NCBI RefSeq assembly: GCF_013342145.1 | Contig: NZ_JABUQZ010000001.1 | Location: forward strand, 992,001 to 1,056,000 | Direction of reading: 5' to 3' | Source of the DNA: Haloterrigena gelatinilytica | Lineage (GTDB): Archaea > Halobacteriota > Halobacteria > Halobacteriales > Natrialbaceae | DNA: 64,000 bases | Shown: positions 1 to 64,000 of the stretch, piece by piece | How the letters are laid out: each line of letters starts with the position of its first letter | Position numbering within the stretch: position 1 is the stretch's first letter | The notes under the pieces: model-generated | What the model saw: only the letters and a program-made list of their open reading frames with translations | What the model was told of the DNA's origin: nothing | Database searches by the model: none | Program-made: the position numbers and the translations under genes

Positions 1-417
1 GAACTACAAGCCGCACTCCCCCACATCATCCAAGAAACCATTCAGAGCCTATCAGAAGAAGAAATCCAGCGAATCAGAAACGATTCCACGAATAAAGTTG
101 TGAGTGGGGAAGTCGCACAAATCATTCCACCAGCGAAACAGACGAAATACTTCATCGAAGAACTTGCCACAGATACCTCGATGAAGAACTTCATCTCCGG
201 CAAATACATGATTGTGATCTGGCCGGACGGCAAACCATCACTACTCGATCAATACCTACCATTCGGGGAAGTGAACAGCCATTTAGTAGTGAGTGATTCG
301 GTCTGGTTCGCCGAAGGCGAAGAAGTCGGATTAGTCGTTGAAGATACCGGATACAAGTTCGGGAATGAGGACTCTCTGTATGAAGTAACCGAAACACCGG
401 GTGATTCCGATGAGTGA
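1..417 (+). CDS. 5'-truncated hypothetical proviral protein
   Basis: The reading frame is open from the first base of the window, so the N-terminus lies outside it; the first in-frame GTG (position 100) is probably internal. The visible 138 residues start with an amphipathic helix rich in Glu and Gln, followed by a mixed beta region (YMIVIWPDGKPSLL) and an acidic tail. I recognise no family. It is co-directional and overlapping with the next small gene, typical of compact viral or plasmid operons, and the region is poorer in GC than the chromosome beyond 3 kb. Confidence 0.6.
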   Translation, partial: ELQAALPHIIQETIQSLSEEEIQRIRNDSTNKVVSGEVAQIIPPAKQTKYFIEELATDTSMKNFISGKYMIVIWPDGKPSLLDQYLPFGEVNSHLVVSDSVWFAEGEEVGLVVEDTGYKFGNEDSLYEVTETPGDSDE

Positions 418-592
418 CGACGTATTGATGATGGGATCGGAAGACGAATGCGCTCAATGCGGAGACGAACCATCCCATCTTAACGAATCACCAGCCCCAT
501 TCCCTGACTACGATTTGATGCAGCACTACCATTGCCATGACTGCCACAACCAATTGTCTTCAGCCAGTCAGAGGCAATGCCACCTCATTTAA
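410..592 (+). CDS. zinc-ribbon microprotein
   Basis: A 60-residue acidic protein whose ATG at 410 overlaps the upstream stop (ATGAGTGA), suggesting coupled translation. Two Cys pairs are visible, CAQC near residues 14-17 and CHDC near 45-48, with nearby His residues; this is the layout of a single zinc ribbon. No enzymatic domain fits. Such small zinc proteins are common in haloarchaeal viruses and plasmids and may bind nucleic acid or protein partners; the specific role is unknown. Confidence 0.55.
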   Translation: MSDDVLMMGSEDECAQCGDEPSHLNESPAPFPDYDLMQHYHCHDCHNQLSSASQRQCHLI

Positions 593-856
593 CCACTACC
601 CCCACACTCCACTGTTTCAAGTGTCGCCCTCCGAACGATGGAATGAAGATGAAGAACGATTAAACAGGATTTGGGCACGGACACGAGAGTATCACTGGGC
701 AACCATGGTCCTTCGCACGGTGTCGGGACGCAACTTACGTCCCATCCTCCGTGCCCATCCGAAAGACAGGAAGGGTTTAAGACCTACCAGTACCTAGATA
801 AGAATGCGTTGTCAGACGCCACTGATTCCCATTTCGGGAATCTGTTTTTCAGGGAA

Positions 857-1494
857 TTAACGAATCCTAATAGAGTTAGAGACAATTCTAATAGAGGGTA
901 TAGGCTTTCTACTCTACGATAACAGGATTTAGAAACGATATTGGGATTGGGTTCCGAGAAACTATACTATACGATGTACTCAGAAAAATGGAGTGCCCCC
1001 CTCAAATTTCCCAGAAAGACAGAGAACCGCACTAACCGGGAAAGAGTTGCTTTGGTTACGATGAGAACGGCGATCTTGGCTAAATTAGGATTGGGATTGT
1101 CCTTGTCAACAGGATTGGGAGTGCTGTTTGGTTCACTTGCTTTCTTTCTCCTTTTCTCAATTAACACTAACTAACCTGAATCCGAAATGTTTAAGACCCT
1201 ATAGTACCTATAGTATGATAGGGGTATCCCCAAACGCATTATCTTACTACGTAAGATGATGTCGTTGGCTTCTCTACTTCCCGAAATCACGGGTTTCAGG
1301 GAAATGCGGACAATTCGTATTCTCAGGTTCTCTATCTCCAGAAAAATCACCCCTGCCTACCTTTTCTCTAACTCCTTCGTATAGTATAGTTTTTCGAGGT
1401 TCCATCCCTAAAACCGTTCTACTCCCTATATTCTCAGAGTACAGACCCTGTATCCTCTATTAGAATTGCCTCTAACTCTATTAGGATTCGTTAA
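857..1494. repeat. long inverted repeat with 21-bp-spaced iterons
   Basis: The left arm starts TTAACGAATCCTAATAGAG and the right arm ends with its complement. Over about 45 bp the arms differ at only a few positions. Each arm holds two copies of CTAATAGAG spaced 21 bp (867 and 888 on the left; complements at 1455 and 1476 on the right), i.e. two helical turns, as expected for cooperative binding sites. The arms enclose about 545 bp. Confidence 0.75.
959..1392. repeat. inner perfect 15-bp inverted repeat
   Basis: AAACTATACTATACG at 959-973 is exactly complementary to CGTATAGTATAGTTT at 1378-1392, nested inside the larger inverted repeat. Each arm contains a TATA-like core, so these could also be outward-facing or inward-facing promoters flanking the origin candidate. 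Confidence 0.7.
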
Positions 1495-1548
1495 ATCTCC
1501 GATACTTTTTAACTAACCCCCTGTCTATCTTGATGTGTAAGCAAAACA

Positions 1549-2448
1549 ATGGTGTCTGACAACGTATCATTCACACTCTCCACCGAGGAGAGTCGTGACG
1601 CAGAAGAAGTAATCGAAGAACAGTACAAGAACAAGTCTGACGGTCTTCGTGGCCTACTCGAATTAGCGGCTAACGACAAAGTACAGCAGATTGCTGAGTA
1701 TCACGAAGTGGATGTCGTTGAAGCAGTTGAAATGGCTGTTGACGGCTATGTTGTTCCCGATGAATCCGGTGATCCACTGGGAGAGTATGATCCTGAATCG
1801 GAAGGAGTGACGCTTTCCACAGACGTTCTTCGCGAAATCCAGCCAATGAATCCGAATCACGAAGTGAATCCTGATCATATCGATTCACTGCCGCAGACGG
1901 TTGAGGCGAAGAAGGCTGTAGTGACTGCTATCATTCGGTATGATTCCAAACAACTTCCACGTGATCACGTTCGAGAGATGTGTAAGGATGTGCTGGGTGT
2001 ACAGGATTCAACGATAGAGAAGAAGGATTATTTTGAGGATGTGTTGGATAACTTGATTCCGCATCCTGTAGAGAGTAATCCAATGTATTATACACATCCC
2101 AAGCATCTGCATAAAGACCTTAAGTCACAGTTGGGGCCTGATGGTATGATCAGGACAACACTGAAGGATGAAATAGTTGAGATGATGGAAGATGATGATG
2201 CAGATAGTGATGACATCAAGGAATATTTGGATAAGACTGTTGATGAGTATAATGCGTGGATGGATGTAGACATGGGGGCTGGTGTATTGACTGATGAAGA
2301 GCGGGATGCGGTTGAAGATGAATTGAAGGAAGTGATTGAGATGGTGACGGATGAGGTGGGTATTGATGTGAACGGGATGGATGTTGAGATGGCGGATGAA
2401 GTGGATGGTGAGATGGGTGAGTTGATGGACGCTGAACCGGTTCAGTAA
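1549..2448 (+). CDS. hypothetical acidic proviral/plasmid protein
   Basis: A 299-residue acidic protein starting at an ATG shortly after a TATA-like stretch (GATACTTTTTAACT, about 1501-1514). Residues 1-70 form helices that could be a regulator-like fold (VSFTLSTEESRDAEEVIEE); the middle is mixed; the C-terminal 80 residues are extremely rich in Asp, Glu and Met. No catalytic motif is evident. Its position immediately beside the inverted-repeat region makes a replication or partition role possible, but that is inference only. Confidence 0.6.
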   Translation: MVSDNVSFTLSTEESRDAEEVIEEQYKNKSDGLRGLLELAANDKVQQIAEYHEVDVVEAVEMAVDGYVVPDESGDPLGEYDPESEGVTLSTDVLREIQPMNPNHEVNPDHIDSLPQTVEAKKAVVTAIIRYDSKQLPRDHVREMCKDVLGVQDSTIEKKDYFEDVLDNLIPHPVESNPMYYTHPKHLHKDLKSQLGPDGMIRTTLKDEIVEMMEDDDADSDDIKEYLDKTVDEYNAWMDVDMGAGVLTDEERDAVEDELKEVIEMVTDEVGIDVNGMDVEMADEVDGEMGELMDAEPVQ

Positions 2449-2514
2449 GCCGGGTTTCTCTTCTCTTGCGTTATTCGGGACAGTAGTCTTCAGCCGGTGC
2501 GACAAACTATCATC

Positions 2515-2550
2515 GCGGGCCATGCGCCCGCCGCGTCCGACAGGACGCGG
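2515..2550 (+). terminator. tandem GC-rich hairpins
   Basis: Two stable hairpins follow each other: GCGGGC-catgc-GCCCGC (2515-2531) and the perfect 8-bp stem CCGCGTCC-gaca-GGACGCGG (2531-2550). They lie 67 bases after the 1549-2448 gene. There is no T-run, so they may end or stabilise a transcript, or belong to a small RNA. Confidence 0.45.
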
Positions 2551-2796
2551 GATGCCTATAGATGTGGAATCCATCAAGAGCGACTCGGCAGGCAGGCCTG
2601 ACCGGACCTACTTATCGAAGACAAATGTTAAGGATTTGCCCGATCTCCTTGTAGCTGAACCACGGGACAGTAGCCTGATAGAACACGACCGTCGCTACTC
2701 CACGTGAAGTCAACTCCGAGATCAATACGTCGCTACGCGGAAAATCGCAAGAAGGAACCCGAATCTGGATTCCTTATGGTAGCGGTGCGGGGGAAA
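2551..2796. other. junction between left element and tRNA-Val
   Basis: No supported gene. The interval contains a hairpin AAGGAA..TTCCTT (2752-2775) just downstream of the 3' end of tRNA-Val and could contain the attachment junction. The other attachment copy would lie outside the window. Confidence 0.35.
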
Positions 2797-2871
2797 TGGG
2801 TTGGGGCAGATTTGAACTGCCGGCCTCCTCCATGTCAAGGAGGTGTCATAACCAGACTAGACCACCAACCC
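2797..2871 (-). tRNA. tRNA-Val(GAC)
   Basis: On the minus strand the acceptor GGGTTGG pairs with CCAACCC. The anticodon arm is CCTCC-TTGACAT-GGAGG with anticodon GAC, and the T-arm is CCGGC-AGTTCAAATCT-GCC-like with the conserved GTTCAAAT. No intron. Its 3' end faces the left element, the standard geometry for an element integrated by tRNA 3'-end recombination. Confidence 0.9.
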
Positions 2872-2989
2872 GCCTGGTTTCGCTTGCGTGGCGTCCGTCG
2901 CCACCTCGCCTGCACTCAATCGTTGCCGGCCACCGTAATTGAAGGTTTCGAATCGGACGCCGTACGCGACTCCACCGCACGATGACCTC

Positions 2990-3054
2990 CGACACGCTTA
3001 AGTCGATGTACTCATTTGAGCATTACAAGACAACTACGTACATTGGTGTTCACT
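2990..3054 (+). promoter_or_regulatory. trpDFEG promoter region
   Basis: A TATA-like CGCTTAAGTC lies near 2994-3003 and a short palindrome CTCATTTGAG at 3011-3020, in the gap between tRNA-Val and trpD. Halophilic trp clusters are tryptophan-regulated, so an operator here is plausible, but the exact site is inferred. Confidence 0.4.
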
Positions 3055-4071
3055 ATGCAGGAGTACGTCGAACGGGTGACCGAGGGCGAGGATCTCACAC
3101 AGGAAGACGCTCGAGCGGCCTCGACGGCCGTTTTCGAGGGCGCGACGGAGGCGCAGATCGGCGCGCTGCTGGCGGCGTTACGAGCGAAAGGCGAGACGGA
3201 AGCCGAAATCGCCGGCTTCGCCGAAGGAATGCGCAACGCGGCCAGAACGATCACGCCGGACCGCGAGCCGCTGGTCGATACCTGCGGGACGGGCGGGGAC
3301 GACTACGATACGATCAACGTCTCGACGACCAGCGCGATCGTCGCCGCGGGCGCCGGCGTCCCGGTCGCCAAACACGGTAACTACTCCGTCTCGTCGTCGT
3401 CGGGCAGCGCGGACGTCCTGGAGGAAGTCGGCGTCGACGTCGAGGCCGAGCCCCCCGCGGTCGAGGAAGCGATCGAACGCGACGGCATCGGCTTCATGCT
3501 CGCGCCGGTGTTCCACCCCGCGATGAAGGCCGTCATCGGCCCGCGCAAGGAACTCGGCATGCGGACGATCTTCAACGTCCTCGGCCCGCTGACGAACCCC
3601 GCCGGCGCGAACGCGCAGGTCGTCGGCGTCTACGACCCCGACCTGGTGCCCGTCCTCGCGGACGCCCTCTCGCGGATGGACGTCGAGCGCGCGCTGGTCG
3701 TCCACGGCGCGGGCACCGACGAGATCGCCATCCACGGCGAGACCGTCGCCGCCGAAGTGACGGGCGCAGACGTCGAGGAGTACGCCCTCGAGCCCGCCGA
3801 CCTCGGCCTCGAAGAACACGACATCGCGGACATCTCGGGCGGTTCGCCCGCGGAGAACGCCGCCGACATGCGCGGCATCGTCGAGGGCGATGTCACGGGT
3901 GCGAAACGGGACGTCATCCTCGCGAACGCCGGCGCGGCGATCTACGTCGCCGGCGAAGCCGACTCGCTCGCGGCCGGCGCCGACGCCGCCCGCGAGGCGA
4001 TCGAGTCCGGCGACGCCGCGACGAAACTCGACCACCTCCGGGGCGAAGTGGCCGAACCCGAGGGACGATGA
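3055..4071 (+). CDS. trpD: anthranilate phosphoribosyltransferase
   Basis: TrpD transfers the phosphoribosyl group of PRPP to anthranilate, the second committed step of tryptophan synthesis, in the cytoplasm. The 338-residue protein has the diagnostic glycine-rich PRPP loop DTCGTGGDDYDTINVST, followed by KHGNYSVSSSSGSAD for anthranilate and phosphate contacts, and GPLTNPAGA further on. I chose the ATG at 3055 because the family N-terminus MQEYVERV begins there; an upstream in-frame extension from 3016 is not conserved-looking. It is first in a four-gene cluster and overlaps trpF by 4 bases (ATGA). Confidence 0.96.
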   Translation: MQEYVERVTEGEDLTQEDARAASTAVFEGATEAQIGALLAALRAKGETEAEIAGFAEGMRNAARTITPDREPLVDTCGTGGDDYDTINVSTTSAIVAAGAGVPVAKHGNYSVSSSSGSADVLEEVGVDVEAEPPAVEEAIERDGIGFMLAPVFHPAMKAVIGPRKELGMRTIFNVLGPLTNPAGANAQVVGVYDPDLVPVLADALSRMDVERALVVHGAGTDEIAIHGETVAAEVTGADVEEYALEPADLGLEEHDIADISGGSPAENAADMRGIVEGDVTGAKRDVILANAGAAIYVAGEADSLAAGADAAREAIESGDAATKLDHLRGEVAEPEGR

Positions 4072-4718
4072 CGCGGGTGAAGATCTGCGGGCTGACAAAC
4101 GAGGACGACCTCGAGACGGCCGTCGCGGCCGGCGCCGACGCGCTCGGGATCATCTGCGACGTCTCCGTCGACACCCCGCGGGAGGTCGCGGTCGAGCGCG
4201 CCCGCGAACTCGTCGACGCCGCGCCGCCGTTCGTGACGACCGTCCTCGTGACGATGCCGTCCGGCCCCGAGCGCGCGATCGAACTGGCCGACGAGATCGA
4301 ACCCGACGCGATCCAGTTCCACGGGAGCATTCGACTCGGCGATCTGGCGTACCTGCGCGCGAACGTCGACGCGAAACTCCTGCTCGCCGTCGACGCCGAC
4401 GACGCGGTCCGCGCCGAGACCTACGACGACGTGGTCGACGGCCTCCTCGTCGACACGCCGGCCGCGGACGGCGGCGGCGGCACCGGCGAGACCCACGACT
4501 GGGACCAGACGCGGGTGGCGACCGCGGACCTCGAATCACCGCTGATCCTGGCGGGCGGACTCACGCCCGACAACGTCGCGGACGCCGTCCGGACGGTCGA
4601 ACCGTTCGCGGTCGACGTCGCCAGCGGCGTCGAGGCCGAGGGCGGCGTCAAGGACCCGGGGGCCGTCCGATCGTTCGTCGATCAAGCCAAGAACGCCCGC
4701 CGAACGGCGGAGCCGTGA
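4068..4718 (+). CDS. trpF: phosphoribosylanthranilate isomerase
   Basis: TrpF catalyses the Amadori rearrangement of N-(5'-phosphoribosyl)anthranilate to CdRP in a TIM barrel. The 216-residue protein starts MTRVKICGLTNEDD, with the catalytic Cys in KICG, and ends with the phosphate-binding loop LAGGLTPDNV and a VDVASGVE segment. Start is coupled to trpD by ATGA. Asp/Glu content is typical for a halophilic cytoplasmic enzyme. Confidence 0.95.
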   Translation: MTRVKICGLTNEDDLETAVAAGADALGIICDVSVDTPREVAVERARELVDAAPPFVTTVLVTMPSGPERAIELADEIEPDAIQFHGSIRLGDLAYLRANVDAKLLLAVDADDAVRAETYDDVVDGLLVDTPAADGGGGTGETHDWDQTRVATADLESPLILAGGLTPDNVADAVRTVEPFAVDVASGVEAEGGVKDPGAVRSFVDQAKNARRTAEP

Positions 4719-4743
4719 TCACCCGTGACCGACTCCCACACTT

Positions 4744-6396
4744 ATGACTGACGCCGACACCGACGTATCGCCGACGCTCGACATCGATCGGGAGACGTTC
4801 CGCGAGCACGCGGGCGAGGACGAGGACCCGGTCGTCGTCCGCGCCGTCGCGACCCTCGACGTGGAGACGACGCCCCTCGAGGCCTACGCCGCTCTCACCG
4901 GCCGCTCGGCCTCGAGCGACCGGGAGCGATCGCCGTACGCCTTCCTGCTCGAGAGCGCCGAAAAGACCGCCTCGAGCGACCCGGACGGCGCCTTCCGACC
5001 GAGTTCGGCGGACGCGGATCGCCACGCGCGCTACTCCTACGTCGGCTACGACCCCGATGCCGTCGTCACGGTCGACCCCGAGGAGACGACGGTCGAGCGA
5101 CTCACGGACGACGCGCCGCGGGAGCTGATCGGGACCGATCCCGAGGGCGACACCGTCGACGCGCTCCGGGCGGCGATGCCGGACGTCCGCTTCGCGAACC
5201 CGCCCGAACACGACCGCCAGCACCTGACCGGCGGGCTGGTCGGCTTTCTGGCCTACGACGCCGTCTACGACCTCTGGCTCGAGGAGGTCGGCCGCGAGCG
5301 CCCCGAGTCGCGGTTCCCGGACGCCGAATTCGTTCTGACGACGAAGACGCTCGCGTTCGACGAGCGCGACGGGACGGTCTCGCTGGACTGCACGCCGATC
5401 GTCGAGGCCGACGACGACCCCGACGCGGTCTACGACGCCGTCCTCGAGGAGGCCGAAGCCGTCGCGGAAACGCTGCGGGCCGCGTCGGCGCCGGAGACCG
5501 GCGGGTTCGTCCGGGAGGACGAGGTCGTCGGGCCGAAAGACGAGTACGAGGAGAGCGTCCGCCGGGCCAAGGAACACGTCCTCGACGGCGACATCTACCA
5601 GGGCGTCGTCTCGCGGACGCGCGAACTGTACGGCGACGTCGACCCCCTCGGCTTCTACGAGGCGATGCGCGACGTCAACCCGTCGCCGTACATGTACCTG
5701 CTCGAGCACGACGATCTGACCGTCGTCGGCGCGAGCCCCGAGACGCTGGTCTCCGTGCGCGGGCGCGAGGTCATGTCGAATCCCATCGCGGGGACGTGCG
5801 ACCGGGGCTCGAGTCCCGTCGAGGACCGCCGACTGGCCGGCGAGATGCTGGCCGACGAGAAGGAGCGGGCCGAGCACACGATGCTGGTCGATCTGGCGCG
5901 AAACGACGTGCGCCGCGTCTCGGAGGCCGGCACCGTGCGGGTCGACGAGTTCATGAACGTGCTCAAGTACAGCCACGTCCAGCACATCGAGTCGACGGTG
6001 ACGGGCGACCTCGCGAGCGACGCGGACGCGTTCGACGCGACGCGAGCCTCGTTCCCCGCCGGCACCCTCTCCGGCGCGCCGAAGATCCGAGCGATGGAGA
6101 TCATCGACGATCTGGAACGTGACCCGCGGGGACTGTACGGCGGCGGCGTCGGCTACTACTCGTGGTGTGGCGACGCGGACTTCGCGATCGTGATCCGGAC
6201 CGCCACCGTAGAGGACGAAGGAGACCGGGATCGGATCACCGTCCGCGCCGGCGCCGGCCTGGTCGCCGACAGCGATCCGACCGCCGAGTACGAGGAGACC
6301 GAGAAGAAGATGGGCGGCGTCCTCGCTGCCCTCGAGGCGATCGAGGACGACGAGGCCGGCGACGAACTCGAGTCCTCGCCGGAGGTGAGCCGATGA
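4744..6396 (+). CDS. trpE: anthranilate synthase component I
   Basis: TrpE converts chorismate to anthranilate using ammonia from TrpG. The 550-residue protein has the chorismate-binding core in order: GDIYQGVVSR, SPETLVSVRGREVMSNPIAG, GTCDRGSSP, HTMLVDLARNDVRRVSE, KYSHVQHIESTV and FPAGTLSGAPKIRAM. Two Ser-rich stretches near residues 57-100 are halophilic insertions. It lies 25 bp after trpF and overlaps trpG by 4 bases. The trpCBA genes are not in this window; haloarchaea commonly keep them in a separate cluster. Confidence 0.96.
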   Translation: MTDADTDVSPTLDIDRETFREHAGEDEDPVVVRAVATLDVETTPLEAYAALTGRSASSDRERSPYAFLLESAEKTASSDPDGAFRPSSADADRHARYSYVGYDPDAVVTVDPEETTVERLTDDAPRELIGTDPEGDTVDALRAAMPDVRFANPPEHDRQHLTGGLVGFLAYDAVYDLWLEEVGRERPESRFPDAEFVLTTKTLAFDERDGTVSLDCTPIVEADDDPDAVYDAVLEEAEAVAETLRAASAPETGGFVREDEVVGPKDEYEESVRRAKEHVLDGDIYQGVVSRTRELYGDVDPLGFYEAMRDVNPSPYMYLLEHDDLTVVGASPETLVSVRGREVMSNPIAGTCDRGSSPVEDRRLAGEMLADEKERAEHTMLVDLARNDVRRVSEAGTVRVDEFMNVLKYSHVQHIESTVTGDLASDADAFDATRASFPAGTLSGAPKIRAMEIIDDLERDPRGLYGGGVGYYSWCGDADFAIVIRTATVEDEGDRDRITVRAGAGLVADSDPTAEYEETEKKMGGVLAALEAIEDDEAGDELESSPEVSR

Positions 6397-7103
6397 GTAC
6401 GATGGACGACGAGCGGTCCGCCGACGCGGCCGAAACCGAGGGGTCGGACGCGGGCGGCGAGGCGGAGCCGCTGACGGTGCTGTTCGTCGACAACTACGAC
6501 TCCTTTACGTACAACTTAGTCGAGTACGTCAGCCAGCACGAGGGCACCGAAACCGCGGTGCTGAAGAACACCGCCTCGCTCGAGGACGTCCGCGCGGTCG
6601 ACCCCGACGCGATCATCGTCAGTCCGGGACCGGGCCACCCGAAGAACGACCGCGACGTCGGCGTCACGATGGACGTGCTCCGAGAGGTGAGTCCCGAGGT
6701 GCCGACGCTGGGCGTCTGTCTCGGCCTCGAGGCGGCCGTCTACGAGTACGGCGGCACCGTCGGCCGGGCGCCGGCGCCGATCCACGGCAAGGCCTCCGCC
6801 GTCGACCACGACGGCGAGGGAGTCTTCGCGGGCCTCGAACAGGGCCTTCGCGCCGGCCGGTATCACTCGCTGATCGCGACCGAGGTGCCAGACTGTTTCG
6901 ACGTCACTGCGACGGCGGAACACAGCACGGAACACCGTTCCGCTGGCTCTGCGGCGGAGCCACAGAACGACGGCGAGACGCTCGTGATGGGGGTCCGCCA
7001 CCGCGAGCATCCGATCGAGGCCGTGCAGTTCCACCCCGAGAGCGTGCTCACGGCGGTCGGTCACGACGTGATCGAGAACTTCCTCGAGTCGATCGACGGC
7101 TGA
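6393..7103 (+). CDS. trpG: anthranilate synthase component II (glutamine amidotransferase)
   Basis: TrpG hydrolyses glutamine and channels ammonia to TrpE. After an acidic, likely disordered N-terminal 30 residues comes LFVDNYDSFTYNLVEY, then the oxyanion strand IIVSPGPGHP, the nucleophile elbow GVCLGLEA with the catalytic Cys, and the His/Glu pair in VQFHPES. The residues after the Cys are GLE rather than the commoner GHQ. A short low-complexity insertion (about residues 170-190) precedes the last domain. Start ATG at 6393 overlaps the trpE stop. Confidence 0.95.
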   Translation: MSTMDDERSADAAETEGSDAGGEAEPLTVLFVDNYDSFTYNLVEYVSQHEGTETAVLKNTASLEDVRAVDPDAIIVSPGPGHPKNDRDVGVTMDVLREVSPEVPTLGVCLGLEAAVYEYGGTVGRAPAPIHGKASAVDHDGEGVFAGLEQGLRAGRYHSLIATEVPDCFDVTATAEHSTEHRSAGSAAEPQNDGETLVMGVRHREHPIEAVQFHPESVLTAVGHDVIENFLESIDG

Positions 7104-7133
7104 ACCGTCTCCTCGAGCGGGCCGAACGTAGTA

Positions 7134-7157
7134 TCGGGTTACCGAGTTCGAACCCGA
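7134..7157 (+). terminator. hairpin after trpG
   Basis: TCGGGTT (7134-7140) and AACCCGA (7151-7157) form a 7-bp stem 30 bases beyond the trpG stop, a candidate end of the trp transcript. No clear T-run follows. Confidence 0.35.
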
Positions 7158-7264
7158 GAGAGCGACGGGCATCTCGAGGCCCAGCAGCGTCGAGACAGAA
7201 CTGACGATACACCGGCTGAAGCTCTCGCTTCGACGCGATACCTACGGACCGTGTCAATACCGAG

Positions 7265-7453
7265 TTAGAAGAACGGCAGGAACGACAGGTCGGTGACGCC
7301 GGCCGTGTAGAGGCCGGCGAGGACGATAGCGGAGACGATACCGACGCGGATCGCCAGTTTGATCGCGATTTTGATTGCGACGACGGCGACCGCCAGCGCG
7401 GCCAGACCCGCCAGCACGAGCAGAACGGTCGACGAGGTCAATGGTTCGACCAT
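7265..7453 (-). CDS. small two-helix membrane protein
   Basis: A 62-residue protein, MVEPLTSSTVLLVLAGLAAL at its N-terminus, with a hydrophobic segment at 8-30 and a second at 36-58, and two Lys residues between. The ATG at 7453 has an AGGAG motif a few bases upstream and a promoter-sized gap further up; the longer in-frame extension to 7720 is not hydrophobic and is probably non-coding. Convergent with trpG and divergent from nrdJ. Function unknown. Confidence 0.65.
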   Translation of the reverse strand: MVEPLTSSTVLLVLAGLAALAVAVVAIKIAIKLAIRVGIVSAIVLAGLYTAGVTDLSFLPFF

Positions 7454-7885
7454 GGGAACTCCTGCGTATTGCAGGGACGTAATCTTTCCGGATAGAATGA
7501 ACGAATCGCTCCCGTGACTCTTCGAAGCGCCGAGCGGTCGGTTTGGAACCCGAAACCACACGACAGCGCGGTGAATATACCCGCTGAAGACTACTTTCAG
7601 GACGCTCTGAAAATCGTTAAGACCGTCGGCGTTGTAGGTGTTGATAGCCACGGTTACGGCCGTCTCGAGTAGCCGTGTTCGAACCCGAAACGATAGGATA
7701 CGAAAGGACCCCAGAGACATCTATCCAACTGAATTTGTCCTAATACAAGAAAAGTAGGACAACAACACCACGTTTTAAGATGGACCGATGTCTACCGAAC
7801 CTTCGTCACGAATGATGCGAGCCAGCACTCGGACCCACGCTAGAATCGCCACCCCGCGGCCGGGGAACTACGAGGTGACCCGCGC
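7454..7885. promoter_or_regulatory. nrdJ promoter region with inverted repeat
   Basis: The 432-base gap holds no gene. GTCCTA (7737-7742) and TAGGAC (7755-7760) form a spaced palindrome about 12 bases before the TATA box CGTTTTAAGA (about 7771-7780), with a predicted start near 7803 and an 80-base leader before nrdJ. The palindrome position fits a regulator of the RNR gene; the regulator is unknown. Confidence 0.45.
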
Positions 7886-10800
7886 ATGAGCGAATCGGAA
7901 CTCTCCGCGGAGGATCTGACCCTCCCGATCAAGCGCACCGACGGCGACACGCTCGAGGAGCGCCTGACCGGCAACGCCTACCACAACATTCTGCCCGCGC
8001 GATACCTGCGCAAGGACGCCGACGGGGAACTCATCGAAGATCAGGAGGACCTCTTCGACCGCGTCGGCAAGAACATCGCCCTCGCCGAGGCCGTCTTCGA
8101 AGCGCGCAAGCGCGACGTCGAGATTACGGTCACGCCCGATCAGCTCAAGCCCGACCACCCGCGGCGCGACGAACTCGCCGCGGAGGTGTTCGGCGCGGGT
8201 ACCACTGCAGAAGACGACGCCGAGACGACGCTCTCTATCTACAACGTCAACAAGTTCGCCTACGACACCGTCGTCCCCGAACTCCCCGACGAGATCCGCG
8301 CCCACGTCGAGGACGTCGCCGACGAGTTCCAGGGCATGATGGAGAACCTCGACTTCATGCCGAACTCGCCGACCCTGATGAACGCGGGCGACGAACTCCA
8401 GCAGCTCTCGGCGTGTTTCGTCGACTCTCCCGACGACGACATCGACGACATCCACCAGACCGCCAAAGAGGCCGCCCAGGTCTTCCAGAGCGGCGGCGGC
8501 ATGGGCTACGCCTTCTGGCAGCTTCGCCCCTACGGCGACGCGGTCGGCTCGACCGGCGGCATCGCCAGCGGCCCGATCACGTTCATGCGCACGTACGACC
8601 AGATGTGCGAGACGATCGCCCAGGGCGGCGCCCGACGGGGCGCACAGATGGGCGTCATGCGCGTCTCCCACCCGGACGTCATCCAGTTCATCCACGCCAA
8701 GAACAAGGACGTCTCGCTGGCCGAGACGCTGCGTCTGAACGACCCCGACGACTTCACGCACAACTCCTTCCAGGAGGCGCTCGACGAGGCCCGCGAACTC
8801 ATCGACGACGAGGGCAAGGTCCCCAAACACCTCCGGAACGCCGTCGAGGGCCACCTCTCGAACTTCAACATCTCCGTCGGTATCACCGACGGCTTCATGG
8901 AGGCGCTGCAGAACGGCGAGGAGTTCACGTTCACCAACCCTCGAACGGGCGAGCCCCACATCGCGACGGAAGAGACGAAGGAACTCTACGACATGTTCGG
9001 TCTCGGCGAGCACGTCGAGGTCGGCGAGGCGCTGTCGATTCCCGCAGAAGAGCTGTGGGACGACATCGTCGAGGGCGCCCACGAGAACGGCGAACCCGGC
9101 GTCATCTACCTCGAGCGCGTCAACAAACAGCACTCCTTCGACGTCGAGAAACACCCCGACCACCGCATCCTCGCGACGAACCCCTGCGGCGAGCAGCCCC
9201 TAGAGGAGTACGAGGCCTGTAACCTCGGCCACATCAACCTCTCGACGCTCGCGGATCTGGAGGCGCCCGACTGGCGCGTCTGGTACGACGAGCACGGCGA
9301 CGAGTACGACTCGCTCGAGGACGCCGTCGACGCCTTCCTCGCGGACGCCGTCGACTTCGAGGAGTTCGATCGCCGCATCGAGATGGGGACGCGGTTCCTC
9401 GAGAACGTCGTCACGATGTCGGACTTCCCGGTCGAGAAGATCGAGCAGAAGGTCCGGGAGATGCGCAAGATCGGCCTGGGCATCATGGGGCTGGCCCAGC
9501 TGTACATCCAGCTCGGCATGGAGTACGGCAGCGAGGCCTCCAACGAGGTCGCGCGCCAGCTCATGCGCCACATCAACCACACTTCGAAGTGGACCTCCCA
9601 CGAGCTCGCCGAGGAGCGCGGCAGCTTCGACGAGTGGGACAACTCCAAGTACGCGAACCCGACCGAGTACCGCGAGTGGTTCGAGAAGCAGACCGGCCTC
9701 GACGCCGACGAGTGGGAAGACGGGTTCTCGATCCGGAACCACAACACGACGACCATCGCGCCGACGGGCACGACCTCGATGGTCGGCAACACCACCGGCG
9801 GCTGTGAACCGATCTACAACGTCGCCTACTACAAGAACGTCTCCGACGACGTCCAGGGCGACGAGATGCTGGTCGAGTTCGACGACTACTTCCTCCGCGT
9901 GCTGGAGGACAACGACATCGACGTCGACGCCGTCAAGGAGGAGGCCCAGGAGCAGATGGCGACCAACCAGTTCAACGGCGTCGAGGGGCTCTCGACGGTG
10001 CCGGACGCCATCGGCGAACTGTTCGTCACGACCGGCGACCTCTCGGCGAAAGAGCACGCCGGCGTGCAGGTCGCCTGTCAGCAGGGCGTCGACTCCGCCA
10101 TCTCGAAGACCGTCAACGCGCCAAACGACTCCACGCTCGAGGACGCCAAGGACGTCTTCGAGTACATCTACGAGCACGGCGGCAAGGGCGTCACCTACTA
10201 CCGCGACGGCACCCGCAGCAAGCAGGTGCTGACGACGCGCGCGAAGAACACCGACTTCGCCGACGAGACCGAGGCCGCCGAGGCCCTCGCCGAACAGATC
10301 GAGGAGATCTTCGGCAGCTTCGAGGAGTTCCTCGAGAACGAGGACGTGCAGGACGTCCTCGAGACGGACGTCGAGCCGCTGGCCGGCGACGCGGACGACG
10401 CCGAGCCCGTGCAGGTCGACTTCACCGAGAAGCGCGAGCGCCCCGACGCCCTGCAGGGCGTCAGCCAGCGCATCGACACCGGCTACGGGAAGGTCTACGT
10501 GACGATCAACGAGGACCCCGAGACCGGCCAGCCCTTCGAGCTGTTCGCCAACATCGGCCACTCGGGCGGCTTCACGAACTCCTTCACCGAGGCGCTGGCG
10601 AAGGTCATCTCGACCTCGCTGCGCTCGGGCGTCGACCCCGAGGAGATCGTCGACGAACTCTGCGGTACTCGTAGTCCGAAGGTCGCCTGGGACAAGGGCG
10701 AGCAGATCCAGTCCATCCCGGACGCCATCGGCACCGCGATGCGCCGCTACCTCGAGGACGAGATCGATAAGCCGTACCCGACGCAGGCGACGCTCGAGGA

Positions 10801-11014
10801 GTCCGCCGACGCGGACGCCATCGAGTACGACGGGCCGAAGACCGACGGCGGCGCGGCGGCCGCTCAGGGCGGCGCCGGGGACGCCGAAGACGACGCGACG
10901 CAGGACTTAATCGAGGCCGGCGAGTCGCCCGAGTGTCCCGACTGCGGCTCGATGTCGCTGTACTTCTCCGAAGGCTGCAAGACCTGCGAGTCCTGTGGCT
11001 GGAGCGAGTGCTAA
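7886..11014 (+). CDS. nrdJ: adenosylcobalamin-dependent (class II) ribonucleoside-diphosphate reductase
   Basis: The enzyme makes deoxyribonucleotides using a cobalamin-generated thiyl radical. The 1,042-residue protein carries the class II features in order: NSPTLMNAG (about 155-163), ACFVDSPDDDI with a substrate-site Cys, GGGMGYAF, NPCGEQPL (about 431-438), APTGTTSMVGNTTGGCEP, and the Vitamin-B12 RNR C-terminal region GYGKVYVTINEDPETGQP. The last 30 residues form a Cys-rich ending (CPDCGSM..CKTCESCGWSEC), needed to re-reduce the active site in this family. Length is usual for haloarchaeal homologues. It stands alone with its own promoter. Confidence 0.95.
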   Translation: MSESELSAEDLTLPIKRTDGDTLEERLTGNAYHNILPARYLRKDADGELIEDQEDLFDRVGKNIALAEAVFEARKRDVEITVTPDQLKPDHPRRDELAAEVFGAGTTAEDDAETTLSIYNVNKFAYDTVVPELPDEIRAHVEDVADEFQGMMENLDFMPNSPTLMNAGDELQQLSACFVDSPDDDIDDIHQTAKEAAQVFQSGGGMGYAFWQLRPYGDAVGSTGGIASGPITFMRTYDQMCETIAQGGARRGAQMGVMRVSHPDVIQFIHAKNKDVSLAETLRLNDPDDFTHNSFQEALDEARELIDDEGKVPKHLRNAVEGHLSNFNISVGITDGFMEALQNGEEFTFTNPRTGEPHIATEETKELYDMFGLGEHVEVGEALSIPAEELWDDIVEGAHENGEPGVIYLERVNKQHSFDVEKHPDHRILATNPCGEQPLEEYEACNLGHINLSTLADLEAPDWRVWYDEHGDEYDSLEDAVDAFLADAVDFEEFDRRIEMGTRFLENVVTMSDFPVEKIEQKVREMRKIGLGIMGLAQLYIQLGMEYGSEASNEVARQLMRHINHTSKWTSHELAEERGSFDEWDNSKYANPTEYREWFEKQTGLDADEWEDGFSIRNHNTTTIAPTGTTSMVGNTTGGCEPIYNVAYYKNVSDDVQGDEMLVEFDDYFLRVLEDNDIDVDAVKEEAQEQMATNQFNGVEGLSTVPDAIGELFVTTGDLSAKEHAGVQVACQQGVDSAISKTVNAPNDSTLEDAKDVFEYIYEHGGKGVTYYRDGTRSKQVLTTRAKNTDFADETEAAEALAEQIEEIFGSFEEFLENEDVQDVLETDVEPLAGDADDAEPVQVDFTEKRERPDALQGVSQRIDTGYGKVYVTINEDPETGQPFELFANIGHSGGFTNSFTEALAKVISTSLRSGVDPEEIVDELCGTRSPKVAWDKGEQIQSIPDAIGTAMRRYLEDEIDKPYPTQATLEESADADAIEYDGPKTDGGAAAAQGGAGDAEDDATQDLIEAGESPECPDCGSMSLYFSEGCKTCESCGWSEC

Positions 11015-11057
11015 GCCGTCCTAACGGCTAAAATCGGCCGAATCGTCTCGAACCGTT
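11014..11057 (+). terminator. terminator after nrdJ
   Basis: AGCCGT-cctaa-ACGGCT type stem (11014-11029) directly after the stop, followed by a T-run (GTTTTTCTC, around 11053). Good candidate archaeal terminator. Confidence 0.45.
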
Positions 11058-11094
11058 TTTCTCGTCGACGCGTTTTCCGCCGTTTTCGAAGCGA

Positions 11095-11472
11095 TCAGGC
11101 GACGGACCGGTCCGGCTCCGGGACGGTCGTCGTCCGGTACCACAGCAGGCCGACGACGGCGGCCCCCTCAAGTACCAGCCCGCCCCCGACGGGGAAAGCG
11201 AGGCCGCAACTCGAGGCCGCGAGCCAGCCGCCGGTGACGCTGCCGAGCCCGCCGGCGAAGGCCACGAGCGCGCTGTAGGCCCCTACCGCCTCGCCGCGGA
11301 TCGACGCCGGCGCGAGCTGGGTGACGATCGTCCCCGTCGTGACGGAGATGACGGCCCACGTGACGCCGATGACGGCGAAGACGACCGCGGTTCCGACGAG
11401 GCCGACGTCCGTCACGCCGAGGGCGGCGCCGAGGACGGCCCCGGTGGCGTCGCTCGAGCGGACCGCCAGGAC
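11095..11472 (-). pseudogene. MFS transporter C-terminal remnant
   Basis: The open frame encodes about 125 residues resembling the last helices of a major facilitator superfamily carrier: four hydrophobic segments and the loop QLAPASIRGEAVGAYSAL, typical of the helix 10-11 region. An in-frame stop sits just upstream (plus-strand 11473-11475), and the usual N-terminal eight helices are missing. A GTG near 11415 could start a short protein, but truncation is the simpler reading. Confidence 0.6.
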
Positions 11473-11500
11473 TTAGCACCGGCCGATCGATGGGATCCGT

Positions 11501-11692
11501 ATGGCAGCCGACAGCGACGAATCCGACGCCGGGAACGCGGCCGAGACCGACGCGGACGGCGGCGGAGCGACCGCCCGGTCGAGCGGCCCGACCTGTCCGC
11601 ACTGCGACGGCGAACTGTTCAAACGCCACTGCAAGTACGTCTGCCCGCAACACGGCGTCGTCTTCGACTGTGCGGATACGTTCTGGACCTGA
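11501..11692 (+). CDS. haloarchaeal zinc-finger microprotein
   Basis: 63 residues: a disordered acidic N-terminus (1-30), then CPHCDGELFKRHCKYVCPQH, a compact CxxC-x8-C-x3-C/H zinc site ending in DCADTFWT. This matches a widespread haloarchaeal small zinc-finger family (I believe of the HVO_2523 type, from memory and unverified). Starts at ATG 11501, immediately after the MFS remnant on the other strand. Role unknown. Confidence 0.7.
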   Translation: MAADSDESDAGNAAETDADGGGATARSSGPTCPHCDGELFKRHCKYVCPQHGVVFDCADTFWT

Positions 11693-11827
11693 GCCGAGTC
11701 GTCGGTTCGGGAGCGACGGCCGATCCTCCCATGAGCGCGGGACCTCCGGTTCGGCGCCCGACTCGAGGCGTGAGTCGCCCGGAACTGCTACAAGACGACG
11801 CGCTGTGGTCTCGGACGAACGATCCGT

Positions 11828-12355
11828 ATGTCTACGTCTACGAAACCGACGATTCTCGTCGTCGAGGACGAGCGCGAACTGGCCGATCTCTATGCGACGT
11901 GGGTGAGCGAGGATTACGAGGTTCGCACCGCCTACGACGGCCGCTCGGCGCTCGAGGCGATGAGCGGGGCGGTCGACGTCGTCCTGCTCGACCGACACAT
12001 GCCCGATCTGACCGGCGACGAGGTGCTCAACCGAATCCGGGCCGCGGGCCACGACTGCTGGGTGATCATGGTCACGGCGGTCGATCCCGGACTCGATATC
12101 GTCGAGCTCGATATCGACGACTACGTCACCAAACCCGTCTCTCGAGCGCAGCTGACGCGGATTATCGAGAACCTCCGGGTCCAGTCCCGGTACGGCGGCG
12201 ACGGCCGACGCGAACTCACCGCTCTGTCGAACAAGATGGAGACCCTCGAGGACGAACACGCGCCGGACGAGCTAGCGGAGACCGACGCCTACCAGCAGTT
12301 GGAAGCGGACCTGAAAGACATGAGCGAGTCGCTGGTCGAAGACGGCGACCGCTGA
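11828..12355 (+). CDS. response regulator with HalX domain
   Basis: A two-component receiver protein of 175 residues. The receiver (about 7-120) has the acidic pair E13-D14, phospho-acceptor D55 in VVLLDRHMPD, the switch Thr in VTAVD and K102 in VTKPVS. The C-terminal 55 residues are a helical acidic HalX-type region (LTALSNKMETLEDEHAP), found in haloarchaeal response regulators without a DNA-binding domain. No histidine kinase is adjacent, so the partner is unknown. Confidence 0.88.
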   Translation: MSTSTKPTILVVEDERELADLYATWVSEDYEVRTAYDGRSALEAMSGAVDVVLLDRHMPDLTGDEVLNRIRAAGHDCWVIMVTAVDPGLDIVELDIDDYVTKPVSRAQLTRIIENLRVQSRYGGDGRRELTALSNKMETLEDEHAPDELAETDAYQQLEADLKDMSESLVEDGDR

Positions 12356-12358
12356 TCG

Positions 12359-13117
12359 TTACCTGTCCGTCGGTCGGCCGGTCGTTCGGCTTCGGTCTCC
12401 TCGACCCCGAACGAGTCGATACGCCGGCGCGGCCAGCAGGGCGATCGCAGCCGCCAGACAGGCGAGCGTGAGCGCCGCTCCGAGGTCGCCGATCCCGCCG
12501 GTCCTGACCGTCGCCGCCGACGCGCCGACGACGACGGCGGCGATCGTCCAGGGGAGTTCGCCGATCGCCGTCCCGATCACGAGGTGGCGGAGTCGCACGT
12601 CGCTGACCGCCGCCGCGCAGGTCGCCACGTCCGACGGGATCGGCGCCAGCCGCGAGGCGACGACGCCGCGGACCGGGCCGGCCGTCTCGTAGTACCGCCC
12701 CACGGCGGTTCCGGCTCGCTCGAGGATCGACCCGAACGGGCCGGGAGCCGATGCAGAGATTGATGCAGGCTGCACGCCGGTGTCGTCGGGCGAGCCGACG
12801 GCGATCCAGCGGACGGCGAGGAAGACGGGGACGACCGTTACCACGACGCCGAGCAGCGCCACCGGAACGCCGACCGCGACGCCGTAGCCGTAGCCGACGA
12901 CGGCGGCCAGCGGCGTCGTCGGCAGGGCCAGCAGCGGCCGTCCCAGGTAGAGACCGGCCACGACGAGACCGAACAGGAGCGGATCGGCCGACACCGACTC
13001 GACGGTCGCGAGCAGCGCCGACGGCGAGACGAGCGCGCCCGTACAGAGGATCGCACCGATCGCGACCGCGGCGGCGACCGCGCGCGTTCGCACCGAGGGG
13101 GACGACATCGATCGCAT
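12359..13117 (-). CDS. VTT/DedA-like (TVP38/TMEM64 family) membrane protein
   Basis: A roughly 252-residue polytopic protein. It has an N-terminal hydrophobic helix, the family region LALPTTPLAAVVGYGYGVAV, a re-entrant-like loop, and SRLAPIPSDVATCAAAVSDV matching the conserved R-x-x-P motif of VTT proteins, followed by two C-terminal helices and a basic tail. Start taken at 13117 (MRSMSS); 13108 is an alternative, and an upstream frame to 13198 would run into the divergent gene's promoter. VTT proteins are lipid-related or scramblase-like; substrate unknown. Confidence 0.75.
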   Translation of the reverse strand: MRSMSSPSVRTRAVAAAVAIGAILCTGALVSPSALLATVESVSADPLLFGLVVAGLYLGRPLLALPTTPLAAVVGYGYGVAVGVPVALLGVVVTVVPVFLAVRWIAVGSPDDTGVQPASISASAPGPFGSILERAGTAVGRYYETAGPVRGVVASRLAPIPSDVATCAAAVSDVRLRHLVIGTAIGELPWTIAAVVVGASAATVRTGGIGDLGAALTLACLAAAIALLAAPAYRLVRGRGDRSRTTGRPTDR

Positions 13118-13200
13118 TTTCCCACCGAGCGTTGAAACTTTTGTGCCTCTGGGCGGTCGGGACAGAACGTTTATTCGGTCGGAGGGACCACCACTCACCG

Positions 13201-13599
13201 ATGGATCGGGAGGAACGTCGGGTCGAGACGGGAGCCGACGCCAGCGACGACCGCGTCGAACGCGGGCTGGCGTTGCTCGAGCGACTCGAGCACGAATCGC
13301 TCGCGCTGGCCGACGTCGTCGACCGGATCGAGATGGTGACCAGCGACCCCGCGGTGACGCGGACGATCCTCGACGAGGCGGAACTGCGGGGAATCATCGA
13401 GCGCGACGACGGCATCGTCCGCCCGAAGAGCCGCCAGTACGTCAGCTTCGATCGTGACGTGATCACGAAGGAAGGGGAGTTCTCCTGCCGGCGCTGCGGG
13501 TCGGGGCTGTCGACCGGCTACTTCATCGACCTCGACGCCGGCGAACTGGGGCCGTTCGGCTCGTCGTGTATTCGGAAGGTGACGGGACGGGACGGGTGA
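13201..13599 (+). CDS. haloarchaeal conserved protein with winged helix and zinc knuckle
   Basis: A 132-residue protein. Residues 20-75 look like a winged helix (LALLERLEHESLALADVVDR..LRGIIERDDGIVRPKS). The C-terminal part has CRRCGSGLSTGYFIDLD..LGPFGSSCIRKV, where CxxC and a later Cys could hold a metal. It resembles an uncharacterised haloarchaeal family (DUF5830-like from memory, not checked). A TATA-like ACGTTTATTCGG lies about 30 bp upstream of ATG 13201, so the mRNA is probably leaderless. Confidence 0.6.
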   Translation: MDREERRVETGADASDDRVERGLALLERLEHESLALADVVDRIEMVTSDPAVTRTILDEAELRGIIERDDGIVRPKSRQYVSFDRDVITKEGEFSCRRCGSGLSTGYFIDLDAGELGPFGSSCIRKVTGRDG

Positions 13600-13608
13600 G
13601 GCTAGGCC

Positions 13609-14805
13609 TCAGCGACCCTGCCGGAGTTCGGCGATCAGCTGTTCGATCGTCTCCTGTTGTCGTTCGATGAGTTCGGACTGTTCCTCGACGGCCGCCTCGA
13701 GCGAGTCGATCCGTTCGGCGAGTTCGGCCGGATCGTAGTCGGCGGCGTTCTCGGCGTTCTCGGCGGTCGCGGCGGACGCTGCGGACGCGGACTCGGCCGC
13801 CGCGTCGGCGGCGAACCCGCTGTCGTCCCGCGTCGATTCGGGCACCGGTTCGTCGTCGACCGGTGCGTCAGACGCACCGTCGAAGGCCGTCTCGACGTCG
13901 TCGGTCGTAGTGTCGGCTTGGGTCGCGGTGGCGCGCGCCGACTGCTGGGCGGACTGCTGTTGCGTGCGCTGTGACTGCTGCGGTTCGCCGGCGGCCGCGA
14001 GCGGATCGGTCGGCTGGGACTGAGACTGGGAGTCGTCCGAGTCGGCCGCCGCCTCGGTCGCCGCGACCGTCTCTCGGTCGTCCGGTTCGGGCGGGTTGGC
14101 GTCGAGCGGATCGACGCCGTCGCCGAAGTCGACCGCGCCGCCGTCCCGGTCGCCGCCGTCCTCGTCGACGCCGACCGTCTCGTTGAATTCCGCGAGCGAC
14201 GTCACGCCGTGGTACTCGAAGAGGGCCCGTTTGAGGCGCTCGCGGAGATCGTTCGCCTCCTCGTTGGGCGCTTTGATCCGCTCCGGGCGGCCGGCGACCG
14301 TGAGCACGATCTGGGTGGCGACGCTCCCGTCTTCGAACGCGAGCTTCGTCACGTCGTCGAAGTGGTAGCCCTCGTAGTCGCCGTCCCAGACCGCCCCGCC
14401 GATGTGTTTGACCAGACGGTCGCTGGTGATGATCAGCGTCAGTTCGCTGAAACGGTAGGTCTTGACGACCGTCTCGCCGGGATCGGTGATCCCGTTGCCG
14501 TTCAACACGCCGGCCAGGACCGGATGCAAGACCGCATCGGTCTTGTCCGAAGGGACGGTGAACTCCTTGGTCCCTTCGAGGGAGTACTCGAGGGTGAACT
14601 TCGTCTTGCGCCGGCCCTCGGAGAGGGTCAGCCGGTCGGCCTCGTGGGGGTATTCCTCGATCGATTCGTCGCTCAAGATGCCGTCGGATCGGTAGACGAG
14701 GGAACTCGAGGACGTGATGAAGAGTTCGTCTTCGCCGCCCAGAGAGACTCGAGCCGCGATTTCGTCGCCGTTGAGAGTAGATTGGACGATTTCCGGAACG
14801 CTCAT
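13609..14805 (-). CDS. haloarchaeal acidic protein with C-terminal coiled coil
   Basis: A 398-residue protein. The first 200 residues are beta-rich (DELFITSSSSLVYRSDG, LTLIITSDRLVKHIGG), resembling PH-like or SHOCT-neighbour folds seen in uncharacterised haloarchaeal proteins. A long low-complexity Gln/Ala/Asp linker follows, then a coiled coil RIDSLEAAVEEQSELIERQQ at the end. Role unknown; multimerisation through the coiled coil is likely. The 5' end abuts a TnpB remnant, with a 4-base overlap at 14802-14805. Confidence 0.65.
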   Translation of the reverse strand: MSVPEIVQSTLNGDEIAARVSLGGEDELFITSSSSLVYRSDGILSDESIEEYPHEADRLTLSEGRRKTKFTLEYSLEGTKEFTVPSDKTDAVLHPVLAGVLNGNGITDPGETVVKTYRFSELTLIITSDRLVKHIGGAVWDGDYEGYHFDDVTKLAFEDGSVATQIVLTVAGRPERIKAPNEEANDLRERLKRALFEYHGVTSLAEFNETVGVDEDGGDRDGGAVDFGDGVDPLDANPPEPDDRETVAATEAAADSDDSQSQSQPTDPLAAAGEPQQSQRTQQQSAQQSARATATQADTTTDDVETAFDGASDAPVDDEPVPESTRDDSGFAADAAAESASAASAATAENAENAADYDPAELAERIDSLEAAVEEQSELIERQQETIEQLIAELRQGR

Positions 14806-15437
14806 GCGCGGGTAGTTGGGAAGGCCGTGTCTTGAATGTTCCCCCGCGCAGAGTGTTCACGTACCCAGATGGGTTTCGCCACTTCCATACCACTCTGTGC
14901 GCACTCCTTCGTTGTCCCTCGCGGTTCAACCTGTACGACGTGTCTGCCGTACAACTCGGCCTTGTATTCGAGGGGCGTGCTGAACTGTCGCCATGCCGTG
15001 TCTTGCTTGTTCCGAGCATTCCCGTCTCCCTGAAGCATTTCGGCAACGTTGCGGTCTTCCACGAACACGGCATCGTACTCTTTGAGGAGCCACGTCGTCA
15101 ACTTGTGCTGGTAGTCCAGCACCTTTCGACGGATGTGTCGCTTGGCCTTCGAGACCTTCTTCCGTTGTTTCTCGTAGTTTCTCGACCCGTGTTCTTTCCG
15201 TGGGAGGTTCCGTTGCTCTCGGCGGAGTCGCTCGTATTCGCCTTTGAGGTCAAGCTGCTCGACGGTCTTTCCGTCGCTGGTGGGGATGTAGTTCCGGATA
15301 CCGAGATCACTGCCCACGCTGTCGCTCGCATTGAGCGTGTCCAGCGCGGATTTCTCTGGAATGTGTTCGCCGTCGGTTTCGAGACTGAACGTGACGAACC
15401 GCTCGCCAGTTCGCTCTTCCTTGAATGTCATCTTCAT
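14802..15437 (-). pseudogene. IS200/IS605-type TnpB (IS1341 group) remnant
   Basis: A 211-residue fragment of an OrfB/TnpB RNA-guided nuclease, roughly half of the usual 400. Present: a RuvC-I-like segment GSDLGIRNYIPTSDGKTV, the helical region RRKVLDYQHKLTTWLLKEYD, the RuvC-II-like VFVEDRNVAEML and the start of the zinc ribbon TTKECAQSGMEVAKP, in which the second Cys of the usual CxxC is Ser. The N-terminal domain and final Asp region are gone. It runs into the start codon of the neighbouring gene, so it is a decayed insertion. Confidence 0.8.
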
Positions 15438-15555
15438 CCTCGACCACGGTGGACCGTGTGTTCGGCTCGCTATCCAGTATAAATCCGTGGGTCGGCGTTA
15501 CAGGGCGGACGGGAATGAGAAGGTTAAAGAAACACAGCGCACAACTGAAGAGTGA

Positions 15556-15707
15556 GCCCGGGTGGCTTAGCTGGACATAGCGCCGCACTCATAGGGTTCA
15601 GAGATTCGGTGCGGTACGCCTTGGAAGCCTCCGTGTCCCCCACGAGGACCGCCGAGCCTCGGACCTGGGACATGCGGAGATCGAGGGTTCGGAGCCCTCC
15701 CCGGGCA
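15556..15707 (+). tRNA. elongator tRNA-Met(CAT) with intron
   Basis: Acceptor GCCCGGG/CCCGGGC, T-arm GAGGG-TTCGGAG-CCCTC, anticodon stem CCGCA/TGCGG and loop CTCATA|A with anticodon CAT. A 78-nt intron (15594-15671) interrupts the loop one base 3' of the anticodon, the canonical position for a splicing-endonuclease bulge-helix-bulge. An intron here marks the elongator Met gene of haloarchaea. The discriminator A is 15707. Confidence 0.92.
15594..15671 (+). other. archaeal tRNA-Met intron
   Basis: 78 nt between anticodon-loop positions 37 and 38, with self-complementary parts that can form an extended helix. Removed by the EndA splicing endonuclease in haloarchaea. Confidence 0.85.
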
Positions 15708-15736
15708 CTCATCAAATTCTTTACATGCCCGCGTAA

Positions 15737-15760
15737 AAACACCCCAAAAGACGGGTGTTT
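15737..15760 (+). terminator. hairpin downstream of tRNA-Met
   Basis: AAACACCC (15737-15744) and GGGTGTTT (15753-15760) form a perfect 8-bp stem, with flanking A-rich and T-rich sides. It is a likely terminator of the tRNA and marks the junction region before proviral genes. Confidence 0.5.
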
Positions 15761-15848
15761 GCGGTCATTACTCGAACTCCTGTAGTACCAATTCTATAGC
15801 AGATAACGGTTTCCAGCGTCCTCGAGCGCCAGCAACGGGGGGATCGGC

Positions 15849-16325
15849 ATGATGTCCGTGGCCGACAACCGCGACCGCGGCCTCGACATCGAAGATGAGT
15901 GCTGTCGCCAGTGGCCCCTCGAATCCATTGCCGACGACCGAGATCACCGCGACGGCTGGTATGATCTCGTCGCGATCGACAGCTTCGATACGGGCAGCCA
16001 GTCCGTCGGCGCCGGCGACCAGATCGAGTGTAAGTCCTGTTGGGCCCGGTACGACTCGAGACAGCGTCGCGGCCAGTGGTGGATCTCGCGGGCGAACCAC
16101 GAGCGCCTCGTCGACGCCAGCGGCTGGTACATCCTCTCGGTCGTCGATCCGGAGACTGAGTACATCCTCCGGATGTCGTTCGTTGCTGCGTCGGTCATCG
16201 ATCAGCTGATCGACGAACGGTGGACGAACTGCGGCCGTGGCGGTCAGACCGTCGAGCAGTACAGACAGGTCCCGTGGTCAGCCGTCTTTGATCCTGTTGA
16301 GACTCCTGGAGGTGGACAGTCGTGA
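15849..16325 (+). CDS. PD-(D/E)XK-type nuclease-like viral protein
   Basis: A 158-residue protein. A nuclease core is suggested by D39 in GWYDLVAID and E60-C-K62 in DQIECKSC, the D...ExK spacing of the PD-(D/E)XK superfamily (Holliday resolvase or restriction-like), followed by a basic, Trp-rich segment RQRRGQWWISRANHERL. It is the first gene of the early operon and overlaps the next start by GTGA. Role could be recombination, degradation of host DNA, or replication; only the motif is seen. Confidence 0.55.
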   Translation: MMSVADNRDRGLDIEDECCRQWPLESIADDRDHRDGWYDLVAIDSFDTGSQSVGAGDQIECKSCWARYDSRQRRGQWWISRANHERLVDASGWYILSVVDPETEYILRMSFVAASVIDQLIDERWTNCGRGGQTVEQYRQVPWSAVFDPVETPGGGQS

Positions 16326-16471
16326 GCGCCGATACTGGCGGGTTTGGCCCGTTCTGTGGCGCGATGAGCTGTCGGTCTGATGCCGACGTCGTGATCCGAC
16401 ACCCAGAGCACGGCCGACGGACTGTCTGTTCTGAGTGTTCGGAGGGCTACGAGGTGGTCGGCGATGTGTAG
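16322..16471 (+). CDS. zinc-ribbon microprotein (49 aa)
   Basis: Begins with GTG overlapping the upstream stop (GTGA) and ends overlapping the next ATG. It has C12 and C17 (FCGAMSC) and CSEC near residues 38-41, a plausible zinc site. Coupled translation on both sides supports it being real. Confidence 0.55.
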   Translation: MSADTGGFGPFCGAMSCRSDADVVIRHPEHGRRTVCSECSEGYEVVGDV

Positions 16472-16640
16472 CGACACGAGCGCCGCTGACGCGATGGTAC
16501 TCTCGCAACGCGTACTGGCAAAATGCGTCGAACTCGAGGCCAGAGTCGGCAATCTCCGGGAGGAGATGGTCAGCCTCGAGACGCAAATAGAGGGCGTCGA
16601 GGGCCAGATACAGGCATTGGAGAGCGAGACCGATGACTGA
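16464..16640 (+). CDS. coiled-coil microprotein (58 aa)
   Basis: Starts at ATG 16464 inside the end of the previous gene and overlaps the next gene (ATGACTGA). After a short N-terminus with one Cys, residues 15-55 form a heptad-like coiled coil (LEARVGNLREEMVSLETQIE). Probably an oligomerisation partner of a neighbour; the next protein also starts with a coiled coil. Function unknown. Confidence 0.55.
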   Translation: MCSDTSAADAMVLSQRVLAKCVELEARVGNLREEMVSLETQIEGVEGQIQALESETDD

Positions 16641-17106
16641 GCCCGACATCACCCCAGAAGACGCTCTTCAAGTTGCTCAGCGAGCCATGTCTCGTTGCTC
16701 GGATCTCGAAGACGACGTCGCGGAGCTCGAGGAGGAAAACCTTGACCTCAAAGAGCGGTTGACCGCACTCGAGTTACGGTACCGAGAGATCGACGAACAG
16801 CAGTCCTACGATAGTCTCGATCGTGATGGACGCGTCGGCCGTGTCCGAGAGCATGCTTACCAGCGCGCTGTCGACGGTCACGGGAAGGCCTCGCTCGACT
16901 ACAACGCGATCATGTGGGAGGTCTTCGACGGTGAGCCAAGCGCCGACTACTGCTACAAGCTGATGAAGCTCGCGGCAAACGCCCCAGGATTCGAGTACCA
17001 CAACCCAACTGGGAAGGGAAAGAAGCTGACCGTCGATGCACGCGAGGCGAGAACGGGAGCGTCGTTTTCGTCCGCGAAGAAAACGGATTCGGAGGGGGTG
17101 CTCTAA
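16633..17106 (+). CDS. viral coiled-coil plus helix-turn-helix-like protein
   Basis: 157 residues. A coiled coil (residues about 22-50, DLEDDVAELEEENLDLKERL) is followed by a compact basic domain (RVGRVREHAYQRAVDGHGKASLDYNAIMWEVFDG) resembling a winged helix, with a basic tail. Such proteins recur in the replication modules of haloarchaeal viruses. DNA binding is likely but inferred. Last gene before the MCM promoter. Confidence 0.5.
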   Translation: MTEPDITPEDALQVAQRAMSRCSDLEDDVAELEEENLDLKERLTALELRYREIDEQQSYDSLDRDGRVGRVREHAYQRAVDGHGKASLDYNAIMWEVFDGEPSADYCYKLMKLAANAPGFEYHNPTGKGKKLTVDAREARTGASFSSAKKTDSEGVL

Positions 17107-17131
17107 CAATGAGTTTATTCCACCGAGGGAT

Positions 17132-17306
17132 ACCACCTCCACTTTCAGAGTGTGAAAGTTAGGTGTTGTAGTATGTGTAAATAACTGTCCGCTACTGACG
17201 GGTATGCCGAATCCGACGCCGTCCGACGCCGTCTCTCGACGTCTGGAAGCCTCGATTCGGTTTTATTCGCGGACGAAAACCAAGCGTCTCTGACGAAAAC
17301 CAATCC
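17132..17306 (+). promoter_or_regulatory. MCM operon promoter region
   Basis: An imperfect hairpin (ACTTTC-agagtgt-GAAAGT, 17141-17159, extended by CACCT/AGGTG) may end the upstream transcript. A TATA-like GGTTTTATTC lies near 17259-17268. A 12-bp direct repeat GACGAAAACCAA at 17272-17283 and 17292-17303 is spaced by 20 bp and sits just before the ATG, where a repressor would block transcription. Confidence 0.45.
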
Positions 17307-19409
17307 ATGGCACAAACCCAAGCTGAAGACGAACCGCTCACCGATCGCCTCGCGACGGAGTTCTACCGTCGCTACTACAAAGACGAGATCGGGCAGCTCG
17401 CCCAGAAGTATCCGAACGAACAGCGCTCCCTCGAGGTCGACTGGAACGACATCTACCGTTCCGACCCAGACGTCGCCGACGACTACCTCATGGCGCCGGA
17501 GCAGATGCGGCGCTACTTCGAGGAAGCGCTGCGGATGTTCGACCTCTCGATCGACATTACTCTCGACGCGCACGTCCGCGTGGGGAACCTCCCGGAGGAG
17601 TACACGTTCTACCCGGGCGAGTTCTCTCCCTCCGAACACCTCGGGACCTACCGGTCGATCCGTGGTGAGATCACGAAGGCGACCGACGTCTACCCGAAGA
17701 TCGAGGAAGCAGCCTTCGAGTGCGAGCTCTGCGGGACCCTCACTCGAGTTCCGCAGTCCGACGGAAACTTCCAGGAACCCCACGAGTGCCAGGGCTGCGA
17801 ACGACAGGGCCCGTTCAGAGTGAACTTCGATCAGTCGGAGTTCGTCGACGCCCAGAAGCTCCGAGTCAAGGTGCCGCCGGAGCTCGCCGATGGCGCTGGC
17901 CAGAAGCTCGACGCGTTTGTCGAAGATGATCTCGCTGGCAAGGTGACGATCGGCGATCGCGTGGTCGTCTCCGGGACGATCCACTTCGAACAGGAGACGT
18001 CTGGCAAGCAGAAGAAGCCCAAGTTCGAGCCATATCTCACTGGGGACCACATCGAGATCGAGGAGACTGATCAGCAGGACCTCGATGTCACCAGTCGGGA
18101 GCGCACGCGAATCCGCGAATTGAGCGACGGCGCCGAAGGACAGCCGCTCGAGGTCGCCTCGGAGTCACTGGCGCCGAAGATCTACGGCTACGATATCGAG
18201 AAGAAAGCGCTGATCCTGGCGCTGGTCTCCGGTGGCCAGATCAAGTACCCGACGGGCGATGCCGATCGGGCAGACGTCCATGTCCTGCTTCTGGGTGATC
18301 CCGGCACTGCGAAGTCGAAGCTGATCGACCGGGCCCAGCAACTCGGCTGGAGAACAGTCGGGGTCTCATCGAAACGAGCGACGATTCCGGGGCTCACCGC
18401 AGCTGCCGAACAGGATGACTTCGGCGACGGCGAATGGGTGATGAAAGCCGGCGCGTTCGTCAAGGCTAACGGCGGGACGGTCTGCATCGACGAACTCGAC
18501 GACATGAGTCCCGACACGCGAGCGGGAATGCTCGAGCCGATGAGCAAGCAGCGGTTCAGCGCAAACCTCGCCGGCGAGAGCGTTACGTTCCAGACTGAGG
18601 CCTCGGTCGTGGCGGCGGGCAACCCTCGTGATGGACGGTTCAACCCGTACGAACCAGTCCCGGAACAGTTCGCGTTCGACTCGGCGCTTATCTCCCGGTT
18701 TGACCTCGTGTTCACGATGCGGGACGAACCTGACGAAGAGGAAGACCGGGACATCGCCGATCACATCCTCGCGTCTCGTGACGCCGCCAAGCGCGGCGAC
18801 TGGGGTGACCTCGAGGACGACGACGTCGATCGGATCAAACCGCCGGTCGAAGGCAATATCCTCCAGAAGTGGATCGCCCTCGCTCGCCAGCGCGCCACGC
18901 CACCGTTCGCCTCAAAAGACGTCCGCCACCAGCTGCGGGACAAGTGGCTTGAGCTCCGCGGGATGTACAACTACGACGAGAACGAGCCGATCCCGGTCAC
19001 GTTCCGGAGCCTCGAGGGGCTGACGAGAGTCTGCGAGGCGCTCGCGAAGCTCGAGTTCTACGATGAGATCCACGAGCGCCACGTCAACCAAGTGCTCGAG
19101 ATCGTCGGCCGCTCGATGGACGACATCGGAAAGAACGAAGACGGCGAACTCGACGCGGATGTCCAGGAGGTCGGTCAGTCGAAAGACCAGCGGAGTCGAA
19201 GGAAGACGGTCGCCCAGGCCATCAACGACCTCGAGGAGGAATACAGCAACGGCGTTCCACGCGATAGCGTCGTTGAGTACGTCCGGGAGGACCTCGGCCA
19301 CAACTACGCAGCGAGCAAACTCCAGTCGGACATGGAGAAGTTCCTCCAGGAGGGTGAGGCGATCGAGCCACAGACCGATCATATCCGCTACCTCGGGAGG
19401 CTGGTGTGA
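17307..19409 (+). CDS. mcm: MCM replicative DNA helicase, viral
   Basis: A 700-residue MCM that unwinds DNA as a hexamer. Order: N-terminal helical domain, zinc site CELC..CQGC (about residues 140-165), OB fold, then the AAA+ core with Walker A GDPGTAKSK (about 329), the beta-hairpin region, Walker B CIDELDDMSP, sensor AAGNPRDGRFNPY and arginine finger SRFD (about 465). A C-terminal winged helix ends the protein. Length is normal for archaeal MCM. Together with the Orc1/Cdc6 at the right arm it forms a viral replication initiation pair. It overlaps the next gene by GTGA. Confidence 0.95.
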   Translation: MAQTQAEDEPLTDRLATEFYRRYYKDEIGQLAQKYPNEQRSLEVDWNDIYRSDPDVADDYLMAPEQMRRYFEEALRMFDLSIDITLDAHVRVGNLPEEYTFYPGEFSPSEHLGTYRSIRGEITKATDVYPKIEEAAFECELCGTLTRVPQSDGNFQEPHECQGCERQGPFRVNFDQSEFVDAQKLRVKVPPELADGAGQKLDAFVEDDLAGKVTIGDRVVVSGTIHFEQETSGKQKKPKFEPYLTGDHIEIEETDQQDLDVTSRERTRIRELSDGAEGQPLEVASESLAPKIYGYDIEKKALILALVSGGQIKYPTGDADRADVHVLLLGDPGTAKSKLIDRAQQLGWRTVGVSSKRATIPGLTAAAEQDDFGDGEWVMKAGAFVKANGGTVCIDELDDMSPDTRAGMLEPMSKQRFSANLAGESVTFQTEASVVAAGNPRDGRFNPYEPVPEQFAFDSALISRFDLVFTMRDEPDEEEDRDIADHILASRDAAKRGDWGDLEDDDVDRIKPPVEGNILQKWIALARQRATPPFASKDVRHQLRDKWLELRGMYNYDENEPIPVTFRSLEGLTRVCEALAKLEFYDEIHERHVNQVLEIVGRSMDDIGKNEDGELDADVQEVGQSKDQRSRRKTVAQAINDLEEEYSNGVPRDSVVEYVREDLGHNYAASKLQSDMEKFLQEGEAIEPQTDHIRYLGRLV

Positions 19410-19828
19410 CTATGTCGCTGCAGAAACAGCCCGACCAGCAAGACCAGACCAAAGCAGAGCGACGCAAGCGATCGAAGGAAGTCTACGACGCGCTGATCCG
19501 TGCCGTCGACTACAACACCGGTCGGGTCCAGCCGCCCCTCGCGAAGCAGTCCTCGGTCATCGGCACGCTCCACGCCGCAGGTCACGGCAGCTACGGCCTC
19601 GAGGAACTCCATAGAGCGATTACGGCCGCTCGTCGGAACGGCGACCTGTTCCGCGTCGAGGACAATCGCGGCGACGTCCGGCTGGGGATCGATGACGCCG
19701 AGACGTTGATCGAGAAGATCGAAACGAATCGCTCGTACCGCGAGAGTCCGCGACGGAATGTGATCGGACTGGCTAACCAGCGGATCCAGTACCTGCGTAA
19801 GCAGGCGGAGGGCGATGACGATGAGTGA
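19406..19828 (+). CDS. viral protein with winged-helix-like C-terminal module (paralogue of 20940-21317)
   Basis: 140 residues from the coupled GTG, or 138 from ATG 19412. A basic N-terminal helix (KAERRKRSKEVYDALIRAV) precedes the segment LEELHRAITAARRNGDLFRV..RLGIDDAETLIEKIE, which is almost repeated in the 20940 gene product. The shared module looks like a winged helix with a beta-wing. Likely DNA-binding; function unknown. Confidence 0.6.
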   Translation: MTMSLQKQPDQQDQTKAERRKRSKEVYDALIRAVDYNTGRVQPPLAKQSSVIGTLHAAGHGSYGLEELHRAITAARRNGDLFRVEDNRGDVRLGIDDAETLIEKIETNRSYRESPRRNVIGLANQRIQYLRKQAEGDDDE

Positions 19829-19849
19829 ACACTCTACGGGCGGTACTGT

Positions 19850-20041
19850 TCAGTCGGCGTTCGCTTCTTCAGCCTTGTCCGAGAACGCTGGGAGCGGCCT
19901 GAACTCTGTTCCATCACAGGATGCACACCCCTTCCGATTCCCGATCGGTCGTATATCACCGTTCGACCGCTTGAGGGCTGCATACATCGACCCGCAGTCT
20001 TCGCACGCTGCCACGAGTCGGGTTTGTTCTCCACCCTTCAT
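19850..20041 (-). CDS. antisense zinc-ribbon microprotein (63 aa)
   Basis: Unlike all neighbours it reads on the minus strand. From ATG 20041 it encodes LVAACEDCGSMYAALKRSNG, then GNRKGCASCDGTEFRPL: two CxxC knuckles with the WxxGxIRPIG-type spacing seen in many haloarchaeal single-zinc-ribbon proteins. A plus-strand ORF over the same bases has ATGA overlaps with both neighbours but a non-acidic, Ser/Arg-rich product, so I prefer the minus strand. Function unknown. Confidence 0.55.
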   Translation of the reverse strand: MKGGEQTRLVAACEDCGSMYAALKRSNGDIRPIGNRKGCASCDGTEFRPLPAFSDKAEEANAD

Positions 20042-20173
20042 TGCCTCTGAATTGGCTAACGCCACAGAAAAGCACGCCGTGAGGACAAGCGAAGTAACTC
20101 GTCTGGGTGTCACAGCAGTAGCAACAGGTGGTCGATCACTACACACGAACACTGACCGCAAGCGGGGTGAACG

Positions 20174-20302
20174 ATGAGCTACAGTCAGACCTGCAGCGAC
20201 TGCTCGAAGTCGTTCACGGCAGCCGGCCAGTACTGTCCATTCTGTGGAACGCGACAGTCAGGAAGCTCCACGCGAACGAAAGGGGGTAAGTCAGACCGAT
20301 GA
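20174..20302 (+). CDS. zinc-ribbon microprotein (42 aa)
   Basis: ATG at 20174. Residues 7-24 hold CSDC..CPFCG, a textbook zinc ribbon (TCSDCSKSFTAAGQYCPFCG), followed by a basic tail. Its stop overlaps the next ATG (ATGA). Confidence 0.65.
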   Translation: MSYSQTCSDCSKSFTAAGQYCPFCGTRQSGSSTRTKGGKSDR

Positions 20303-20697
20303 GCGCCTTCGAGGATACCTGCAAGCTCTGGCAGAATGCCCTCGAGCACGAGACCGTCGAGACCGTCGACGGCCCGACCTCGATCGAGACGCTCCTGGAG
20401 GCCCGCGACCGCTTCACCAAGCTGGGCAACGAACCTCGCAACGGCTGTCTCGTCATCTCGCTCGAGATGGCCCGCGAGATCCCACGGGGCTGGGTCGAGA
20501 TCGAGCATGACACCGTCTCCGACGATCACGAAGAGTTTCGGCCGTTCGAGGAGATGGTCGCGGTCACCGAGCGCGTCGAGAGCCGTGAAGCGTTCATCTG
20601 CCGGTCGGATGCCGTCCGCCTGGACATGACGATCGCCGAGCCGACCGGCGTTGTCGCAATCGATTTCAAGCGAGGTGACACCCCTGATGTCGAGTGA
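20299..20697 (+). CDS. hypothetical early viral protein
   Basis: 132 residues, acidic, mixed alpha/beta (NGCLVISLEMAREIPRGWVEIEHD). No motif recognised. Coupled to both neighbours by overlaps, so part of the early operon. Confidence 0.6.
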   Translation: MSAFEDTCKLWQNALEHETVETVDGPTSIETLLEARDRFTKLGNEPRNGCLVISLEMAREIPRGWVEIEHDTVSDDHEEFRPFEEMVAVTERVESREAFICRSDAVRLDMTIAEPTGVVAIDFKRGDTPDVE

Positions 20698-20947
20698 AAT
20701 CAACGACGAGCTCCGCAAAGCAATCCTCGAGGAGGCTGAGGAGACACCCATTGGTGAGGTCCTTCTCGAGGGCTGGCAGCTGGGCCTCTACGATGCAACG
20801 CTCGATGACGATGGCGAGGTCGCCTGGGCGCTCTCGGAGACGGGTGAGGAACTCGTCGAGCGCGGTGACCTCCACGAGTATATCGAACGTGAAACAAGTG
20901 GCATCGACATCGAACTATCCGCGATTCCCGATCCGCACGATGCCTGA
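20687..20947 (+). CDS. small acidic protein, winged-helix-like
   Basis: 86 residues from ATG 20687, within the end of the previous gene. The pattern helix-GEVLLEGWQLGLYDATLDDDGEV-helix (ALSETGEELVERGD) resembles the C-terminal half of a winged helix. Overlaps the next start at 20940. Confidence 0.55.
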   Translation: MSSEINDELRKAILEEAEETPIGEVLLEGWQLGLYDATLDDDGEVAWALSETGEELVERGDLHEYIERETSGIDIELSAIPDPHDA

Positions 20948-21317
20948 ACAACTACCCATAGCAGTCGCTGACGAGTCGCCCGCGATCCGTCTGATCTACA
21001 AGACTCTCGAGGCCGACGGCTCACTCTCCCAGTCCCAACTCGCGGAGGCAACGGCATTGACGCCGCGAACGATCCGCGAGGCCGGTACCTCCCTCGAGGA
21101 GATCCATAAAGCGATCACAGCCGCTCGTCGTAACGGCGACCTCGTTCAGATCACGGACTCCACGGGCCGTAGACGTTTCGGGATCAACGACGCCGAGAGC
21201 TTGCTCGAGAAGATCGAAAGCCACTCGAGCGTCGCCGAGTGCCCGAACCGCGAGTTGATTGGCATCGCGAACGCTCGTCGGCAGCAACTCTACAACTCCA
21301 ACGGAGGGGATGCGTGA
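20940..21317 (+). CDS. mosaic winged-helix protein
   Basis: 125 residues. The N-terminal 45 (ESPAIRLIYKTLEADGSLSQ..TPRTIREA) match the HTH of the 21621 gene product (AQKLVYKTLEYADEPLSQTE..LRTVRKA). The remaining part (LEEIHKAITAARRNGDLVQI..GINDAESLLEKIE) matches the 19406 product. It thus reads as a recombinant of the two. A DNA-binding regulator or replication accessory protein is likely. Confidence 0.65.
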   Translation: MPEQLPIAVADESPAIRLIYKTLEADGSLSQSQLAEATALTPRTIREAGTSLEEIHKAITAARRNGDLVQITDSTGRRRFGINDAESLLEKIESHSSVAECPNRELIGIANARRQQLYNSNGGDA

Positions 21318-21372
21318 TGTCAGGCGGCGGTATTGAACATCTCACTCGAAAGAAGAATGAAATGAGGACGGA

Positions 21373-21501
21373 TCAGAATGCAAGCGACCACTCGTGGTCA
21401 CAATTCGGACAGACGAAGTCTGCCATCGTCTCTCCGTCAGAGACATACTTTGCGACCCGCTCACCAAGTCCGTCATCACAATTCGGACAGCGAGCTAACA
21501 T
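21373..21501 (-). CDS. antisense zinc-ribbon microprotein (42 aa)
   Basis: On the minus strand from ATG 21501: CPNCDDGLGERVAKYV, then FVCPNCDHEW, a symmetric pair of CPNC knuckles typical of a genuine zinc ribbon. An in-frame stop lies just upstream. It is inserted in an AT-richer gap between two plus-strand winged-helix genes, with a TATA-like AATATAAC upstream on its strand (about 21545-21556). Confidence 0.6.
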   Translation of the reverse strand: MLARCPNCDDGLGERVAKYVSDGETMADFVCPNCDHEWSLAF

Positions 21502-21620
21502 CTGGCGATTGATTTCAAGACATCTCGTACGGATTAGTTTGTCCCCCCGTTATATTGGGAAATTGGTTATGAATGAATGTTCATTATGGTCTGATACTGA
21601 TCGACAACGGGGTATCGACG

Positions 21621-21869
21621 ATGCCGAGTGACGCCGGCGCCGACGCTCAGGAGACGATCGAGGAGTGCACCCCGGCGCAAAAACTGGTCTACAAAACGCT
21701 CGAATACGCGGACGAACCGCTCTCCCAGACGGAGATCGCCGAGGAGTCGCACCTTCCGCTGCGAACCGTCCGCAAAGCACTCTACGACCTCGAGGATCTC
21801 GGCCTCGTCGACGGCCGGGTCAACATCGGTATCGACGCTCGGGAAAAACTGTACGATCTTGACAAGTGA
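21621..21869 (+). CDS. winged-helix transcription regulator
   Basis: 82 residues from ATG 21621. Residues 17-65 are a MarR/TrmB-like winged helix: QKLVYKTLEYADEPLSQTEI, recognition helix LPLRTVRKALYDLEDLG, wing LVDGRVNIG. Its TATA-like element is GTTATATTGG (21550s). A perfect palindrome overlapping its stop codon lies just before the next promoter, so it may control the next gene. Confidence 0.7.
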   Translation: MPSDAGADAQETIEECTPAQKLVYKTLEYADEPLSQTEIAEESHLPLRTVRKALYDLEDLGLVDGRVNIGIDAREKLYDLDK

Positions 21870-21948
21870 CCTATTAGGTCACTATACGGCGCTTTATTTA
21901 CTAATAAACAGAATGTGGTAGATAACCAGCCGGCGTTGACAGCGCCGG
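21866..21948 (+). promoter_or_regulatory. operator-like palindrome, promoter and leader hairpin
   Basis: GTGACCT-att-AGGTCAC (21866-21882) is a perfect 7+7 palindrome directly upstream of the TATA-like CGCTTTATTTAC (about 21890-21901). The leader then has a hairpin CCGGCG-ttgacag-CGCCGG (21930-21948), ending 23 bases before ATG 21972. Confidence 0.55.
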
Positions 21949-21971
21949 TCTCTCACAGATACTTCTCAACC

Positions 21972-22640
21972 ATGTCCGTAACACCAACCTCGAGCGACAG
22001 GTACCAGTGTAACCACTGTGGCGACTACGCTCCAGCGCACTCGTTCTACGATGCTGCGATGTGCTCGGAGTCCTGTCGCCGGGCAGCGGATGCGGAGCCG
22101 ATCCTCAACACGATCACGCACGACCACACGACGTGCGTAACGTGTTTCCGCCAGCTGAAGGTCATCGAAGAGCCACCTGAACGGGCCCCGTCCGCGGCCG
22201 TCGGCTTCCAGTATCGAACAGAGAATGCTGCGTGGGGAGAGAAACAGCGGCCGACTGGGTCTCGAGACCAGGACGATGATCCGGATCTCCCGTCGCTGAA
22301 CCAGCAGGTCTACGCGTACGAAGTCAAGGACAAGACGTCGAACGAAATCCGCGAGTACTACCCTGGACGCAAGTTCGACCGCGCAAACGAACCCGAGCCA
22401 ACGTCAGGCGTGAACGACCCGGTCAAAACGGGGACCATCTGCCACGTCTGCGGCAACACGGAACACAACGTCGTCGACGAAGATCTTCGGTCGAACTGTT
22501 CGACGATGCTCGTAGGGCATCATCTCACCGAGCGCGTCCGCGACCTCGACACGTCGATCGACGAGCAACAGTTCTGGGACGTCTACACGGAAGCGGACCG
22601 ATCGATCCAAGACGCCCTCGAGGCGGCAGTGATTCTCTGA
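21972..22640 (+). CDS. viral multi-zinc-finger protein
   Basis: 222 residues with three Cys clusters: CNHCGDYAPAHSFYDAAMCSESC (FYVE/treble-clef-like), TTCVTCFRQLKV and GTICHVCGNTEHN. The rest is acidic and probably flexible. Start at ATG 21972 was chosen because it follows the leader hairpin; an in-frame extension to 21915 overlaps that hairpin. Zinc fingers suggest nucleic-acid or protein binding; the role is unknown. Overlaps the next gene (TGATG). Confidence 0.65.
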   Translation: MSVTPTSSDRYQCNHCGDYAPAHSFYDAAMCSESCRRAADAEPILNTITHDHTTCVTCFRQLKVIEEPPERAPSAAVGFQYRTENAAWGEKQRPTGSRDQDDDPDLPSLNQQVYAYEVKDKTSNEIREYYPGRKFDRANEPEPTSGVNDPVKTGTICHVCGNTEHNVVDEDLRSNCSTMLVGHHLTERVRDLDTSIDEQQFWDVYTEADRSIQDALEAAVIL

Positions 22641-22864
22641 TGCGATCCTACAGCGGCGACCCACTCGACGCCACTTACCAGTCGATCACCGAGCGCCCCG
22701 AACTCGAGGAGCAAGCCCATAAGGTCGAGTACGCAACCGATCCCGAGCCAGGGGGCACAGAGACGACCGAGGGCGTTCCTGTCCCTGGTGAGCCAGAGTC
22801 GGACGAGCTAGACCGGCCAGTGGTCAGGGGCCAGACGACGCTCTCGGAGTGGTCTCGACTGTGA
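22640..22864 (+). CDS. acidic protein with possible C-terminal PCNA-binding motif
   Basis: 74 residues, largely disordered and Pro/Glu-rich. The last residues GQTTLSEWSRL fit the start of a PIP box (Q-x-x-L-x-x-aromatic) positioned, as in many archaeal PCNA partners, at the extreme C-terminus; the second aromatic is replaced by Ser. Could recruit host PCNA to viral replication; inference from a short motif only. Confidence 0.5.
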   Translation: MRSYSGDPLDATYQSITERPELEEQAHKVEYATDPEPGGTETTEGVPVPGEPESDELDRPVVRGQTTLSEWSRL

Positions 22865-22887
22865 CAGCGCGGTGAGCTTCGGCCTCG

Positions 22888-23091
22888 ATGACGGCGCCGT
22901 GGCTAACCGATCGTATCCTATCGTTCGGATTCCCGAGGGGATTGCGGACGTCGCCGGAGTACTGGCACCAATGGGCCAGACTCAACGGGTTCGACTCCCG
23001 GCTCTGGTCTCCGATGAAGCGGTGCCCTGCTCGTGTTGCGCGCGAGCATCGCCGACTGAGGATACCCGAGCGCTCTGATAGAGCGCTGTGA
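22888..23091 (+). CDS. basic viral microprotein (67 aa)
   Basis: MTAPWLTDRILSFGFPRGLR, then a Trp-rich helical part (SPEYWHQWARLNGFDSRLW) and a basic tail. Preceded by a GGTGAG element 12 bases upstream. Basic charge, unusual in a halophile, suggests nucleic-acid contact. Coupled to the next short frame by GTGA. Confidence 0.5.
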   Translation: MTAPWLTDRILSFGFPRGLRTSPEYWHQWARLNGFDSRLWSPMKRCPARVAREHRRLRIPERSDRAL

Positions 23092-23213
23092 GTTTCTCGT
23101 TGTACTCGAGGGCTGGTACACGACTGACACGGTACGTGACGCTGCCGTCGGCAAGCGTTCGGACGTCGTGTCCTGGACAGGAGTTTGTCGAACGTTCATC
23201 TTCTTCGGTCTAA
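23088..23213 (+). CDS. possible microprotein (41 aa)
   Basis: GTG start overlaps the previous stop. Product is Ser/Arg-rich with no motif. The overlap is the only real support, so it is tentative. Confidence 0.3.
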   Translation: MSFSLYSRAGTRLTRYVTLPSASVRTSCPGQEFVERSSSSV

Positions 23214-23505
23214 GCGCTACGCGCCACGAGTGCAGCGAGTCCGCGGTATGGGCAGGCCGTTGGTGCCCTCGGGACAACCGAGGATCCAGCGGTTCGCTTG
23301 AGAGCCCAAGCGAAAGCGAGGACCTCTCTCGAGCGACCTCCAGCCGTGAAACGATCCTCATCAGCCAGCCCGCCTCCCCACCTTTCAGTACTTACAGTTC
23401 CGAGCCGTTTTCATACGCCCCACTGGGGGCACCGTCAACGCAGAAAATCATGTCAATCGATGCATCGAAACCGGACCCGACAGCGTTGGTCTTGGGAGGA
23501 CACTG
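23214..23505 (+). promoter_or_regulatory. early/late junction, candidate late promoter
   Basis: No gene I can support; a frame from 23168 to 23506 is open but looks non-coding upstream of 23290. A TATA-like CCGTTTTCATAC (about 23408-23419) precedes the holin-like gene and packaging genes. Confidence 0.3.
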
Positions 23506-23751
23506 ATGCCAGACAGTGAGACGCTCGAGCGAACGGGCGCGACACTCATCCTTTTCGGCGTTTGGGCGGCGATCGTCCTCGGTCCGATGTTCGCAAACGC
23601 GGACCCGCCGCGCGCAGAACTTCAAATCGCGATCACTGCACTTGCGTTTTCGATCCTCGGCCGTATGTGGGATCTCGAGGTTCAGCGCCTACTGAACGGT
23701 ATCACGATCTCGGCCGATAGTGGGAAGCGTCAGGACGACCAGGAGGACTGA
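23506..23751 (+). CDS. small two-TM membrane protein, holin-like position
   Basis: 81 residues: TM1 ATLILFGVWAAIVLGPMF (about 11-28), TM2 LQIAITALAFSILGRMW (about 40-56), charged C-terminus. Topology and place directly before the terminase genes recall holins, but no lysis system is established for such viruses; membrane location is sure, function is a guess. Confidence 0.55.
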   Translation: MPDSETLERTGATLILFGVWAAIVLGPMFANADPPRAELQIAITALAFSILGRMWDLEVQRLLNGITISADSGKRQDDQED

Positions 23752-23910
23752 TCGGAGACTGATCCTTTCCACAAGCGCCACCACGGCGTCAACAGCGCTG
23801 GCGTCCGTCCTCGAGCGGTAGAGATATCACGCGGACATTTTCGATACAACGGCCGGACGAGGGAGCGCGATAGCTCCTCTCGAATACAATCATACCATGA
23901 GGGGGTCACG
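23752..23910 (+). other. leader region of the packaging genes
   Basis: Contains CGGCGTCAACAGCGCTGG (about 23784-23801), which matches the leader hairpin of 21930-21948 at most positions but pairs less well. No gene seen. Confidence 0.35.
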
Positions 23911-24612
23911 ATGAGCAACGAGGAGCCAGTCGAGGGGAAATGTAACTACCACCCGACTCAGGACGGTGGATACTGCGGCCAGAAGGCCGGGATGGGAACC
24001 GATCACCTCGGCGAGGGGTACTGCAAGTACCACGGCGGCTGCTCAACGGGCGGCGCTCGGGAAGGCGCCGGCGCTCCGAAGGGCAACACCAACGCCACGA
24101 CACATGGGGCGTACGCCGACTGCAACTCGTTCTACCAGAATGAGCTCTCCGAGGAGCTCCGGCAGCTCGCTGACGACATCTTTGCGGACTACCTCGAGAA
24201 GTACCGCAGCCTCCACGGCGAGCCGCCACTCGGCCACGAGACCGAGCTGTTCCGCCTCTCCGTAACGCACGTTAAGGACATCGTACTCGACAACTGGTCG
24301 ACTGACCGACCGGCGGCCCTCGAGTCGGGGAACCCGATGGTCGACCGGGAGACGCGCACCAAGACGGAGAAGGACAAGTTCAACGAGATCGTGACCTTCG
24401 AGGAGCACCACTACAAGGAGTCAGTGGTTCTCGCGGCGCAAAAGAAGCTCTCGACGGATCGCAGGCAGTGGCTCAAAGACCTCGACCTGCTGCACGATGC
24501 CGATCAGAAGACCGCCGACGCCCTCGAGGACGGCCTCGACCTCACGCTCTCAGAGGCAGACAAAGAAGCGCTCGACGCCGCAAACGACGTCGAGCCCGAC
24601 ACGATGAAGTAA
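23911..24612 (+). CDS. terminase small subunit-like protein
   Basis: 233 residues. The N-terminal Cys/His cluster CNYHPTQDGGYCGQ..CKYHGGC is followed by the motif GGAREGAGAPKGNTNATTHG typical of haloarchaeal TerS-like proteins, then a long helical acidic body. TerS recognises viral DNA for packaging. Immediately precedes the large subunit, as expected. Confidence 0.75.
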   Translation: MSNEEPVEGKCNYHPTQDGGYCGQKAGMGTDHLGEGYCKYHGGCSTGGAREGAGAPKGNTNATTHGAYADCNSFYQNELSEELRQLADDIFADYLEKYRSLHGEPPLGHETELFRLSVTHVKDIVLDNWSTDRPAALESGNPMVDRETRTKTEKDKFNEIVTFEEHHYKESVVLAAQKKLSTDRRQWLKDLDLLHDADQKTADALEDGLDLTLSEADKEALDAANDVEPDTMK

Positions 24613-24621
24613 TATCGTGCT

Positions 24622-26169
24622 ATGAGCCAGACAACGCAACCATCGTTCACGGAGATAGCCGAGCGGAACCCGCTGGCTCACCCGACGGCGACGTCGATCC
24701 AGCTGTTCGACTACTCGCTGCCGCCGGGCCCGCACCTCAAAGAGTTCTACAACTCGCTGTGGAAGGCGGTCGACCCGGATTTTCCATACGCACCGACGAA
24801 AGTCGCTCGCCTGCTGCCTCGAGGACACGGCAAGTCCGAGGGCGCCGGCGTCGTGTTCCCGACGTGGGCGATCCTCGACAACCCGGGGATCCGCGTCGCG
24901 ATCATCGGGAAGACAGCGGGCCTCGCCGACGAGCGTTCCTCGAAGGTGGTCGACGCGGTTGAGACCTACGCGCCGATGTTCGGTGTCGAGCTCGAGAACG
25001 TCGCCGGCACACAGCTGACGACGGCCGCGAACACGCATAAGGAACCGACGATCTCAGCGTACGGCCTGGAGTCGAACCTCACGGGCCGGCACTTCGACGT
25101 GATCGTTTGGGACGACATCGCGGAGTGGGACAACCAGCGCACGGAGACACAGCGCCGGAACGTTCGGGAGTACTTCCAGGACTACGAGAAGAACCTGATC
25201 GATCCGGACTGCGTCCTCGAATGCGGCGGCGTCCAGGCGATGATCGGCACCCGGAAGCACCCGAGCGACTTGTACGCGACCGAGATCCTCTCGAGTGCGA
25301 CGTGGGACTGTAAGGCGGCGACTGCAATCCACGAGGACGACTGGCCGCTCGTCGAGGAGCGTGCCTGGAGCGTCCGCGGCGACGACGGTGTGATCTACGA
25401 CGACGTCGGCGACCTTCCGGCGGACGTCAACCTCGCGAACAACGGCGTGATCCCGGATCGGGATATGACCGTGCTCTGGCCAGAGCACAAGCCGGCATCC
25501 GAGCTGCTATTCGACATCGTCGACGGCGATGACAGCACGCCGATCTGGCGCCGGGAGAACCAGCAGGATCCGAACGCGCTCGCCGGCAGCGTGTTCAAAA
25601 GCGAGTGGCTGACCTACGTCGACGATCTCCCAAAACCTCGAGTAGCGTTCCGGTGGTACGCTGGGATGGACCTCGGGCTCGTCGAGGACCTCCAGCAAGC
25701 CGCGCAGGACGACACCGACTGGACGGCACTCGCTGTGGTCGCGTGGGATGACGACATCGGGCGTGGGTACCTGACGAAACTCGAGCGAGTGCGCGGCCTC
25801 TCAGTCAAGGAATCGGCCGACTGGGCCGTCGGACAGCTTGACGGCATCGACGTCGACGGGATGTTCGTCGAGCAGAACGCGAACCGCGGTGTTGCCCAGC
25901 GCCTTCGCGACGAGTCACCGATCCCGGCGGAAGGCGACACCTCGAGTGGCGATAAAGAGGAGCGGATCCACAACCTGTCGGCAGACTTCGAGTCCGATAC
26001 GCTTCGGATCGTCGGCGATCCGACCGACGACAAGTGGTACAACTTCGAGGTCAACGAGTGGCTGCAGTTCCCGAACGCGAGTCACGACGACCGCCTTGAC
26101 GCGATCGAGATCGCGATGCGGCACATCGACGCTGAGGACAACGAGGATCCGTTCATCGTTTCTCGATAA
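24622..26169 (+). CDS. terL: terminase large subunit
   Basis: 515 residues; packages DNA into proheads by ATP hydrolysis and cuts it. ATPase: Walker A LLPRGHGKSEG (about residue 67) and Walker B FDVIVWDDIAEWD (about 160). RNase H-like nuclease: GMDLGLVED (about 348), MFVEQNANRG (about 414) and ASHDDRLDAIEIA (about 488) supply the acidic metal ligands. Length is normal. 2 bp from the portal gene. Confidence 0.93.
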   Translation: MSQTTQPSFTEIAERNPLAHPTATSIQLFDYSLPPGPHLKEFYNSLWKAVDPDFPYAPTKVARLLPRGHGKSEGAGVVFPTWAILDNPGIRVAIIGKTAGLADERSSKVVDAVETYAPMFGVELENVAGTQLTTAANTHKEPTISAYGLESNLTGRHFDVIVWDDIAEWDNQRTETQRRNVREYFQDYEKNLIDPDCVLECGGVQAMIGTRKHPSDLYATEILSSATWDCKAATAIHEDDWPLVEERAWSVRGDDGVIYDDVGDLPADVNLANNGVIPDRDMTVLWPEHKPASELLFDIVDGDDSTPIWRRENQQDPNALAGSVFKSEWLTYVDDLPKPRVAFRWYAGMDLGLVEDLQQAAQDDTDWTALAVVAWDDDIGRGYLTKLERVRGLSVKESADWAVGQLDGIDVDGMFVEQNANRGVAQRLRDESPIPAEGDTSSGDKEERIHNLSADFESDTLRIVGDPTDDKWYNFEVNEWLQFPNASHDDRLDAIEIAMRHIDAEDNEDPFIVSR

Positions 26170-26171
26170 CC

Positions 26172-27704
26172 ATGAAACTGCCAAACCTACTTTCGCGCTC
26201 CGATAGCGGCGACGATGAGGAACTCAAAGAGCAGCACGCCGAGGACCTCGAGCCTCGAGGCGAGTCACGCCAGGGCGTCGGGAGCTTCGTCGTCTCACGA
26301 ACCCGCCGCCACGAGACCGATCCTCGAACGCGGTATCTTCGATCGGAGATCGAGACCGACGTCGAGGACGCGCCAACCGTCCTCGGTGAGTACCATCGGG
26401 AGTTCTACGTGGAGTTCGCCCTCGGCCAGGCCGCTCTCACGCTGTTCGACCTTTCGGTGTCCGAACCGGGCTGGTCGGTTCGTGCTGAGATCGACGGCGA
26501 TAAAGACGAGGATATGACACAGGCCCTCGAAACGTGGGGTCGCAACTGTGCGATCCACGCCGGCGAGAGCGGCCAGGACATCATGACGATTGTCTCGAAG
26601 TGCCCCTCGCATCGGCGGTCAAAGGGAACGCTGTTCGTCGAAAAGGTCCGCTCGAGCGAGAGCGAGCTCGCGGCGGTGATGATGCTCGATCCGTCGACGA
26701 TGAGCATCTACAAGCGCGACGATCAGAACCTCGTCGTCCAACCGAACGATCCCGTCGACGGCGACCACCCAACCACACCGAACGGCGATGCAGCGGCGTA
26801 CGTCCAGTACGACGGCCACGCGACCAAAGACGAGATCCCGTTCGCCGCGGACGACATAATCAAGCTCGCCTACAACGTCCCCGAGGGCCAGGCCTGGGGG
26901 ACGATGATCTGGCGGGCGATCCGCGAGAACATCCGTCGGTTCCAGAAGATTAAACGTGACCGTGGTGCGTCGATCCGGCTCACCGGGTGGCCGCACCTGA
27001 TCTACGGCCTCGAGGGCGCGACCCAAGAGCAGGCCCAGAAGCTTGCTGATGCTCATGATGAGGGGGATCTCCAGGCCAACGAGGGACCGAAAGACGACGA
27101 CGAGTCCTCGAGTTCGCGCGTCGGCCGGACCGACTACGTCAACCACCAGGTCAACGTCGAGGAGGTCTCGCCGGACGTCCCGGACGTCAACGACGCGATC
27201 ATGGACGAGATCGAGGAGATCTTCTCGGTGATGCCGGTCTCGAAGCCGATGGTCGCCTACGCGCAGGATATCAACCAGTGGGTGATCGAACCACTCGACC
27301 GGCGTGACGATCTCCTCGTCGACGACGAACGGCGCTACCTCGAGGATAAGTGGGAGCCCCTATTCCGCGAGAAGGCCGACGAGCTCGCCGGCGGCACCTA
27401 CGAGGGCGAGGTTCGCTGGCGGATCGAGCAACCCCAGGACGAGAACCCACTCAAGCGCGAGGACTTCGATCCCGAACGCCTCCTCAACCTCGTGCGGGCG
27501 CATAACGAGTGGCCGGACGCGAAGTTCCCGATGGAGCTGTTCTACCACTACGCAGGCATGGATCGCGAGAAGTGGGAGGAAACGGTCGACGATGCGGCCG
27601 TCGAGCGCGCCCAGGAGATCGTTGCCCAGGCGCAAGCCGAGGACGAGGAGTCGAACGACGAGAATGGTGGCGAGGACGACCTCGAGGATGACAACGGCGA
27701 GTAA
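26172..27704 (+). CDS. portal protein
   Basis: 510 residues between TerL and the gpF-like gene, the fixed place of the portal. Features fit: N-terminal disordered acidic part, then mixed alpha/beta (EYHREFYVEFALGQAALTLF), a central helical zone (WRAIRENIRRFQKIKRDRGA), and a very acidic C-terminus. The portal forms the dodecameric DNA gate and binds TerL. Ends with TAATG overlap to the next gene. Confidence 0.85.
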   Translation: MKLPNLLSRSDSGDDEELKEQHAEDLEPRGESRQGVGSFVVSRTRRHETDPRTRYLRSEIETDVEDAPTVLGEYHREFYVEFALGQAALTLFDLSVSEPGWSVRAEIDGDKDEDMTQALETWGRNCAIHAGESGQDIMTIVSKCPSHRRSKGTLFVEKVRSSESELAAVMMLDPSTMSIYKRDDQNLVVQPNDPVDGDHPTTPNGDAAAYVQYDGHATKDEIPFAADDIIKLAYNVPEGQAWGTMIWRAIRENIRRFQKIKRDRGASIRLTGWPHLIYGLEGATQEQAQKLADAHDEGDLQANEGPKDDDESSSSRVGRTDYVNHQVNVEEVSPDVPDVNDAIMDEIEEIFSVMPVSKPMVAYAQDINQWVIEPLDRRDDLLVDDERRYLEDKWEPLFREKADELAGGTYEGEVRWRIEQPQDENPLKREDFDPERLLNLVRAHNEWPDAKFPMELFYHYAGMDREKWEETVDDAAVERAQEIVAQAQAEDEESNDENGGEDDLEDDNGE

Positions 27705-28543
27705 TGCCCTCCGAAGACCCGACGCAATCGACCACCCGACGCAGAAAGTGGACTGGTCGCTTCAACAAGCGCTACGAGGCGATCGTCGGTGCGCTCAACG
27801 ACGAGTTCCGCGGCGGGTCGGAGTTCCGCCCCCAGAACGACGTCGAGGAGTCGCTTCAGACGGCCGACTTCCGCGAGTGGTTCGAGCAGCAACTCGACGA
27901 CGAGGTCGTCGAACCGCTTCCAAGCCGTGCGGTCCGTAATGGCGCACACTACACGGCCGACTACGTCGACGAGTTCTATCGAACCGGGCTCCGGCTCGCC
28001 GACGAGGACATCCGGCAGGCCGGCGCGGATATCCCGGACGTCTCGCCGGCGGTCGTCGCCTCGAGTGACATTCACCAGAAGAAGCTCCGCGGCGAGTACG
28101 TCGAGGTCTATCAGGAACTCGAGGACATCGCCCGCGAGACTGGACGGCAGGCGACACGGGAGTACCGCGGCGCTGTCGCCGGCAGCGAAACCCTGGCGGC
28201 GACGCTCTCGGCGCTGAAGGACCGCGTCCGGAAGGTCGGCGAGAGCCGAACCAAGAACCTCGCACACTCCTACGGCACACGGATCGTCAACGACGCGATC
28301 GTCGAACGTGCTGCCGAGCTCGGCGTTGAACAGATCGGCGTCGACGTCGAGACGGACATCACGATCGACGGTGAGCCCCTCGAGCAGTGGCAGGCCGTCT
28401 TGGACGAGGTGACCTGCGATCAGTGCCGGGCGCTCCACGGCAACGCCTACAAAGTGAGCGAGATCCGGAGCGGCGACGCTCCGAGACCGGTCGACGACAC
28501 GCACGCCTACTGCCGTTGCAGATATATCATAGTAGAGATATGA
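27704..28543 (+). CDS. Mu gpF-like / SPP1 gp7-like head morphogenesis protein
   Basis: 279 residues. The C-terminus holds the signature of the phage head morphogenesis domain: CDQCRALHGNAYKV, followed by DDTHAYCRCRYIIVE, with Cys and His spaced for a metal. N-terminal part is helical. These minor head proteins associate with the portal during prohead assembly. Confidence 0.88.
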   Translation: MPSEDPTQSTTRRRKWTGRFNKRYEAIVGALNDEFRGGSEFRPQNDVEESLQTADFREWFEQQLDDEVVEPLPSRAVRNGAHYTADYVDEFYRTGLRLADEDIRQAGADIPDVSPAVVASSDIHQKKLRGEYVEVYQELEDIARETGRQATREYRGAVAGSETLAATLSALKDRVRKVGESRTKNLAHSYGTRIVNDAIVERAAELGVEQIGVDVETDITIDGEPLEQWQAVLDEVTCDQCRALHGNAYKVSEIRSGDAPRPVDDTHAYCRCRYIIVEI

Positions 28544-30183
28544 CACAACACGATACCGAACTGCGAGAACAGCTAGCTCCAGCTGAAAGCGGCGGTGCGG
28601 CCGTTGCCGAACCGTCGGATACCGGCACGACCGTCCGGATCAACCCAATTCCCGAGGGTGAACGGACGGTCGGACATCGGCCCGGATCCGAAGACGACGA
28701 GGTCGCGATCTGGGATCCCGAGCCGATGAAGGAGGCCGTTGAGAGCGGCGCTCTAGATGGCTCGACGATCGTCAAAGGCCGCGCCGGGAAGAACCCACAC
28801 TATGGCTTCGACGAGCAGGTCGCTGCCGACGACGTCCTCGGGAAGGTCGAGAAGTGGGAGTACGAGGACGGCGTCGGCCCCGTCGGGAAAGCTCAGCTCG
28901 CCGACGAAGGGATCGCCGACCGCATCGAACTCGACCTCCTGGACGTCTCAGGCGACTGGCTTCGTCGCCTCGGCGAGTACGACGACGAACGTGGCGGCAA
29001 GCCTGTCGAGGAGGTGCTCGGCCTCCCTCGAGTGACCGTCGTCGAACGCGGCGCGTCGAACGCCTCGATCGACCTCGAGCCCGAGACGGCCGAGGCGCTG
29101 GGCTACAATCCCGATGCGCCGGACGTCGGCCAGGAGCAACATGCGGACACACTCACACCGGCGCCGCCGGACGGCTGGGTTGACTTCTACGATCAGCTGA
29201 CCGCCGGCGACGCCGTCGCAGTCTCGGGCGCGTACTACTCGGACGGCGACTACTACGTCTCGATCCACCCGGAGGGCGATGCCCTCGAGGAGCCCGACCC
29301 GTCGCTCGGCGAGGCGATTGCGACGCTCGGCCCGTTCCCGGCTGATCGGAGCGAGGGCTCGATCACGCTCCCACTTGAGGAGCCGATTGAGCAGTCCCAG
29401 ACGCTCCATGCTGTCCTCCGGGAGGCCGACGACGGCGCCGGCGACCCGATCGAGATCGACGGTCGGCATGTCATGAATGGCGCGGTCGTCCGGGTCGCGG
29501 ATCCGGAGGGCGAGGCCGAGTATCTCGCCGATCCGGACGCATCGAACAAAACGATAGGGGCGGCAACCGGCACCTCGCCGGACACCCCAGCGGACACCAC
29601 CGATCCAACAGATATGGGATCCAACGACAACGAACTACGAGAACAGCTGGCCGAGGTCCGAGACGAGCGCGACGAGCTCGAGGACGACAAGTCCGACCTC
29701 GAGGAGCAGCTGGCCGAGAAGAACAGCACGATCGAGGACTACGAGGACCGCATCGACGAGCTCGAGGAGGAAGTCGGTCCGATCAAGGAGCTCCTCGCCG
29801 AGATCGCTGTCGGCGACCAGCCACTCGACCCTGATCGGATCGCTGAGACTCACGACACCGAGGAACTCGTCGAGATGCTCGCCGGCGACGTCGAGGAGGA
29901 CGACCTCTCCTACTCGGAGAAAGTCAAGGAACAGCTTGCGGCGCCACTGTCGCCGCGTGGCCAGGGCGAAGAGGAGAGTGGCCCCGATCTCGGCGACGTC
30001 GACTCCGAACAGGTCGAGCAGCTCGCTGGAAGCGTCCTCTCGCTCTCCGACATGCAGCGGATCCACAACGAGGACATCTCTCGTCGAGAGTACCTCCAGC
30101 GCGAGTACGACGTCGACCCCGCGCAGTACAACTCCGAGCCGGCGCTCCGTGACGCGATCGGCGAGAACGGAGGTGCGAGCTAA
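28540..30183 (+). CDS. prohead protease-like/scaffold fusion protein
   Basis: 547 residues from the ATGA-coupled ATG 28540. Residues about 100-200 (EYEDGVGPVGKAQLADEGIA..RVTVVERGASNASIDL) resemble the capsid-maturation protease fold; a second beta-rich domain follows (about 205-320). From residue 359 a coiled-coil scaffold begins (NELREQLAEVRDERDELEDD), ending in an acidic helical tail that may bind the capsid protein. Catalytic Ser/His are not certain, so the protease label is by position and partial resemblance. Confidence 0.65.
   Translation: MTQHDTELREQLAPAESGGAAVAEPSDTGTTVRINPIPEGERTVGHRPGSEDDEVAIWDPEPMKEAVESGALDGSTIVKGRAGKNPHYGFDEQVAADDVLGKVEKWEYEDGVGPVGKAQLADEGIADRIELDLLDVSGDWLRRLGEYDDERGGKPVEEVLGLPRVTVVERGASNASIDLEPETAEALGYNPDAPDVGQEQHADTLTPAPPDGWVDFYDQLTAGDAVAVSGAYYSDGDYYVSIHPEGDALEEPDPSLGEAIATLGPFPADRSEGSITLPLEEPIEQSQTLHAVLREADDGAGDPIEIDGRHVMNGAVVRVADPEGEAEYLADPDASNKTIGAATGTSPDTPADTTDPTDMGSNDNELREQLAEVRDERDELEDDKSDLEEQLAEKNSTIEDYEDRIDELEEEVGPIKELLAEIAVGDQPLDPDRIAETHDTEELVEMLAGDVEEDDLSYSEKVKEQLAAPLSPRGQGEEESGPDLGDVDSEQVEQLAGSVLSLSDMQRIHNEDISRREYLQREYDVDPAQYNSEPALRDAIGENGGAS
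29614..30183 (+). CDS. nested scaffold protein, internal start
   Basis: An in-frame ATG at 29614 opens MGSNDNELREQLAEV, closely resembling the start of the parent gene MTQHDTELREQLAP. The 189-residue product would be a free scaffold, as in lambda C/Nu3. The start is inferred; no strong ribosome site is seen. Confidence 0.45.
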   Translation: MGSNDNELREQLAEVRDERDELEDDKSDLEEQLAEKNSTIEDYEDRIDELEEEVGPIKELLAEIAVGDQPLDPDRIAETHDTEELVEMLAGDVEEDDLSYSEKVKEQLAAPLSPRGQGEEESGPDLGDVDSEQVEQLAGSVLSLSDMQRIHNEDISRREYLQREYDVDPAQYNSEPALRDAIGENGGAS

Positions 30184-30641
30184 TGGCGTCCGGTGACCTC
30201 TCGCTGTTCGAGCCTGGCGACCGACCGACTGTCACGCTCGTTGCCGACTCGAGCGGGAACGTTCCCGATCTGAACGACTTCGTCGAGCTCACGGGTGAGA
30301 ACGCCCAGCACGCCGAGGTTTCGGTCGTCGAGAACGCCGGCGCCGGCGTCGCAACCGTCGCTCGTCTCCCCGATGAGTACGATCCCAACGCGAGCTACAG
30401 TGCCGGCGACGTCATTGGTGAGGCAACCGTCCTGCTCCGGCATCCCGTCGACTGGGTAACACCGTCGGATGGGACCGACCTCTCGCCGGGCGACCTCGTC
30501 GTCTCGGACGCTGGCGGTACCGTGGCGGCCTACGATTCGGCTGGCGGTGATACCGCCGATATGATCGTTGGTCCGGTCTGGACGACCATCGCGAAGGGAA
30601 ACTACACGGCCGGCAAGGTGGCCGTCGTCCGTCGCAACTAG
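30183..30641 (+). CDS. capsid decoration/stabilisation protein-like
   Basis: 152 residues, beta-rich, with a lambda gpD- or DUF2190-like pattern (FVELTGENAQHAEVSVV, GDVIGEATVLLRHPVDWV). It lies between scaffold and major capsid gene, where decoration proteins are found. Overlaps the upstream stop (TAATG). Confidence 0.6.
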   Translation: MASGDLSLFEPGDRPTVTLVADSSGNVPDLNDFVELTGENAQHAEVSVVENAGAGVATVARLPDEYDPNASYSAGDVIGEATVLLRHPVDWVTPSDGTDLSPGDLVVSDAGGTVAAYDSAGGDTADMIVGPVWTTIAKGNYTAGKVAVVRRN

Positions 30642-30686
30642 GAACCGTCCCTGCAACTGCATCCATACAACTACTAATACCTACAC

Positions 30687-31820
30687 ATGTCGCGAGTTAC
30701 CTTCCAGAACACGGATGGTCTGACGCCGGAAGTGCTGCGGAACACGATGGTCGAGACCATCAACCAGATGGATCGCATCAACGTCAGCAACGACGAGGGC
30801 TACGCCTCGGCGCTGACGGTCTTCCCGATGGTGAACATGAACGCCCCCAAGGAAGGGTACTACACCTTCGGCGGCGTCTCCGGCGGGATGCCCGCCGCAG
30901 CGCCGGACGCCGAGTCGCCGCTGGGCGCGCTGACGCTCCCCTCGAAGACGAGCTACGACACTCACTCCTACAAGCGAAAAGTCAATCCCAAAAAGGAGCT
31001 CGAGGCTGAACTCGACTCGGCCAACGCTCCGTTCTCGCTGTTCAACTACGGCGCGAGCTACCTCAACGCGGAGACGTTCATCCGCCGCGAGATCGTCACC
31101 TGGCGTGGCGACGAGAACATCGACGGCCTGATCGGCCCCAACGGCGCCGACCCGCACCCGGACATCGAATCCGAGGGCAACGCCTACACGTCGCTCACTA
31201 GCTGGGACGATCACGCAGGAGCGACGCCCTACCAGGACGTCCTCGACATCGCGCACAACATCAAGACGCAGGGCCGGTTCATGGGCAACGAGAACCGCCC
31301 GCCGCTGTTCGCCGGTCCAGACGTCATCCGTGATCTCCGACTCAACGAGGACCTTCAGGACCGCCTCGGGATCACTCGAGACACCACGCTCAACACGGCC
31401 GACATCTCCGGGCTCATGAGCGACGATATCTCTAGCATCCGTGAGGTCGCGGTGCAGGTCCCGCGGACGAACGCCAACGGCGAGTTCATCGATGAGGAAG
31501 ACAACGTCGTCGATGAGGCCGAGGACGCCGTCATGGACAACATTCTCGAGCCGTACGACCCGGACTCGGGCACCAAGAATCGAAACATCGTGATCGGAAT
31601 GCCCGGCGTCGAGTCTGCGTTCATGCCGTGGTACCTGAACAAGCTCACCCAGCTGGCTGATCAGGCGCCGATGACGTCGTCGCTCTCTGTCGACTCCGAG
31701 CGCGGGTTCCTGACCCAGATGTGGAACGACGACGACCCGATCTCGACGTACATGGCCGCCAAGCAGGACATCGGCTTCCACCTGCGACGGCCACAGAACT
31801 GGGCGGTCGCTCAGGTGTAA
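30687..31820 (+). CDS. major capsid protein (HK97 fold)
   Basis: 377 residues located after scaffold and decoration genes. E-loop-like region around KKELEAELDSANAP, spine helix SWDDHAGATPYQDVLDIAHN, and a C-terminal P-domain ending MAAKQDIGFHLRRPQNWAVA, typical of haloarchaeal tailed-virus capsid proteins. A 45-bp gap with an A/T-rich stretch (CTACTAATACCTACAC) precedes the ATG, so an extra promoter is possible. Confidence 0.88.
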   Translation: MSRVTFQNTDGLTPEVLRNTMVETINQMDRINVSNDEGYASALTVFPMVNMNAPKEGYYTFGGVSGGMPAAAPDAESPLGALTLPSKTSYDTHSYKRKVNPKKELEAELDSANAPFSLFNYGASYLNAETFIRREIVTWRGDENIDGLIGPNGADPHPDIESEGNAYTSLTSWDDHAGATPYQDVLDIAHNIKTQGRFMGNENRPPLFAGPDVIRDLRLNEDLQDRLGITRDTTLNTADISGLMSDDISSIREVAVQVPRTNANGEFIDEEDNVVDEAEDAVMDNILEPYDPDSGTKNRNIVIGMPGVESAFMPWYLNKLTQLADQAPMTSSLSVDSERGFLTQMWNDDDPISTYMAAKQDIGFHLRRPQNWAVAQV

Positions 31821-31822
31821 CC

Positions 31823-32170
31823 ATGGCTGAGCTATACTGGCCCCGTTCGACGACCTTCCTCGGACGTGACCAGCAGTACGCTGGTCCCGAGGTCCACGAC
31901 GTTCCCGACGAGCTCGAGGAGAAGTTCCGCGCCCGCGGCTGGGAAGATCCGCCCGAGGAGGGCAACGAGAGCGAGGACGTCGAGGAGTCGGACGAGGACT
32001 ACCAGACTCTCGATCCCTCAGAGTACACGGTTGCCGAGCTCGAGAACGAGCTGGAGACCGGCGACTTCGATGCTACTCTCGATGAGATCGAGGAGGCTGA
32101 GAAGGCGCAGAAAGATCGCGACGGCGCCCTCGAGGCGATCGCCAACCGACGCGAACAACTCGAGGAGTAA
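31823..32170 (+). CDS. acidic head-completion/connector protein
   Basis: 115 residues from ATG 31823. N-terminal basic and aromatic AELYWPRSTTFLGRDQ, then very acidic, with a LEM/HeH-like helix pair (YTVAELENELETGDFDATLD). Similar genes follow capsid genes in siphoviruses. Confidence 0.6.
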   Translation: MAELYWPRSTTFLGRDQQYAGPEVHDVPDELEEKFRARGWEDPPEEGNESEDVEESDEDYQTLDPSEYTVAELENELETGDFDATLDEIEEAEKAQKDRDGALEAIANRREQLEE

Positions 32171-32176
32171 CCCCCC

Positions 32177-32611
32177 ATGAGTACGAACGAGGATCACTAC
32201 GCCGACGTCCAGGACGTCCGCGACGAGCTCCACGCCGAGGGATGGGATCCGACAGGCCTCTCCGACGAGTACATCATCCGCCGGCTCGAGCGACGAGCGG
32301 CTCCGATCGTCGAGAACGAACTCGCCGACGGTAACCCTGAGTGGAAGCTCCCGATCCTCGAGGCGCTGCTCGCCGGCCACTACATCCTCGCCTCTGGGAA
32401 CGACGACGTCCGTCAGATCAACCGCAAGTCCGACGCCGACGGTTCGACTGCGAACTACCAGGGCGATCTCGGCGAGCAAGGGCTTCGCGGGACGACCCTC
32501 GGCCAGCAGGCGATCGAGGAGGACGACAGCGGCGTCCTCGCTGACCGGGCTGCGACAGTCGACGACCCCGAAGGCGACGAGCCGTTCTGGTTCGTCTCCC
32601 GGAGCGCCTAA
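32177..32611 (+). CDS. head-tail connector (adaptor) protein
   Basis: 144 residues. Helical N-terminus YADVQDVRDELHAEGWDPTG, then IIRRLERRAAPIVENELA, matching the gp6-like adaptor layout that sits under the portal. Position supports it. Confidence 0.65.
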   Translation: MSTNEDHYADVQDVRDELHAEGWDPTGLSDEYIIRRLERRAAPIVENELADGNPEWKLPILEALLAGHYILASGNDDVRQINRKSDADGSTANYQGDLGEQGLRGTTLGQQAIEEDDSGVLADRAATVDDPEGDEPFWFVSRSA

Positions 32612-32614
32612 TTC

Positions 32615-33022
32615 ATGAACGAAAATTCCACGATCACTGTCTTGGCCTACACCGAGACCGGTGAGACCGAGGACGACGGCATGGGCGGCACCCAGCCGAT
32701 CGAGGACTGGGTCGTGATCGCCGAGGAGATCCCTGCCCGCTACTCCCCCGAGGGTAAAACGATCGTCGACGAGGACTCCGGCGAGCGCATCCAAGACACC
32801 GCTTTCGTTTCGATCCACCCGCGCCACATCGGCGAGATCGCCGGCGACGGTACCTACCTGCTTGACGATCGGCTCCGTCCAGGCGTCGATCGTCGCGTTG
32901 ATCTCCATCGTGGCGATCGCGAACCTCGCCGGCGATCGATCAAAAGCGTCGCCGAGGTGCTGGGCCCGAACGGTCGCGTCCCGAGTGCGGTTCGACTCGA
33001 GCTCGAGGTGGTCACATCGTGA
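32615..33022 (+). CDS. head closure/neck protein
   Basis: 135 residues, beta-barrel-like (STITVLAYTETGETEDDG..IPARYSPEGKTIVDEDSGE), ending SVAEVLGPNGRV..LELEV as in stopper proteins. The stretch RRVDLHRGDREPRRRS is unusually basic and could reflect a sequence change, but the frame stays open. Overlaps the next gene by GTGA. Confidence 0.6.
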   Translation: MNENSTITVLAYTETGETEDDGMGGTQPIEDWVVIAEEIPARYSPEGKTIVDEDSGERIQDTAFVSIHPRHIGEIAGDGTYLLDDRLRPGVDRRVDLHRGDREPRRRSIKSVAEVLGPNGRVPSAVRLELEVVTS

Positions 33023-33393
33023 TCTCTTTCAACTGGAAGAGCGGCCAGGGACCAGACGCGCTCGTCGAGGACCTCGAGACGTTCAAGGACGAGTTCTTCG
33101 GCCGCCTTGAGGACGATGTCGAAACGACAGTCGACGAGGCCGTCGAGGAGGCCCAGTCCCGTGCTCGTGTGGACACTGGCGAGCTCCGCGACTCGATCCG
33201 AAACAAAGTCGAGCAGATGACCGGCAAGATCGTCGCGCACCTGATCGCCGGCGCTGAGCACAGCGCCTACAACGAATTCGGGACGATCTACATGAGCGCC
33301 CAGCCGATGATTCGGCCGGCACTGCGGAAGGTCGAGCAGGATCTCGTCGATCGGATCACCAAAAGCTGGGATCAGGCCGCTCGAGCTCTTTGA
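33019..33393 (+). CDS. HK97 gp10-like tail-completion protein
   Basis: 124 residues. Signature ARVDTGELRDSIRNKV followed by HSAYNEFGTIYMSAQPMIRP, which is diagnostic for the HK97 gp10 family linking neck and tail. GTG start coupled to the upstream stop. Confidence 0.85.
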   Translation: MISFNWKSGQGPDALVEDLETFKDEFFGRLEDDVETTVDEAVEEAQSRARVDTGELRDSIRNKVEQMTGKIVAHLIAGAEHSAYNEFGTIYMSAQPMIRPALRKVEQDLVDRITKSWDQAARAL

Positions 33394-33395
33394 TC

Positions 33396-33878
33396 ATGCC
33401 ACACTCAGACAACGAGGCCGGCCTCACACAGGCAGCGCTCACGGATCTCCGAAGCTACGGCCCACTGCTCGAGGCGCTCGGCGACGGCGACTCTCCGGGC
33501 GATGCAACCGAGCAGATCCGGACCCCGCTTACCGCCCCCGATCCCGACGATATCCCGCCGGCACTGCTGATCATCGACGTCCAGGCCGTCGCCTCGGCGG
33601 ATCGTGGCGGCGCCGTCCTCGTCGACTACGAGGTCGAAGCCGGGCTCACCGTCACCGCCGGTTGGATCGAGGGCAACCGACCGGGCCCGAACCCCGAGAT
33701 CGCGTTCTCCCGGATCCTTGACGCCGTCAGTGAGCGAGCGAATGTCGGCTTTGGAGTCGACCACCTCGCACTCTCTGACGCGGGCACTGGCGGTGGGTCG
33801 GGCGTCCTCGAGTCGCCGATGGAGGCCGGGGAGAAGGGTGCCGCTCGGCTGTGGCAGTTCGAGCAGTCCCGCAACTAA
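33396..33878 (+). CDS. tail terminator-like protein
   Basis: 160 residues; alpha/beta with LLIIDVQAVASADRGGAVLV and an ISF-type helix (SRILDAVSERANVGFG). Position between gp10-like and tube genes matches the tail terminator that caps the tube. Confidence 0.6.
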   Translation: MPHSDNEAGLTQAALTDLRSYGPLLEALGDGDSPGDATEQIRTPLTAPDPDDIPPALLIIDVQAVASADRGGAVLVDYEVEAGLTVTAGWIEGNRPGPNPEIAFSRILDAVSERANVGFGVDHLALSDAGTGGGSGVLESPMEAGEKGAARLWQFEQSRN

Positions 33879-33880
33879 CC

Positions 33881-34204
33881 ATGTCAGTCTACAGAAACCA
33901 GAAAGGAACGCTGTCGTGGGCCGGCTCTGACCGCGCCTACCGCCGCGGCGAGATCATCGTCGATCCGCCCGAGCACATCCTCGAGAAGTTCGGCGACGAC
34001 TTCGAGCGCCTCGACGATCCCAAGACGGGCGCGATCGACCGCGACATCCTCGAGGGCCTCAAGTATCGCACGCTGCAGCGGATCGCAGCGAGCGATCTCT
34101 ACGACGCCGTCGACGGGAACTCGACGAAGGCGGCGATCCTCGAGGCCGTCAGCGCCGGCGGCAATGAAGGCGATGACAGCGAAGGCGAACCGACCGACGA
34201 GTAA
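33881..34204 (+). CDS. small tail-associated protein
   Basis: 107 residues: SVYRNQKGTLSWAGSDRAYR, RGEIIVDPPEHILEKFGDDF, then a helical Rho-N/LEM-like end (RIAASDLYDAVDGNSTKAAI). Family unknown; conserved place before the tube gene. Confidence 0.5.
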   Translation: MSVYRNQKGTLSWAGSDRAYRRGEIIVDPPEHILEKFGDDFERLDDPKTGAIDRDILEGLKYRTLQRIAASDLYDAVDGNSTKAAILEAVSAGGNEGDDSEGEPTDE

Positions 34205-34244
34205 CCGCCCCGATCCCGGATAGCGATCGGACCGACAACACGCT

Positions 34245-34748
34245 ATGAACGCAAATCCCAACACCGAAGCGAACTTTCAGGGTCGATGGGTCGACATCGG
34301 CGTCGTCACCGACCTCGGCACCACAGAGGAAACGATCGAATGGCTCGACCACGTCTACGCGGACACGTCAATCTCGAAGGACTCCGACAGCGACGAGTTC
34401 CAGTACAATGGCTCGCAGTACACGATCACCGAGGAGGGTCACGTCACGCGCGAAGCCGAGTTCGGGATCTATCCGGACTCCGAGAATGCCGATCTCCAGA
34501 CGCTCGGTCTCATCGACGCAGACGGAGCTGAACTCCACAACGTCCGCCAGGAGGCAGTCGTCTTTGTAATCTGGCCGAGCGCCGATGAAACCGACGACAC
34601 GACCGCGATCAAGCGCGTCGGCGAGAACGTTCGCGTCCAAACCGGTGAGGAGAGCCTGTCCGACGGGCCCTACGAGTTCACGTTCACGCTGTTCATCGAG
34701 GGCAAGTACTGGTTCGACGGCGCCGCAGCACTCAATGGCGGGAGCTGA
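34245..34748 (+). CDS. major tail (tube) protein
   Basis: 167 residues, beta-sandwich pattern (QGRWVDIGVVTDLGTTEETI, EFQYNGSQYTITEEGHV, YEFTFTLFIEGKYWFDG). It precedes the tail chaperone pair and tape measure gene, the invariant place of the tube protein in siphoviruses. Confidence 0.75.
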   Translation: MNANPNTEANFQGRWVDIGVVTDLGTTEETIEWLDHVYADTSISKDSDSDEFQYNGSQYTITEEGHVTREAEFGIYPDSENADLQTLGLIDADGAELHNVRQEAVVFVIWPSADETDDTTAIKRVGENVRVQTGEESLSDGPYEFTFTLFIEGKYWFDGAAALNGGS

Positions 34749-34754
34749 TCATAC

Positions 34755-35399
34755 ATGTCCCAGGCACCCACCAAGCCGCCGGAGCCGGAGGATCGTGCGG
34801 AGGTTCTCGAGGACCTCGGCGGCGAGAATGTTGACGAGCAACTCGAGCGCGGTGAGGAAAAGCATGAAGCCGCCGAGGCTGAACGCCAAGAGCAGAAACA
34901 GGAACAACTCGAGAGCGCTGCCGACGGCCAGGCGATCGAGGACTGGCTCACCCAGGAGACGACCCGCGACGTCGACACGATCTCGTTCCGTGGCCGTGAG
35001 TTCGAGTTCTCTCAGCCCGGCGTGATCCACCGCCGGCAGACGATGAAGATCCTCTCCGAGTCGGACCCTGAGACCTTCGAAGATGTCGACCCTGACGACG
35101 ACGAGGCAGTCAACGAGACGATCGAGGAGAACCTCGACCCCGAGTCGATCAAGAACGTTGTGGGGCTCTACGATCACCAGCTCGAGACGATCACCGAGCT
35201 CTGCACCGACCCCGTGATGGGTGACGAGACCGTTCCCGAGGGCGACGATCTCTCTCGAGGCGCCCAGCGTTGGGGTCGATTCAAGCTCGAGGACGAGACC
35301 GACGCCGACGGTAACGTCATCAAGGAGGGGCTATCGACGCTCTCTCAGCAGGTCGTCGCCGAGCGCCTCGAGGCGACCGACGAGGGCGAGGGAAATTAA
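34755..35399 (+). CDS. tail assembly chaperone, short (G-like) product
   Basis: 214 residues in frame 0, ending at TAA 35397. N-terminal coiled coil rich in Glu/Gln, then a compact domain (VDTISFRGREFEFSQPGVIH). It lies between tube and tape measure genes, where lambda carries G and GT. The last codons GGA AAT are followed directly by the stop; -1 slippage there yields the long form. Confidence 0.8.
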   Translation: MSQAPTKPPEPEDRAEVLEDLGGENVDEQLERGEEKHEAAEAERQEQKQEQLESAADGQAIEDWLTQETTRDVDTISFRGREFEFSQPGVIHRRQTMKILSESDPETFEDVDPDDDEAVNETIEENLDPESIKNVVGLYDHQLETITELCTDPVMGDETVPEGDDLSRGAQRWGRFKLEDETDADGNVIKEGLSTLSQQVVAERLEATDEGEGN

Positions 35400-35614
35400 C
35401 TCCCGACGAACGTGAGGCGATCGACGACTTCGTCGGGCGCGACGACTACTACGGCGTCGCCTGGATGGAGGTCGTCGTCGAAGGGCTCGGGAAAACGCCG
35501 ATCGAGTTCGGCCAGGATACGGAGCCGAAAGAGCGCTACGCGATCCGGCAGTACGTGCGCTCGAAGGCCGCAGCCAAGCGTGAGCGGGCCGAGCAAGCCA
35601 ACCAGAACAACTAG
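34755..35614 (+). CDS. tail assembly chaperone, frameshifted (GT-like) product
   Basis: A second frame, shifted by -1, runs open through 35381-35614 and encodes TPDEREAIDDFVGRDDYYGV and 50 more residues, with no good start of its own. Slipping at GGGAAAT (35390-35396) would fuse 72 residues to the 214 of the short form (286 in all). This mirrors lambda gpG/gpGT, which chaperone tape measure and tube assembly. Confidence 0.75.
35390..35437 (+). promoter_or_regulatory. programmed -1 ribosomal frameshift signal
   Basis: Slippery heptamer G GGA AAT (35390-35396), then 5 spacer bases including the frame-0 stop, then CCCGACGAA (35402-35410) and TTCGTCGGG (35429-35437), a perfect 9-bp stem with an 18-nt loop. 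Lambda uses GGGAAAG at the same gene. Confidence 0.8.
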
Positions 35615-35644
35615 TGGAGTTGAGAACGTTTTTCATACTACGCC

Positions 35645-35992
35645 ATGCGCTCGCTACTCTCCAGTTCGGACACTGCTCACGTCGTCGACGCCGAGCAACT
35701 GCCGCCGGCGCCGGACGGTCGACAGTATCGCTACGAGGTTGTCGTTCAACTCGACGACGCGGTCGACTCGGCGCCGTCGGACGACGACGTTCGAGAGATC
35801 GCCGACGCTGTCCTCGAGGCGATCGCCGAGATCGACGATCCAGACTGGCCGGGCGCCGACGAGCTGTATATCCAGATCTACGGACCCGATCGCGAGCTCG
35901 ACGCCGGTGCCTGTGGGACGGCCCACTGGGTCGCCGGCGACTACGAGTCGATCGAAACTCGATCGTACTTCTTCGGAGGGGTTGGGGCATGA
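35645..35992 (+). CDS. hypothetical tail-region protein
   Basis: 115 residues, acidic, alpha/beta ferredoxin-like pattern (RYEVVVQLDDAVD, DVREIADAVLEAIAE, ELYIQIYGPDRELD). Start at ATG 35645, overlap of 4 bases with the next gene. Not recognised. Confidence 0.55.
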   Translation: MRSLLSSSDTAHVVDAEQLPPAPDGRQYRYEVVVQLDDAVDSAPSDDDVREIADAVLEAIAEIDDPDWPGADELYIQIYGPDRELDAGACGTAHWVAGDYESIETRSYFFGGVGA

Positions 35993-36195
35993 CCGACGAC
36001 GTCGTCCGCCCGCTCGGCCCGCTCGCCGAGTTCCGGGAGTACGCGAAAGAGGAGCGCGACGCGGCCCGTGAGCGCGGGAACCGCGCCGGCGCCCTCGCCT
36101 TTGATGACATCGTGAACAAGACGAACGAACTCGAGCGTGAGGCGATCGCCGACGGGATCCCGCTGCAGCTCGATCTCTCGGAACTCGAAGACTGA
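35989..36195 (+). CDS. hypothetical small helical protein
   Basis: 68 residues, mostly helical and charged (EFREYAKEERDAARERGNRA). ATGA-coupled to the previous gene and placed before the tape measure gene. Role unknown. Confidence 0.55.
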   Translation: MTDDVVRPLGPLAEFREYAKEERDAARERGNRAGALAFDDIVNKTNELEREAIADGIPLQLDLSELED

Positions 36196-36298
36196 CACTC
36201 CGTCTTTCTCGAGAAATACCTGCCGTATAGCGCGATAACCGCCCCACTGCAGCCGATTCTAAGATGATCGAAATCCCCCGTGAGCGAGGTGTGTAGCC

Positions 36299-39103
36299 GT
36301 GGGTGCGCTTTCAGAACTTCGTGGCTCGATTGAGATAGATCACTCCGGAGCCAAGTCCGCGATTGAGGACGTCCAAGGCCAGGCCGAAGACATGGGCTCG
36401 TCGTTCGAGTCGACTGGCCAGCGGATGCAATCCGCAGGGAAGTCCATGACTGCCGGCGTCACGGCCCCGCTTGCTGCGATGGGCGGTGCAGCGGCGAAGA
36501 CTGCTGCTGACTTCGAGAAATCGATGCAGTCGTCCATCGCGATCATGGGCGACGTCTCGAACGCCGAGCGTGAGAAACTCGAGAAGACAGCCCGCGAGGT
36601 TGCGACAAGTACATCCAAATCCCACGAGGAGGCCGCCAATTCGTACTACTATCTCGCATCTGCTGGCCTCGACGCCGCCGATTCGATGGAGGCCATGCCG
36701 CAGGTCGCCGCGCTCGCGGAAGCCGGTCAGATGGACATGGCCGAGGCGACCGACATCGCCACCGACACGATGTCGGCGTTCGGAATGGAGGCCTCCGAGC
36801 TTTCCCGTGTGACGGACACGATGGCCGGGACGGTCAACCGGCACAATCAGACGATGCAGGGGATGGGGTCGGCGATGAGCCAGGTTGCGCCGGTTGCATC
36901 CGGTCTCGGGATGTCGATCGAGGAGACCTCGGCCGCAATCGGGATGATGGGCGACGTCGGTATCAAGGCCGAGAAGGCTGGTACCGGTCTCCGATCCGCT
37001 CTATCTTCGCTGCAGAACCCGACTGGGAAGGCTGCCGAGACGATCGAGGCTCTCGGCATCAAGGTCAACGACGCCGAGGGGAACATGCTCCCCCTCCACG
37101 AGATCATCGGCCAGCTCGAGGAGAGTGGCGCCAAGACAGCCGACATCATGGCCCTGTTCGGGAACCAGGCTGGACCGGCCATGCAAGCTCTCGTTGATCA
37201 GGGTAGTGACGCACTCCGTGATGAGGCGGAAGCCCTCTCCGAACTCGACGGCGAGACGCAGAAAGTCGCCGAGACGCAGCGAGACACGCTGCACGGCTCG
37301 ATTGAGATGCTCAAGTCGTCGGTCGCTGACCTTGCGATCGAGTTCGGCAGTGTACTGACGCCGTACATCCGGCAGGCTGCCAACCTCGCGACGAATCTTG
37401 CAGATCGGTTCTCGGGGCTCGGAAGGACGACACAGACAGTTATCGTCGCCGTCGGCGGGGTTGCTGCGGCGCTCGGCCCGCTGCTCATCGCGTTCGGTGC
37501 GCTTATCGGCCCACTTTCGACGGCTGTGGGTACGCTCGGAGGTCTCACTGCGGTACTCGGGCCAGTTACTGGTCTCGTCGGTAGTGTGATCGCCCCACTC
37601 AGTTCTCTGACAGCAATAGTGAGTGGACTCTTAGCGCCACTCACTGGCCTCGTTGGGACAATGGGGTCGTTCGGTGCTGCTGTGGTAGGAGTCCTCGGTC
37701 CGATCGGCTTGCTCGTGGCAGCCATCGGCGGAATCGGCTATGTTCTGAGTGAAAACAGGGAAGTGGTTCGCAAGTTCGCCAATCAGGCGATCGGGAAGCT
37801 GAAGAGCGTCGCATCAGGCGCGGCCACGTGGCTGGAGGCGAACGGGCCCAGTCTTCTCAAATCCGCCTTTAGGAAGATTGGGGAAGGTATCCGGTTCATC
37901 GCACTTGATATTTACAATGCGGTTACCGGGAACGGTGATTCGATTATCAAGTCGATGATCATCGACGCGGGGTCATGGCTGATCAACGAAGGACCAGGGA
38001 TCCTCAAGGCAGCCGCGAAACTCGCGTTCGACGCGATCATGGCTGCTGCCAAGGGGCTCTACCAGGGCCTGATCGGCAACAGCCTAATCCCTGAGATGTT
38101 CCAGGCGATCGGCGCCTACATCAAGTCGACCGCGGTCTCGCTGATCCAGACGGCCATACAGACCCTCGTCACCCGCGTTACGACGCTTTTCACCACCCTG
38201 AAAACGAAGACGGTCACGACGATCACGAACTGGGGTAATCGGATCGGAACCCTCGCAACGAACGCGAAGAACAGAGTCGTCACGTCAGTCACGAATCTGA
38301 AAAACCGAACGGTCACGCTGGTCACGGGTCTCAAGAATCAGACAGTTACGCAGTTCACGAACCTGAAAAACCGAGTTACGTCATCGATCACGAATGCCAA
38401 GAACACGGTCGTTGCGACTGCTACGAATCTGAAAACGCAGACCATCAGCCAGTTCACGAATCTGAAGAACACTGCGACCTCTCGAGTGACGTCGCTTAAG
38501 GACGACGCCGTCTCGGCAATAACTACCCTGAAAGACGACACGGTCGGCGAGCTCCGGTCGATGGCCGACGACGCTGTCGACGAAGTCAGCGAGATGGCTT
38601 CGGATCTCCTCGACGAGGTCGACATCGCGAACAAGTTCAAAAACGCCGGTGGTGACCTGATCTCATCATTCGCGGATGGGATTCGCAACTCAGTCGGTGA
38701 GGCAACGAGCGCCGTCTCAGGAGCAGTCGATGATGTGAAAAGCTATCTGCCGAGTTCACCAGCCGACAGAGGTCCGCTAAGCGGTGATGAGTGGATCTAC
38801 GGCCTCCCCGAAGCGATGATATCGGGAATGGAGGACCGCGTTCGCGAACTTTCGTCAGCTTCGGCGATGATCGCCGACGCGGCTCGGCCAGATCCCGATG
38901 CGCCCAACGTCCCAATGCCGACCCCACAGCCCGCGGGCGGCAACGGCCGTCAGTCCTCGCGGCGGCGCGATGACGAACGCCGGGTCATGATCGACTTCGG
39001 CAATCTCCCGCGGGACGCTCTCGTCTCGATCGGCGACCTCGAGGACATGGCCGACGAGGCCGTCCGCAACCGCCGCCGGCGCGAAAAGAATCGAACTGCG
39101 TAA
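36299..39103 (+). CDS. tail tape measure protein
   Basis: 934 residues; sets tail length and is injected with DNA. Residues 60-330 match the TP901-type tape measure domain (TAGVTAPLAAMGGAAAKTAA, EEAANSYYYLASAGLDAADS, MGMSIEETSAAIGMMGD-like). A hydrophobic Gly/Ala/Leu-rich central zone (about 375-480) includes likely TM helices. A hendecad repeat follows (about 625-755), then an acidic/basic C-terminus. GTG start at 36299; a tail of this size suggests roughly 140 nm by the usual length rule. Confidence 0.92.
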   Translation: MGALSELRGSIEIDHSGAKSAIEDVQGQAEDMGSSFESTGQRMQSAGKSMTAGVTAPLAAMGGAAAKTAADFEKSMQSSIAIMGDVSNAEREKLEKTAREVATSTSKSHEEAANSYYYLASAGLDAADSMEAMPQVAALAEAGQMDMAEATDIATDTMSAFGMEASELSRVTDTMAGTVNRHNQTMQGMGSAMSQVAPVASGLGMSIEETSAAIGMMGDVGIKAEKAGTGLRSALSSLQNPTGKAAETIEALGIKVNDAEGNMLPLHEIIGQLEESGAKTADIMALFGNQAGPAMQALVDQGSDALRDEAEALSELDGETQKVAETQRDTLHGSIEMLKSSVADLAIEFGSVLTPYIRQAANLATNLADRFSGLGRTTQTVIVAVGGVAAALGPLLIAFGALIGPLSTAVGTLGGLTAVLGPVTGLVGSVIAPLSSLTAIVSGLLAPLTGLVGTMGSFGAAVVGVLGPIGLLVAAIGGIGYVLSENREVVRKFANQAIGKLKSVASGAATWLEANGPSLLKSAFRKIGEGIRFIALDIYNAVTGNGDSIIKSMIIDAGSWLINEGPGILKAAAKLAFDAIMAAAKGLYQGLIGNSLIPEMFQAIGAYIKSTAVSLIQTAIQTLVTRVTTLFTTLKTKTVTTITNWGNRIGTLATNAKNRVVTSVTNLKNRTVTLVTGLKNQTVTQFTNLKNRVTSSITNAKNTVVATATNLKTQTISQFTNLKNTATSRVTSLKDDAVSAITTLKDDTVGELRSMADDAVDEVSEMASDLLDEVDIANKFKNAGGDLISSFADGIRNSVGEATSAVSGAVDDVKSYLPSSPADRGPLSGDEWIYGLPEAMISGMEDRVRELSSASAMIADAARPDPDAPNVPMPTPQPAGGNGRQSSRRRDDERRVMIDFGNLPRDALVSIGDLEDMADEAVRNRRRREKNRTA
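38178..38560 (+). repeat. 33-bp/11-residue hendecad repeats in tape measure gene
   Basis: About eleven tandem units of the pattern T-N-L-K-N-x-x-V-T-x-x (e.g. TNLKNRTVTLV, TGLKNQTVTQF, TNLKNRVTSSI, TSLKDDAVSAI). Eleven-residue periodicity favours a right-handed or straight coiled coil. Nucleotide units are about 33 bp and diverged. Confidence 0.75.
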
Positions 39104-39112
39104 TCCACATTC

Positions 39113-39610
39113 ATGCCAGATCTGCCGAAATCAGTCCCGAGGACCGCATGGTACGTCTATCTCTATGACGGCACCGAGGAGTACGTCACGTTCGCAGACG
39201 GCCTCGTCGAGGAGATCCCGCCGCGGACGGTCGCCGAGAGCGGCTCGTGGCAGTTCAATTTCCGCCACGATCCCGCCGGTTCCCGGAGCTACGATCCGCT
39301 CGAGCACACGGACCGCTACGAACGCGTCGTTGAGATCGGCCGTTGGGCCGGACGCTACGTTCTCCGCGAGCCCCTCGAGGCCGAACCACGCTATCGAGAG
39401 CAGGTCCCACCAGGGAATCCGTCACTGCTCGTCGGCCTCCAGCCAGCCTACGAGACGCCAGCCGGTGGCGTCTGGGGGCTCGTCGACGGCTACGACGAGA
39501 CGAATGCGCTTCCCGAAACGGGGCTTACCGTCACGCTCGACGTGACGATGCTCGCGACGACCGACGACTACGAGACTCGCGACGAGGTCGTCGCCGACCT
39601 GTCCTTCTGA
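39113..39610 (+). CDS. distal tail protein-like
   Basis: 165 residues right after the tape measure gene; beta-rich (WYVYLYDGTEEYVTFADGLV, WQFNFRHDPAGSRSYDP). Position and size fit a distal tail or tail-tip adaptor. No diagnostic motif. Confidence 0.5.
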   Translation: MPDLPKSVPRTAWYVYLYDGTEEYVTFADGLVEEIPPRTVAESGSWQFNFRHDPAGSRSYDPLEHTDRYERVVEIGRWAGRYVLREPLEAEPRYREQVPPGNPSLLVGLQPAYETPAGGVWGLVDGYDETNALPETGLTVTLDVTMLATTDDYETRDEVVADLSF

Positions 39611-39621
39611 CCTGACCACAC

Positions 39622-40497
39622 ATGCACGAGTACCAAATCGGCCACGCACACACGGCACTGACGCAAAACCAGAACAGGCGAGCCACCCGCGGCGACGGCG
39701 TCCTCGAGGGCTGCCAGGTCTCGGCGGGCGACTCGAGCTCGAGCGTCGAGACCGAAGTCGACGGTGGCTACGTTCAGATCGACGGCAACGTGCTCGAGTT
39801 CGCGCCGACCGCTGTCACTCATCCGGACGGGTCTGGTGATCCTCGGCGCGACGTTGTTCTCGTCCAAGACGCCGGCGACGGGACTGGCGAGGTCTTCGTC
39901 CAGGAGGGAGATCCTGGCTCGTGGCCGACCGACGACTCGGGCAACGAGTACCGTCACGCGAACGCCTGGCAGCCCCAGCCACCCGATACGGCTAGTAGCG
40001 ACGCGGTCGTCCTGGCTATCGTCTCGATTGGGCCTAACGCAACACAGTCGTCCGGGATCAGCGACGTCGAGGACCGCCGGCGTGAACCCGCACCGTCCGG
40101 CCGACAGGGCTGGCAGCAACCCAACATCACGACCCCAACGGTCAATCTCGAGAGCGGCGACTTCTACGCCCAGCCGCTGGCGATTCCCGGCGATTCGTGG
40201 CTCCACGTCTGGTCGGTCGCACAGTATCGCTTTCTCGAGGGATCCAGGGCGTCGTGGGATTCCAACTGGGAACTCTCAATCATGGAGCCCGGTGACCTGG
40301 ATACCGCCGCCCAGTCGACGATCGCCGAATCCGAGTTCGTTGGCGGCGATCCCGTCTGGCAAATATCGATCGGCGGATCTCCCAACGAGATCCAGCCCTA
40401 CTGGATCCAACTGCACAACACCGGGAGCAGCGACATGGATAACGAGGAGTACTGGTCGGCCCAGCTCGCCGTGACGGTCGACCGGAGGCCGATCTAA
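39622..40497 (+). CDS. tail-tip structural protein
   Basis: 291 residues: N-terminal half shaped like a baseplate wedge/receptor domain (VLEGCQVSAGDSSSSVETEV, VVLAIVSIGPNATQSSGISD), C-terminal beta-sandwich with Trp-rich strands. Directly followed by a GTG start with no gap. Family not recognised. Confidence 0.5.
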   Translation: MHEYQIGHAHTALTQNQNRRATRGDGVLEGCQVSAGDSSSSVETEVDGGYVQIDGNVLEFAPTAVTHPDGSGDPRRDVVLVQDAGDGTGEVFVQEGDPGSWPTDDSGNEYRHANAWQPQPPDTASSDAVVLAIVSIGPNATQSSGISDVEDRRREPAPSGRQGWQQPNITTPTVNLESGDFYAQPLAIPGDSWLHVWSVAQYRFLEGSRASWDSNWELSIMEPGDLDTAAQSTIAESEFVGGDPVWQISIGGSPNEIQPYWIQLHNTGSSDMDNEEYWSAQLAVTVDRRPI

Positions 40498-41631
40498 GTG
40501 GCGCTCCCCGAGACGCCTCCAGGACGAACGGCAGGAGGGCCGGCGCCGATGACTGCCGGCGGGCCGCAGCCTGGCGTCGCCGGCTCCCTGGAGTCCTACT
40601 CCCCAACCGATCCCGGAGACGTCCCGTCGCGGTATTCGATCCACCTCGAGCGCAACACCGGCGAGACGCGGACGCTCACCGATATCGAGTCGATCGACGT
40701 CGTCCGCGAGCATACGGATTCGTCAGACTGGCAGGCGACCGTTCCCGAGGATCCGACGCTCCCCGAGTGGCGGTTCGCCAACGTCGAGGTCCGATATCAG
40801 GGCAACACGCTCTTTACCGGAACACTGCAGCGCGTCGATCCTTCGGTCACGGATGCCGAAACCGTCCTTGAGGGATACGGGCCCGGCTCAGCGATCCGCT
40901 TCGGTCACGTCCGAGTTGAAGAGCAAAACGCCAACCTCTATCGAGTGATCGAGCGCGTTTGGCGCGACCATACGCCCTTCGACGCACTTGTGTTGAGTCC
41001 GGAAGAACCGCAGACGTTCTCGAAGGTTGAGCTTTCCGGGACGCCGAAGTCGATCCTCAAAGAGCTCCACGACCGCGCTGGGATGCGGTTCTACTTCACG
41101 ATGCTCCCAACGGACGGTCCCGACGTGATCTCGTTCCGGCCAGGACGGCTCGTCCGACCAAGCGGATGGACGCGGATTGATATCGATCCACGCTGGGACG
41201 TCGGCGACTACCGCAACGCCGTCGTCGTTGAGGGCGCCTACTCCGAGGAGCTCGGCCGGCGATATCGTGGCGAGGCTGTCGATGCTGAGGAGGTCGATCG
41301 TGTCGGGGAACGTCTCGAAGAGTCCATCGGTCCCGAGCCCGATCTCGAGAGCGACGAGGACTGCCAGCAGATCGCCGACAGCACTCTTGAGGATCGGCTT
41401 GCAGAGGATCAGCAAGAGGGCTCGGTCGACATCCTCCCACGGCTGCTACCGCCAGGGGTGCGCGTCAACGTCCCGTACTACGGCGAGATGCGAGATCTCG
41501 AGCGCGTCTCCTACCAGGAGAGCCTCGGAGAGGCGAGCGGGACGCTCGATATCGAGCGTCCGTACTCGGTTGCCGAGCGTACTGAGGAGGTTGACGCCGA
41601 CCTCAGCAGCACCAAGGAGATGATTCGCTGA
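40498..41631 (+). CDS. tail hub/baseplate-like protein
   Basis: 377 residues. Pattern YSIHLERNTGETRTLTDIES, VRYQGNTLFTGTLQRVDPSV and ILKELHDRAGMRFYFTML resembles the Gp27/prophage tail-hub (gp44-like) fold that forms the trimeric ring under the tail tube. N-terminal 40 residues are Gly/Pro rich. GTG start; overlaps the next ATG. Confidence 0.65.
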   Translation: MALPETPPGRTAGGPAPMTAGGPQPGVAGSLESYSPTDPGDVPSRYSIHLERNTGETRTLTDIESIDVVREHTDSSDWQATVPEDPTLPEWRFANVEVRYQGNTLFTGTLQRVDPSVTDAETVLEGYGPGSAIRFGHVRVEEQNANLYRVIERVWRDHTPFDALVLSPEEPQTFSKVELSGTPKSILKELHDRAGMRFYFTMLPTDGPDVISFRPGRLVRPSGWTRIDIDPRWDVGDYRNAVVVEGAYSEELGRRYRGEAVDAEEVDRVGERLEESIGPEPDLESDEDCQQIADSTLEDRLAEDQQEGSVDILPRLLPPGVRVNVPYYGEMRDLERVSYQESLGEASGTLDIERPYSVAERTEEVDADLSSTKEMIR

Positions 41632-42371
41632 TGCGCGGCTATCCAGCTGGTGCTGGCGGGCTGTCGGCATCGGCCGGCGGCCTCGTTGACGGTGTTGATC
41701 GCAGCTTCTTCGACAACTTCGAGGAAGACCGGATGGCAGCGTACTACGAGCGTTCGACTCTCGGCGAGACTACGCTCGTCGACGACGCCGGATACCACAC
41801 GGCCCGCGGGCTGCGACTCGAGGGATACAACTTCTTGTGGACGGTCCCGGGTTCTGGTTTCGAGCGCTACCCGGACACAGACGAATGGATCATCTACGTG
41901 ATGACGATCGACAACTGGGAGAACGTCAGTCAGATCTGGTTCCCAGTTTTCGGCGATCCGAGCAATGAGGGCGATCGGGATCCGAGCTACGAGATCCAGA
42001 TCATCAACAACGACGAAACGTTTCGGATCCAATCGCGGGACAACTCCGACAACAAGGAAGACGTCGCGACCGATGCCGAGAGCGACCAGACCTACGACTG
42101 GTTCTCGACCGGCGTGACCTACGCCGTCGGAATCTATCGCAAGCCCTCGGGCGGCGTTCTCGGCGGGCTGTGGGATGCGAACGCGGACTATCCGCTCGAG
42201 TCTGAGGCGATTGCGTACATCGATTCGGCGGACCATCCATACGATGACGGGAGCAGTATCGACGGGATCGGCCCGGATGACGGCCCTGGACGTTGGGGCT
42301 ATCGGACTGGTGACAACGTTACCCTACGCGTTCACGAGGTTGAGCGCGTCGAGCCGCCAGAAGAAAACTAA
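41631..42371 (+). CDS. LamG/concanavalin-like tail protein
   Basis: 246 residues. After a Gly-rich N-terminus, DRSFFDNFEEDRMAAYYE..HTARGLRLEGYNFLWT and FSTGVTYAVGIYRKPSGG follow the beta-jelly-roll pattern of LamG-like carbohydrate-binding domains. Probably a surface-binding component of the tail tip. Confidence 0.5.
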   Translation: MRGYPAGAGGLSASAGGLVDGVDRSFFDNFEEDRMAAYYERSTLGETTLVDDAGYHTARGLRLEGYNFLWTVPGSGFERYPDTDEWIIYVMTIDNWENVSQIWFPVFGDPSNEGDRDPSYEIQIINNDETFRIQSRDNSDNKEDVATDAESDQTYDWFSTGVTYAVGIYRKPSGGVLGGLWDANADYPLESEAIAYIDSADHPYDDGSSIDGIGPDDGPGRWGYRTGDNVTLRVHEVERVEPPEEN

Positions 42372-42388
42372 CCAGAGACAATTCAACT

Positions 42389-43507
42389 ATGCAAACTGAT
42401 TACGTCAAAGGTGACGATCGACCGATCATTCGAGACCAGCTAACACGCGGGCGAGCGACGATCCCGCTCAGCTCAAACGATACTGTCCATCTCTACATCG
42501 AGGATCCCGAGGGAGAGATCTTCATCGCCGACCAGGCGACGATCGCGGATCGGCCAGAGAGTCGTGTCGAATACGAAATGGATGGGGGGTGGCCGCTCGA
42601 GGGAACGTATCTCGGAAGGTGGGTTATCAACTACGACGATGGCGGGACTCAGACGGTTCCGAACGGATCGCCTAAGGAAATCACAGTCTGGGATACGCTC
42701 AATCGTGATGCCGATGTGCGTGACTATGACGATCCCGATATTTCGGTCTCGAATGTGTGGACTGATCACCTCGGAGCCAACACCGCCCAAGCCGTTACTG
42801 TTGGATCTCCGCTGGATCTCGGCGGGAACGATATCTCGGGCATCGGATCGGCCGACGCTGAATCGCTCAATGCAGGGTCCGCGGAGATCAGCGGCCAGAC
42901 GGCCGCGACCGAGAACTGGGTCGAATCGAGTGCTGACGTGTCGAGCCTCAACGGGCTCACGTTCGATGACGTCACTGGGGACTCGCGATACTACACGATC
43001 AACTCCGGAAATGGAACTGAGTACTTCAAACTTGTCTCACTTAAAGACAAGAGCTCGGGGACCAATGGTGGTGGGGCAATTCGGTGCCAACTCCACTTTG
43101 CCGAGGGTCGAGGGGGTTCTCCGATCCGGACCGTCGACTTCTATATCTTCGCAAAGGGAGATGCGTTCAGCGCCGAGTACACCGACTACGGCCAGCACTT
43201 CAGGAACGACAACGTCGACTTCGTGGTCACTGAGGACCCTGGAGACGGGTCTGCCACCGACCACCAGTACCACGTCTATGTCCGAGCAGATACGTTTCTG
43301 GCTACCGGCGTCTCTGTCACACCCGGACAGTGGTTCGGCTCCCACGACTGGCAAGCCGGTCTCTCCGAAACCGATCTGATCGGGACCACGGTTTACGACA
43401 CGGGGGCGCAAGAACCCGACCGAGTCGTCCGTGCTGGGGAGATGTATTCCTCGGGCGACCGGGTGGCGACTCGAGAGTGGGTTCAAAACAACTTCCAGAG
43501 CAAGTGA
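42389..43507 (+). CDS. baseplate upper/tail fibre protein
   Basis: 372 residues. N-terminal BppU-like domain (IRDQLTRGRATIPLSSNDTV..GTYLGRWVINYDDGGTQTVP), then fibre segments with the repeated pattern ATENWVES and ending VATREWVQNNFQ, common in phage tail fibres. Links the baseplate to host-binding parts. Confidence 0.65.
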   Translation: MQTDYVKGDDRPIIRDQLTRGRATIPLSSNDTVHLYIEDPEGEIFIADQATIADRPESRVEYEMDGGWPLEGTYLGRWVINYDDGGTQTVPNGSPKEITVWDTLNRDADVRDYDDPDISVSNVWTDHLGANTAQAVTVGSPLDLGGNDISGIGSADAESLNAGSAEISGQTAATENWVESSADVSSLNGLTFDDVTGDSRYYTINSGNGTEYFKLVSLKDKSSGTNGGGAIRCQLHFAEGRGGSPIRTVDFYIFAKGDAFSAEYTDYGQHFRNDNVDFVVTEDPGDGSATDHQYHVYVRADTFLATGVSVTPGQWFGSHDWQAGLSETDLIGTTVYDTGAQEPDRVVRAGEMYSSGDRVATREWVQNNFQSK

Positions 43508-43648
43508 TTGGCTCTAAGGCTGGAATGAGCACAAGCCGACACCGCGCTTCCGCTGAAAGAATGTGTCTCAGAAAGGAGAGAAGTCTTCCGAGGCGTGTAC
43601 CACACCGTTTAGACTTACACTAAGGCCGGATCCCGACCGACAGCAATC

Positions 43649-45760
43649 ATGACCACACACAAAACCCGACCCGACTACGTCCGCAAGCGAGGCGATAGCT
43701 ACATCCCGATCGAGGAGACGTTCCGTGGCGAACCACCAGCTTCGAGGCCGATCAGTGACGGCGACCCACTCGATCTGAGCGACGCCCTCTCTGTTCGGTT
43801 CTACCTCGAGCACACGACCCGCGACGAGACGATCGTCAACGACGTCGCTAGCGTTGACGACCCAGAGACAGGCGCAGTCAGCTACCAACTCGAGACAGAC
43901 CAGCTGTCGCGAACTGGTACCCACGCCGGCGTCTTCGTCGCCCGCTTCGAAGATAACCAACAGTGGTCAGCCCCACGTGGCAATCAGGTCATCACGATCC
44001 AGATCGTCGACGTCCCTGACGCCGATGGCGATCCCGGCGATATCGAAAAGGCCGACGTCTCGATCGGCGTCCTCGAGGCCGACGAGGTGATCGGCGACTC
44101 GGGAGGCTTTGGTGAGTTGAGTGTCTCGAATGCGCCAGTCGACGATACTGATGTGCTTCGGAAAGCGGACCAACAGGACCTCAGTGACGACGTCACCCAG
44201 CTTCAGACCAAGACGAGCAGCTTGTCAGATGATGGCAGCTCGGGTAATTTTGAGGCACTGGAAATCTCGAGCCAGGATGTCGCTACGAAGGACTACGTCG
44301 ATACCCGGCCGTGGGAGGATCTCACTGACTGGAATATGTTCAACCCCTTCAACGCGGGGTATCCAGGGGATGGGTCCGGAGGCGATCTGATGGACTACAT
44401 CCGGGACCTTATTTCCGACTACGACCGGATCTATATGGTCCTTCCCGGGGGCACTTACAACGTCGAAAGCGAGTTGAATGTCCGTGACTCAGATCTCGAG
44501 CGCCTAGTGATCGACGGCCGGCCGAAGGCCACTCTTAATGTCAACGGGCGGTTTCACAAGCTGTTCGAGACGGGCGACTACGAGGGCGGAAATGCGATCG
44601 AGAGTCTGGGGCTATACAATCTTGATATAGACATCACCGGAGACTCTAATGACTGTGGAATTGGACGGATCACAGTAGAGAACTCACTGGATATTGAGAA
44701 TATCCGGCTTATCGGAAAGCGAGACCGAGTAACTGACACGACCGGCGATCGGTTCACACTACTTTGCCAGATCGCCTCAGAGAGTGGCCACGGCACGGTT
44801 CGGAACGTCCATCTCCGCGACGGTTCTGTGCCGAACGGATACGAGAACAACGAGGTTATTGGTTTTAGCGCCGACCCCGGCCACCATGGGACGATCGACT
44901 GGATCGGGTGTGAGGTCCATGGATTCAACGATAACGGGGTGTACGTGAACGGAAGTCCTGGGTCGAACAGGGTCATCGGTGGTCTATACCAGAACAATGC
45001 GAAGGCGAATGTCAGGATCGGCCGCAACGACACGGTCGAAAACGTTGTGAGTATCTTCAATCTCGGGCACGTGGATGGGCCTGCTCGACCGGATGGATGG
45101 GATTTACAGATGGATCCCAACCTACTGGACGTCGACGATTCGAACGGCGCAACGTCAGTCCAAGGCGCGAAGCTCATCAATCTTAGTAGTACCAACTCTA
45201 CTATATCGGCCCGAGAGAACGTCGAGACACTTCGAATCGCGGATATTGAGGTGTACCACGAGGTTCCTTATGAGGTCATACGAATCACCTCGAGTAGGAA
45301 CTCTATCGCGGATGACAACTACGAGTATCGAAGCTACCAAGATAATGAAGGGACGGTCCGAATCGAGGGAGGTCTGATCTATGACGTGTCGAACGACTCC
45401 GTTAAGAACAGCGCGATCGATTCGAACGTCCATAACGTAGTCGTCGATGGCATTACGTACATCTGCAAGGATGGTGGCGGCGAGCAGTATCGTGCTGCTG
45501 TCAGGGCATCGACCGATCGGTCTAAGATTACGATCCAGAACTCAAACATCATCTCCGAGCTGAGCCATGGGGCCGTCTGCCGGGTAGACACTGGGGGGAC
45601 GGTCAACGTCGTCCAAAACTCGGTCGACTGTGAGTACTACTCGATTGGGTCTGGCGGGAACCTACGACTCGTTGACAACGACGAAGTGAATAGCGCGATC
45701 GGCCACTACGACGACCCGGCGAATTGGGCGGCCAACTTCGTGGAACGGGGCAATTTCTGA
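43649..45760 (+). CDS. tail spike with beta-helix
   Basis: 703 residues. BppU-like N-terminal domain (LSDALSVRFYLEHTTRDETI, HAGVFVARFEDNQQWSAP), the fibre motif VATKDYVDTRPWEDL, then a right-handed beta-helix from about residue 250 (LVIDGRPKATLNVNGRFHKL, HGFNDNGVYVNGSPGSNRVI) of the pectate-lyase/tailspike type. Likely binds or degrades host surface polysaccharide. The gap before it (43508-43648) contains an AGAAAGGAGAG stretch and a TATA-like CGTTTAGACTTAC. Confidence 0.75.
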   Translation: MTTHKTRPDYVRKRGDSYIPIEETFRGEPPASRPISDGDPLDLSDALSVRFYLEHTTRDETIVNDVASVDDPETGAVSYQLETDQLSRTGTHAGVFVARFEDNQQWSAPRGNQVITIQIVDVPDADGDPGDIEKADVSIGVLEADEVIGDSGGFGELSVSNAPVDDTDVLRKADQQDLSDDVTQLQTKTSSLSDDGSSGNFEALEISSQDVATKDYVDTRPWEDLTDWNMFNPFNAGYPGDGSGGDLMDYIRDLISDYDRIYMVLPGGTYNVESELNVRDSDLERLVIDGRPKATLNVNGRFHKLFETGDYEGGNAIESLGLYNLDIDITGDSNDCGIGRITVENSLDIENIRLIGKRDRVTDTTGDRFTLLCQIASESGHGTVRNVHLRDGSVPNGYENNEVIGFSADPGHHGTIDWIGCEVHGFNDNGVYVNGSPGSNRVIGGLYQNNAKANVRIGRNDTVENVVSIFNLGHVDGPARPDGWDLQMDPNLLDVDDSNGATSVQGAKLINLSSTNSTISARENVETLRIADIEVYHEVPYEVIRITSSRNSIADDNYEYRSYQDNEGTVRIEGGLIYDVSNDSVKNSAIDSNVHNVVVDGITYICKDGGGEQYRAAVRASTDRSKITIQNSNIISELSHGAVCRVDTGGTVNVVQNSVDCEYYSIGSGGNLRLVDNDEVNSAIGHYDDPANWAANFVERGNF

Positions 45761-47128
45761 ATGAACCCACTGAAAGCAATCCTCGAGTGCCTTGAGTGGC
45801 TACTCAGAGGACAAGACCGAGACAATAGGACAGACACAGAACCAGAACCGGAAGAACCTGAGGAACCAGAACCGCTTGAGGCGCTCGACCTCGAGTCTGA
45901 CGACCAGCAACAGGCCGGACAGAGCCACCACTCCGGAGTTCGAATTCGTGCAGAGCAAGATCTCGAAGGCCTCGAGTGCCGAATCTCCGACCAGACATCC
46001 GGCCTCGTGATGGCCTACCTCAAGGACGGCGGTGGCGACATCCTCGAACGGCGGTCGATCGATACTCTCGAGGCGGGCGACACCTTCACGTTCACGACGC
46101 CTCTCGAGGCCGGCAAAGGCTATCAGGTCGTTTGCGCTGCCGGCGGAGCTCCCTACGATCGTGGTCGGAGCCATGTCGAGTATCCCATCAAAAGTGAGGT
46201 GTTAGTCGCGACGGCCGGGATCTACACTGGAGGCGGTACCGAGACGACGAGATACTGCTACAACATCGACCAAATCCGTCCGCTCCGGTCGGTCGAAGAG
46301 GACCAACCACAGGTGGCTCTCGGCGCCGTGAAGCCATCTGATCCGATGCCCGACTATCACTCCGCAACTGGCCTCGAAGCTACTCGAGGCGAGAACTGCT
46401 ACGTCGTGGATGACCCTGCGGGCGGTGACGAGAAAGTGCTCGAGGTATTCTACCCGGAGGAGGAAATTCTCGGAATCAACGAACGAGTGTACCTCGAGAA
46501 CGCGGTCGGGTATGAGCCGAAGGTCGTGCATGGGCGATACGAGATATTCTTCCCAGAAACCTTTGAGATCAGACAGGGCTATCATCACGGTGGGACGAAA
46601 CTACCGGGAGTAGCCGACCACCGTGGCGACCCGCCAGACAATGAGGGTGGCGGTGCTGGCGGGGTGCGCAACCCTGGGTCGTATTCCGACCGTAAATTTG
46701 CCTCGAGCCGAGACGGTCTCTATAACGAGACTGTTGGAGCGGACATCCCGATCAACAGCCAAGTCTACGACGCGACGTACGATCCTCGGAAACATCCGTA
46801 TGGCTGGCACCACTGCTGGTCGAAGGGAGTCAACAAGGGGTCGTGGTACACGATCGACTACCGGACGGTACTCAACACGCCGGGGGAGTCCGATGGCCGA
46901 ATCCTCGGGTGGATAAACGGCGAGCTCGCGTTCGATAGCGATGAGTTAGCCAAAGAAGACGATGAGTTCGACGGCTATCTATTCCTTGAAGAGAAGTTCG
47001 CCGAACGCGGTATCCCGTACTGGCGTCGGCACTACCACTACGGCGGGGAATGGGGCAGTCCGAAAGACCAGTCACTCTACGAGCGGAATCTCTCGATTTG
47101 GGTCGACGATAACGTCCCGGAAATGTGA
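45761..47128 (+). CDS. polysaccharide lyase-like (PL14-type) tail enzyme
   Basis: 455 residues, starting directly after the spike stop. An acidic linker (EPEPEEPEEPEPLEALDLES) leads to a small beta domain, then from about 205 a PL14-like jelly roll: VYLENAVGYEPKVVHGRYEI, FFPETFEIRQGYHHGGTKLP and GWHHCWSKGVNKGSWYTIDY. The KLPG segment and WxxWxKG pattern recall PL14 lyases. Probably an EPS/capsule depolymerase. Last gene of the late operon. Confidence 0.6.
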   Translation: MNPLKAILECLEWLLRGQDRDNRTDTEPEPEEPEEPEPLEALDLESDDQQQAGQSHHSGVRIRAEQDLEGLECRISDQTSGLVMAYLKDGGGDILERRSIDTLEAGDTFTFTTPLEAGKGYQVVCAAGGAPYDRGRSHVEYPIKSEVLVATAGIYTGGGTETTRYCYNIDQIRPLRSVEEDQPQVALGAVKPSDPMPDYHSATGLEATRGENCYVVDDPAGGDEKVLEVFYPEEEILGINERVYLENAVGYEPKVVHGRYEIFFPETFEIRQGYHHGGTKLPGVADHRGDPPDNEGGGAGGVRNPGSYSDRKFASSRDGLYNETVGADIPINSQVYDATYDPRKHPYGWHHCWSKGVNKGSWYTIDYRTVLNTPGESDGRILGWINGELAFDSDELAKEDDEFDGYLFLEEKFAERGIPYWRRHYHYGGEWGSPKDQSLYERNLSIWVDDNVPEM

Positions 47129-47548
47129 TGGTATATGCTACTATTCTTAAAACTATCTGGCTTAGAATATGTAAAACACATCAGTTAGATTTAACCTCAT
47201 GGAACGGATAGATGAACATGGGTTGAGACGGGTCATTTCGTAGCGCGAAAGCGCCGGAATGGCTTTTAGCGTAAAATTCAGGAGTGATAACTCTGATTTT
47301 CGAGTTCACTTGACATTCTGGTGAATCAATCGTGTTCACTTGGGGGGATAGTGACAACCAGCGGCGATTCCAATAGACTCGGAATCGTGGCCGGGTTGAT
47401 AGTGCTGGCGCCGAACATCTCCATTGTCGCGTACACCCACGCGACGTAGCGACCAGTCATCCCACCACCCGCCGACTACACCCTTGCCGCTCAGTTACCG
47501 TGGACCTGCCCCATTCCGACCGTTGGGGCTTTTGATACACGTAACTGG
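47129..47548. other. late-operon end, AT-rich spacer with hairpin
   Basis: No gene. An imperfect hairpin AAAATTCAGGAGT-gata-ACTCTGATTTT (47272-47300) is a good terminator candidate; GTTCACTTG is repeated directly at about 47304 and 47334. Confidence 0.45.
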
Positions 47549-47621
47549 TTAACATCCTTGCCCGATTTCGAGCGCATCGTCGACGTCGCGAGGACCGACA
47601 TCGTGCTCAAGCAGCCGGCGA
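47549..47621 (-). pseudogene. 3' remnant of the 61-aa family (copy 1)
   Basis: Minus strand encodes RRLLEHDVGPRDVDDALEIG then a stop, the C-terminal end of the 50246 and 51173 gene products. Upstream codons no longer match. Confidence 0.7.
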
Positions 47622-47738
47622 GCGTGGTCGAGAGTGTGATCCCGCTATCGAGGTGTACCTTCCGTCGGTTTATTTCGGACCAATTGTATCATTTAATGAT
47701 GAATACAAGGGACTATCTGTTAGAGAACCCGGCTCTCG

Positions 47739-49079
47739 CTACGCTTGCTGTGCCAACTCTCGAGAGCGCTCGAGCCGGCCGACAATCTCTTCCCGTGGTT
47801 CTCCACCTAATTCGTTGCACATATCGACATATCGCTCAAGAATATCTCGTTCGTCAGCGTACCGATCGTCTCTTCGGTAGACGATCCCGAGATGCTTGTA
47901 GTACCATCGTGGAGGGGCTGAATAGCCCTTCTCTCTCGCTTCCATCTCGGCTTGGTCGATACACCATAGCAACAGTTCCTCTGCTGCATCGTGGTTCCTA
48001 TCGCGTTTGAACTGTTTGACGTAGTCCGTCGCGTCAGTATAGTTCTCGATCCCCAGTTCAGTAGGTAGGTTACTAGATGACGAGGAAGGAGCGGTATCGG
48101 CTTGATGGTCCACTCTCGAGTTCTCTGTTTTGGCTGATGGTTTTGGTTCGACATCGAGGCTTCTCCTCTGAACTCGGTATCGATTAATCAGGTATGCAAT
48201 ACCTGCGAAAAGGCCGAATACAGGGAACAAGGCCACCGCCAAATACGCCTTTCTCCGCTTTGGCCACTGAACAACTTCTCGAGTTGCTTGTGAATCCTTG
48301 TACAGGCACACTGGAAGCGCAATCCACAGGGCTAGGATTACAGGCCCACCAATTGCTTCCGGAAGAACGTCGATGAGTACAAATAGAAGACCCCAGGCTA
48401 CCGTACAAATCTTCACCCACTTGTTCCAGACTGTATCTGGGAGCGAGATATTACGTCTTCTGGGGTAAGACGTCTCAGACGTCCTACCGTGATCTGCCGC
48501 TGGTGTATCTCTCCAGCCACGATCCGGTTCTGGCTCGTCATCTACTTCGACGACACTCTCTTCCTCCTCGTCCGGTTCGAAGTCGATATACTCCGTAACT
48601 ATCTCTTTGGCGTCTTCTTGCTCAATGAGGTTAACGAGATTGTCACCATCAATCAGTTTGACGTTGAGGTCGTCGGCCAAGTCTTTAGCATTCCTCGAGT
48701 ACGAGGACGTCGTCACCATGACCACTTTATCGACGCCGTCTTCCTGGTGCTTGAGGCTAGAGTACTGCTGGATATCTGGACTCCCGACCTTGTTACCTGC
48801 TCCATAGCGCTTTGCTTGAATCAACGCTTTCTGCTCATACGGGTCGGTCTTCCTCGCTCGGACGTCGATCCCTTTGTCATTTGACGCCGTCGAAACCTCA
48901 CAATTCCAGCCCATCCCTTCCCAGAGATCCGCGACGAGGTGTTCGAACTCATAGCCATCCATTGACTGAAGCTCTCGTTTGAGATCGACCTCATCAGGGA
49001 TTGCCACGAGTTCTTCACCGCAGAAGCGACAGAACTGGCTGCCGTCTTCTATTTCTTCACCACACGACTGACATTCCAT
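47739..49079 (-). CDS. membrane-associated Mrr-like restriction endonuclease
   Basis: 446 residues. Zinc ribbon C3-C6-C17-C20 (CQSCGEEI..CRFCGEEL), then an Mrr-type PD-(D/E)XK domain: YEFEHLVADLWEGMGWNCEV with E46, KGIDVRAR with D72, and IQAKRY with Q88/K90. A linker leads to two or three hydrophobic segments (about 225-300), then a C-terminal helical TPR-like region (YKHLGIVYRRDDRYADERDI). Membrane-bound Mrr proteins are often antiviral; on a provirus this may exclude competing viruses. Divergent from the Tat protein gene. Confidence 0.75.
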   Translation of the reverse strand: MECQSCGEEIEDGSQFCRFCGEELVAIPDEVDLKRELQSMDGYEFEHLVADLWEGMGWNCEVSTASNDKGIDVRARKTDPYEQKALIQAKRYGAGNKVGSPDIQQYSSLKHQEDGVDKVVMVTTSSYSRNAKDLADDLNVKLIDGDNLVNLIEQEDAKEIVTEYIDFEPDEEEESVVEVDDEPEPDRGWRDTPAADHGRTSETSYPRRRNISLPDTVWNKWVKICTVAWGLLFVLIDVLPEAIGGPVILALWIALPVCLYKDSQATREVVQWPKRRKAYLAVALFPVFGLFAGIAYLINRYRVQRRSLDVEPKPSAKTENSRVDHQADTAPSSSSSNLPTELGIENYTDATDYVKQFKRDRNHDAAEELLLWCIDQAEMEAREKGYSAPPRWYYKHLGIVYRRDDRYADERDILERYVDMCNELGGEPREEIVGRLERSRELAQQA

Positions 49080-49127
49080 GACGCTGTCTTCTTACTATTC
49101 GTCCAAAAGGCTGACTACCGAGACACG

Positions 49128-49199
49128 CTACTGTTTGTCTCGCTGTCCAATCACGAGTGCTGCATCGACGTCACGAGGGTCGACATCGTACTTAAGGAG
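49128..49199 (-). pseudogene. 3' remnant of the 61-aa family (copy 2)
   Basis: Minus strand reads LLKYDVDPRDVDAALVIGQR then stop. Matches the end of the intact copies at most positions. It lies in the divergent promoter gap of the cargo genes. Confidence 0.65.
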
Positions 49200-49260
49200 T
49201 CAATCAGTGGTTAGTACAGTTGTTACTAGATTTATATTCACGGAGAATTATAATTCCTCC

Positions 49261-50241
49261 ATGGGCACAAGCCGTAGATCTGTCATATCTACGTTGGGTG
49301 GCGGTCTACTGATCTGTGGGGGTACTGGTACGGTACAGGCGACCAACGACGGGAACGATCAGAACGATACTAGCGAGTCAGACGATCAGCTATTCAATGA
49401 GGTGGAGAGTGCAATCTCTAACATTGGGGATGAGTTTTACAACGCAAAAGAGGAGGATCCAGAAGGCCTCGAAAACTCCGTCTCGCAACTGAGTGCTGAA
49501 GGAACGTTCGACCTTGATGAGTTCAAGCAGGGTGCGTGGGATGGTAACCGCCAAACCTACCGGTTACAGCATATCGCTGAACTACTGAACAAAGACTTCG
49601 GAGCGAATATTCCGACAAGCTATATCGATGATCTCAATGTGTCAACCGGGAAGATAAGCACTTATCTTCCGCTTGTAGCAGCTTCTCAGAACCTAATAGA
49701 AGCTGGAGAAGCGTATCTGGAAGCAGAAGGTGAAGACGCTATCAAAGAAGCAGAGGAGGAATTGGTAATCTCCATACTACTCTTTGTCTGTGAACTCTGT
49801 CTTCTGCAGTCAACGGCTACGTACCGGTTGTCCTTCAGCGGTACCCGATATGTCGCAAATATGGGCCTTGTCCGCTTCCGAGGGATTCTGGGAATGCGTG
49901 GATATGCCCTCATCCTCAGTGAGGTCCACTGGGCTATTCGAGGGAAATTAGCTGGTGTCCAAACTACCATCGTTGAGAAGTCTGCGTCTATCGCGAGAGA
50001 GCAAAATCTCGAGCTACTTGATATCGACTACATCTCTCGAGATGAGTTATTCGAGCTGAGAAACCTAAGTGAGGACTCTCTCGATTACAAATTCCTGAAT
50101 GAAAGTACTACTAATGAAAGTGAGGGCGCTGCTCCACCACCGATGGTAGTTTCTGGAAAGCAAGACCGCTCCTCTGGTTTTGGGGTTGTAGCTACAGCTA
50201 TTGGAGCGATACTAGCAATTAGACAGTTGCTGGCTGAATGA
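49261..50241 (+). CDS. Tat-exported protein of unknown function
   Basis: 326 residues from ATG 49261. Signal peptide SRRSVISTLGGGLLICGG has the twin-Arg motif and AxA-like end (VQA). The mature part is acidic and helical, with a hydrophobic middle stretch (LVISILLFVCELCLLQSTAT, about 160-180) and a C-terminal hydrophobic segment (VVATAIGAILAIRQLL) that may anchor it. An upstream in-frame extension has no signal. Low GC compared with neighbours suggests recent transfer. I considered a halocin precursor but see no Cys-rich core. Confidence 0.65.
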   Translation: MGTSRRSVISTLGGGLLICGGTGTVQATNDGNDQNDTSESDDQLFNEVESAISNIGDEFYNAKEEDPEGLENSVSQLSAEGTFDLDEFKQGAWDGNRQTYRLQHIAELLNKDFGANIPTSYIDDLNVSTGKISTYLPLVAASQNLIEAGEAYLEAEGEDAIKEAEEELVISILLFVCELCLLQSTATYRLSFSGTRYVANMGLVRFRGILGMRGYALILSEVHWAIRGKLAGVQTTIVEKSASIAREQNLELLDIDYISRDELFELRNLSEDSLDYKFLNESTTNESEGAAPPPMVVSGKQDRSSGFGVVATAIGAILAIRQLLAE

Positions 50242-50245
50242 CTTT

Positions 50246-50431
50246 TTACTCGGCGCCGATCTCGAGCGCTTCGTCGACGTCGCGAGGACCGACGTCGTAC
50301 TCGAGAAGTCGATCCGCGGCCAGCTGCCAGGCTCTTCTCGAGAGGTCCGGATCAACCGTCTCGTAGTGAACTGAGAACTCCGTCAGCGCGACCGCGACGA
50401 GGAGATCGTCGCGGCGATCATCCAGAGGCAT
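50246..50431 (-). CDS. 61-aa family protein, intact copy A
   Basis: From ATG 50431: DDLLVAVALTEFSVHYETVD, RRAWQLAADRLLEYDVGPRD, ending DEALEIGAE. All-helical, acidic, no known motif. It is a close paralogue of copy B (51173). The TATA box CTTTTTATAC is about 23 nt upstream of the ATG, so transcripts are probably leaderless. Confidence 0.7.
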   Translation of the reverse strand: MPLDDRRDDLLVAVALTEFSVHYETVDPDLSRRAWQLAADRLLEYDVGPRDVDEALEIGAE

Positions 50432-50452
50432 CACTGCCGCTGGCCGCGGCTT

Positions 50453-50462
50453 TGTATAAAAA
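50453..50462 (-). promoter_or_regulatory. TATA box of copy A, shared with copy B
   Basis: CTTTTTATAC here and CTTTTTATC at 51382-51390 precede the two paralogues at the same distance, and both are followed by AAGCCGCGGCCAG before the ATG. Confidence 0.55.
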
Positions 50463-51172
50463 GTCTCGGCGCTCAGCACCCCACTGGATGACGAATGTTA
50501 TTATCGTATTAGGTATACTGGACTGAATGAATTATTCTAGGAGCTTATTAGGTGTCCCTCCTACTACCAGAATGCTCGAGCTGGTCGAAACCACCACCAC
50601 CTACCAGCCGGCTCGAGCATCCTCAGCTTTGAGACAAGTCACAATAGTATTTGTCCCAATATATACTCATTCTTGATGATCTGTCGCAGCACGTTTGTCC
50701 GAAACCGCCAGACGTAAGCACGACTCAGCACTCGAAACAGCCCCAGTCCTTATTACTCTCCTATTGAAACTGATTCCTGTCCGGGTTGCTCACATTCAAC
50801 TTCAATCCCCCACTTACCCGGACACTTCTGTTACAGTTACTCAGAGGCACGAGAAAACGCTGGGGACAACCGGCGTCGGAACCCCCTATCGAAAGGTGGT
50901 GTGTCAATCGGGAGGGGTGTGATCGAGACCAAGACTGGCCATTGACGTTGGAGCGATCTCGATCGATGGCGGGTTTCGATGTCTCGAGTCGAGCGGATAG
51001 TCTATCGGCAACGACGGACTCCCCATCCCCGCCATCTCGAGCATTCGGCTGGTCCCGATTAAGCTTGGTGGCCGTTTGAGAACTCATACTGCCCGATCTC
51101 GCCTAAATCTATTTTCTGGAAACGCTCTAATATTGTCCAACACACGTGACTATCTCCCTAATCAGCAGTGCG
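50463..51172. other. non-coding spacer with long imperfect palindrome
   Basis: No supported gene in about 710 bases; short frames have non-halophilic composition. ATGCTCGAGC (50572-50581) and GCTCGAGCAT (50611-50620) plus CTGGT/ACCAG give a hairpin of 14 pairs with a CCGG bulge. Confidence 0.5.
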
Positions 51173-51358
51173 CTATATCCCCTCTCCGACCTCGAGCGCT
51201 TCGTCGACGTCGCGAGGGCCGACGTCGTGATCGACGAGCCGATCGGCGGCCAGCTGCCAGGCTCGTTCCGCTAACTTAGGATCGACGTCTTCGTAGTGGA
51301 CGAAGAACTCGGTCAGTGCAACGGCAGTCAGTAAGTCATCGCGTTCCTGATCGGCCAT
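51173..51358 (-). CDS. 61-aa family protein, intact copy B
   Basis: From ATG 51358: RDDLLTAVALTEFFVHYEDV, AERAWQLAADRLVDHDVGPR, ending DEALEVGEGI. About 70% identical to copy A by eye, and the nucleotide similarity extends through the promoter. Duplicate arrangement in the cargo zone. Function unknown. Confidence 0.7.
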   Translation of the reverse strand: MADQERDDLLTAVALTEFFVHYEDVDPKLAERAWQLAADRLVDHDVGPRDVDEALEVGEGI

Positions 51359-51440
51359 CACACCGTCTGGCCGCGGCTTCTGATAAAAAGCCCTGGACAC
51401 TCGCTGTAACCATCCTCCGTTTCGCGTTGACTTCTTTCCG

Positions 51441-51893
51441 CTAACAGTTAGAACATTCCCACGTATACCCAGTCTTCCGCCCACGGTGTCTCTTTGGCAG
51501 TTTATTCGAGTCGCAGCGCCAACAAGACTCGAATTCAGATTCTGGAATTAAATCCACGAGTTCTTCTGTCCAGCCCCCGATCTCATGTCTCTTGATTCTC
51601 CGGCGCTCGTTTTTGGTTTGAGAATTATTCCGCTTGAAAACCCACTCATCCAGTTCCTGTCGCCGCCACTCCGCTAATATCCGTAGAAGGTCAGTCATTT
51701 CGTCAACCTCACCAAGTTCATTGAGGCAATTTTTAACAACCCCGCGCCGTATCTTGGGGTCAACTTTCTCCCAAACAGCCGGGTCAGAACCATCCCCTCG
51801 GTGTTCTTTTTCCGCCTGATTTTGTATCTTGTTCAGTTCGTCTATCCGATCCTCGAGCGATTCTTGGAGCGGGGACAGATTTGGAAGGGACAT
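51441..51893 (-). CDS. hypothetical protein with C-terminal zinc ribbon
   Basis: 150 residues from ATG 51893. Helical acidic and basic N-terminal 100 residues (LQESLEDRIDELNKIQNQAE), then a zinc ribbon CWRCDSNKLPKRHRGRKTGY, ending ECSNC at the very C-terminus. Low GC. No family recognised. Confidence 0.6.
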   Translation of the reverse strand: MSLPNLSPLQESLEDRIDELNKIQNQAEKEHRGDGSDPAVWEKVDPKIRRGVVKNCLNELGEVDEMTDLLRILAEWRRQELDEWVFKRNNSQTKNERRRIKRHEIGGWTEELVDLIPESEFESCWRCDSNKLPKRHRGRKTGYTWECSNC

Positions 51894-52199
51894 AGCAGAA
51901 TTAGCGATTCGATCATATATAATATTATTGACCAACCCCATAACAGAGACAAAGTCAATCTCGACGGGTGCTCGAGGGCATCGCGACGAACTCGACTTAG
52001 TGCACTATAGACACCAGTAATATTCAAATATACTATGCTAGTTATTATTGTCTGACAAACGTTTATTGTCCCTGTCAGAGAATGTGGATGTTGGATAGTT
52101 CATAAACGACCTGGGAGAGCAATTGCCTGATCATCAACTCCAACGGCCGGTAAATTGGCCGAACACCGTGCACCAAAGCACGTGCAAACGGAAAACAAG
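51894..52199. other. divergent promoter region, AT-rich
   Basis: No gene. Contains several TATA-like stretches (CATATATAATATTATTG near 51922) and a spaced palindrome CTGACA/TGTCAG (52052-52078). A small hairpin CGGCC/GGCCG (52144-52161) precedes the next gene. Confidence 0.35.
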
Positions 52200-52361
52200 A
52201 TGAAGACAACCATCGACAAAATCGCGGTCGCAGCGCTCTTCCTTGGACTCACAGCAGTCACCATATCTATTCCCGTTACAGGTATTTTCACAATCCCTGT
52301 AGGGGCATTCGCAGCATGGTGGCTCTTCTTCAGAACTGTCGAAGAAGGTCCGAGAATATAG
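52200..52361 (+). CDS. small membrane protein (53 aa)
   Basis: MKTTIDKIAVAALFLGLTAV, then ISIPVTGIFTIPVGAFAAWW: two hydrophobic helices with a short charged C-terminus. Lies alone between minus-strand genes. Unknown role. Confidence 0.5.
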   Translation: MKTTIDKIAVAALFLGLTAVTISIPVTGIFTIPVGAFAAWWLFFRTVEEGPRI

Positions 52362-52365
52362 AGCG

Positions 52366-53022
52366 CTACCTGCCCAACATCGCTTTTTTCGTCTTCTGGA
52401 TCCGCTTGTACTCCTCAACGTCGGGAGCATCGCTATCAGGATGGACATCCGCGGCCTTCCGCCGGGCGACTGCCCGCACGATGTCGTCCGAAGCATCCGA
52501 TGAGATCTCGAGGATTTTGTGGGGCTCCTCGTCGAGGCCGTCGTCACTCGAGGCCGGCGGCGCCGCGATCGCGTCTTCGCCAGCTGGTGGGAGCCGGGCA
52601 GTTTCGACCGTGTCGGCGGCGGTCTGGACACCGCAGCGCTCGGCCAGGCGCTGCCGCCGGGCCCAGAGTGCGATCGCTCGCGCATTCTCTCGCTGGGTCT
52701 CCCAGCAGTCACAGGAGACGGCAAACTCCTGGTCGGCGGCCTCTCCCTCTCGACGGAAGTAGGCAGCGACGCCGACGTCGTCGGGCTTGTCGTGCTGGTG
52801 CGGGATGTTCGGCCGGTCGACGTAGTGCTGGGAGGCAGTCTCGATCCGGACGCTCCCCTCGGTGGCTTCCCACTTCTCGAGCTCGTCGACGACGCTCTGG
52901 AACGACTCTTTCCGCGTGGGTGTGAGATCGCCCGGGTAGGGTTCGCGATCGTCCGGGTCGGTACGATCGTGGCCTCGAGGCCAGTCGATGGTTCGATCGC
53001 TAGTCTCCTGGGTGCTACTCAT
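52366..53022 (-). CDS. viral J-domain-like protein
   Basis: 218 residues from ATG 53022. The last 55 residues (PHKILEISSDASDDIVRAVA..KAADVHPDSDAPD..YKRIQKTKKAMLG) follow the DnaJ J-domain plan, including the HPD tripeptide, though the domain is C-terminal rather than N-terminal. Residues 70-120 hold a Cys pair (SCDCWETQ). A J domain could recruit host DnaK for replication or assembly, as known for lambda-type systems in principle. Promoter-distal gene of a three-gene minus operon. Confidence 0.65.
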   Translation of the reverse strand: MSSTQETSDRTIDWPRGHDRTDPDDREPYPGDLTPTRKESFQSVVDELEKWEATEGSVRIETASQHYVDRPNIPHQHDKPDDVGVAAYFRREGEAADQEFAVSCDCWETQRENARAIALWARRQRLAERCGVQTAADTVETARLPPAGEDAIAAPPASSDDGLDEEPHKILEISSDASDDIVRAVARRKAADVHPDSDAPDVEEYKRIQKTKKAMLGR

Positions 53023-53239
53023 CCGCGCTGTCACCCTGTATCTGTTCGACTTCGTTCTGCAGCGCTCGCTCAAGGCTCTGGAGATCGTCGGCCGCCTCGA
53101 GCAGCGTCTCGTGTTTCTCGGCGTCGAGTGCGGTCGCGGGGACGCCCTGGAGCGCTGCGATCGCGTCCCGGACGCCGGCTAGTGCTTGCTCCCGGTGCTC
53201 GAGGTCAGAGAATGTCTCTCGGTTAGTCTGAGTCGTCAT
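53015..53239 (-). CDS. small coiled-coil protein
   Basis: 74 residues, acidic, helical (REQALAGVRDAIAALQGVPA, LLEAADDLQSLERALQNEVE). Overlaps both neighbours, so co-translated with the winged-helix and J-domain genes. Confidence 0.6.
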   Translation of the reverse strand: MTTQTNRETFSDLEHREQALAGVRDAIAALQGVPATALDAEKHETLLEAADDLQSLERALQNEVEQIQGDSADE

Positions 53240-53450
53240 TTCTTGGGTCTTCGATCAGCCGGTACTCGCCGGTCGGCTCGTGCCGAACCTCGGCGTAGTC
53301 TCCGGCCATGAGTTGTTTCAGGTTGTTTCTGGTCGTCTCGCGCGAGTAGCCAGTCGCGTCAGCGATGTGGCCGATAGTTGCGCACGAGCAGGGCTGTTCA
53401 TCGAACCAGTCGAGCATCGCAGTCATGGACCTCGTGTACTGGATAGCCAT
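53223..53450 (-). CDS. winged-helix regulator
   Basis: 75 residues from ATG 53450. SCATIGHIADATGYSRETTR is a helix-turn-helix, followed by NNLKQLMAGDYAEVRHEPTG as wing. Placed at the head of the leftward operon and divergent from the rightward one, it could control both. Confidence 0.65.
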   Translation of the reverse strand: MAIQYTRSMTAMLDWFDEQPCSCATIGHIADATGYSRETTRNNLKQLMAGDYAEVRHEPTGEYRLIEDPRNDDSD

Positions 53451-53660
53451 ACTCACAAGCTGGATCACCCGGGCAGTAGTACATTTCGGACCGCCAAAGA
53501 GTTTGCGATACGGGCTATTGTATCGACCAATCTATTCGACTTTGCGTATCGCCAACTTTTAAGTACTTGGGTATAATAGATGGTAGTAGAGCATGGGACG
53601 CCTCGGAGAATCTGAGGCCGGTGTTACAGCACCGACCTCCCGTGCTTCTGGAAGGAAGCA
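53451..53660. promoter_or_regulatory. divergent promoter and leader hairpin
   Basis: Rightward TATA candidates AACTTTTAAGTAC (about 53554-53566) and GGGTATAATAG (53569-53579). The leader has hairpin CGGTG-ttacag-CACCG (53619-53634), similar in sequence and distance to ATG to that at 21930-21948. Confidence 0.55.
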
Positions 53661-54035
53661 ATGTCAGCTACAACCCCACAGACCGAAGATGTTTCGGAAG
53701 CACAGACCGATGACGTCGTCCTCGAGCGCCGCTCGTGGAACTACGGCTACCTTGGCGAAGACGTTGAGAACAGACATCATCACGTCGATAGAAAGCTCGA
53801 GCGGATCGTCGTCACGAAGTCCCGCGCCGATCGCGATGACAACGGCGCCGTGCCGGTCTTCTCACTCGAGGGGCCGATCCTCCACACAGAAGGGATCGTC
53901 CTCGCATCGAACGGCGCCGGCGGCGACGATGTTCGTCGCTGGATCCAGTTCATCGACCAGGAGTGTGGCGGCTGGGCCGAGCGCCCGATCTCGGCGGCCG
54001 ACCAAGCGCAGGATGTCCTCGAGGAGGTGTTCTGA
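53661..54035 (+). CDS. hypothetical viral protein
   Basis: 124 residues: RRSWNYGYLGEDVENRHHHV, beta strands (VPVFSLEGPILHTEGIVLAS), C-terminal helices. No motif recognised. First gene of a rightward operon of small genes. Confidence 0.6.
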   Translation: MSATTPQTEDVSEAQTDDVVLERRSWNYGYLGEDVENRHHHVDRKLERIVVTKSRADRDDNGAVPVFSLEGPILHTEGIVLASNGAGGDDVRRWIQFIDQECGGWAERPISAADQAQDVLEEVF

Positions 54036-54036
54036 G

Positions 54037-54528
54037 ATGTCCGTCCACTCACCCCAGAGTTCCGACGTCGACGAGTGGCCCGAAGAGCGTATCCAGACCA
54101 ACCTTGAGGAGCACCGGCGTGCCGAGGCCGTCGCCGGCGCCGAAGGCGTTCGAGCCGACGGTTCCGGGGAGAACAGTCACGGACAGCGAGTCAACGCGCA
54201 GTTGGCGATGGCCGACCGCGAAGACGTGGACCTCCCGGAACTCCATGTCGGCGACCAGGTCAGCGAACGCGACGAAGATGGCGGTCCGAAGATGCTTGTC
54301 GTTCGCGTAACCGACAACAGTGCTGGCGAGTACTGGCTGCCGGAGGCCGACGAAACAGTCGCCGAGTACGCCGACTGCAATCCTGAAGAGGACGTCTACC
54401 AGGTCGAGTTCCTCAATCGAGATACGGACGACGTCAACGGGCCGAAGCGCTACCCCTACCCGCGCTGTGACCTGGTCCTTGAGGAGCCGATCCACGATCA
54501 CGACGGCGCCGACGGAGGTGAGGAGTGA
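54037..54528 (+). CDS. hypothetical acidic viral protein
   Basis: 163 residues from ATG 54037. Helical N-terminus with SHGQRVNAQLAMADREDVDL, then a small beta domain (KMLVVRVTDNSAGEYWLPEA, VYQVEFLNRDTDDVNGPKRY). The upstream in-frame part from 53593 overlaps the previous gene and is non-coding. TGATG overlap with the next gene. Confidence 0.6.
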   Translation: MSVHSPQSSDVDEWPEERIQTNLEEHRRAEAVAGAEGVRADGSGENSHGQRVNAQLAMADREDVDLPELHVGDQVSERDEDGGPKMLVVRVTDNSAGEYWLPEADETVAEYADCNPEEDVYQVEFLNRDTDDVNGPKRYPYPRCDLVLEEPIHDHDGADGGEE

Positions 54529-54824
54529 TGCCGTTCAACGGTCCCAGGTACGAGCCGAGCCCCGATCTCCCGGACGGTCTCTCGTACTGCGTCCAGTGCG
54601 GAACGGTCATGGTGTTCCACTCGCAGCGAGACTGCCCGGCGTGTACGCTCAACGAGCGCCTCGAGAAGGTCGAGGAACAACTCGATGCGCTCGAGGGAGA
54701 TGACGAGACGATCGCCGAGCACATCGTCGACAGCCACGAGGCGATCGACGACCGGCTCGAGGATCTCGAGCGTCGCCTCGATCGTGCCGAGCGCGACATC
54801 GATATCGTCGACGGAGGTCTCTGA
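54528..54824 (+). CDS. zinc-ribbon and coiled-coil protein
   Basis: 98 residues. CVQCGTVMVFHSQRDCPACT is a zinc ribbon (about 21-40), then LEKVEEQLDALEGDDETIAE and RLEDLERRLDRAERDIDIV coiled coil. Probably an oligomeric adaptor. Confidence 0.65.
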   Translation: MPFNGPRYEPSPDLPDGLSYCVQCGTVMVFHSQRDCPACTLNERLEKVEEQLDALEGDDETIAEHIVDSHEAIDDRLEDLERRLDRAERDIDIVDGGL

Positions 54825-54943
54825 TGGCGGCCAGCGGTGACGAGATCGAGATGACGCTCACGTTCGAGCGCCCCCTCACCGAGGAGCAAGTCGCGCAGCG
54901 CTGTCGAGAGATCGCCGAGTTCCTCGAGGACGACGATGACTGA
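54824..54943 (+). CDS. microprotein (39 aa)
   Basis: Acidic; MAASGDEIEMTLTFERPLTE then a helix QVAQRCREIAEFLEDDDD. Start and stop both overlap neighbours, which supports it. Confidence 0.5.
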   Translation: MAASGDEIEMTLTFERPLTEEQVAQRCREIAEFLEDDDD

Positions 54944-55133
54944 CGACGCGATCGACATCCGCTACCGGCCGACCGGTGGCCCGCCGCGGAAGGTGTCGTT
55001 CCGGCCGCGATCTGACGGCAGCTGGCTTCGGGTGACCCTCGAGTGGAACGGCTGCCAGTGGCGCGAAACTGGCTGCGAGCCCGTCGACGAGGTCGCCCTC
55101 GAGTGTGTGGACGGCATCGCGATCGGGCGATAG
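54936..55133 (+). CDS. small beta-rich viral protein (65 aa)
   Basis: MTDDAIDIRYRPTGGPPRKV, with alternating strands (SFRPRSDGSWLRVTLEWNGC) and two further Cys residues. Start coupled to the previous gene. Unknown role. Confidence 0.5.
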   Translation: MTDDAIDIRYRPTGGPPRKVSFRPRSDGSWLRVTLEWNGCQWRETGCEPVDEVALECVDGIAIGR

Positions 55134-55368
55134 ATCGGCGTTCTTTTTCGATATTGCTACCAGCATTTTCCAGCCGCATCATCTTTTGATTTGCAGCCCA
55201 CTTCTCACATGGCCCCAACGAGTAGCAGCTCCTGCACTTCATAACCAGACGTGCCGACGGGGCCACCAAACGCGACCCCACCGGTCGCGTTATTATTGGA
55301 CTCGCACTGGTTTAGCACTGTCCTTGAGCCTGCCGCTTGTATTACGATTGGCGAGGGCTGTTTCGTTT

Positions 55369-55635
55369 CTACTGGCCTGGTATCTCAAGTTCGTATTTGA
55401 TGAACTCCCAACACCGATAGAACACCAGTAGTACGAATATTGCGAGTAGAGTCACGCCTGAATAGAGGGCAAATTGGATCAGATCCACTTCAACCGTTAC
55501 CAGCAGCGTCACGATCGTAACGAAACCGAGAATGCCGCCTAATAACGTGTTTTTCAGCGTCTGGAATAGTTCCTGATTCTCCGCTTCGAGGATGAGGAAT
55601 GCTCTGACAACGGCCCTAATAATCGCTAAGATCAT
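55369..55635 (-). CDS. two-TM membrane protein, partner of the next gene
   Basis: 88 residues from ATG 55635: MILAIIRAVVRAFLILEAEN, TM1 LLGGILGFVTIVTLLVTVEV, TM2 FALYSGVTLLAIFVLLVFYR. Overlaps the upstream gene by 20 bases. Lower GC than its surroundings. Confidence 0.6.
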   Translation of the reverse strand: MILAIIRAVVRAFLILEAENQELFQTLKNTLLGGILGFVTIVTLLVTVEVDLIQFALYSGVTLLAIFVLLVFYRCWEFIKYELEIPGQ

Positions 55636-56128
55636 ACCAGAGCCTCCCAAACCCGAGCGCCGAGAGGAACAGTATGACGGTGAGTGCCGCAACAAGAGCC
55701 ACTGGAAGGATGTCTGCACTGAACATCACCAGAAATAGCACGAGGAATGCGACACTGGCCAGTGATGAGAGCCCGAGGAACGTACGAAACTCGGAGATAT
55801 CGATCGTGGCCGTGTCGGTTGTCATCTCGTGTTCTATTAGGACTTCCAGTGTACTTACCCTTTGTTGCAGAGTGTCTACCTTCACTTGGAGTTCCTCTGA
55901 TTCTTGGTAAGGACCGTTTACTGTCCCGCTTTCTTGGAACTCGATCAATTTCTTCGCTTCTTCTTCGATCTCTTTTTCGAGCTCGTCCCAACTGAGGTCA
56001 TCGCGGCCGCTAAATACCTCGTCTATAACCCTCTCTCCATAGTGCCAGGTATAACCCCTATTTTCAGACCCACCAGTACCCACAGAACTGTTGTCCTGTT
56101 TGAAGGGGTCTGGCGAGTGCCTCTGCAT
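55616..56128 (-). CDS. coiled-coil protein with C-terminal TM helices
   Basis: 170 residues. Soluble part with a Glu/Lys helix (WDELEKEIEEEAKKLIEFQE), a coiled coil (ELQVKVDTLQQRVSTLEVLI), then two TM helices (SVAFLVLFLVMFSADILPVA, LTVILFLSALGFGRLWYDL). The TATA-like GTATAGAGTAGT is directly upstream of the ATG. With its neighbour it forms a two-gene membrane unit, an arrangement known from exclusion systems; function unproven. Confidence 0.6.
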   Translation of the reverse strand: MQRHSPDPFKQDNSSVGTGGSENRGYTWHYGERVIDEVFSGRDDLSWDELEKEIEEEAKKLIEFQESGTVNGPYQESEELQVKVDTLQQRVSTLEVLIEHEMTTDTATIDISEFRTFLGLSSLASVAFLVLFLVMFSADILPVALVAALTVILFLSALGFGRLWYDLSDY

Positions 56129-56177
56129 ACTACTCTATACCCCAACAACATGTGATTAATCTTGTGAAAGACTGTCT

Positions 56178-56244
56178 CAGTTTAGCATCTGTTTCGAAAC
56201 GACGCCCATCACGCCTTTTATGGCATCTGTCTAAACTGTCGCAT
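56178..56244 (+). promoter_or_regulatory. cdc6 promoter with palindromes
   Basis: CAGTTTAG (56178-56185) and CTAAACTG (56231-56238) flank the promoter; GCATCTGT is repeated at 56185 and 56223; GTTTCGAAAC palindrome at 56191-56200; TATA-like CCTTTTATGG about 28 nt before the ATG. Layout suggests autoregulation or an origin recognition site. Confidence 0.6.
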
Positions 56245-57318
56245 ATGATTAAGTCTCGGTGGGTTTTCGACGACGATTGGGAGGCCGATATCCTCCATCG
56301 TCACGACGAGCTCCAGTCACTCTCGCGGCTTCTCGGGCCGACAGAGCATGGCCTGCGTGCCGACGACATCCTGATCCACGGCCCCAGCGGTGTTGGAAAG
56401 ACCGCATCCGCACGGTATATGCTCGGGAATCTCCGCCAGCGCTTCGGCCTCGAGTGGTCATTGATTGAGTGTTCCGGGAAGACGCGCAACGGGATCATCT
56501 ACGAGGCCGTCACGAAGCACTCGAAGGCAGCCGTCGTCCATCGGAACCAGCCTCGCGAGGAGCTCCTCGAGGCGCTGGAGTCAGCTGTCGACGGCCGGCC
56601 GTACGTAGTGATGCTCGACGAGGCCGACGTCATTCCCGACTTGGACGTCCTCGGCGATCTCCTCTCGATCGGCCTACTCTCTGTCGTCGCGATCACCCAC
56701 TCGGACAACGAGTGGCTCAACCGCGTCAATCGGAACGTTCGGCCGCACTTCCGCGGTGAGAGCCAGATCCAATTTCGGAAGTACCACGTCGAGGAGCTCG
56801 TCGACATCCTTGAGCCCCGCGTCGAGCGTGGCCTGATTGGGCGGCCCGTCGACATCAAGCAACTCGAGTGGATCGCCGACGAGACCGGCGGGGTGGCGCG
56901 GTGGGCGATCAAGTCTGTGCTCGCTGCTGCAAAGCTCGCCGAAGAACGCGGGCACGACTCCTTTCACGAGTGCGACGTCCGCGACTCGTTCGACCGAGCG
57001 ATGCGGATGATCCGGCGCGACAACCTACGCTCGCTGCCGGTGCCGTACCTGCGGCTTTACGAGTTGGTCCGTGAGATCGGGCCCGTTTCCGGGGGTGAAA
57101 TGAAGCGGGCGTACCTCGAACACCAGGAGCAGATCTTCGAGGGACGGGGCCGCGATCCCGTCAGCTGGCGTCGCGCATGGGACTATCTGAGCAAACTCGA
57201 GGACTACGACTTGATCGAAGCGAGCGGATCGACGAATTCGAAAAGGTACGATGCCGTCGATCCTGAATTAGAAGCGTCTGTCGAGTTTAACCCGCAAGAG
57301 ACTGCAGAAGTGGAGTAG
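56245..57318 (+). CDS. orc1/cdc6: Orc1/Cdc6 replication initiator
   Basis: 357 residues from ATG 56245. AAA+ core: Walker A GPSGVGKTAS (about 47), Walker B VMLDEADVIP (about 121), sensor-1 VVAITHSDNE, lid LEWIADETGGVARWAIKSVL. C-terminal winged helix with SWRRAWDYLSKLEDYDLIEA. Binds origin boxes and loads MCM. Viral copies are known in some haloviruses. Its 3' end is duplicated near 63 kb. Confidence 0.93.
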   Translation: MIKSRWVFDDDWEADILHRHDELQSLSRLLGPTEHGLRADDILIHGPSGVGKTASARYMLGNLRQRFGLEWSLIECSGKTRNGIIYEAVTKHSKAAVVHRNQPREELLEALESAVDGRPYVVMLDEADVIPDLDVLGDLLSIGLLSVVAITHSDNEWLNRVNRNVRPHFRGESQIQFRKYHVEELVDILEPRVERGLIGRPVDIKQLEWIADETGGVARWAIKSVLAAAKLAEERGHDSFHECDVRDSFDRAMRMIRRDNLRSLPVPYLRLYELVREIGPVSGGEMKRAYLEHQEQIFEGRGRDPVSWRRAWDYLSKLEDYDLIEASGSTNSKRYDAVDPELEASVEFNPQETAEVE

Positions 57319-57439
57319 CAGGGGAGCGTAGCGGGATTTCTTTCTTCAACCACAAGCAAGAGACCCACGATAAGTATAGGTCAAGTATGCAGCACGATCA
57401 TTGAAACGTATCACCGTGTGAGGATTTCAATAATGCCAC

Positions 57440-57790
57440 TTAGGTGTCTTCTGTCTTGTCTTCACCGAGAGCGAAACTCGCTTGAGGATTGTCAGCATCG
57501 TCGCCGGTGACGGTGTCGGGCCCCTCGATGAGTTCCTCGAAGTTGTCTACCTGGTCGTACTGGTCCCGGTAGAGGAGGGTTGCCTTCCCCTCGGATGTGA
57601 TTTCATACAATCCGGATCGTTCGGCCGGACCGATCTTCTGAACGAGGCCGTAGTCTTCAAGGACTGGCAAGCGTGTATTGATGTTCTTGCGACTCTTCCC
57701 CGTATGAGAGGCTAAATTCGTCGCAACGTTTCGACCTTTATCTTCGAGTTCCTCAAGGATAAGAAAATCAGTTGGTTGACGAAGTCTCAT
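57440..57790 (-). CDS. PhiH1 repressor-like winged-helix regulator
   Basis: 116 residues. RQPTDFLILEELEDKGRNVA, NLASHTGKSRKNINTRLPVL, EDYGLVQKIGPAERSGLYEI: the wHTH pattern of the phage PhiH1 repressor family that maintains lysogeny in Halobacterium. C-terminal 35 residues acidic and disordered. Likely the provirus repressor, or a host homologue at the boundary. Confidence 0.75.
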   Translation of the reverse strand: MRLRQPTDFLILEELEDKGRNVATNLASHTGKSRKNINTRLPVLEDYGLVQKIGPAERSGLYEITSEGKATLLYRDQYDQVDNFEELIEGPDTVTGDDADNPQASFALGEDKTEDT

Positions 57791-58177
57791 ATGTGGTTAC
57801 TTTCATAATAAGAAGACACTTTAGTAAAACCTACGATTCCGGCCAACCAGTCTGCTGCGAGCTTCGATTGGTCCAAACAACACGCTTGCTGGTCACTACG
57901 CAGATATATCTATCGCTCAGTACAGGTAAAGCAGTTACCGAAGCGGCTATTGATCTGTCCAAAATATGCCAAAAGCACCTGCTGAATATAGAGCATGCAT
58001 TCAGCACAGTCGATGTGTTTGATTCGCGTACAAGCTGACGAAAGCACTGACAAATTCGAATCAGAGTCTTGATCTACCGATTTCGGCGTAAATCCTCGTC
58101 TGGAGGGTCAGTTCCCCGTGGATAATTCTGTCTATTTGATGTGTTCGTTCGATAACAATAGTTTCTACGAGAGGAAT
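57791..58177. other. spacer between repressor and UspA
   Basis: No gene. Contains TATA-like sites on both strands and the palindrome TGCTGAAT-atagagcatgc-ATTCAGCA (57980-58006), which may be a terminator or operator. Confidence 0.4.
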
Positions 58178-58609
58178 TCATTCCCGAGCGACCAGAACCG
58201 AGGTAGTCACCGACTCGAGAACGTCCTCCGTCGTACTCCCGAAGAGTTGTTCTGTGAGTGTCGAATCCTCGCTTTCTCCGATCACAATCAGGTCGATCCC
58301 ATTATCGCCGCTATACTGTGGGATTGCGTCTTCTGGAAATCCTTCGAGAACGGCTCGTTCGGACGTAACCCCAGCCTCATCGGCCATTTTCTCGGCCTGA
58401 TTGAGCGCCTCTTTCGCTTCCTCATCAAGTGTTTCGCTGAGGTCATCCGCGATGTTGCCAACGGCGGATGCGGACATCTCCGTCCCAACATCTACAACGT
58501 GCAGGAGATGCACCTTGGCATCCATACTCGACGCAATTTCTATCCCATGGTCCAGCGCTGTTCCGCTCGCATCAGATCCATCCGTCGGGATAAGGATGTC
58601 GCGGTACAC
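58178..58609 (-). CDS. universal stress protein (UspA family)
   Basis: 143 residues. MYRDILIPTDGSDASGTALD start, HVVDVG strand, and C-terminal VIGESEDSTLTEQLFGSTTE with GST for nucleotide binding, then VTTSVLVARE. Standard length. Cytoplasmic stress-related ATP-binding protein; host-like rather than viral. Confidence 0.9.
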   Translation of the reverse strand: MYRDILIPTDGSDASGTALDHGIEIASSMDAKVHLLHVVDVGTEMSASAVGNIADDLSETLDEEAKEALNQAEKMADEAGVTSERAVLEGFPEDAIPQYSGDNGIDLIVIGESEDSTLTEQLFGSTTEDVLESVTTSVLVARE

Positions 58610-58686
58610 GTCAAAGTCCTATTGGCTGAACACCAAAAATCGTGACCATGTGTCAGACGGCCTCACGTTTTTTTGGTTCAACGACG

Positions 58687-59808
58687 ATGGACCAATACCG
58701 AATGCAAGCACCCGAAATACTCCTCCGTCTCATCGCGGGTGCCGCGTTGATTCTCGCCAACGGGTTTTTCGTCACCATCGAGTTCGCGCTAACCCGCGCT
58801 CGACAGTATTCCAAATCGGAGTTCATGGAACCCGGTCTCGAACGCGCGTGGGAGATGACCGAGGAACTCGAAATCTATCTTACCGGGTGTCAGGTCGGCA
58901 TCACCGCCTGTAGCATCGCACTGGGTATCGTCGCCGAACCCGCGCTCGCAGCGCTGTTCGAGCCGTTGTTCGGCGGAACGGTTCTCGCGTCGATCGGCGC
59001 GGGCGTGATCCTGGCGTACATCATCGTGAGCTTGGTACACAAGGTCTATGGTGAACAGGCCCCCACTTACCTCGGCGTTGAGCGCTCGAAACAGGTCTGC
59101 CGCTACGGCGCGACACCGCTGTATTGGTTCACGTTAGTCATTCGACCGATTCTCCGCGTCGGTGACTGGGTGGCGAAATGGACGCTTTCGCTGTTTGGCG
59201 TCGAGATGACCGGTGCGTGGCTCGAATCCGACGGTGAAGAAATTGAGGGGCGTGCGGACCTCCACCGACAGCTCGGGTTGATACTCGACGACAATGAGAT
59301 TCCAGACGAGCGTCGTCAGGAAGTGATGAACGCGTTGGTGGTCGAGGAAATCCCCATCCGTGACATCATGGTGCCGCGCGAGGAAATCACCGCACTCTCA
59401 ACCGACAATACCCCCGAGGAAAATCTTGCGACCGTTGAGGAGTATCCACATCTCCGCTATCCGCTGGTCGGCGAAGACATCGACGATTTCCGTGGGGTCG
59501 TTTACCTCGCGGCGATCACAAACCAGTTCGAGGCGTTCAAAAACGGCGACATCGACATTGAAGACCTTGCCGAGTCGCCGATGACGCTGCGGGCCGACGA
59601 GGTAATCAGTGACGCCATCGACCGCTTCCAGACGGAAAGTCAAGAACTCGCGCTCGTCACTGAGGAGGGGCGGGTCGTCGGCCTGTTAACCTCGACGGAT
59701 GCCTTCGAGGAAGTGATGGGCGAACTCGAAGACCCCATTGACGTTTACCAGCGCGAACAACGCAGGGACGACACATCGGGACTAGACTCTCAAAGCGATC
59801 CGGCTTGA
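58687..59808 (+). CDS. CNNM/CorC-type DUF21-CBS membrane protein, copy 1
   Basis: About 373 residues. DUF21 transmembrane domain (LILANGFFVTIEFALTRARQ, GCQVGITACSIALGIVAEPA, helix LASIGAGVILAYIIVSLVHK), then a CBS pair (DIMVPREEITALSTDNTPEE, ELALVTEEGRVVGLLTSTDA). The family transports or senses divalent cations. Start at 58687 preferred; 58702 also possible. A CorC C-terminal domain is absent. Tandem with a similar gene. Confidence 0.85.
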   Translation: MDQYRMQAPEILLRLIAGAALILANGFFVTIEFALTRARQYSKSEFMEPGLERAWEMTEELEIYLTGCQVGITACSIALGIVAEPALAALFEPLFGGTVLASIGAGVILAYIIVSLVHKVYGEQAPTYLGVERSKQVCRYGATPLYWFTLVIRPILRVGDWVAKWTLSLFGVEMTGAWLESDGEEIEGRADLHRQLGLILDDNEIPDERRQEVMNALVVEEIPIRDIMVPREEITALSTDNTPEENLATVEEYPHLRYPLVGEDIDDFRGVVYLAAITNQFEAFKNGDIDIEDLAESPMTLRADEVISDAIDRFQTESQELALVTEEGRVVGLLTSTDAFEEVMGELEDPIDVYQREQRRDDTSGLDSQSDPA

Positions 59809-59896
59809 GACACTTCGTGAGAACGGTATTCGTCGTAGCGCGAAGAATCGATTCGCAGACAGGCCGTTTATCTGTGTTGCTCCAATATAACTTGCT

Positions 59897-60991
59897 ATGC
59901 CGATGACCGCGCTCGAAGCCTCCATCAGGCTTGTCGTCGGTCTATTACTCATTCTCGCCAACGGGTTTTTCGTCGCCATCGAGTTCGCGCTGACCCGCGC
60001 CCGACAGTATTCCAAATCGGAGTTCATGGAACCCGGTCTTGAACGCGCGTGGGAAATGACTCAGAATTTGGAGATTTACTTGACTAGTTGCCAGATCGGG
60101 ATTACGTTCTCGAGCATCGCGGTTGGTATCGTTGCCGAACCCGCGCTCACGGCTATCTTCGAACCGCTGTTCGGCGGTACCGTTCTCGCATCGGTCGGCG
60201 CAGGGGCCATCCTTGCGTTTCTCATCGTTAACCTCGTCCATCTCACCCACGGCGAGCAGACTCCTACCTATCTCGGCGTCGAGCGCTCGAAACTGGTCTG
60301 TCGGTACTGTGCGACGCCGCTGTACTGGTGGACGCGGGGCATCTGGCCGGTCATCAAGTTTGGAGATGGGGCGGCGAAATGGACGCTTTCGCTGTTCGGC
60401 GTCAAGATGACCGGTGCGTGGCTCGAAACCGAAGCCGACGTCATGCAGGGGCGTGCGGGCCTCTACAAGCGCTTCGGCTCGACTCTCGAAGCGGGAAACG
60501 TTCCCAAAGAACGCCGGCAGGAGGTGATGAACGCGCTGGCCGTTGGTGACATTCCGGTCGAGGTGATCATGGTTCCGCGCGAGGAGATCGTCGCGCTCTC
60601 GACCGAGAACACTCCCAAGGAGAACCTCGCGCTCGTCGAGGAACACTCCCATTCTCGCTACCCATTGGTCGGTGAGGAGATAGACGACTTCCGCGGCATC
60701 GTCTATCTCCCGACGATCACGAACCATTTCGAGGACCTCATAAGCGGCGAAGTCAGCATCGAAGACATCGCCGCATCGCCGATGACGCTCCCGGCTGACG
60801 AGGAAATCAACGACGCCATCGACCGCTTCCAGAGGGAAAATCAGGAACTCGCCCTCATCACCGAGGGCGACGAGATCGTTGGTCTCCTGACCTCGACGGG
60901 CGCCTTCGAGGAGGTCATGGGTGACCTCGAAGACCCAATAGACGAGCGGGCCGGACGCGCGCACCGTGGAACGGACCCGACCGGGACCTGA
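59897..60991 (+). CDS. CNNM/CorC-type DUF21-CBS membrane protein, copy 2
   Basis: 364 residues, closely similar to the preceding protein along its length: LLILANGFFVAIEFALTRAR, SCQIGITFSSIAVGIVAEPA, VIMVPREEIVALSTENTPKE. Nucleotide identity is highest in the first 120 bases, consistent with tandem duplication plus conversion. Separate promoter possible in the 88-bp gap (TATA-like CAATATAACTTG). Confidence 0.85.
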   Translation: MPMTALEASIRLVVGLLLILANGFFVAIEFALTRARQYSKSEFMEPGLERAWEMTQNLEIYLTSCQIGITFSSIAVGIVAEPALTAIFEPLFGGTVLASVGAGAILAFLIVNLVHLTHGEQTPTYLGVERSKLVCRYCATPLYWWTRGIWPVIKFGDGAAKWTLSLFGVKMTGAWLETEADVMQGRAGLYKRFGSTLEAGNVPKERRQEVMNALAVGDIPVEVIMVPREEIVALSTENTPKENLALVEEHSHSRYPLVGEEIDDFRGIVYLPTITNHFEDLISGEVSIEDIAASPMTLPADEEINDAIDRFQRENQELALITEGDEIVGLLTSTGAFEEVMGDLEDPIDERAGRAHRGTDPTGT

Positions 60992-61107
60992 GACGCCACG
61001 CTTCAGTCAGAACGTGGGATAGATAGAGTGACCGAGTTCACATGGCCAGACGCTGAGTTCCCTTATCGAGTGGTCGGGGCGGTAGCTCGTTTTCAGGAAC
61101 ACGAAAA

Positions 61108-61809
61108 TCAGAACGGAGCGCGCTCCCGCAAACTGCCTACCAAGTCCCGTATCGCTTCACGTTTGTAGTAGCCGACAGCGGAGGCGACGATCACGGTTCC
61201 GATGATTACCATCCCTTCGGTGAACTCACCGCTTGCCAGTTCGCCGCCGGCGTAGACGGTGAGAACGTACGCCGGGAGGCGTCCGACGGTGATAGCGACC
61301 ATGAACGTTCGGAGCTGCCACTTGGTGAGTCCGGCGAGAAAGCAAATCGCGTCGTCCGGAAGCCCGGGGATGAGGACGAACGCGACGAGACCCGGGAACC
61401 CGACCCGGTCAACAAAATCGTCAAAACGAGCTACGACGTCTTCGTGGAGTATGTCTTCGACGAACGTACGACCGTATCGATCTGCGAACAAGAACGCGAT
61501 TGCACTCCCAATGAGAACGCCGGTAATGCTGTAGACCGTGCCGGCCACCGAACCAAAGAGGTAGCCGGCAACGAGCGCAACGACCTGCCCCGGAACCGGC
61601 GCGACAACCACCTGACCGATCTGGACGAACATGAAGGCGGCCGGTGCAAGAACACCGAATTGATCTATCCACGTTCGGAGTTCGTCAGGATGGAAAATGA
61701 ACGGTACGTATCGTCGAAGCAATAGGTAGAGGAGAACGAACGCAGCCAAGAGGAGAACGGTAACGAAGACCCCACGCTTCCGAGCATCAGCCGACGAGAA
61801 TACCTGCAT
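61108..61809 (-). CDS. TVP38/TMEM64 (VTT domain) membrane protein
   Basis: 233 residues from ATG 61809, about 20 nt after TATA-like AGAATATACG, hence leaderless. N-terminal TM, then FVQIGQVVVAPVPGQVVALV, AGYLFGSVAGTVYSITGVLI, and the conserved FVLIPGLPDDAICFLAGLTK. Six hydrophobic segments. Paralogue by family of the gene at 12359. Confidence 0.85.
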   Translation of the reverse strand: MQVFSSADARKRGVFVTVLLLAAFVLLYLLLRRYVPFIFHPDELRTWIDQFGVLAPAAFMFVQIGQVVVAPVPGQVVALVAGYLFGSVAGTVYSITGVLIGSAIAFLFADRYGRTFVEDILHEDVVARFDDFVDRVGFPGLVAFVLIPGLPDDAICFLAGLTKWQLRTFMVAITVGRLPAYVLTVYAGGELASGEFTEGMVIIGTVIVASAVGYYKREAIRDLVGSLRERAPF

Positions 61810-62048
61810 CTCAAGTCGAACGTATATTCTTATGGGCTTGAGCATTATCCCTTCAACGCCGAAGTGTCGAACTATCGACTGTTTGACTGACCTGCTTCAT
61901 ACACGTTCTCTGTTCAGCACTGTTCTACCAATATAACCGATGTTTGATAGAAGGGGACGCGTTAAGTTCGCACGTGTACATAGCAAACCGCTGCATTGCT
62001 TTCCAGACGTTCTAAGGAAGAACGCTATGATCAATAGAGTGTATAGTT

Positions 62049-62840
62049 TTACCGTTCGTCACTACTCTGGGTCTTCCGAGCAACGACGCGAAGCCGCCGA
62101 TAGTCCGCGATCCATGTCCCGTCTTGGAACTGGGTCTCTCGAAGCCGATCCTCAACAGCGGCGATGACCGTTGACTGTTCATCATCGGGGATCGTAGACA
62201 ATAGACTGTCACCAAACATGCCGAGCCAGTCCGCAAGTCCATCGGTCCCGTTATCAAGTTCAGTCGGTCGGTCGAAAAGTGTCGCGTAGCGCGTTTCGAG
62301 ACCGTGCGATTCCAGTTTCGAGGCGTATTCGCCGACACTCGGGAAATACCATGGACTCTCAACATCGTAGCCGCGTGCAGCCGCTTCGTCACGAACAGCG
62401 TTCACAATGGCAGCGACGTTTCCTGTCCCACCAAGTTCCGCGACGAACCGACCACCGGGAACAAGTGCGTCGGCGACCGACTCAAGAACGGCATCCTGTT
62501 CAGGAATCCAGTGGAGGGCTGCGTTGGAGAACACGGCGTCGAACGGATCGTCGAACGAGAAGTCCCGGGCGTCCTCGTTGACGAATGTGTACTCGGGATA
62601 GGTCTCGTGGGCCGTCTCAACCATCTCTTTAGAGGCGTCGAGACCGACGACAGTTGCTCCTGACTCGGCAATTCGATCTGTAAGGTGGCCAGTCCCACAC
62701 CCGAGATCGAGTATCCGCTCCCCGTGCTCTGGCTCCAGTAGATCGACTACCCCTTCACCGTACTCAAAGACAAAAGAGTGTCCCTCATCATAGCTATCGG
62801 AATTCCACTTGTTCGCCGGCATTTCGTCCGGTTCTTCCAT
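62049..62840 (-). CDS. class I SAM-dependent methyltransferase
   Basis: 263 residues from ATG 62840. Motif I ILDLGCGTGHLTDRIAESGA, acidic VVGLDASKEMV, then FDAVFSNAALHWIPEQDAVL, which is typical of trans-aconitate methyltransferase-like enzymes. Substrate unknown. A TATA-like TGTATAGAGTAGT lies just upstream of the ATG. Confidence 0.85.
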   Translation of the reverse strand: MEEPDEMPANKWNSDSYDEGHSFVFEYGEGVVDLLEPEHGERILDLGCGTGHLTDRIAESGATVVGLDASKEMVETAHETYPEYTFVNEDARDFSFDDPFDAVFSNAALHWIPEQDAVLESVADALVPGGRFVAELGGTGNVAAIVNAVRDEAAARGYDVESPWYFPSVGEYASKLESHGLETRYATLFDRPTELDNGTDGLADWLGMFGDSLLSTIPDDEQSTVIAAVEDRLRETQFQDGTWIADYRRLRVVARKTQSSDER

Positions 62841-62906
62841 ACAGACCACTACTCTATACATTCACTTCTACCTGTTGGAATAACAAGTATTACTCCCTAT
62901 TCGGAC

Positions 62907-63046
62907 TTCACGAATTGCGAAAATTGGAAGGCTACGACCTGATCGAAGCGAGCGGGTCGACGAATTCGAAGCGATACGGTGTGGGTGATCCGGAATTAGA
63001 AGCGCCCGTTGAGTTTGATCCGCGAGAGACTGCAGAACTGGATTAG
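62907..63046 (+). pseudogene. orc1/cdc6 3'-end remnant
   Basis: Encodes LRKLEGYDLIEASGSTNSKR, then YGVGDPELEAPVEFDPRETA and a stop, 32 of 41 residues matching the end of the 56245 gene. No AAA+ core precedes it. Marks an old recombination or a second provirus edge. Confidence 0.85.
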
Positions 63047-63246
63047 TCAGCTGTCATCATCGCCGCCTTCGAATCTGACTTCGAGTTTCCCTCTGTCCAT
63101 TCCTCCATTAAATGGCGGAGAACCTCACTCCGAGATGCATCTCGGTCAATCTCGCCTTCGGCCTTCATCTGCCAGACCTTGTCGTCGAAATCATCGACGA
63201 GGTCTTCGGGAGCATAGATGCTGACCGTCTTCATGTCCTCGCTCAT
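63043..63246 (-). CDS. ribbon-helix-helix regulator
   Basis: 67 residues: KTVSIYAPEDLVDDFDDKVW strand and helix, then SRSEVLRHLMEEW recognition helix, as in CopG/MetJ proteins. Its stop overlaps the cdc6 remnant stop on the other strand. Confidence 0.7.
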   Translation of the reverse strand: MSEDMKTVSIYAPEDLVDDFDDKVWQMKAEGEIDRDASRSEVLRHLMEEWTEGNSKSDSKAAMMTAD

Positions 63247-63343
63247 ATAGTAGACAATTAGACTAGCAGATTATAAATCTAGGTCCGTTGTGTGTCCAAT
63301 GGCACCATAAGCTATTAGTCCAATAGGGAAATAGAATTATGTG

Positions 63344-63547
63344 ATGGCTGAGACGAGCATCTACCTCGACGAGGATTTGAAAGCTGACCTCGACGAGATC
63401 GCGCACGAGCGTAGCGAACCTGGGAACCGGGTTAGCCGCTCCGCGATCATCCAAGAGGCCGCCCAAGAATTCGTCGACCGCCATCGTTCTGACGAGAACA
63501 TCGGAGAGAGCGACGGCGATGCCGGTGGAGCACAGGCTACGAACTAA
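63344..63547 (+). CDS. ribbon-helix-helix regulator (CopG-like)
   Basis: 67 residues: AETSIYLDEDLKADLDEIAH, RVSRSAIIQEAAQEFVDRHR, acidic tail. Divergent from the RHH gene at 63043 across about 97 bp. No toxin gene is adjacent, so antitoxin roles are unsupported. Confidence 0.75.
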   Translation: MAETSIYLDEDLKADLDEIAHERSEPGNRVSRSAIIQEAAQEFVDRHRSDENIGESDGDAGGAQATN

Positions 63548-63555
63548 ACTGCAGT

Positions 63556-63581
63556 GAGTCGGGTGTCATAGCACCCGACTC
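63556..63581 (+). terminator. terminator hairpin
   Basis: GAGTCGGGTG-tcatag-CACCCGACTC, perfect 10-bp stem, 8 bases after the RHH gene stop. Confidence 0.65.
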
Positions 63582-63691
63582 GAGACAAATGACCTCGGTA
63601 CGCATGACCTACGACACCACGCGTGTCCATAGTAAACCGGCGGCTATAGCAGCTAACAGCGTAAGTAGCGGCGGATTACTCACTGACCGCT

Positions 63692-63719
63692 GTTTCGAAA
63701 CGACGCGGGTCACTTTTAG
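63692..63719 (+). promoter_or_regulatory. second GTTTCGAAAC element with TATA-like box
   Basis: GTTTCGAAACGACGC at 63692-63706 equals the start of the cdc6 promoter element at 56191-56205, followed here by CACTTTTAGTG. No gene starts within 100 bases. The rest of 63582-63867 holds nothing else I can support. Confidence 0.5.
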
Positions 63720-63867
63720 TGCGTATCGGGGCCAACAACAGAATCAACCACTCGCGGCCACGGCCGGAGCGCGACCCAAGTACCAATCAAATCGCGCCCC
63801 GGCTGTCCGCGGGTCACGAACGAAGACCATTCCGGGAGGTCGATCGCTCCCGGCACCAGACGTGACC

Positions 63868-64000
63868 ATGAACACGAACGAAGACCACGACGAAAACGCT
63901 AACGGAACGAACAGTACCAACCTCGCCGAGACGGTCGGCGTCGTTCGCAGCGCCCTCGCGCGCCTCGAGGACAATAGCGACCAACCCAGTTGCCAGGCGC
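63868..64000 (+). CDS. 3'-truncated hypothetical protein
   Basis: ATG 63868 opens MNTNEDHDENANGTNSTNLA, then ETVGVVRSALARLEDNSD, still open at the end of the window. Acidic and halophilic in composition. No family can be assigned from 44 residues. Confidence 0.45.
   Translation, partial: MNTNEDHDENANGTNSTNLAETVGVVRSALARLEDNSDQPSCQA

Follow-up and report, generated by a model that had tools for sequence, protein, structure and literature searches.

The 64,000-nucleotide stretch of DNA analyzed here (the window) belongs to a 4.55 Mb genome in three contigs and carries a tailed provirus of a haloarchaeon. The genes that mark the element, together with the features that concern us in its tail module, are as follows.

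17307-19409: MCM helicase
24622-26169: large terminase
about 28 kb: Mu-F-like protein, bit score slightly below the Pfam cut-off
30687-31820: major capsid protein, weak match
33019-33393: HK97-gp10-like neck protein
34245-34748, plus strand: candidate major tail (tube) protein gene, 167 aa, assigned from position and size only
34755-35399, plus strand: frame-0 tail-assembly chaperone candidate (G-like short form, 214 aa), assigned from position and homologues
35390-35396, plus strand: slippery heptamer G_GGA_AAT (GGGAAAT), by sequence reading
35396-35614, plus strand: -1 frame extension of 72 codons and TAG, candidate T-like part of a GT-like fusion
35402-35437, plus strand: candidate stimulatory stem-loop, 9-bp stem and 18-nt loop, role doubtful
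35645-35992, plus strand: small ORF between chaperone and tape measure, conserved in the Halostagnicola relative described below, sub-threshold Pfam match to DUF7543
35989-36195, plus strand: small ORF, 68 aa, by translation
36299-39103, plus strand: tape measure protein gene, 934 aa (phrog_1533, E 1e-125; PF10145, E 6.7e-51)

The order of genes therefore runs from the tail-tube candidate through the chaperone candidate, its -1 extension and two small ORFs to the tape measure. The interval between the tail-tube and tape-measure genes is the classic site of the G/GT chaperone pair, and the chaperone candidate occupies it, with the tail tube itself being a positional candidate whose product has no significant Pfam or PHROG family match. 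Elsewhere in the element, the tail module (32628-46557) has about 90% DNA identity to a 45.6-kb contig of a congeneric genome (L088), whereas the head and packaging genes (about 24-32 kb) find hardly any match there, a difference that reflects module exchange. A 211-aa fragment of a TnpB/OrfB (IS605-type) protein with a Cas12f-like C-terminal domain, probably truncated, lies on the minus strand at 14802-15437. Just downstream of the provirus tail genes, also on the minus strand (47739-49079), is a zinc-ribbon protein with an Mrr-type restriction endonuclease domain, possibly a defence gene.

Direct reading of the frame-0 ORF gives GAG GGA AAT TAA as its 3' end, with the TAA at 35397-35399 directly abutting the heptamer GGGAAAT. 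An earlier note on this DNA had described the GGA AAT TAA ending and the fit of G GGA AAT to the pattern X XXY YYZ, and both are exact letter for letter. After a -1 slip, reading would resume at TTA (35396-35398) and continue through the extension LTPDEREAIDDFVGRDDYYGVAWMEVVVEGLGKTPIEFGQDTEPKERYAIRQYVRSKAAAKRERAEQANQNN to a TAG at 35612-35614. The -1 frame contains no stop from 35315 on, and the note was correct that it stays open for 72 further codons beyond the slip. The further claim that this frame lacks a start codon holds near the slip site, as ATG, GTG and TTG are all absent between 35315 and the ATG at 35465, but fails within the extension, where this ATG (codon 24) and a GTG at 35555 lie in frame.

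To gauge how often such an arrangement arises by chance we used 390 genes picked from the window and a further 400 kb of host sequence, scoring in-frame X_XXY_YYZ heptamers in which Y is A or T. These occur once per about 5,300 codons, and a heptamer ending no more than 9 nt from the stop, expected at about 0.00075 per gene, is found in one of the 390 genes, which is the chaperone candidate itself. In the same host sample GGA accounts for 10% of glycine codons and AAT for 10% of asparagine codons. We rejected the long open -1 frame as evidence by itself, because in 161 of the 390 genes (41%) of this GC-rich genome the -1 frame continues for 60 codons or more beyond the stop.

Two loci homologous to the 214-aa chaperone candidate were found, both in the same gene position. 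One (L001), with a 98% identical protein, is a viral contig of 45.6 kb that recurs among the contigs of a congeneric genome; the other, at 80% identity, is from Halostagnicola sp. A-GB9-2 (L002). In both relatives the heptamer is G_GGA_AAC (GGGAAAC), and in the Halostagnicola locus 6 nt have been inserted between heptamer and stop with both frames preserved. Comparison with this more distant relative, for which dS ranges from 0.7 to 1.1, gives a dN of 0.13 and a dS of 0.71 for the frame-0 chaperone. The -1 extension retains 54 of its 72 residues, with 12, 11 and 31 changes at the three codon positions and a dN/dS of about 0.15. By these measures the extension evidently evolves under purifying selection, including the part upstream of its first ATG. 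The window and the Halostagnicola locus share 13 conserved glycine codons, and the slip site is the only one at which both use GGA. Conservation of the heptamer, the choice of glycine codon and selection on the -1 frame together favor a fused product over a start at ATG 35465.

Neither the 214-aa protein nor the extension has homologues in the phage collection. Profiles of Pfam and PHROG, including those of the described tail-chaperone families, match neither sequence, and a PDB profile search gave nothing usable. Because there is no family match, and profile comparison with the T_TTT_TTG group of related proviruses described below gives short, weak matches, we call the gene a chaperone candidate from its position and architecture; a family match is a supporting rather than a strictly defining criterion, as the chaperones described so far differ widely in sequence. 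Five weak matches in other genomes of the family (E 0.001-0.006) were set aside as likely due to chance. An AlphaFold2 prediction for the 214-aa protein with three sequences has a mean pLDDT of 47, too low for fold comparison, and suggests no more than a helical protein with one beta-hairpin. The Halostagnicola locus also carries, inserted between its chaperone region and tape measure, a 528-aa ORF (L002:5390-6976, minus strand) in a stretch of about 42% GC, which has no Pfam or PADLOC match and contains an RNGIVH sequence, an RX4H pattern resembling HEPN nucleases.

Based on the heptamer, the frames, their conservation, the selection on them and the gene order, all of which are present at the level of sequence, this locus is very probably a G/GT-type tail-assembly chaperone gene with a programmed -1 frameshift. 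The earlier note had read the locus in the same way, and gene position, conserved heptamer, selection and annotated equivalents in other haloviruses make a -1 frameshift in the chaperone gene of an archaeal tailed virus or provirus the best-supported reading. Most ribosomes would stay in frame 0 and stop at the TAA, yielding the 214-aa short form. A minority would slip by -1 at 35390-35396, the tRNA-Gly on GGA and the tRNA-Asn on AAT re-pairing with GGG and AAA, and would read 72 more codons, which gives a fusion of 286 aa. If the two products act as gpG and gpGT do in lambda, the tape measure protein would be coated by both of them, and the extension would bring in the subunits of the tail tube. 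We infer from these features the slippage itself, its rate and the roles of both products in tail assembly. It also weighs against this reading that two homologues of the exact chaperone were found, one of them 98% identical, and that two small ORFs lie between the extension and the tape measure, though ORFs are found there in HCTV-1 too.

The heptamer is followed by a 5-nt spacer, TAACT (35397-35401), and by arms CCCGACGAA (35402-35410) and TTCGTCGGG (35429-35437) that form a perfect 9-bp stem around an 18-nt loop, exactly as previously described. One variant of the preferred reading, compatible with it, is that slippage is real and this hairpin is its essential stimulator, which we consider unlikely. 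The perfect pairing and textbook spacing speak in its favor, as do its identical presence in the nearest relative and its status as the minimum free energy structure when the fold begins right after the heptamer (z -2.0). Once upstream sequence is included (fold of 35380-35450), a different structure has the minimum free energy (z -0.8), and folds starting 4-5 nt downstream of the heptamer are unexceptional (z -0.4 to -1.0). In the Halostagnicola locus, the outer three G-C pairs are broken; the six inner pairs can still form, one with changes on both sides and two as G-T, but these start 14 nt past the heptamer, a shift of 6 nt downstream, and the region folds no better than shuffled sequences (z near 0). 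The sites in HCTV-1, HCTV-2, HCTV-5 and Hardycor1 have no perfect stem longer than 4 bp. Perfect stems of at least 9 bp follow 2 of the 390 gene stops and 28 of 3000 random positions (0.5-0.9%), a frequency that makes such a stem uncommon but hardly striking. Within this clade the stem may help slippage along, though it is unlikely to be an essential and conserved part of the signal. The earlier note's "complete cassette", in which every element of a -1 signal was said to be present, is overstated, as the one informative relative does not conserve the stem. Likewise, the conservation check that it proposed finds GGGAAAN kept in both relatives, and the stem altered in one of them and absent at the four haloviral sites.

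Other ways of accounting for the second frame fare less well than a programmed frameshift. The extension could be an independent small gene beginning at ATG 35465, translated by re-initiation after the TAA or from a site of its own, and this ATG is indeed in frame and present in the Halostagnicola relative as well. The 23 codons ahead of it, which begin LTPDEREAIDDFVGR, are similarly constrained, however, with 15 of 23 residues identical and a dN/dS of about 0.13 (from few sites), and an independent downstream gene is very unlikely because the extension, these codons included, appears to evolve as protein. The lack of any -1 frame start between 35315 and 35465 and of an obvious Shine-Dalgarno-like sequence ahead of the ATG also argues against it, and such a gene would leave the unusual heptamer without explanation. 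Slippage of the polymerase rather than the ribosome would join the two frames equally well, but known transcriptional slippage requires much longer homopolymer runs than GGGAAA, in which just three identical bases stand in succession, and we regard it as highly improbable. Equally improbable is a decayed or mis-sequenced gene in which the -1 frame is what is left of a formerly uninterrupted reading frame. An integrated element could certainly be degrading, yet two other genomes show the same frame relation, the Halostagnicola insertion respects both frames, and both parts are under purifying selection.

A programmed -1 frameshift at this locus would not be new in kind, as -1 sites have already been predicted in other haloviruses. 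The closest parallel is Hardycor1 (HrrHc1_110/115, MT152698), a haloarchaeal tailed virus for which the identical heptamer G_GGA_AAT has been reported (PMC7911831) towards the 3' end of the gene that precedes the tape measure, also with a -1 extension; we re-derived this site from the record and it gives the annotated end. It differs from the window in that 15 nt separate its heptamer from the stop, where the window has no gap, its extension has 99 codons, it has no comparable stem, and its protein has no detectable similarity to the window chaperone. Frameshifting by -1 has also been predicted in the chaperones of HCTV-1, HCTV-2, HCTV-5 and HVTV-1 (Sencilo 2013 and Pietila 2013, according to the passages of PMC5009743 and PMC8211752 that cite them). 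These are independently isolated viruses of other families, with extensions of 62 to 164 codons and no comparable stem. In the records of HCTV-1, -2 and -5 the chaperone is annotated as a joined CDS, and each contains a single in-frame heptamer that gives exactly the annotated -1 end; in HCTV-2 this heptamer lies directly before the stop, as it does in the window. A +1 frameshift has been proposed in the HF1 group (PMC7230728). Among cellular genes, fucA1 of Saccharolobus solfataricus, according to one review (PMC8211752) the only experimentally reported programmed -1 frameshift in archaea, shares the direction of the shift, though it is an enzyme gene of a thermophile with an A-rich slip site and not a tail gene. 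Lambda gpG/gpGT, which shifts at G_GGA_AAG, shares the gene position before the tape measure, the G_GGA_AA core and a -1 extension fused to a small and abundant short form, and differs in its bacterial host, in its A-site codon (AAG for Lys, against AAT for Asn in the window) and in its function, which for the window is drawn by inference. This A-site codon counts against slippage in the window to some degree, since in E. coli AAT shifts less readily than AAG. The literature that we consulted on haloviral frameshifting contains no experimental demonstration of a -1 site in an archaeal virus, and the locus described here adds a clean, conserved candidate to the few that are known.

Related tape-measure genes are preceded by slip signals of other kinds. 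Proviruses whose tape measures are 46-50% identical to that of the window carry -1 sites, mostly T_TTT_TTG/C, and extensions of comparable length in the preceding gene, which supports the reading of the window as a frameshift locus. Upstream of tape measures about 45-50% identical, an in-frame T_TTT_TTG or T_TTT_TTC stands 69-78 nt ahead of the 0-frame stop, and the -1 extension has 69-74 codons (L036, which is HJTV-4; L037, which is Humcor1; L038, L039, L040, L043, L044, L045 and L081). The part past the stop is under purifying selection in the L039/L043, L044/L037 and L036/L039 comparisons; the pairings of L038 with L039 and with L043 were excluded for being out of register. At L034 and L035 (Halorubrum tailed virus from Deep Lake), and likewise at L041, the slip position carries T_TTT only, with a matching -1 extension, which suggests slippage of a single tRNA, and L042 has TTTTT there, again with a matching extension. 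Related chaperone genes in L082-L086 also keep T_TTT without the full heptamer. In L050 (G079:C1 near 1839.5 kb) and L051 (G011:C1 near 340 kb), the gene preceding the tape measure is instead extended by a conserved stretch in the +1 frame (FWFELLALFGLTPGEWGELR), and the two share GAG TTT CTC near the stop, a sequence that would fit a +1 slip at TTT_C. The related -1 extensions have in common a P-x-E-F/W stretch (in one case P-x-D-F), which appears as P-x-E-F in the window; this stretch is all that a profile of the window extension shares with the T_TTT_TTG group, a short, weak match that is too short to prove homology.

The signals seen so far comprise G_GGA_AAY in the clade of the window, T_TTT_TTG/C, single-codon T_TTT and +1 TTT_C, with no consistent downstream stem at the tested sites. 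We tentatively propose, with slightly more doubt than conviction, that the tail modules of haloarchaeal proviruses keep a two-frame chaperone while its slip signal turns over, and that the heptamer and a context of rare codons may be enough for haloarchaeal ribosomes to slip at set levels. Whether -1 slippage in archaea can do without a conserved RNA structure is now directly testable. Several deposited haloviral genomes carry a -1 extension outside their annotation, and in the published genomes of HJTV-4 (L036, 114-449) and Humcor1 (L037, 2387-3013) it lies behind T_TTT_TTG.
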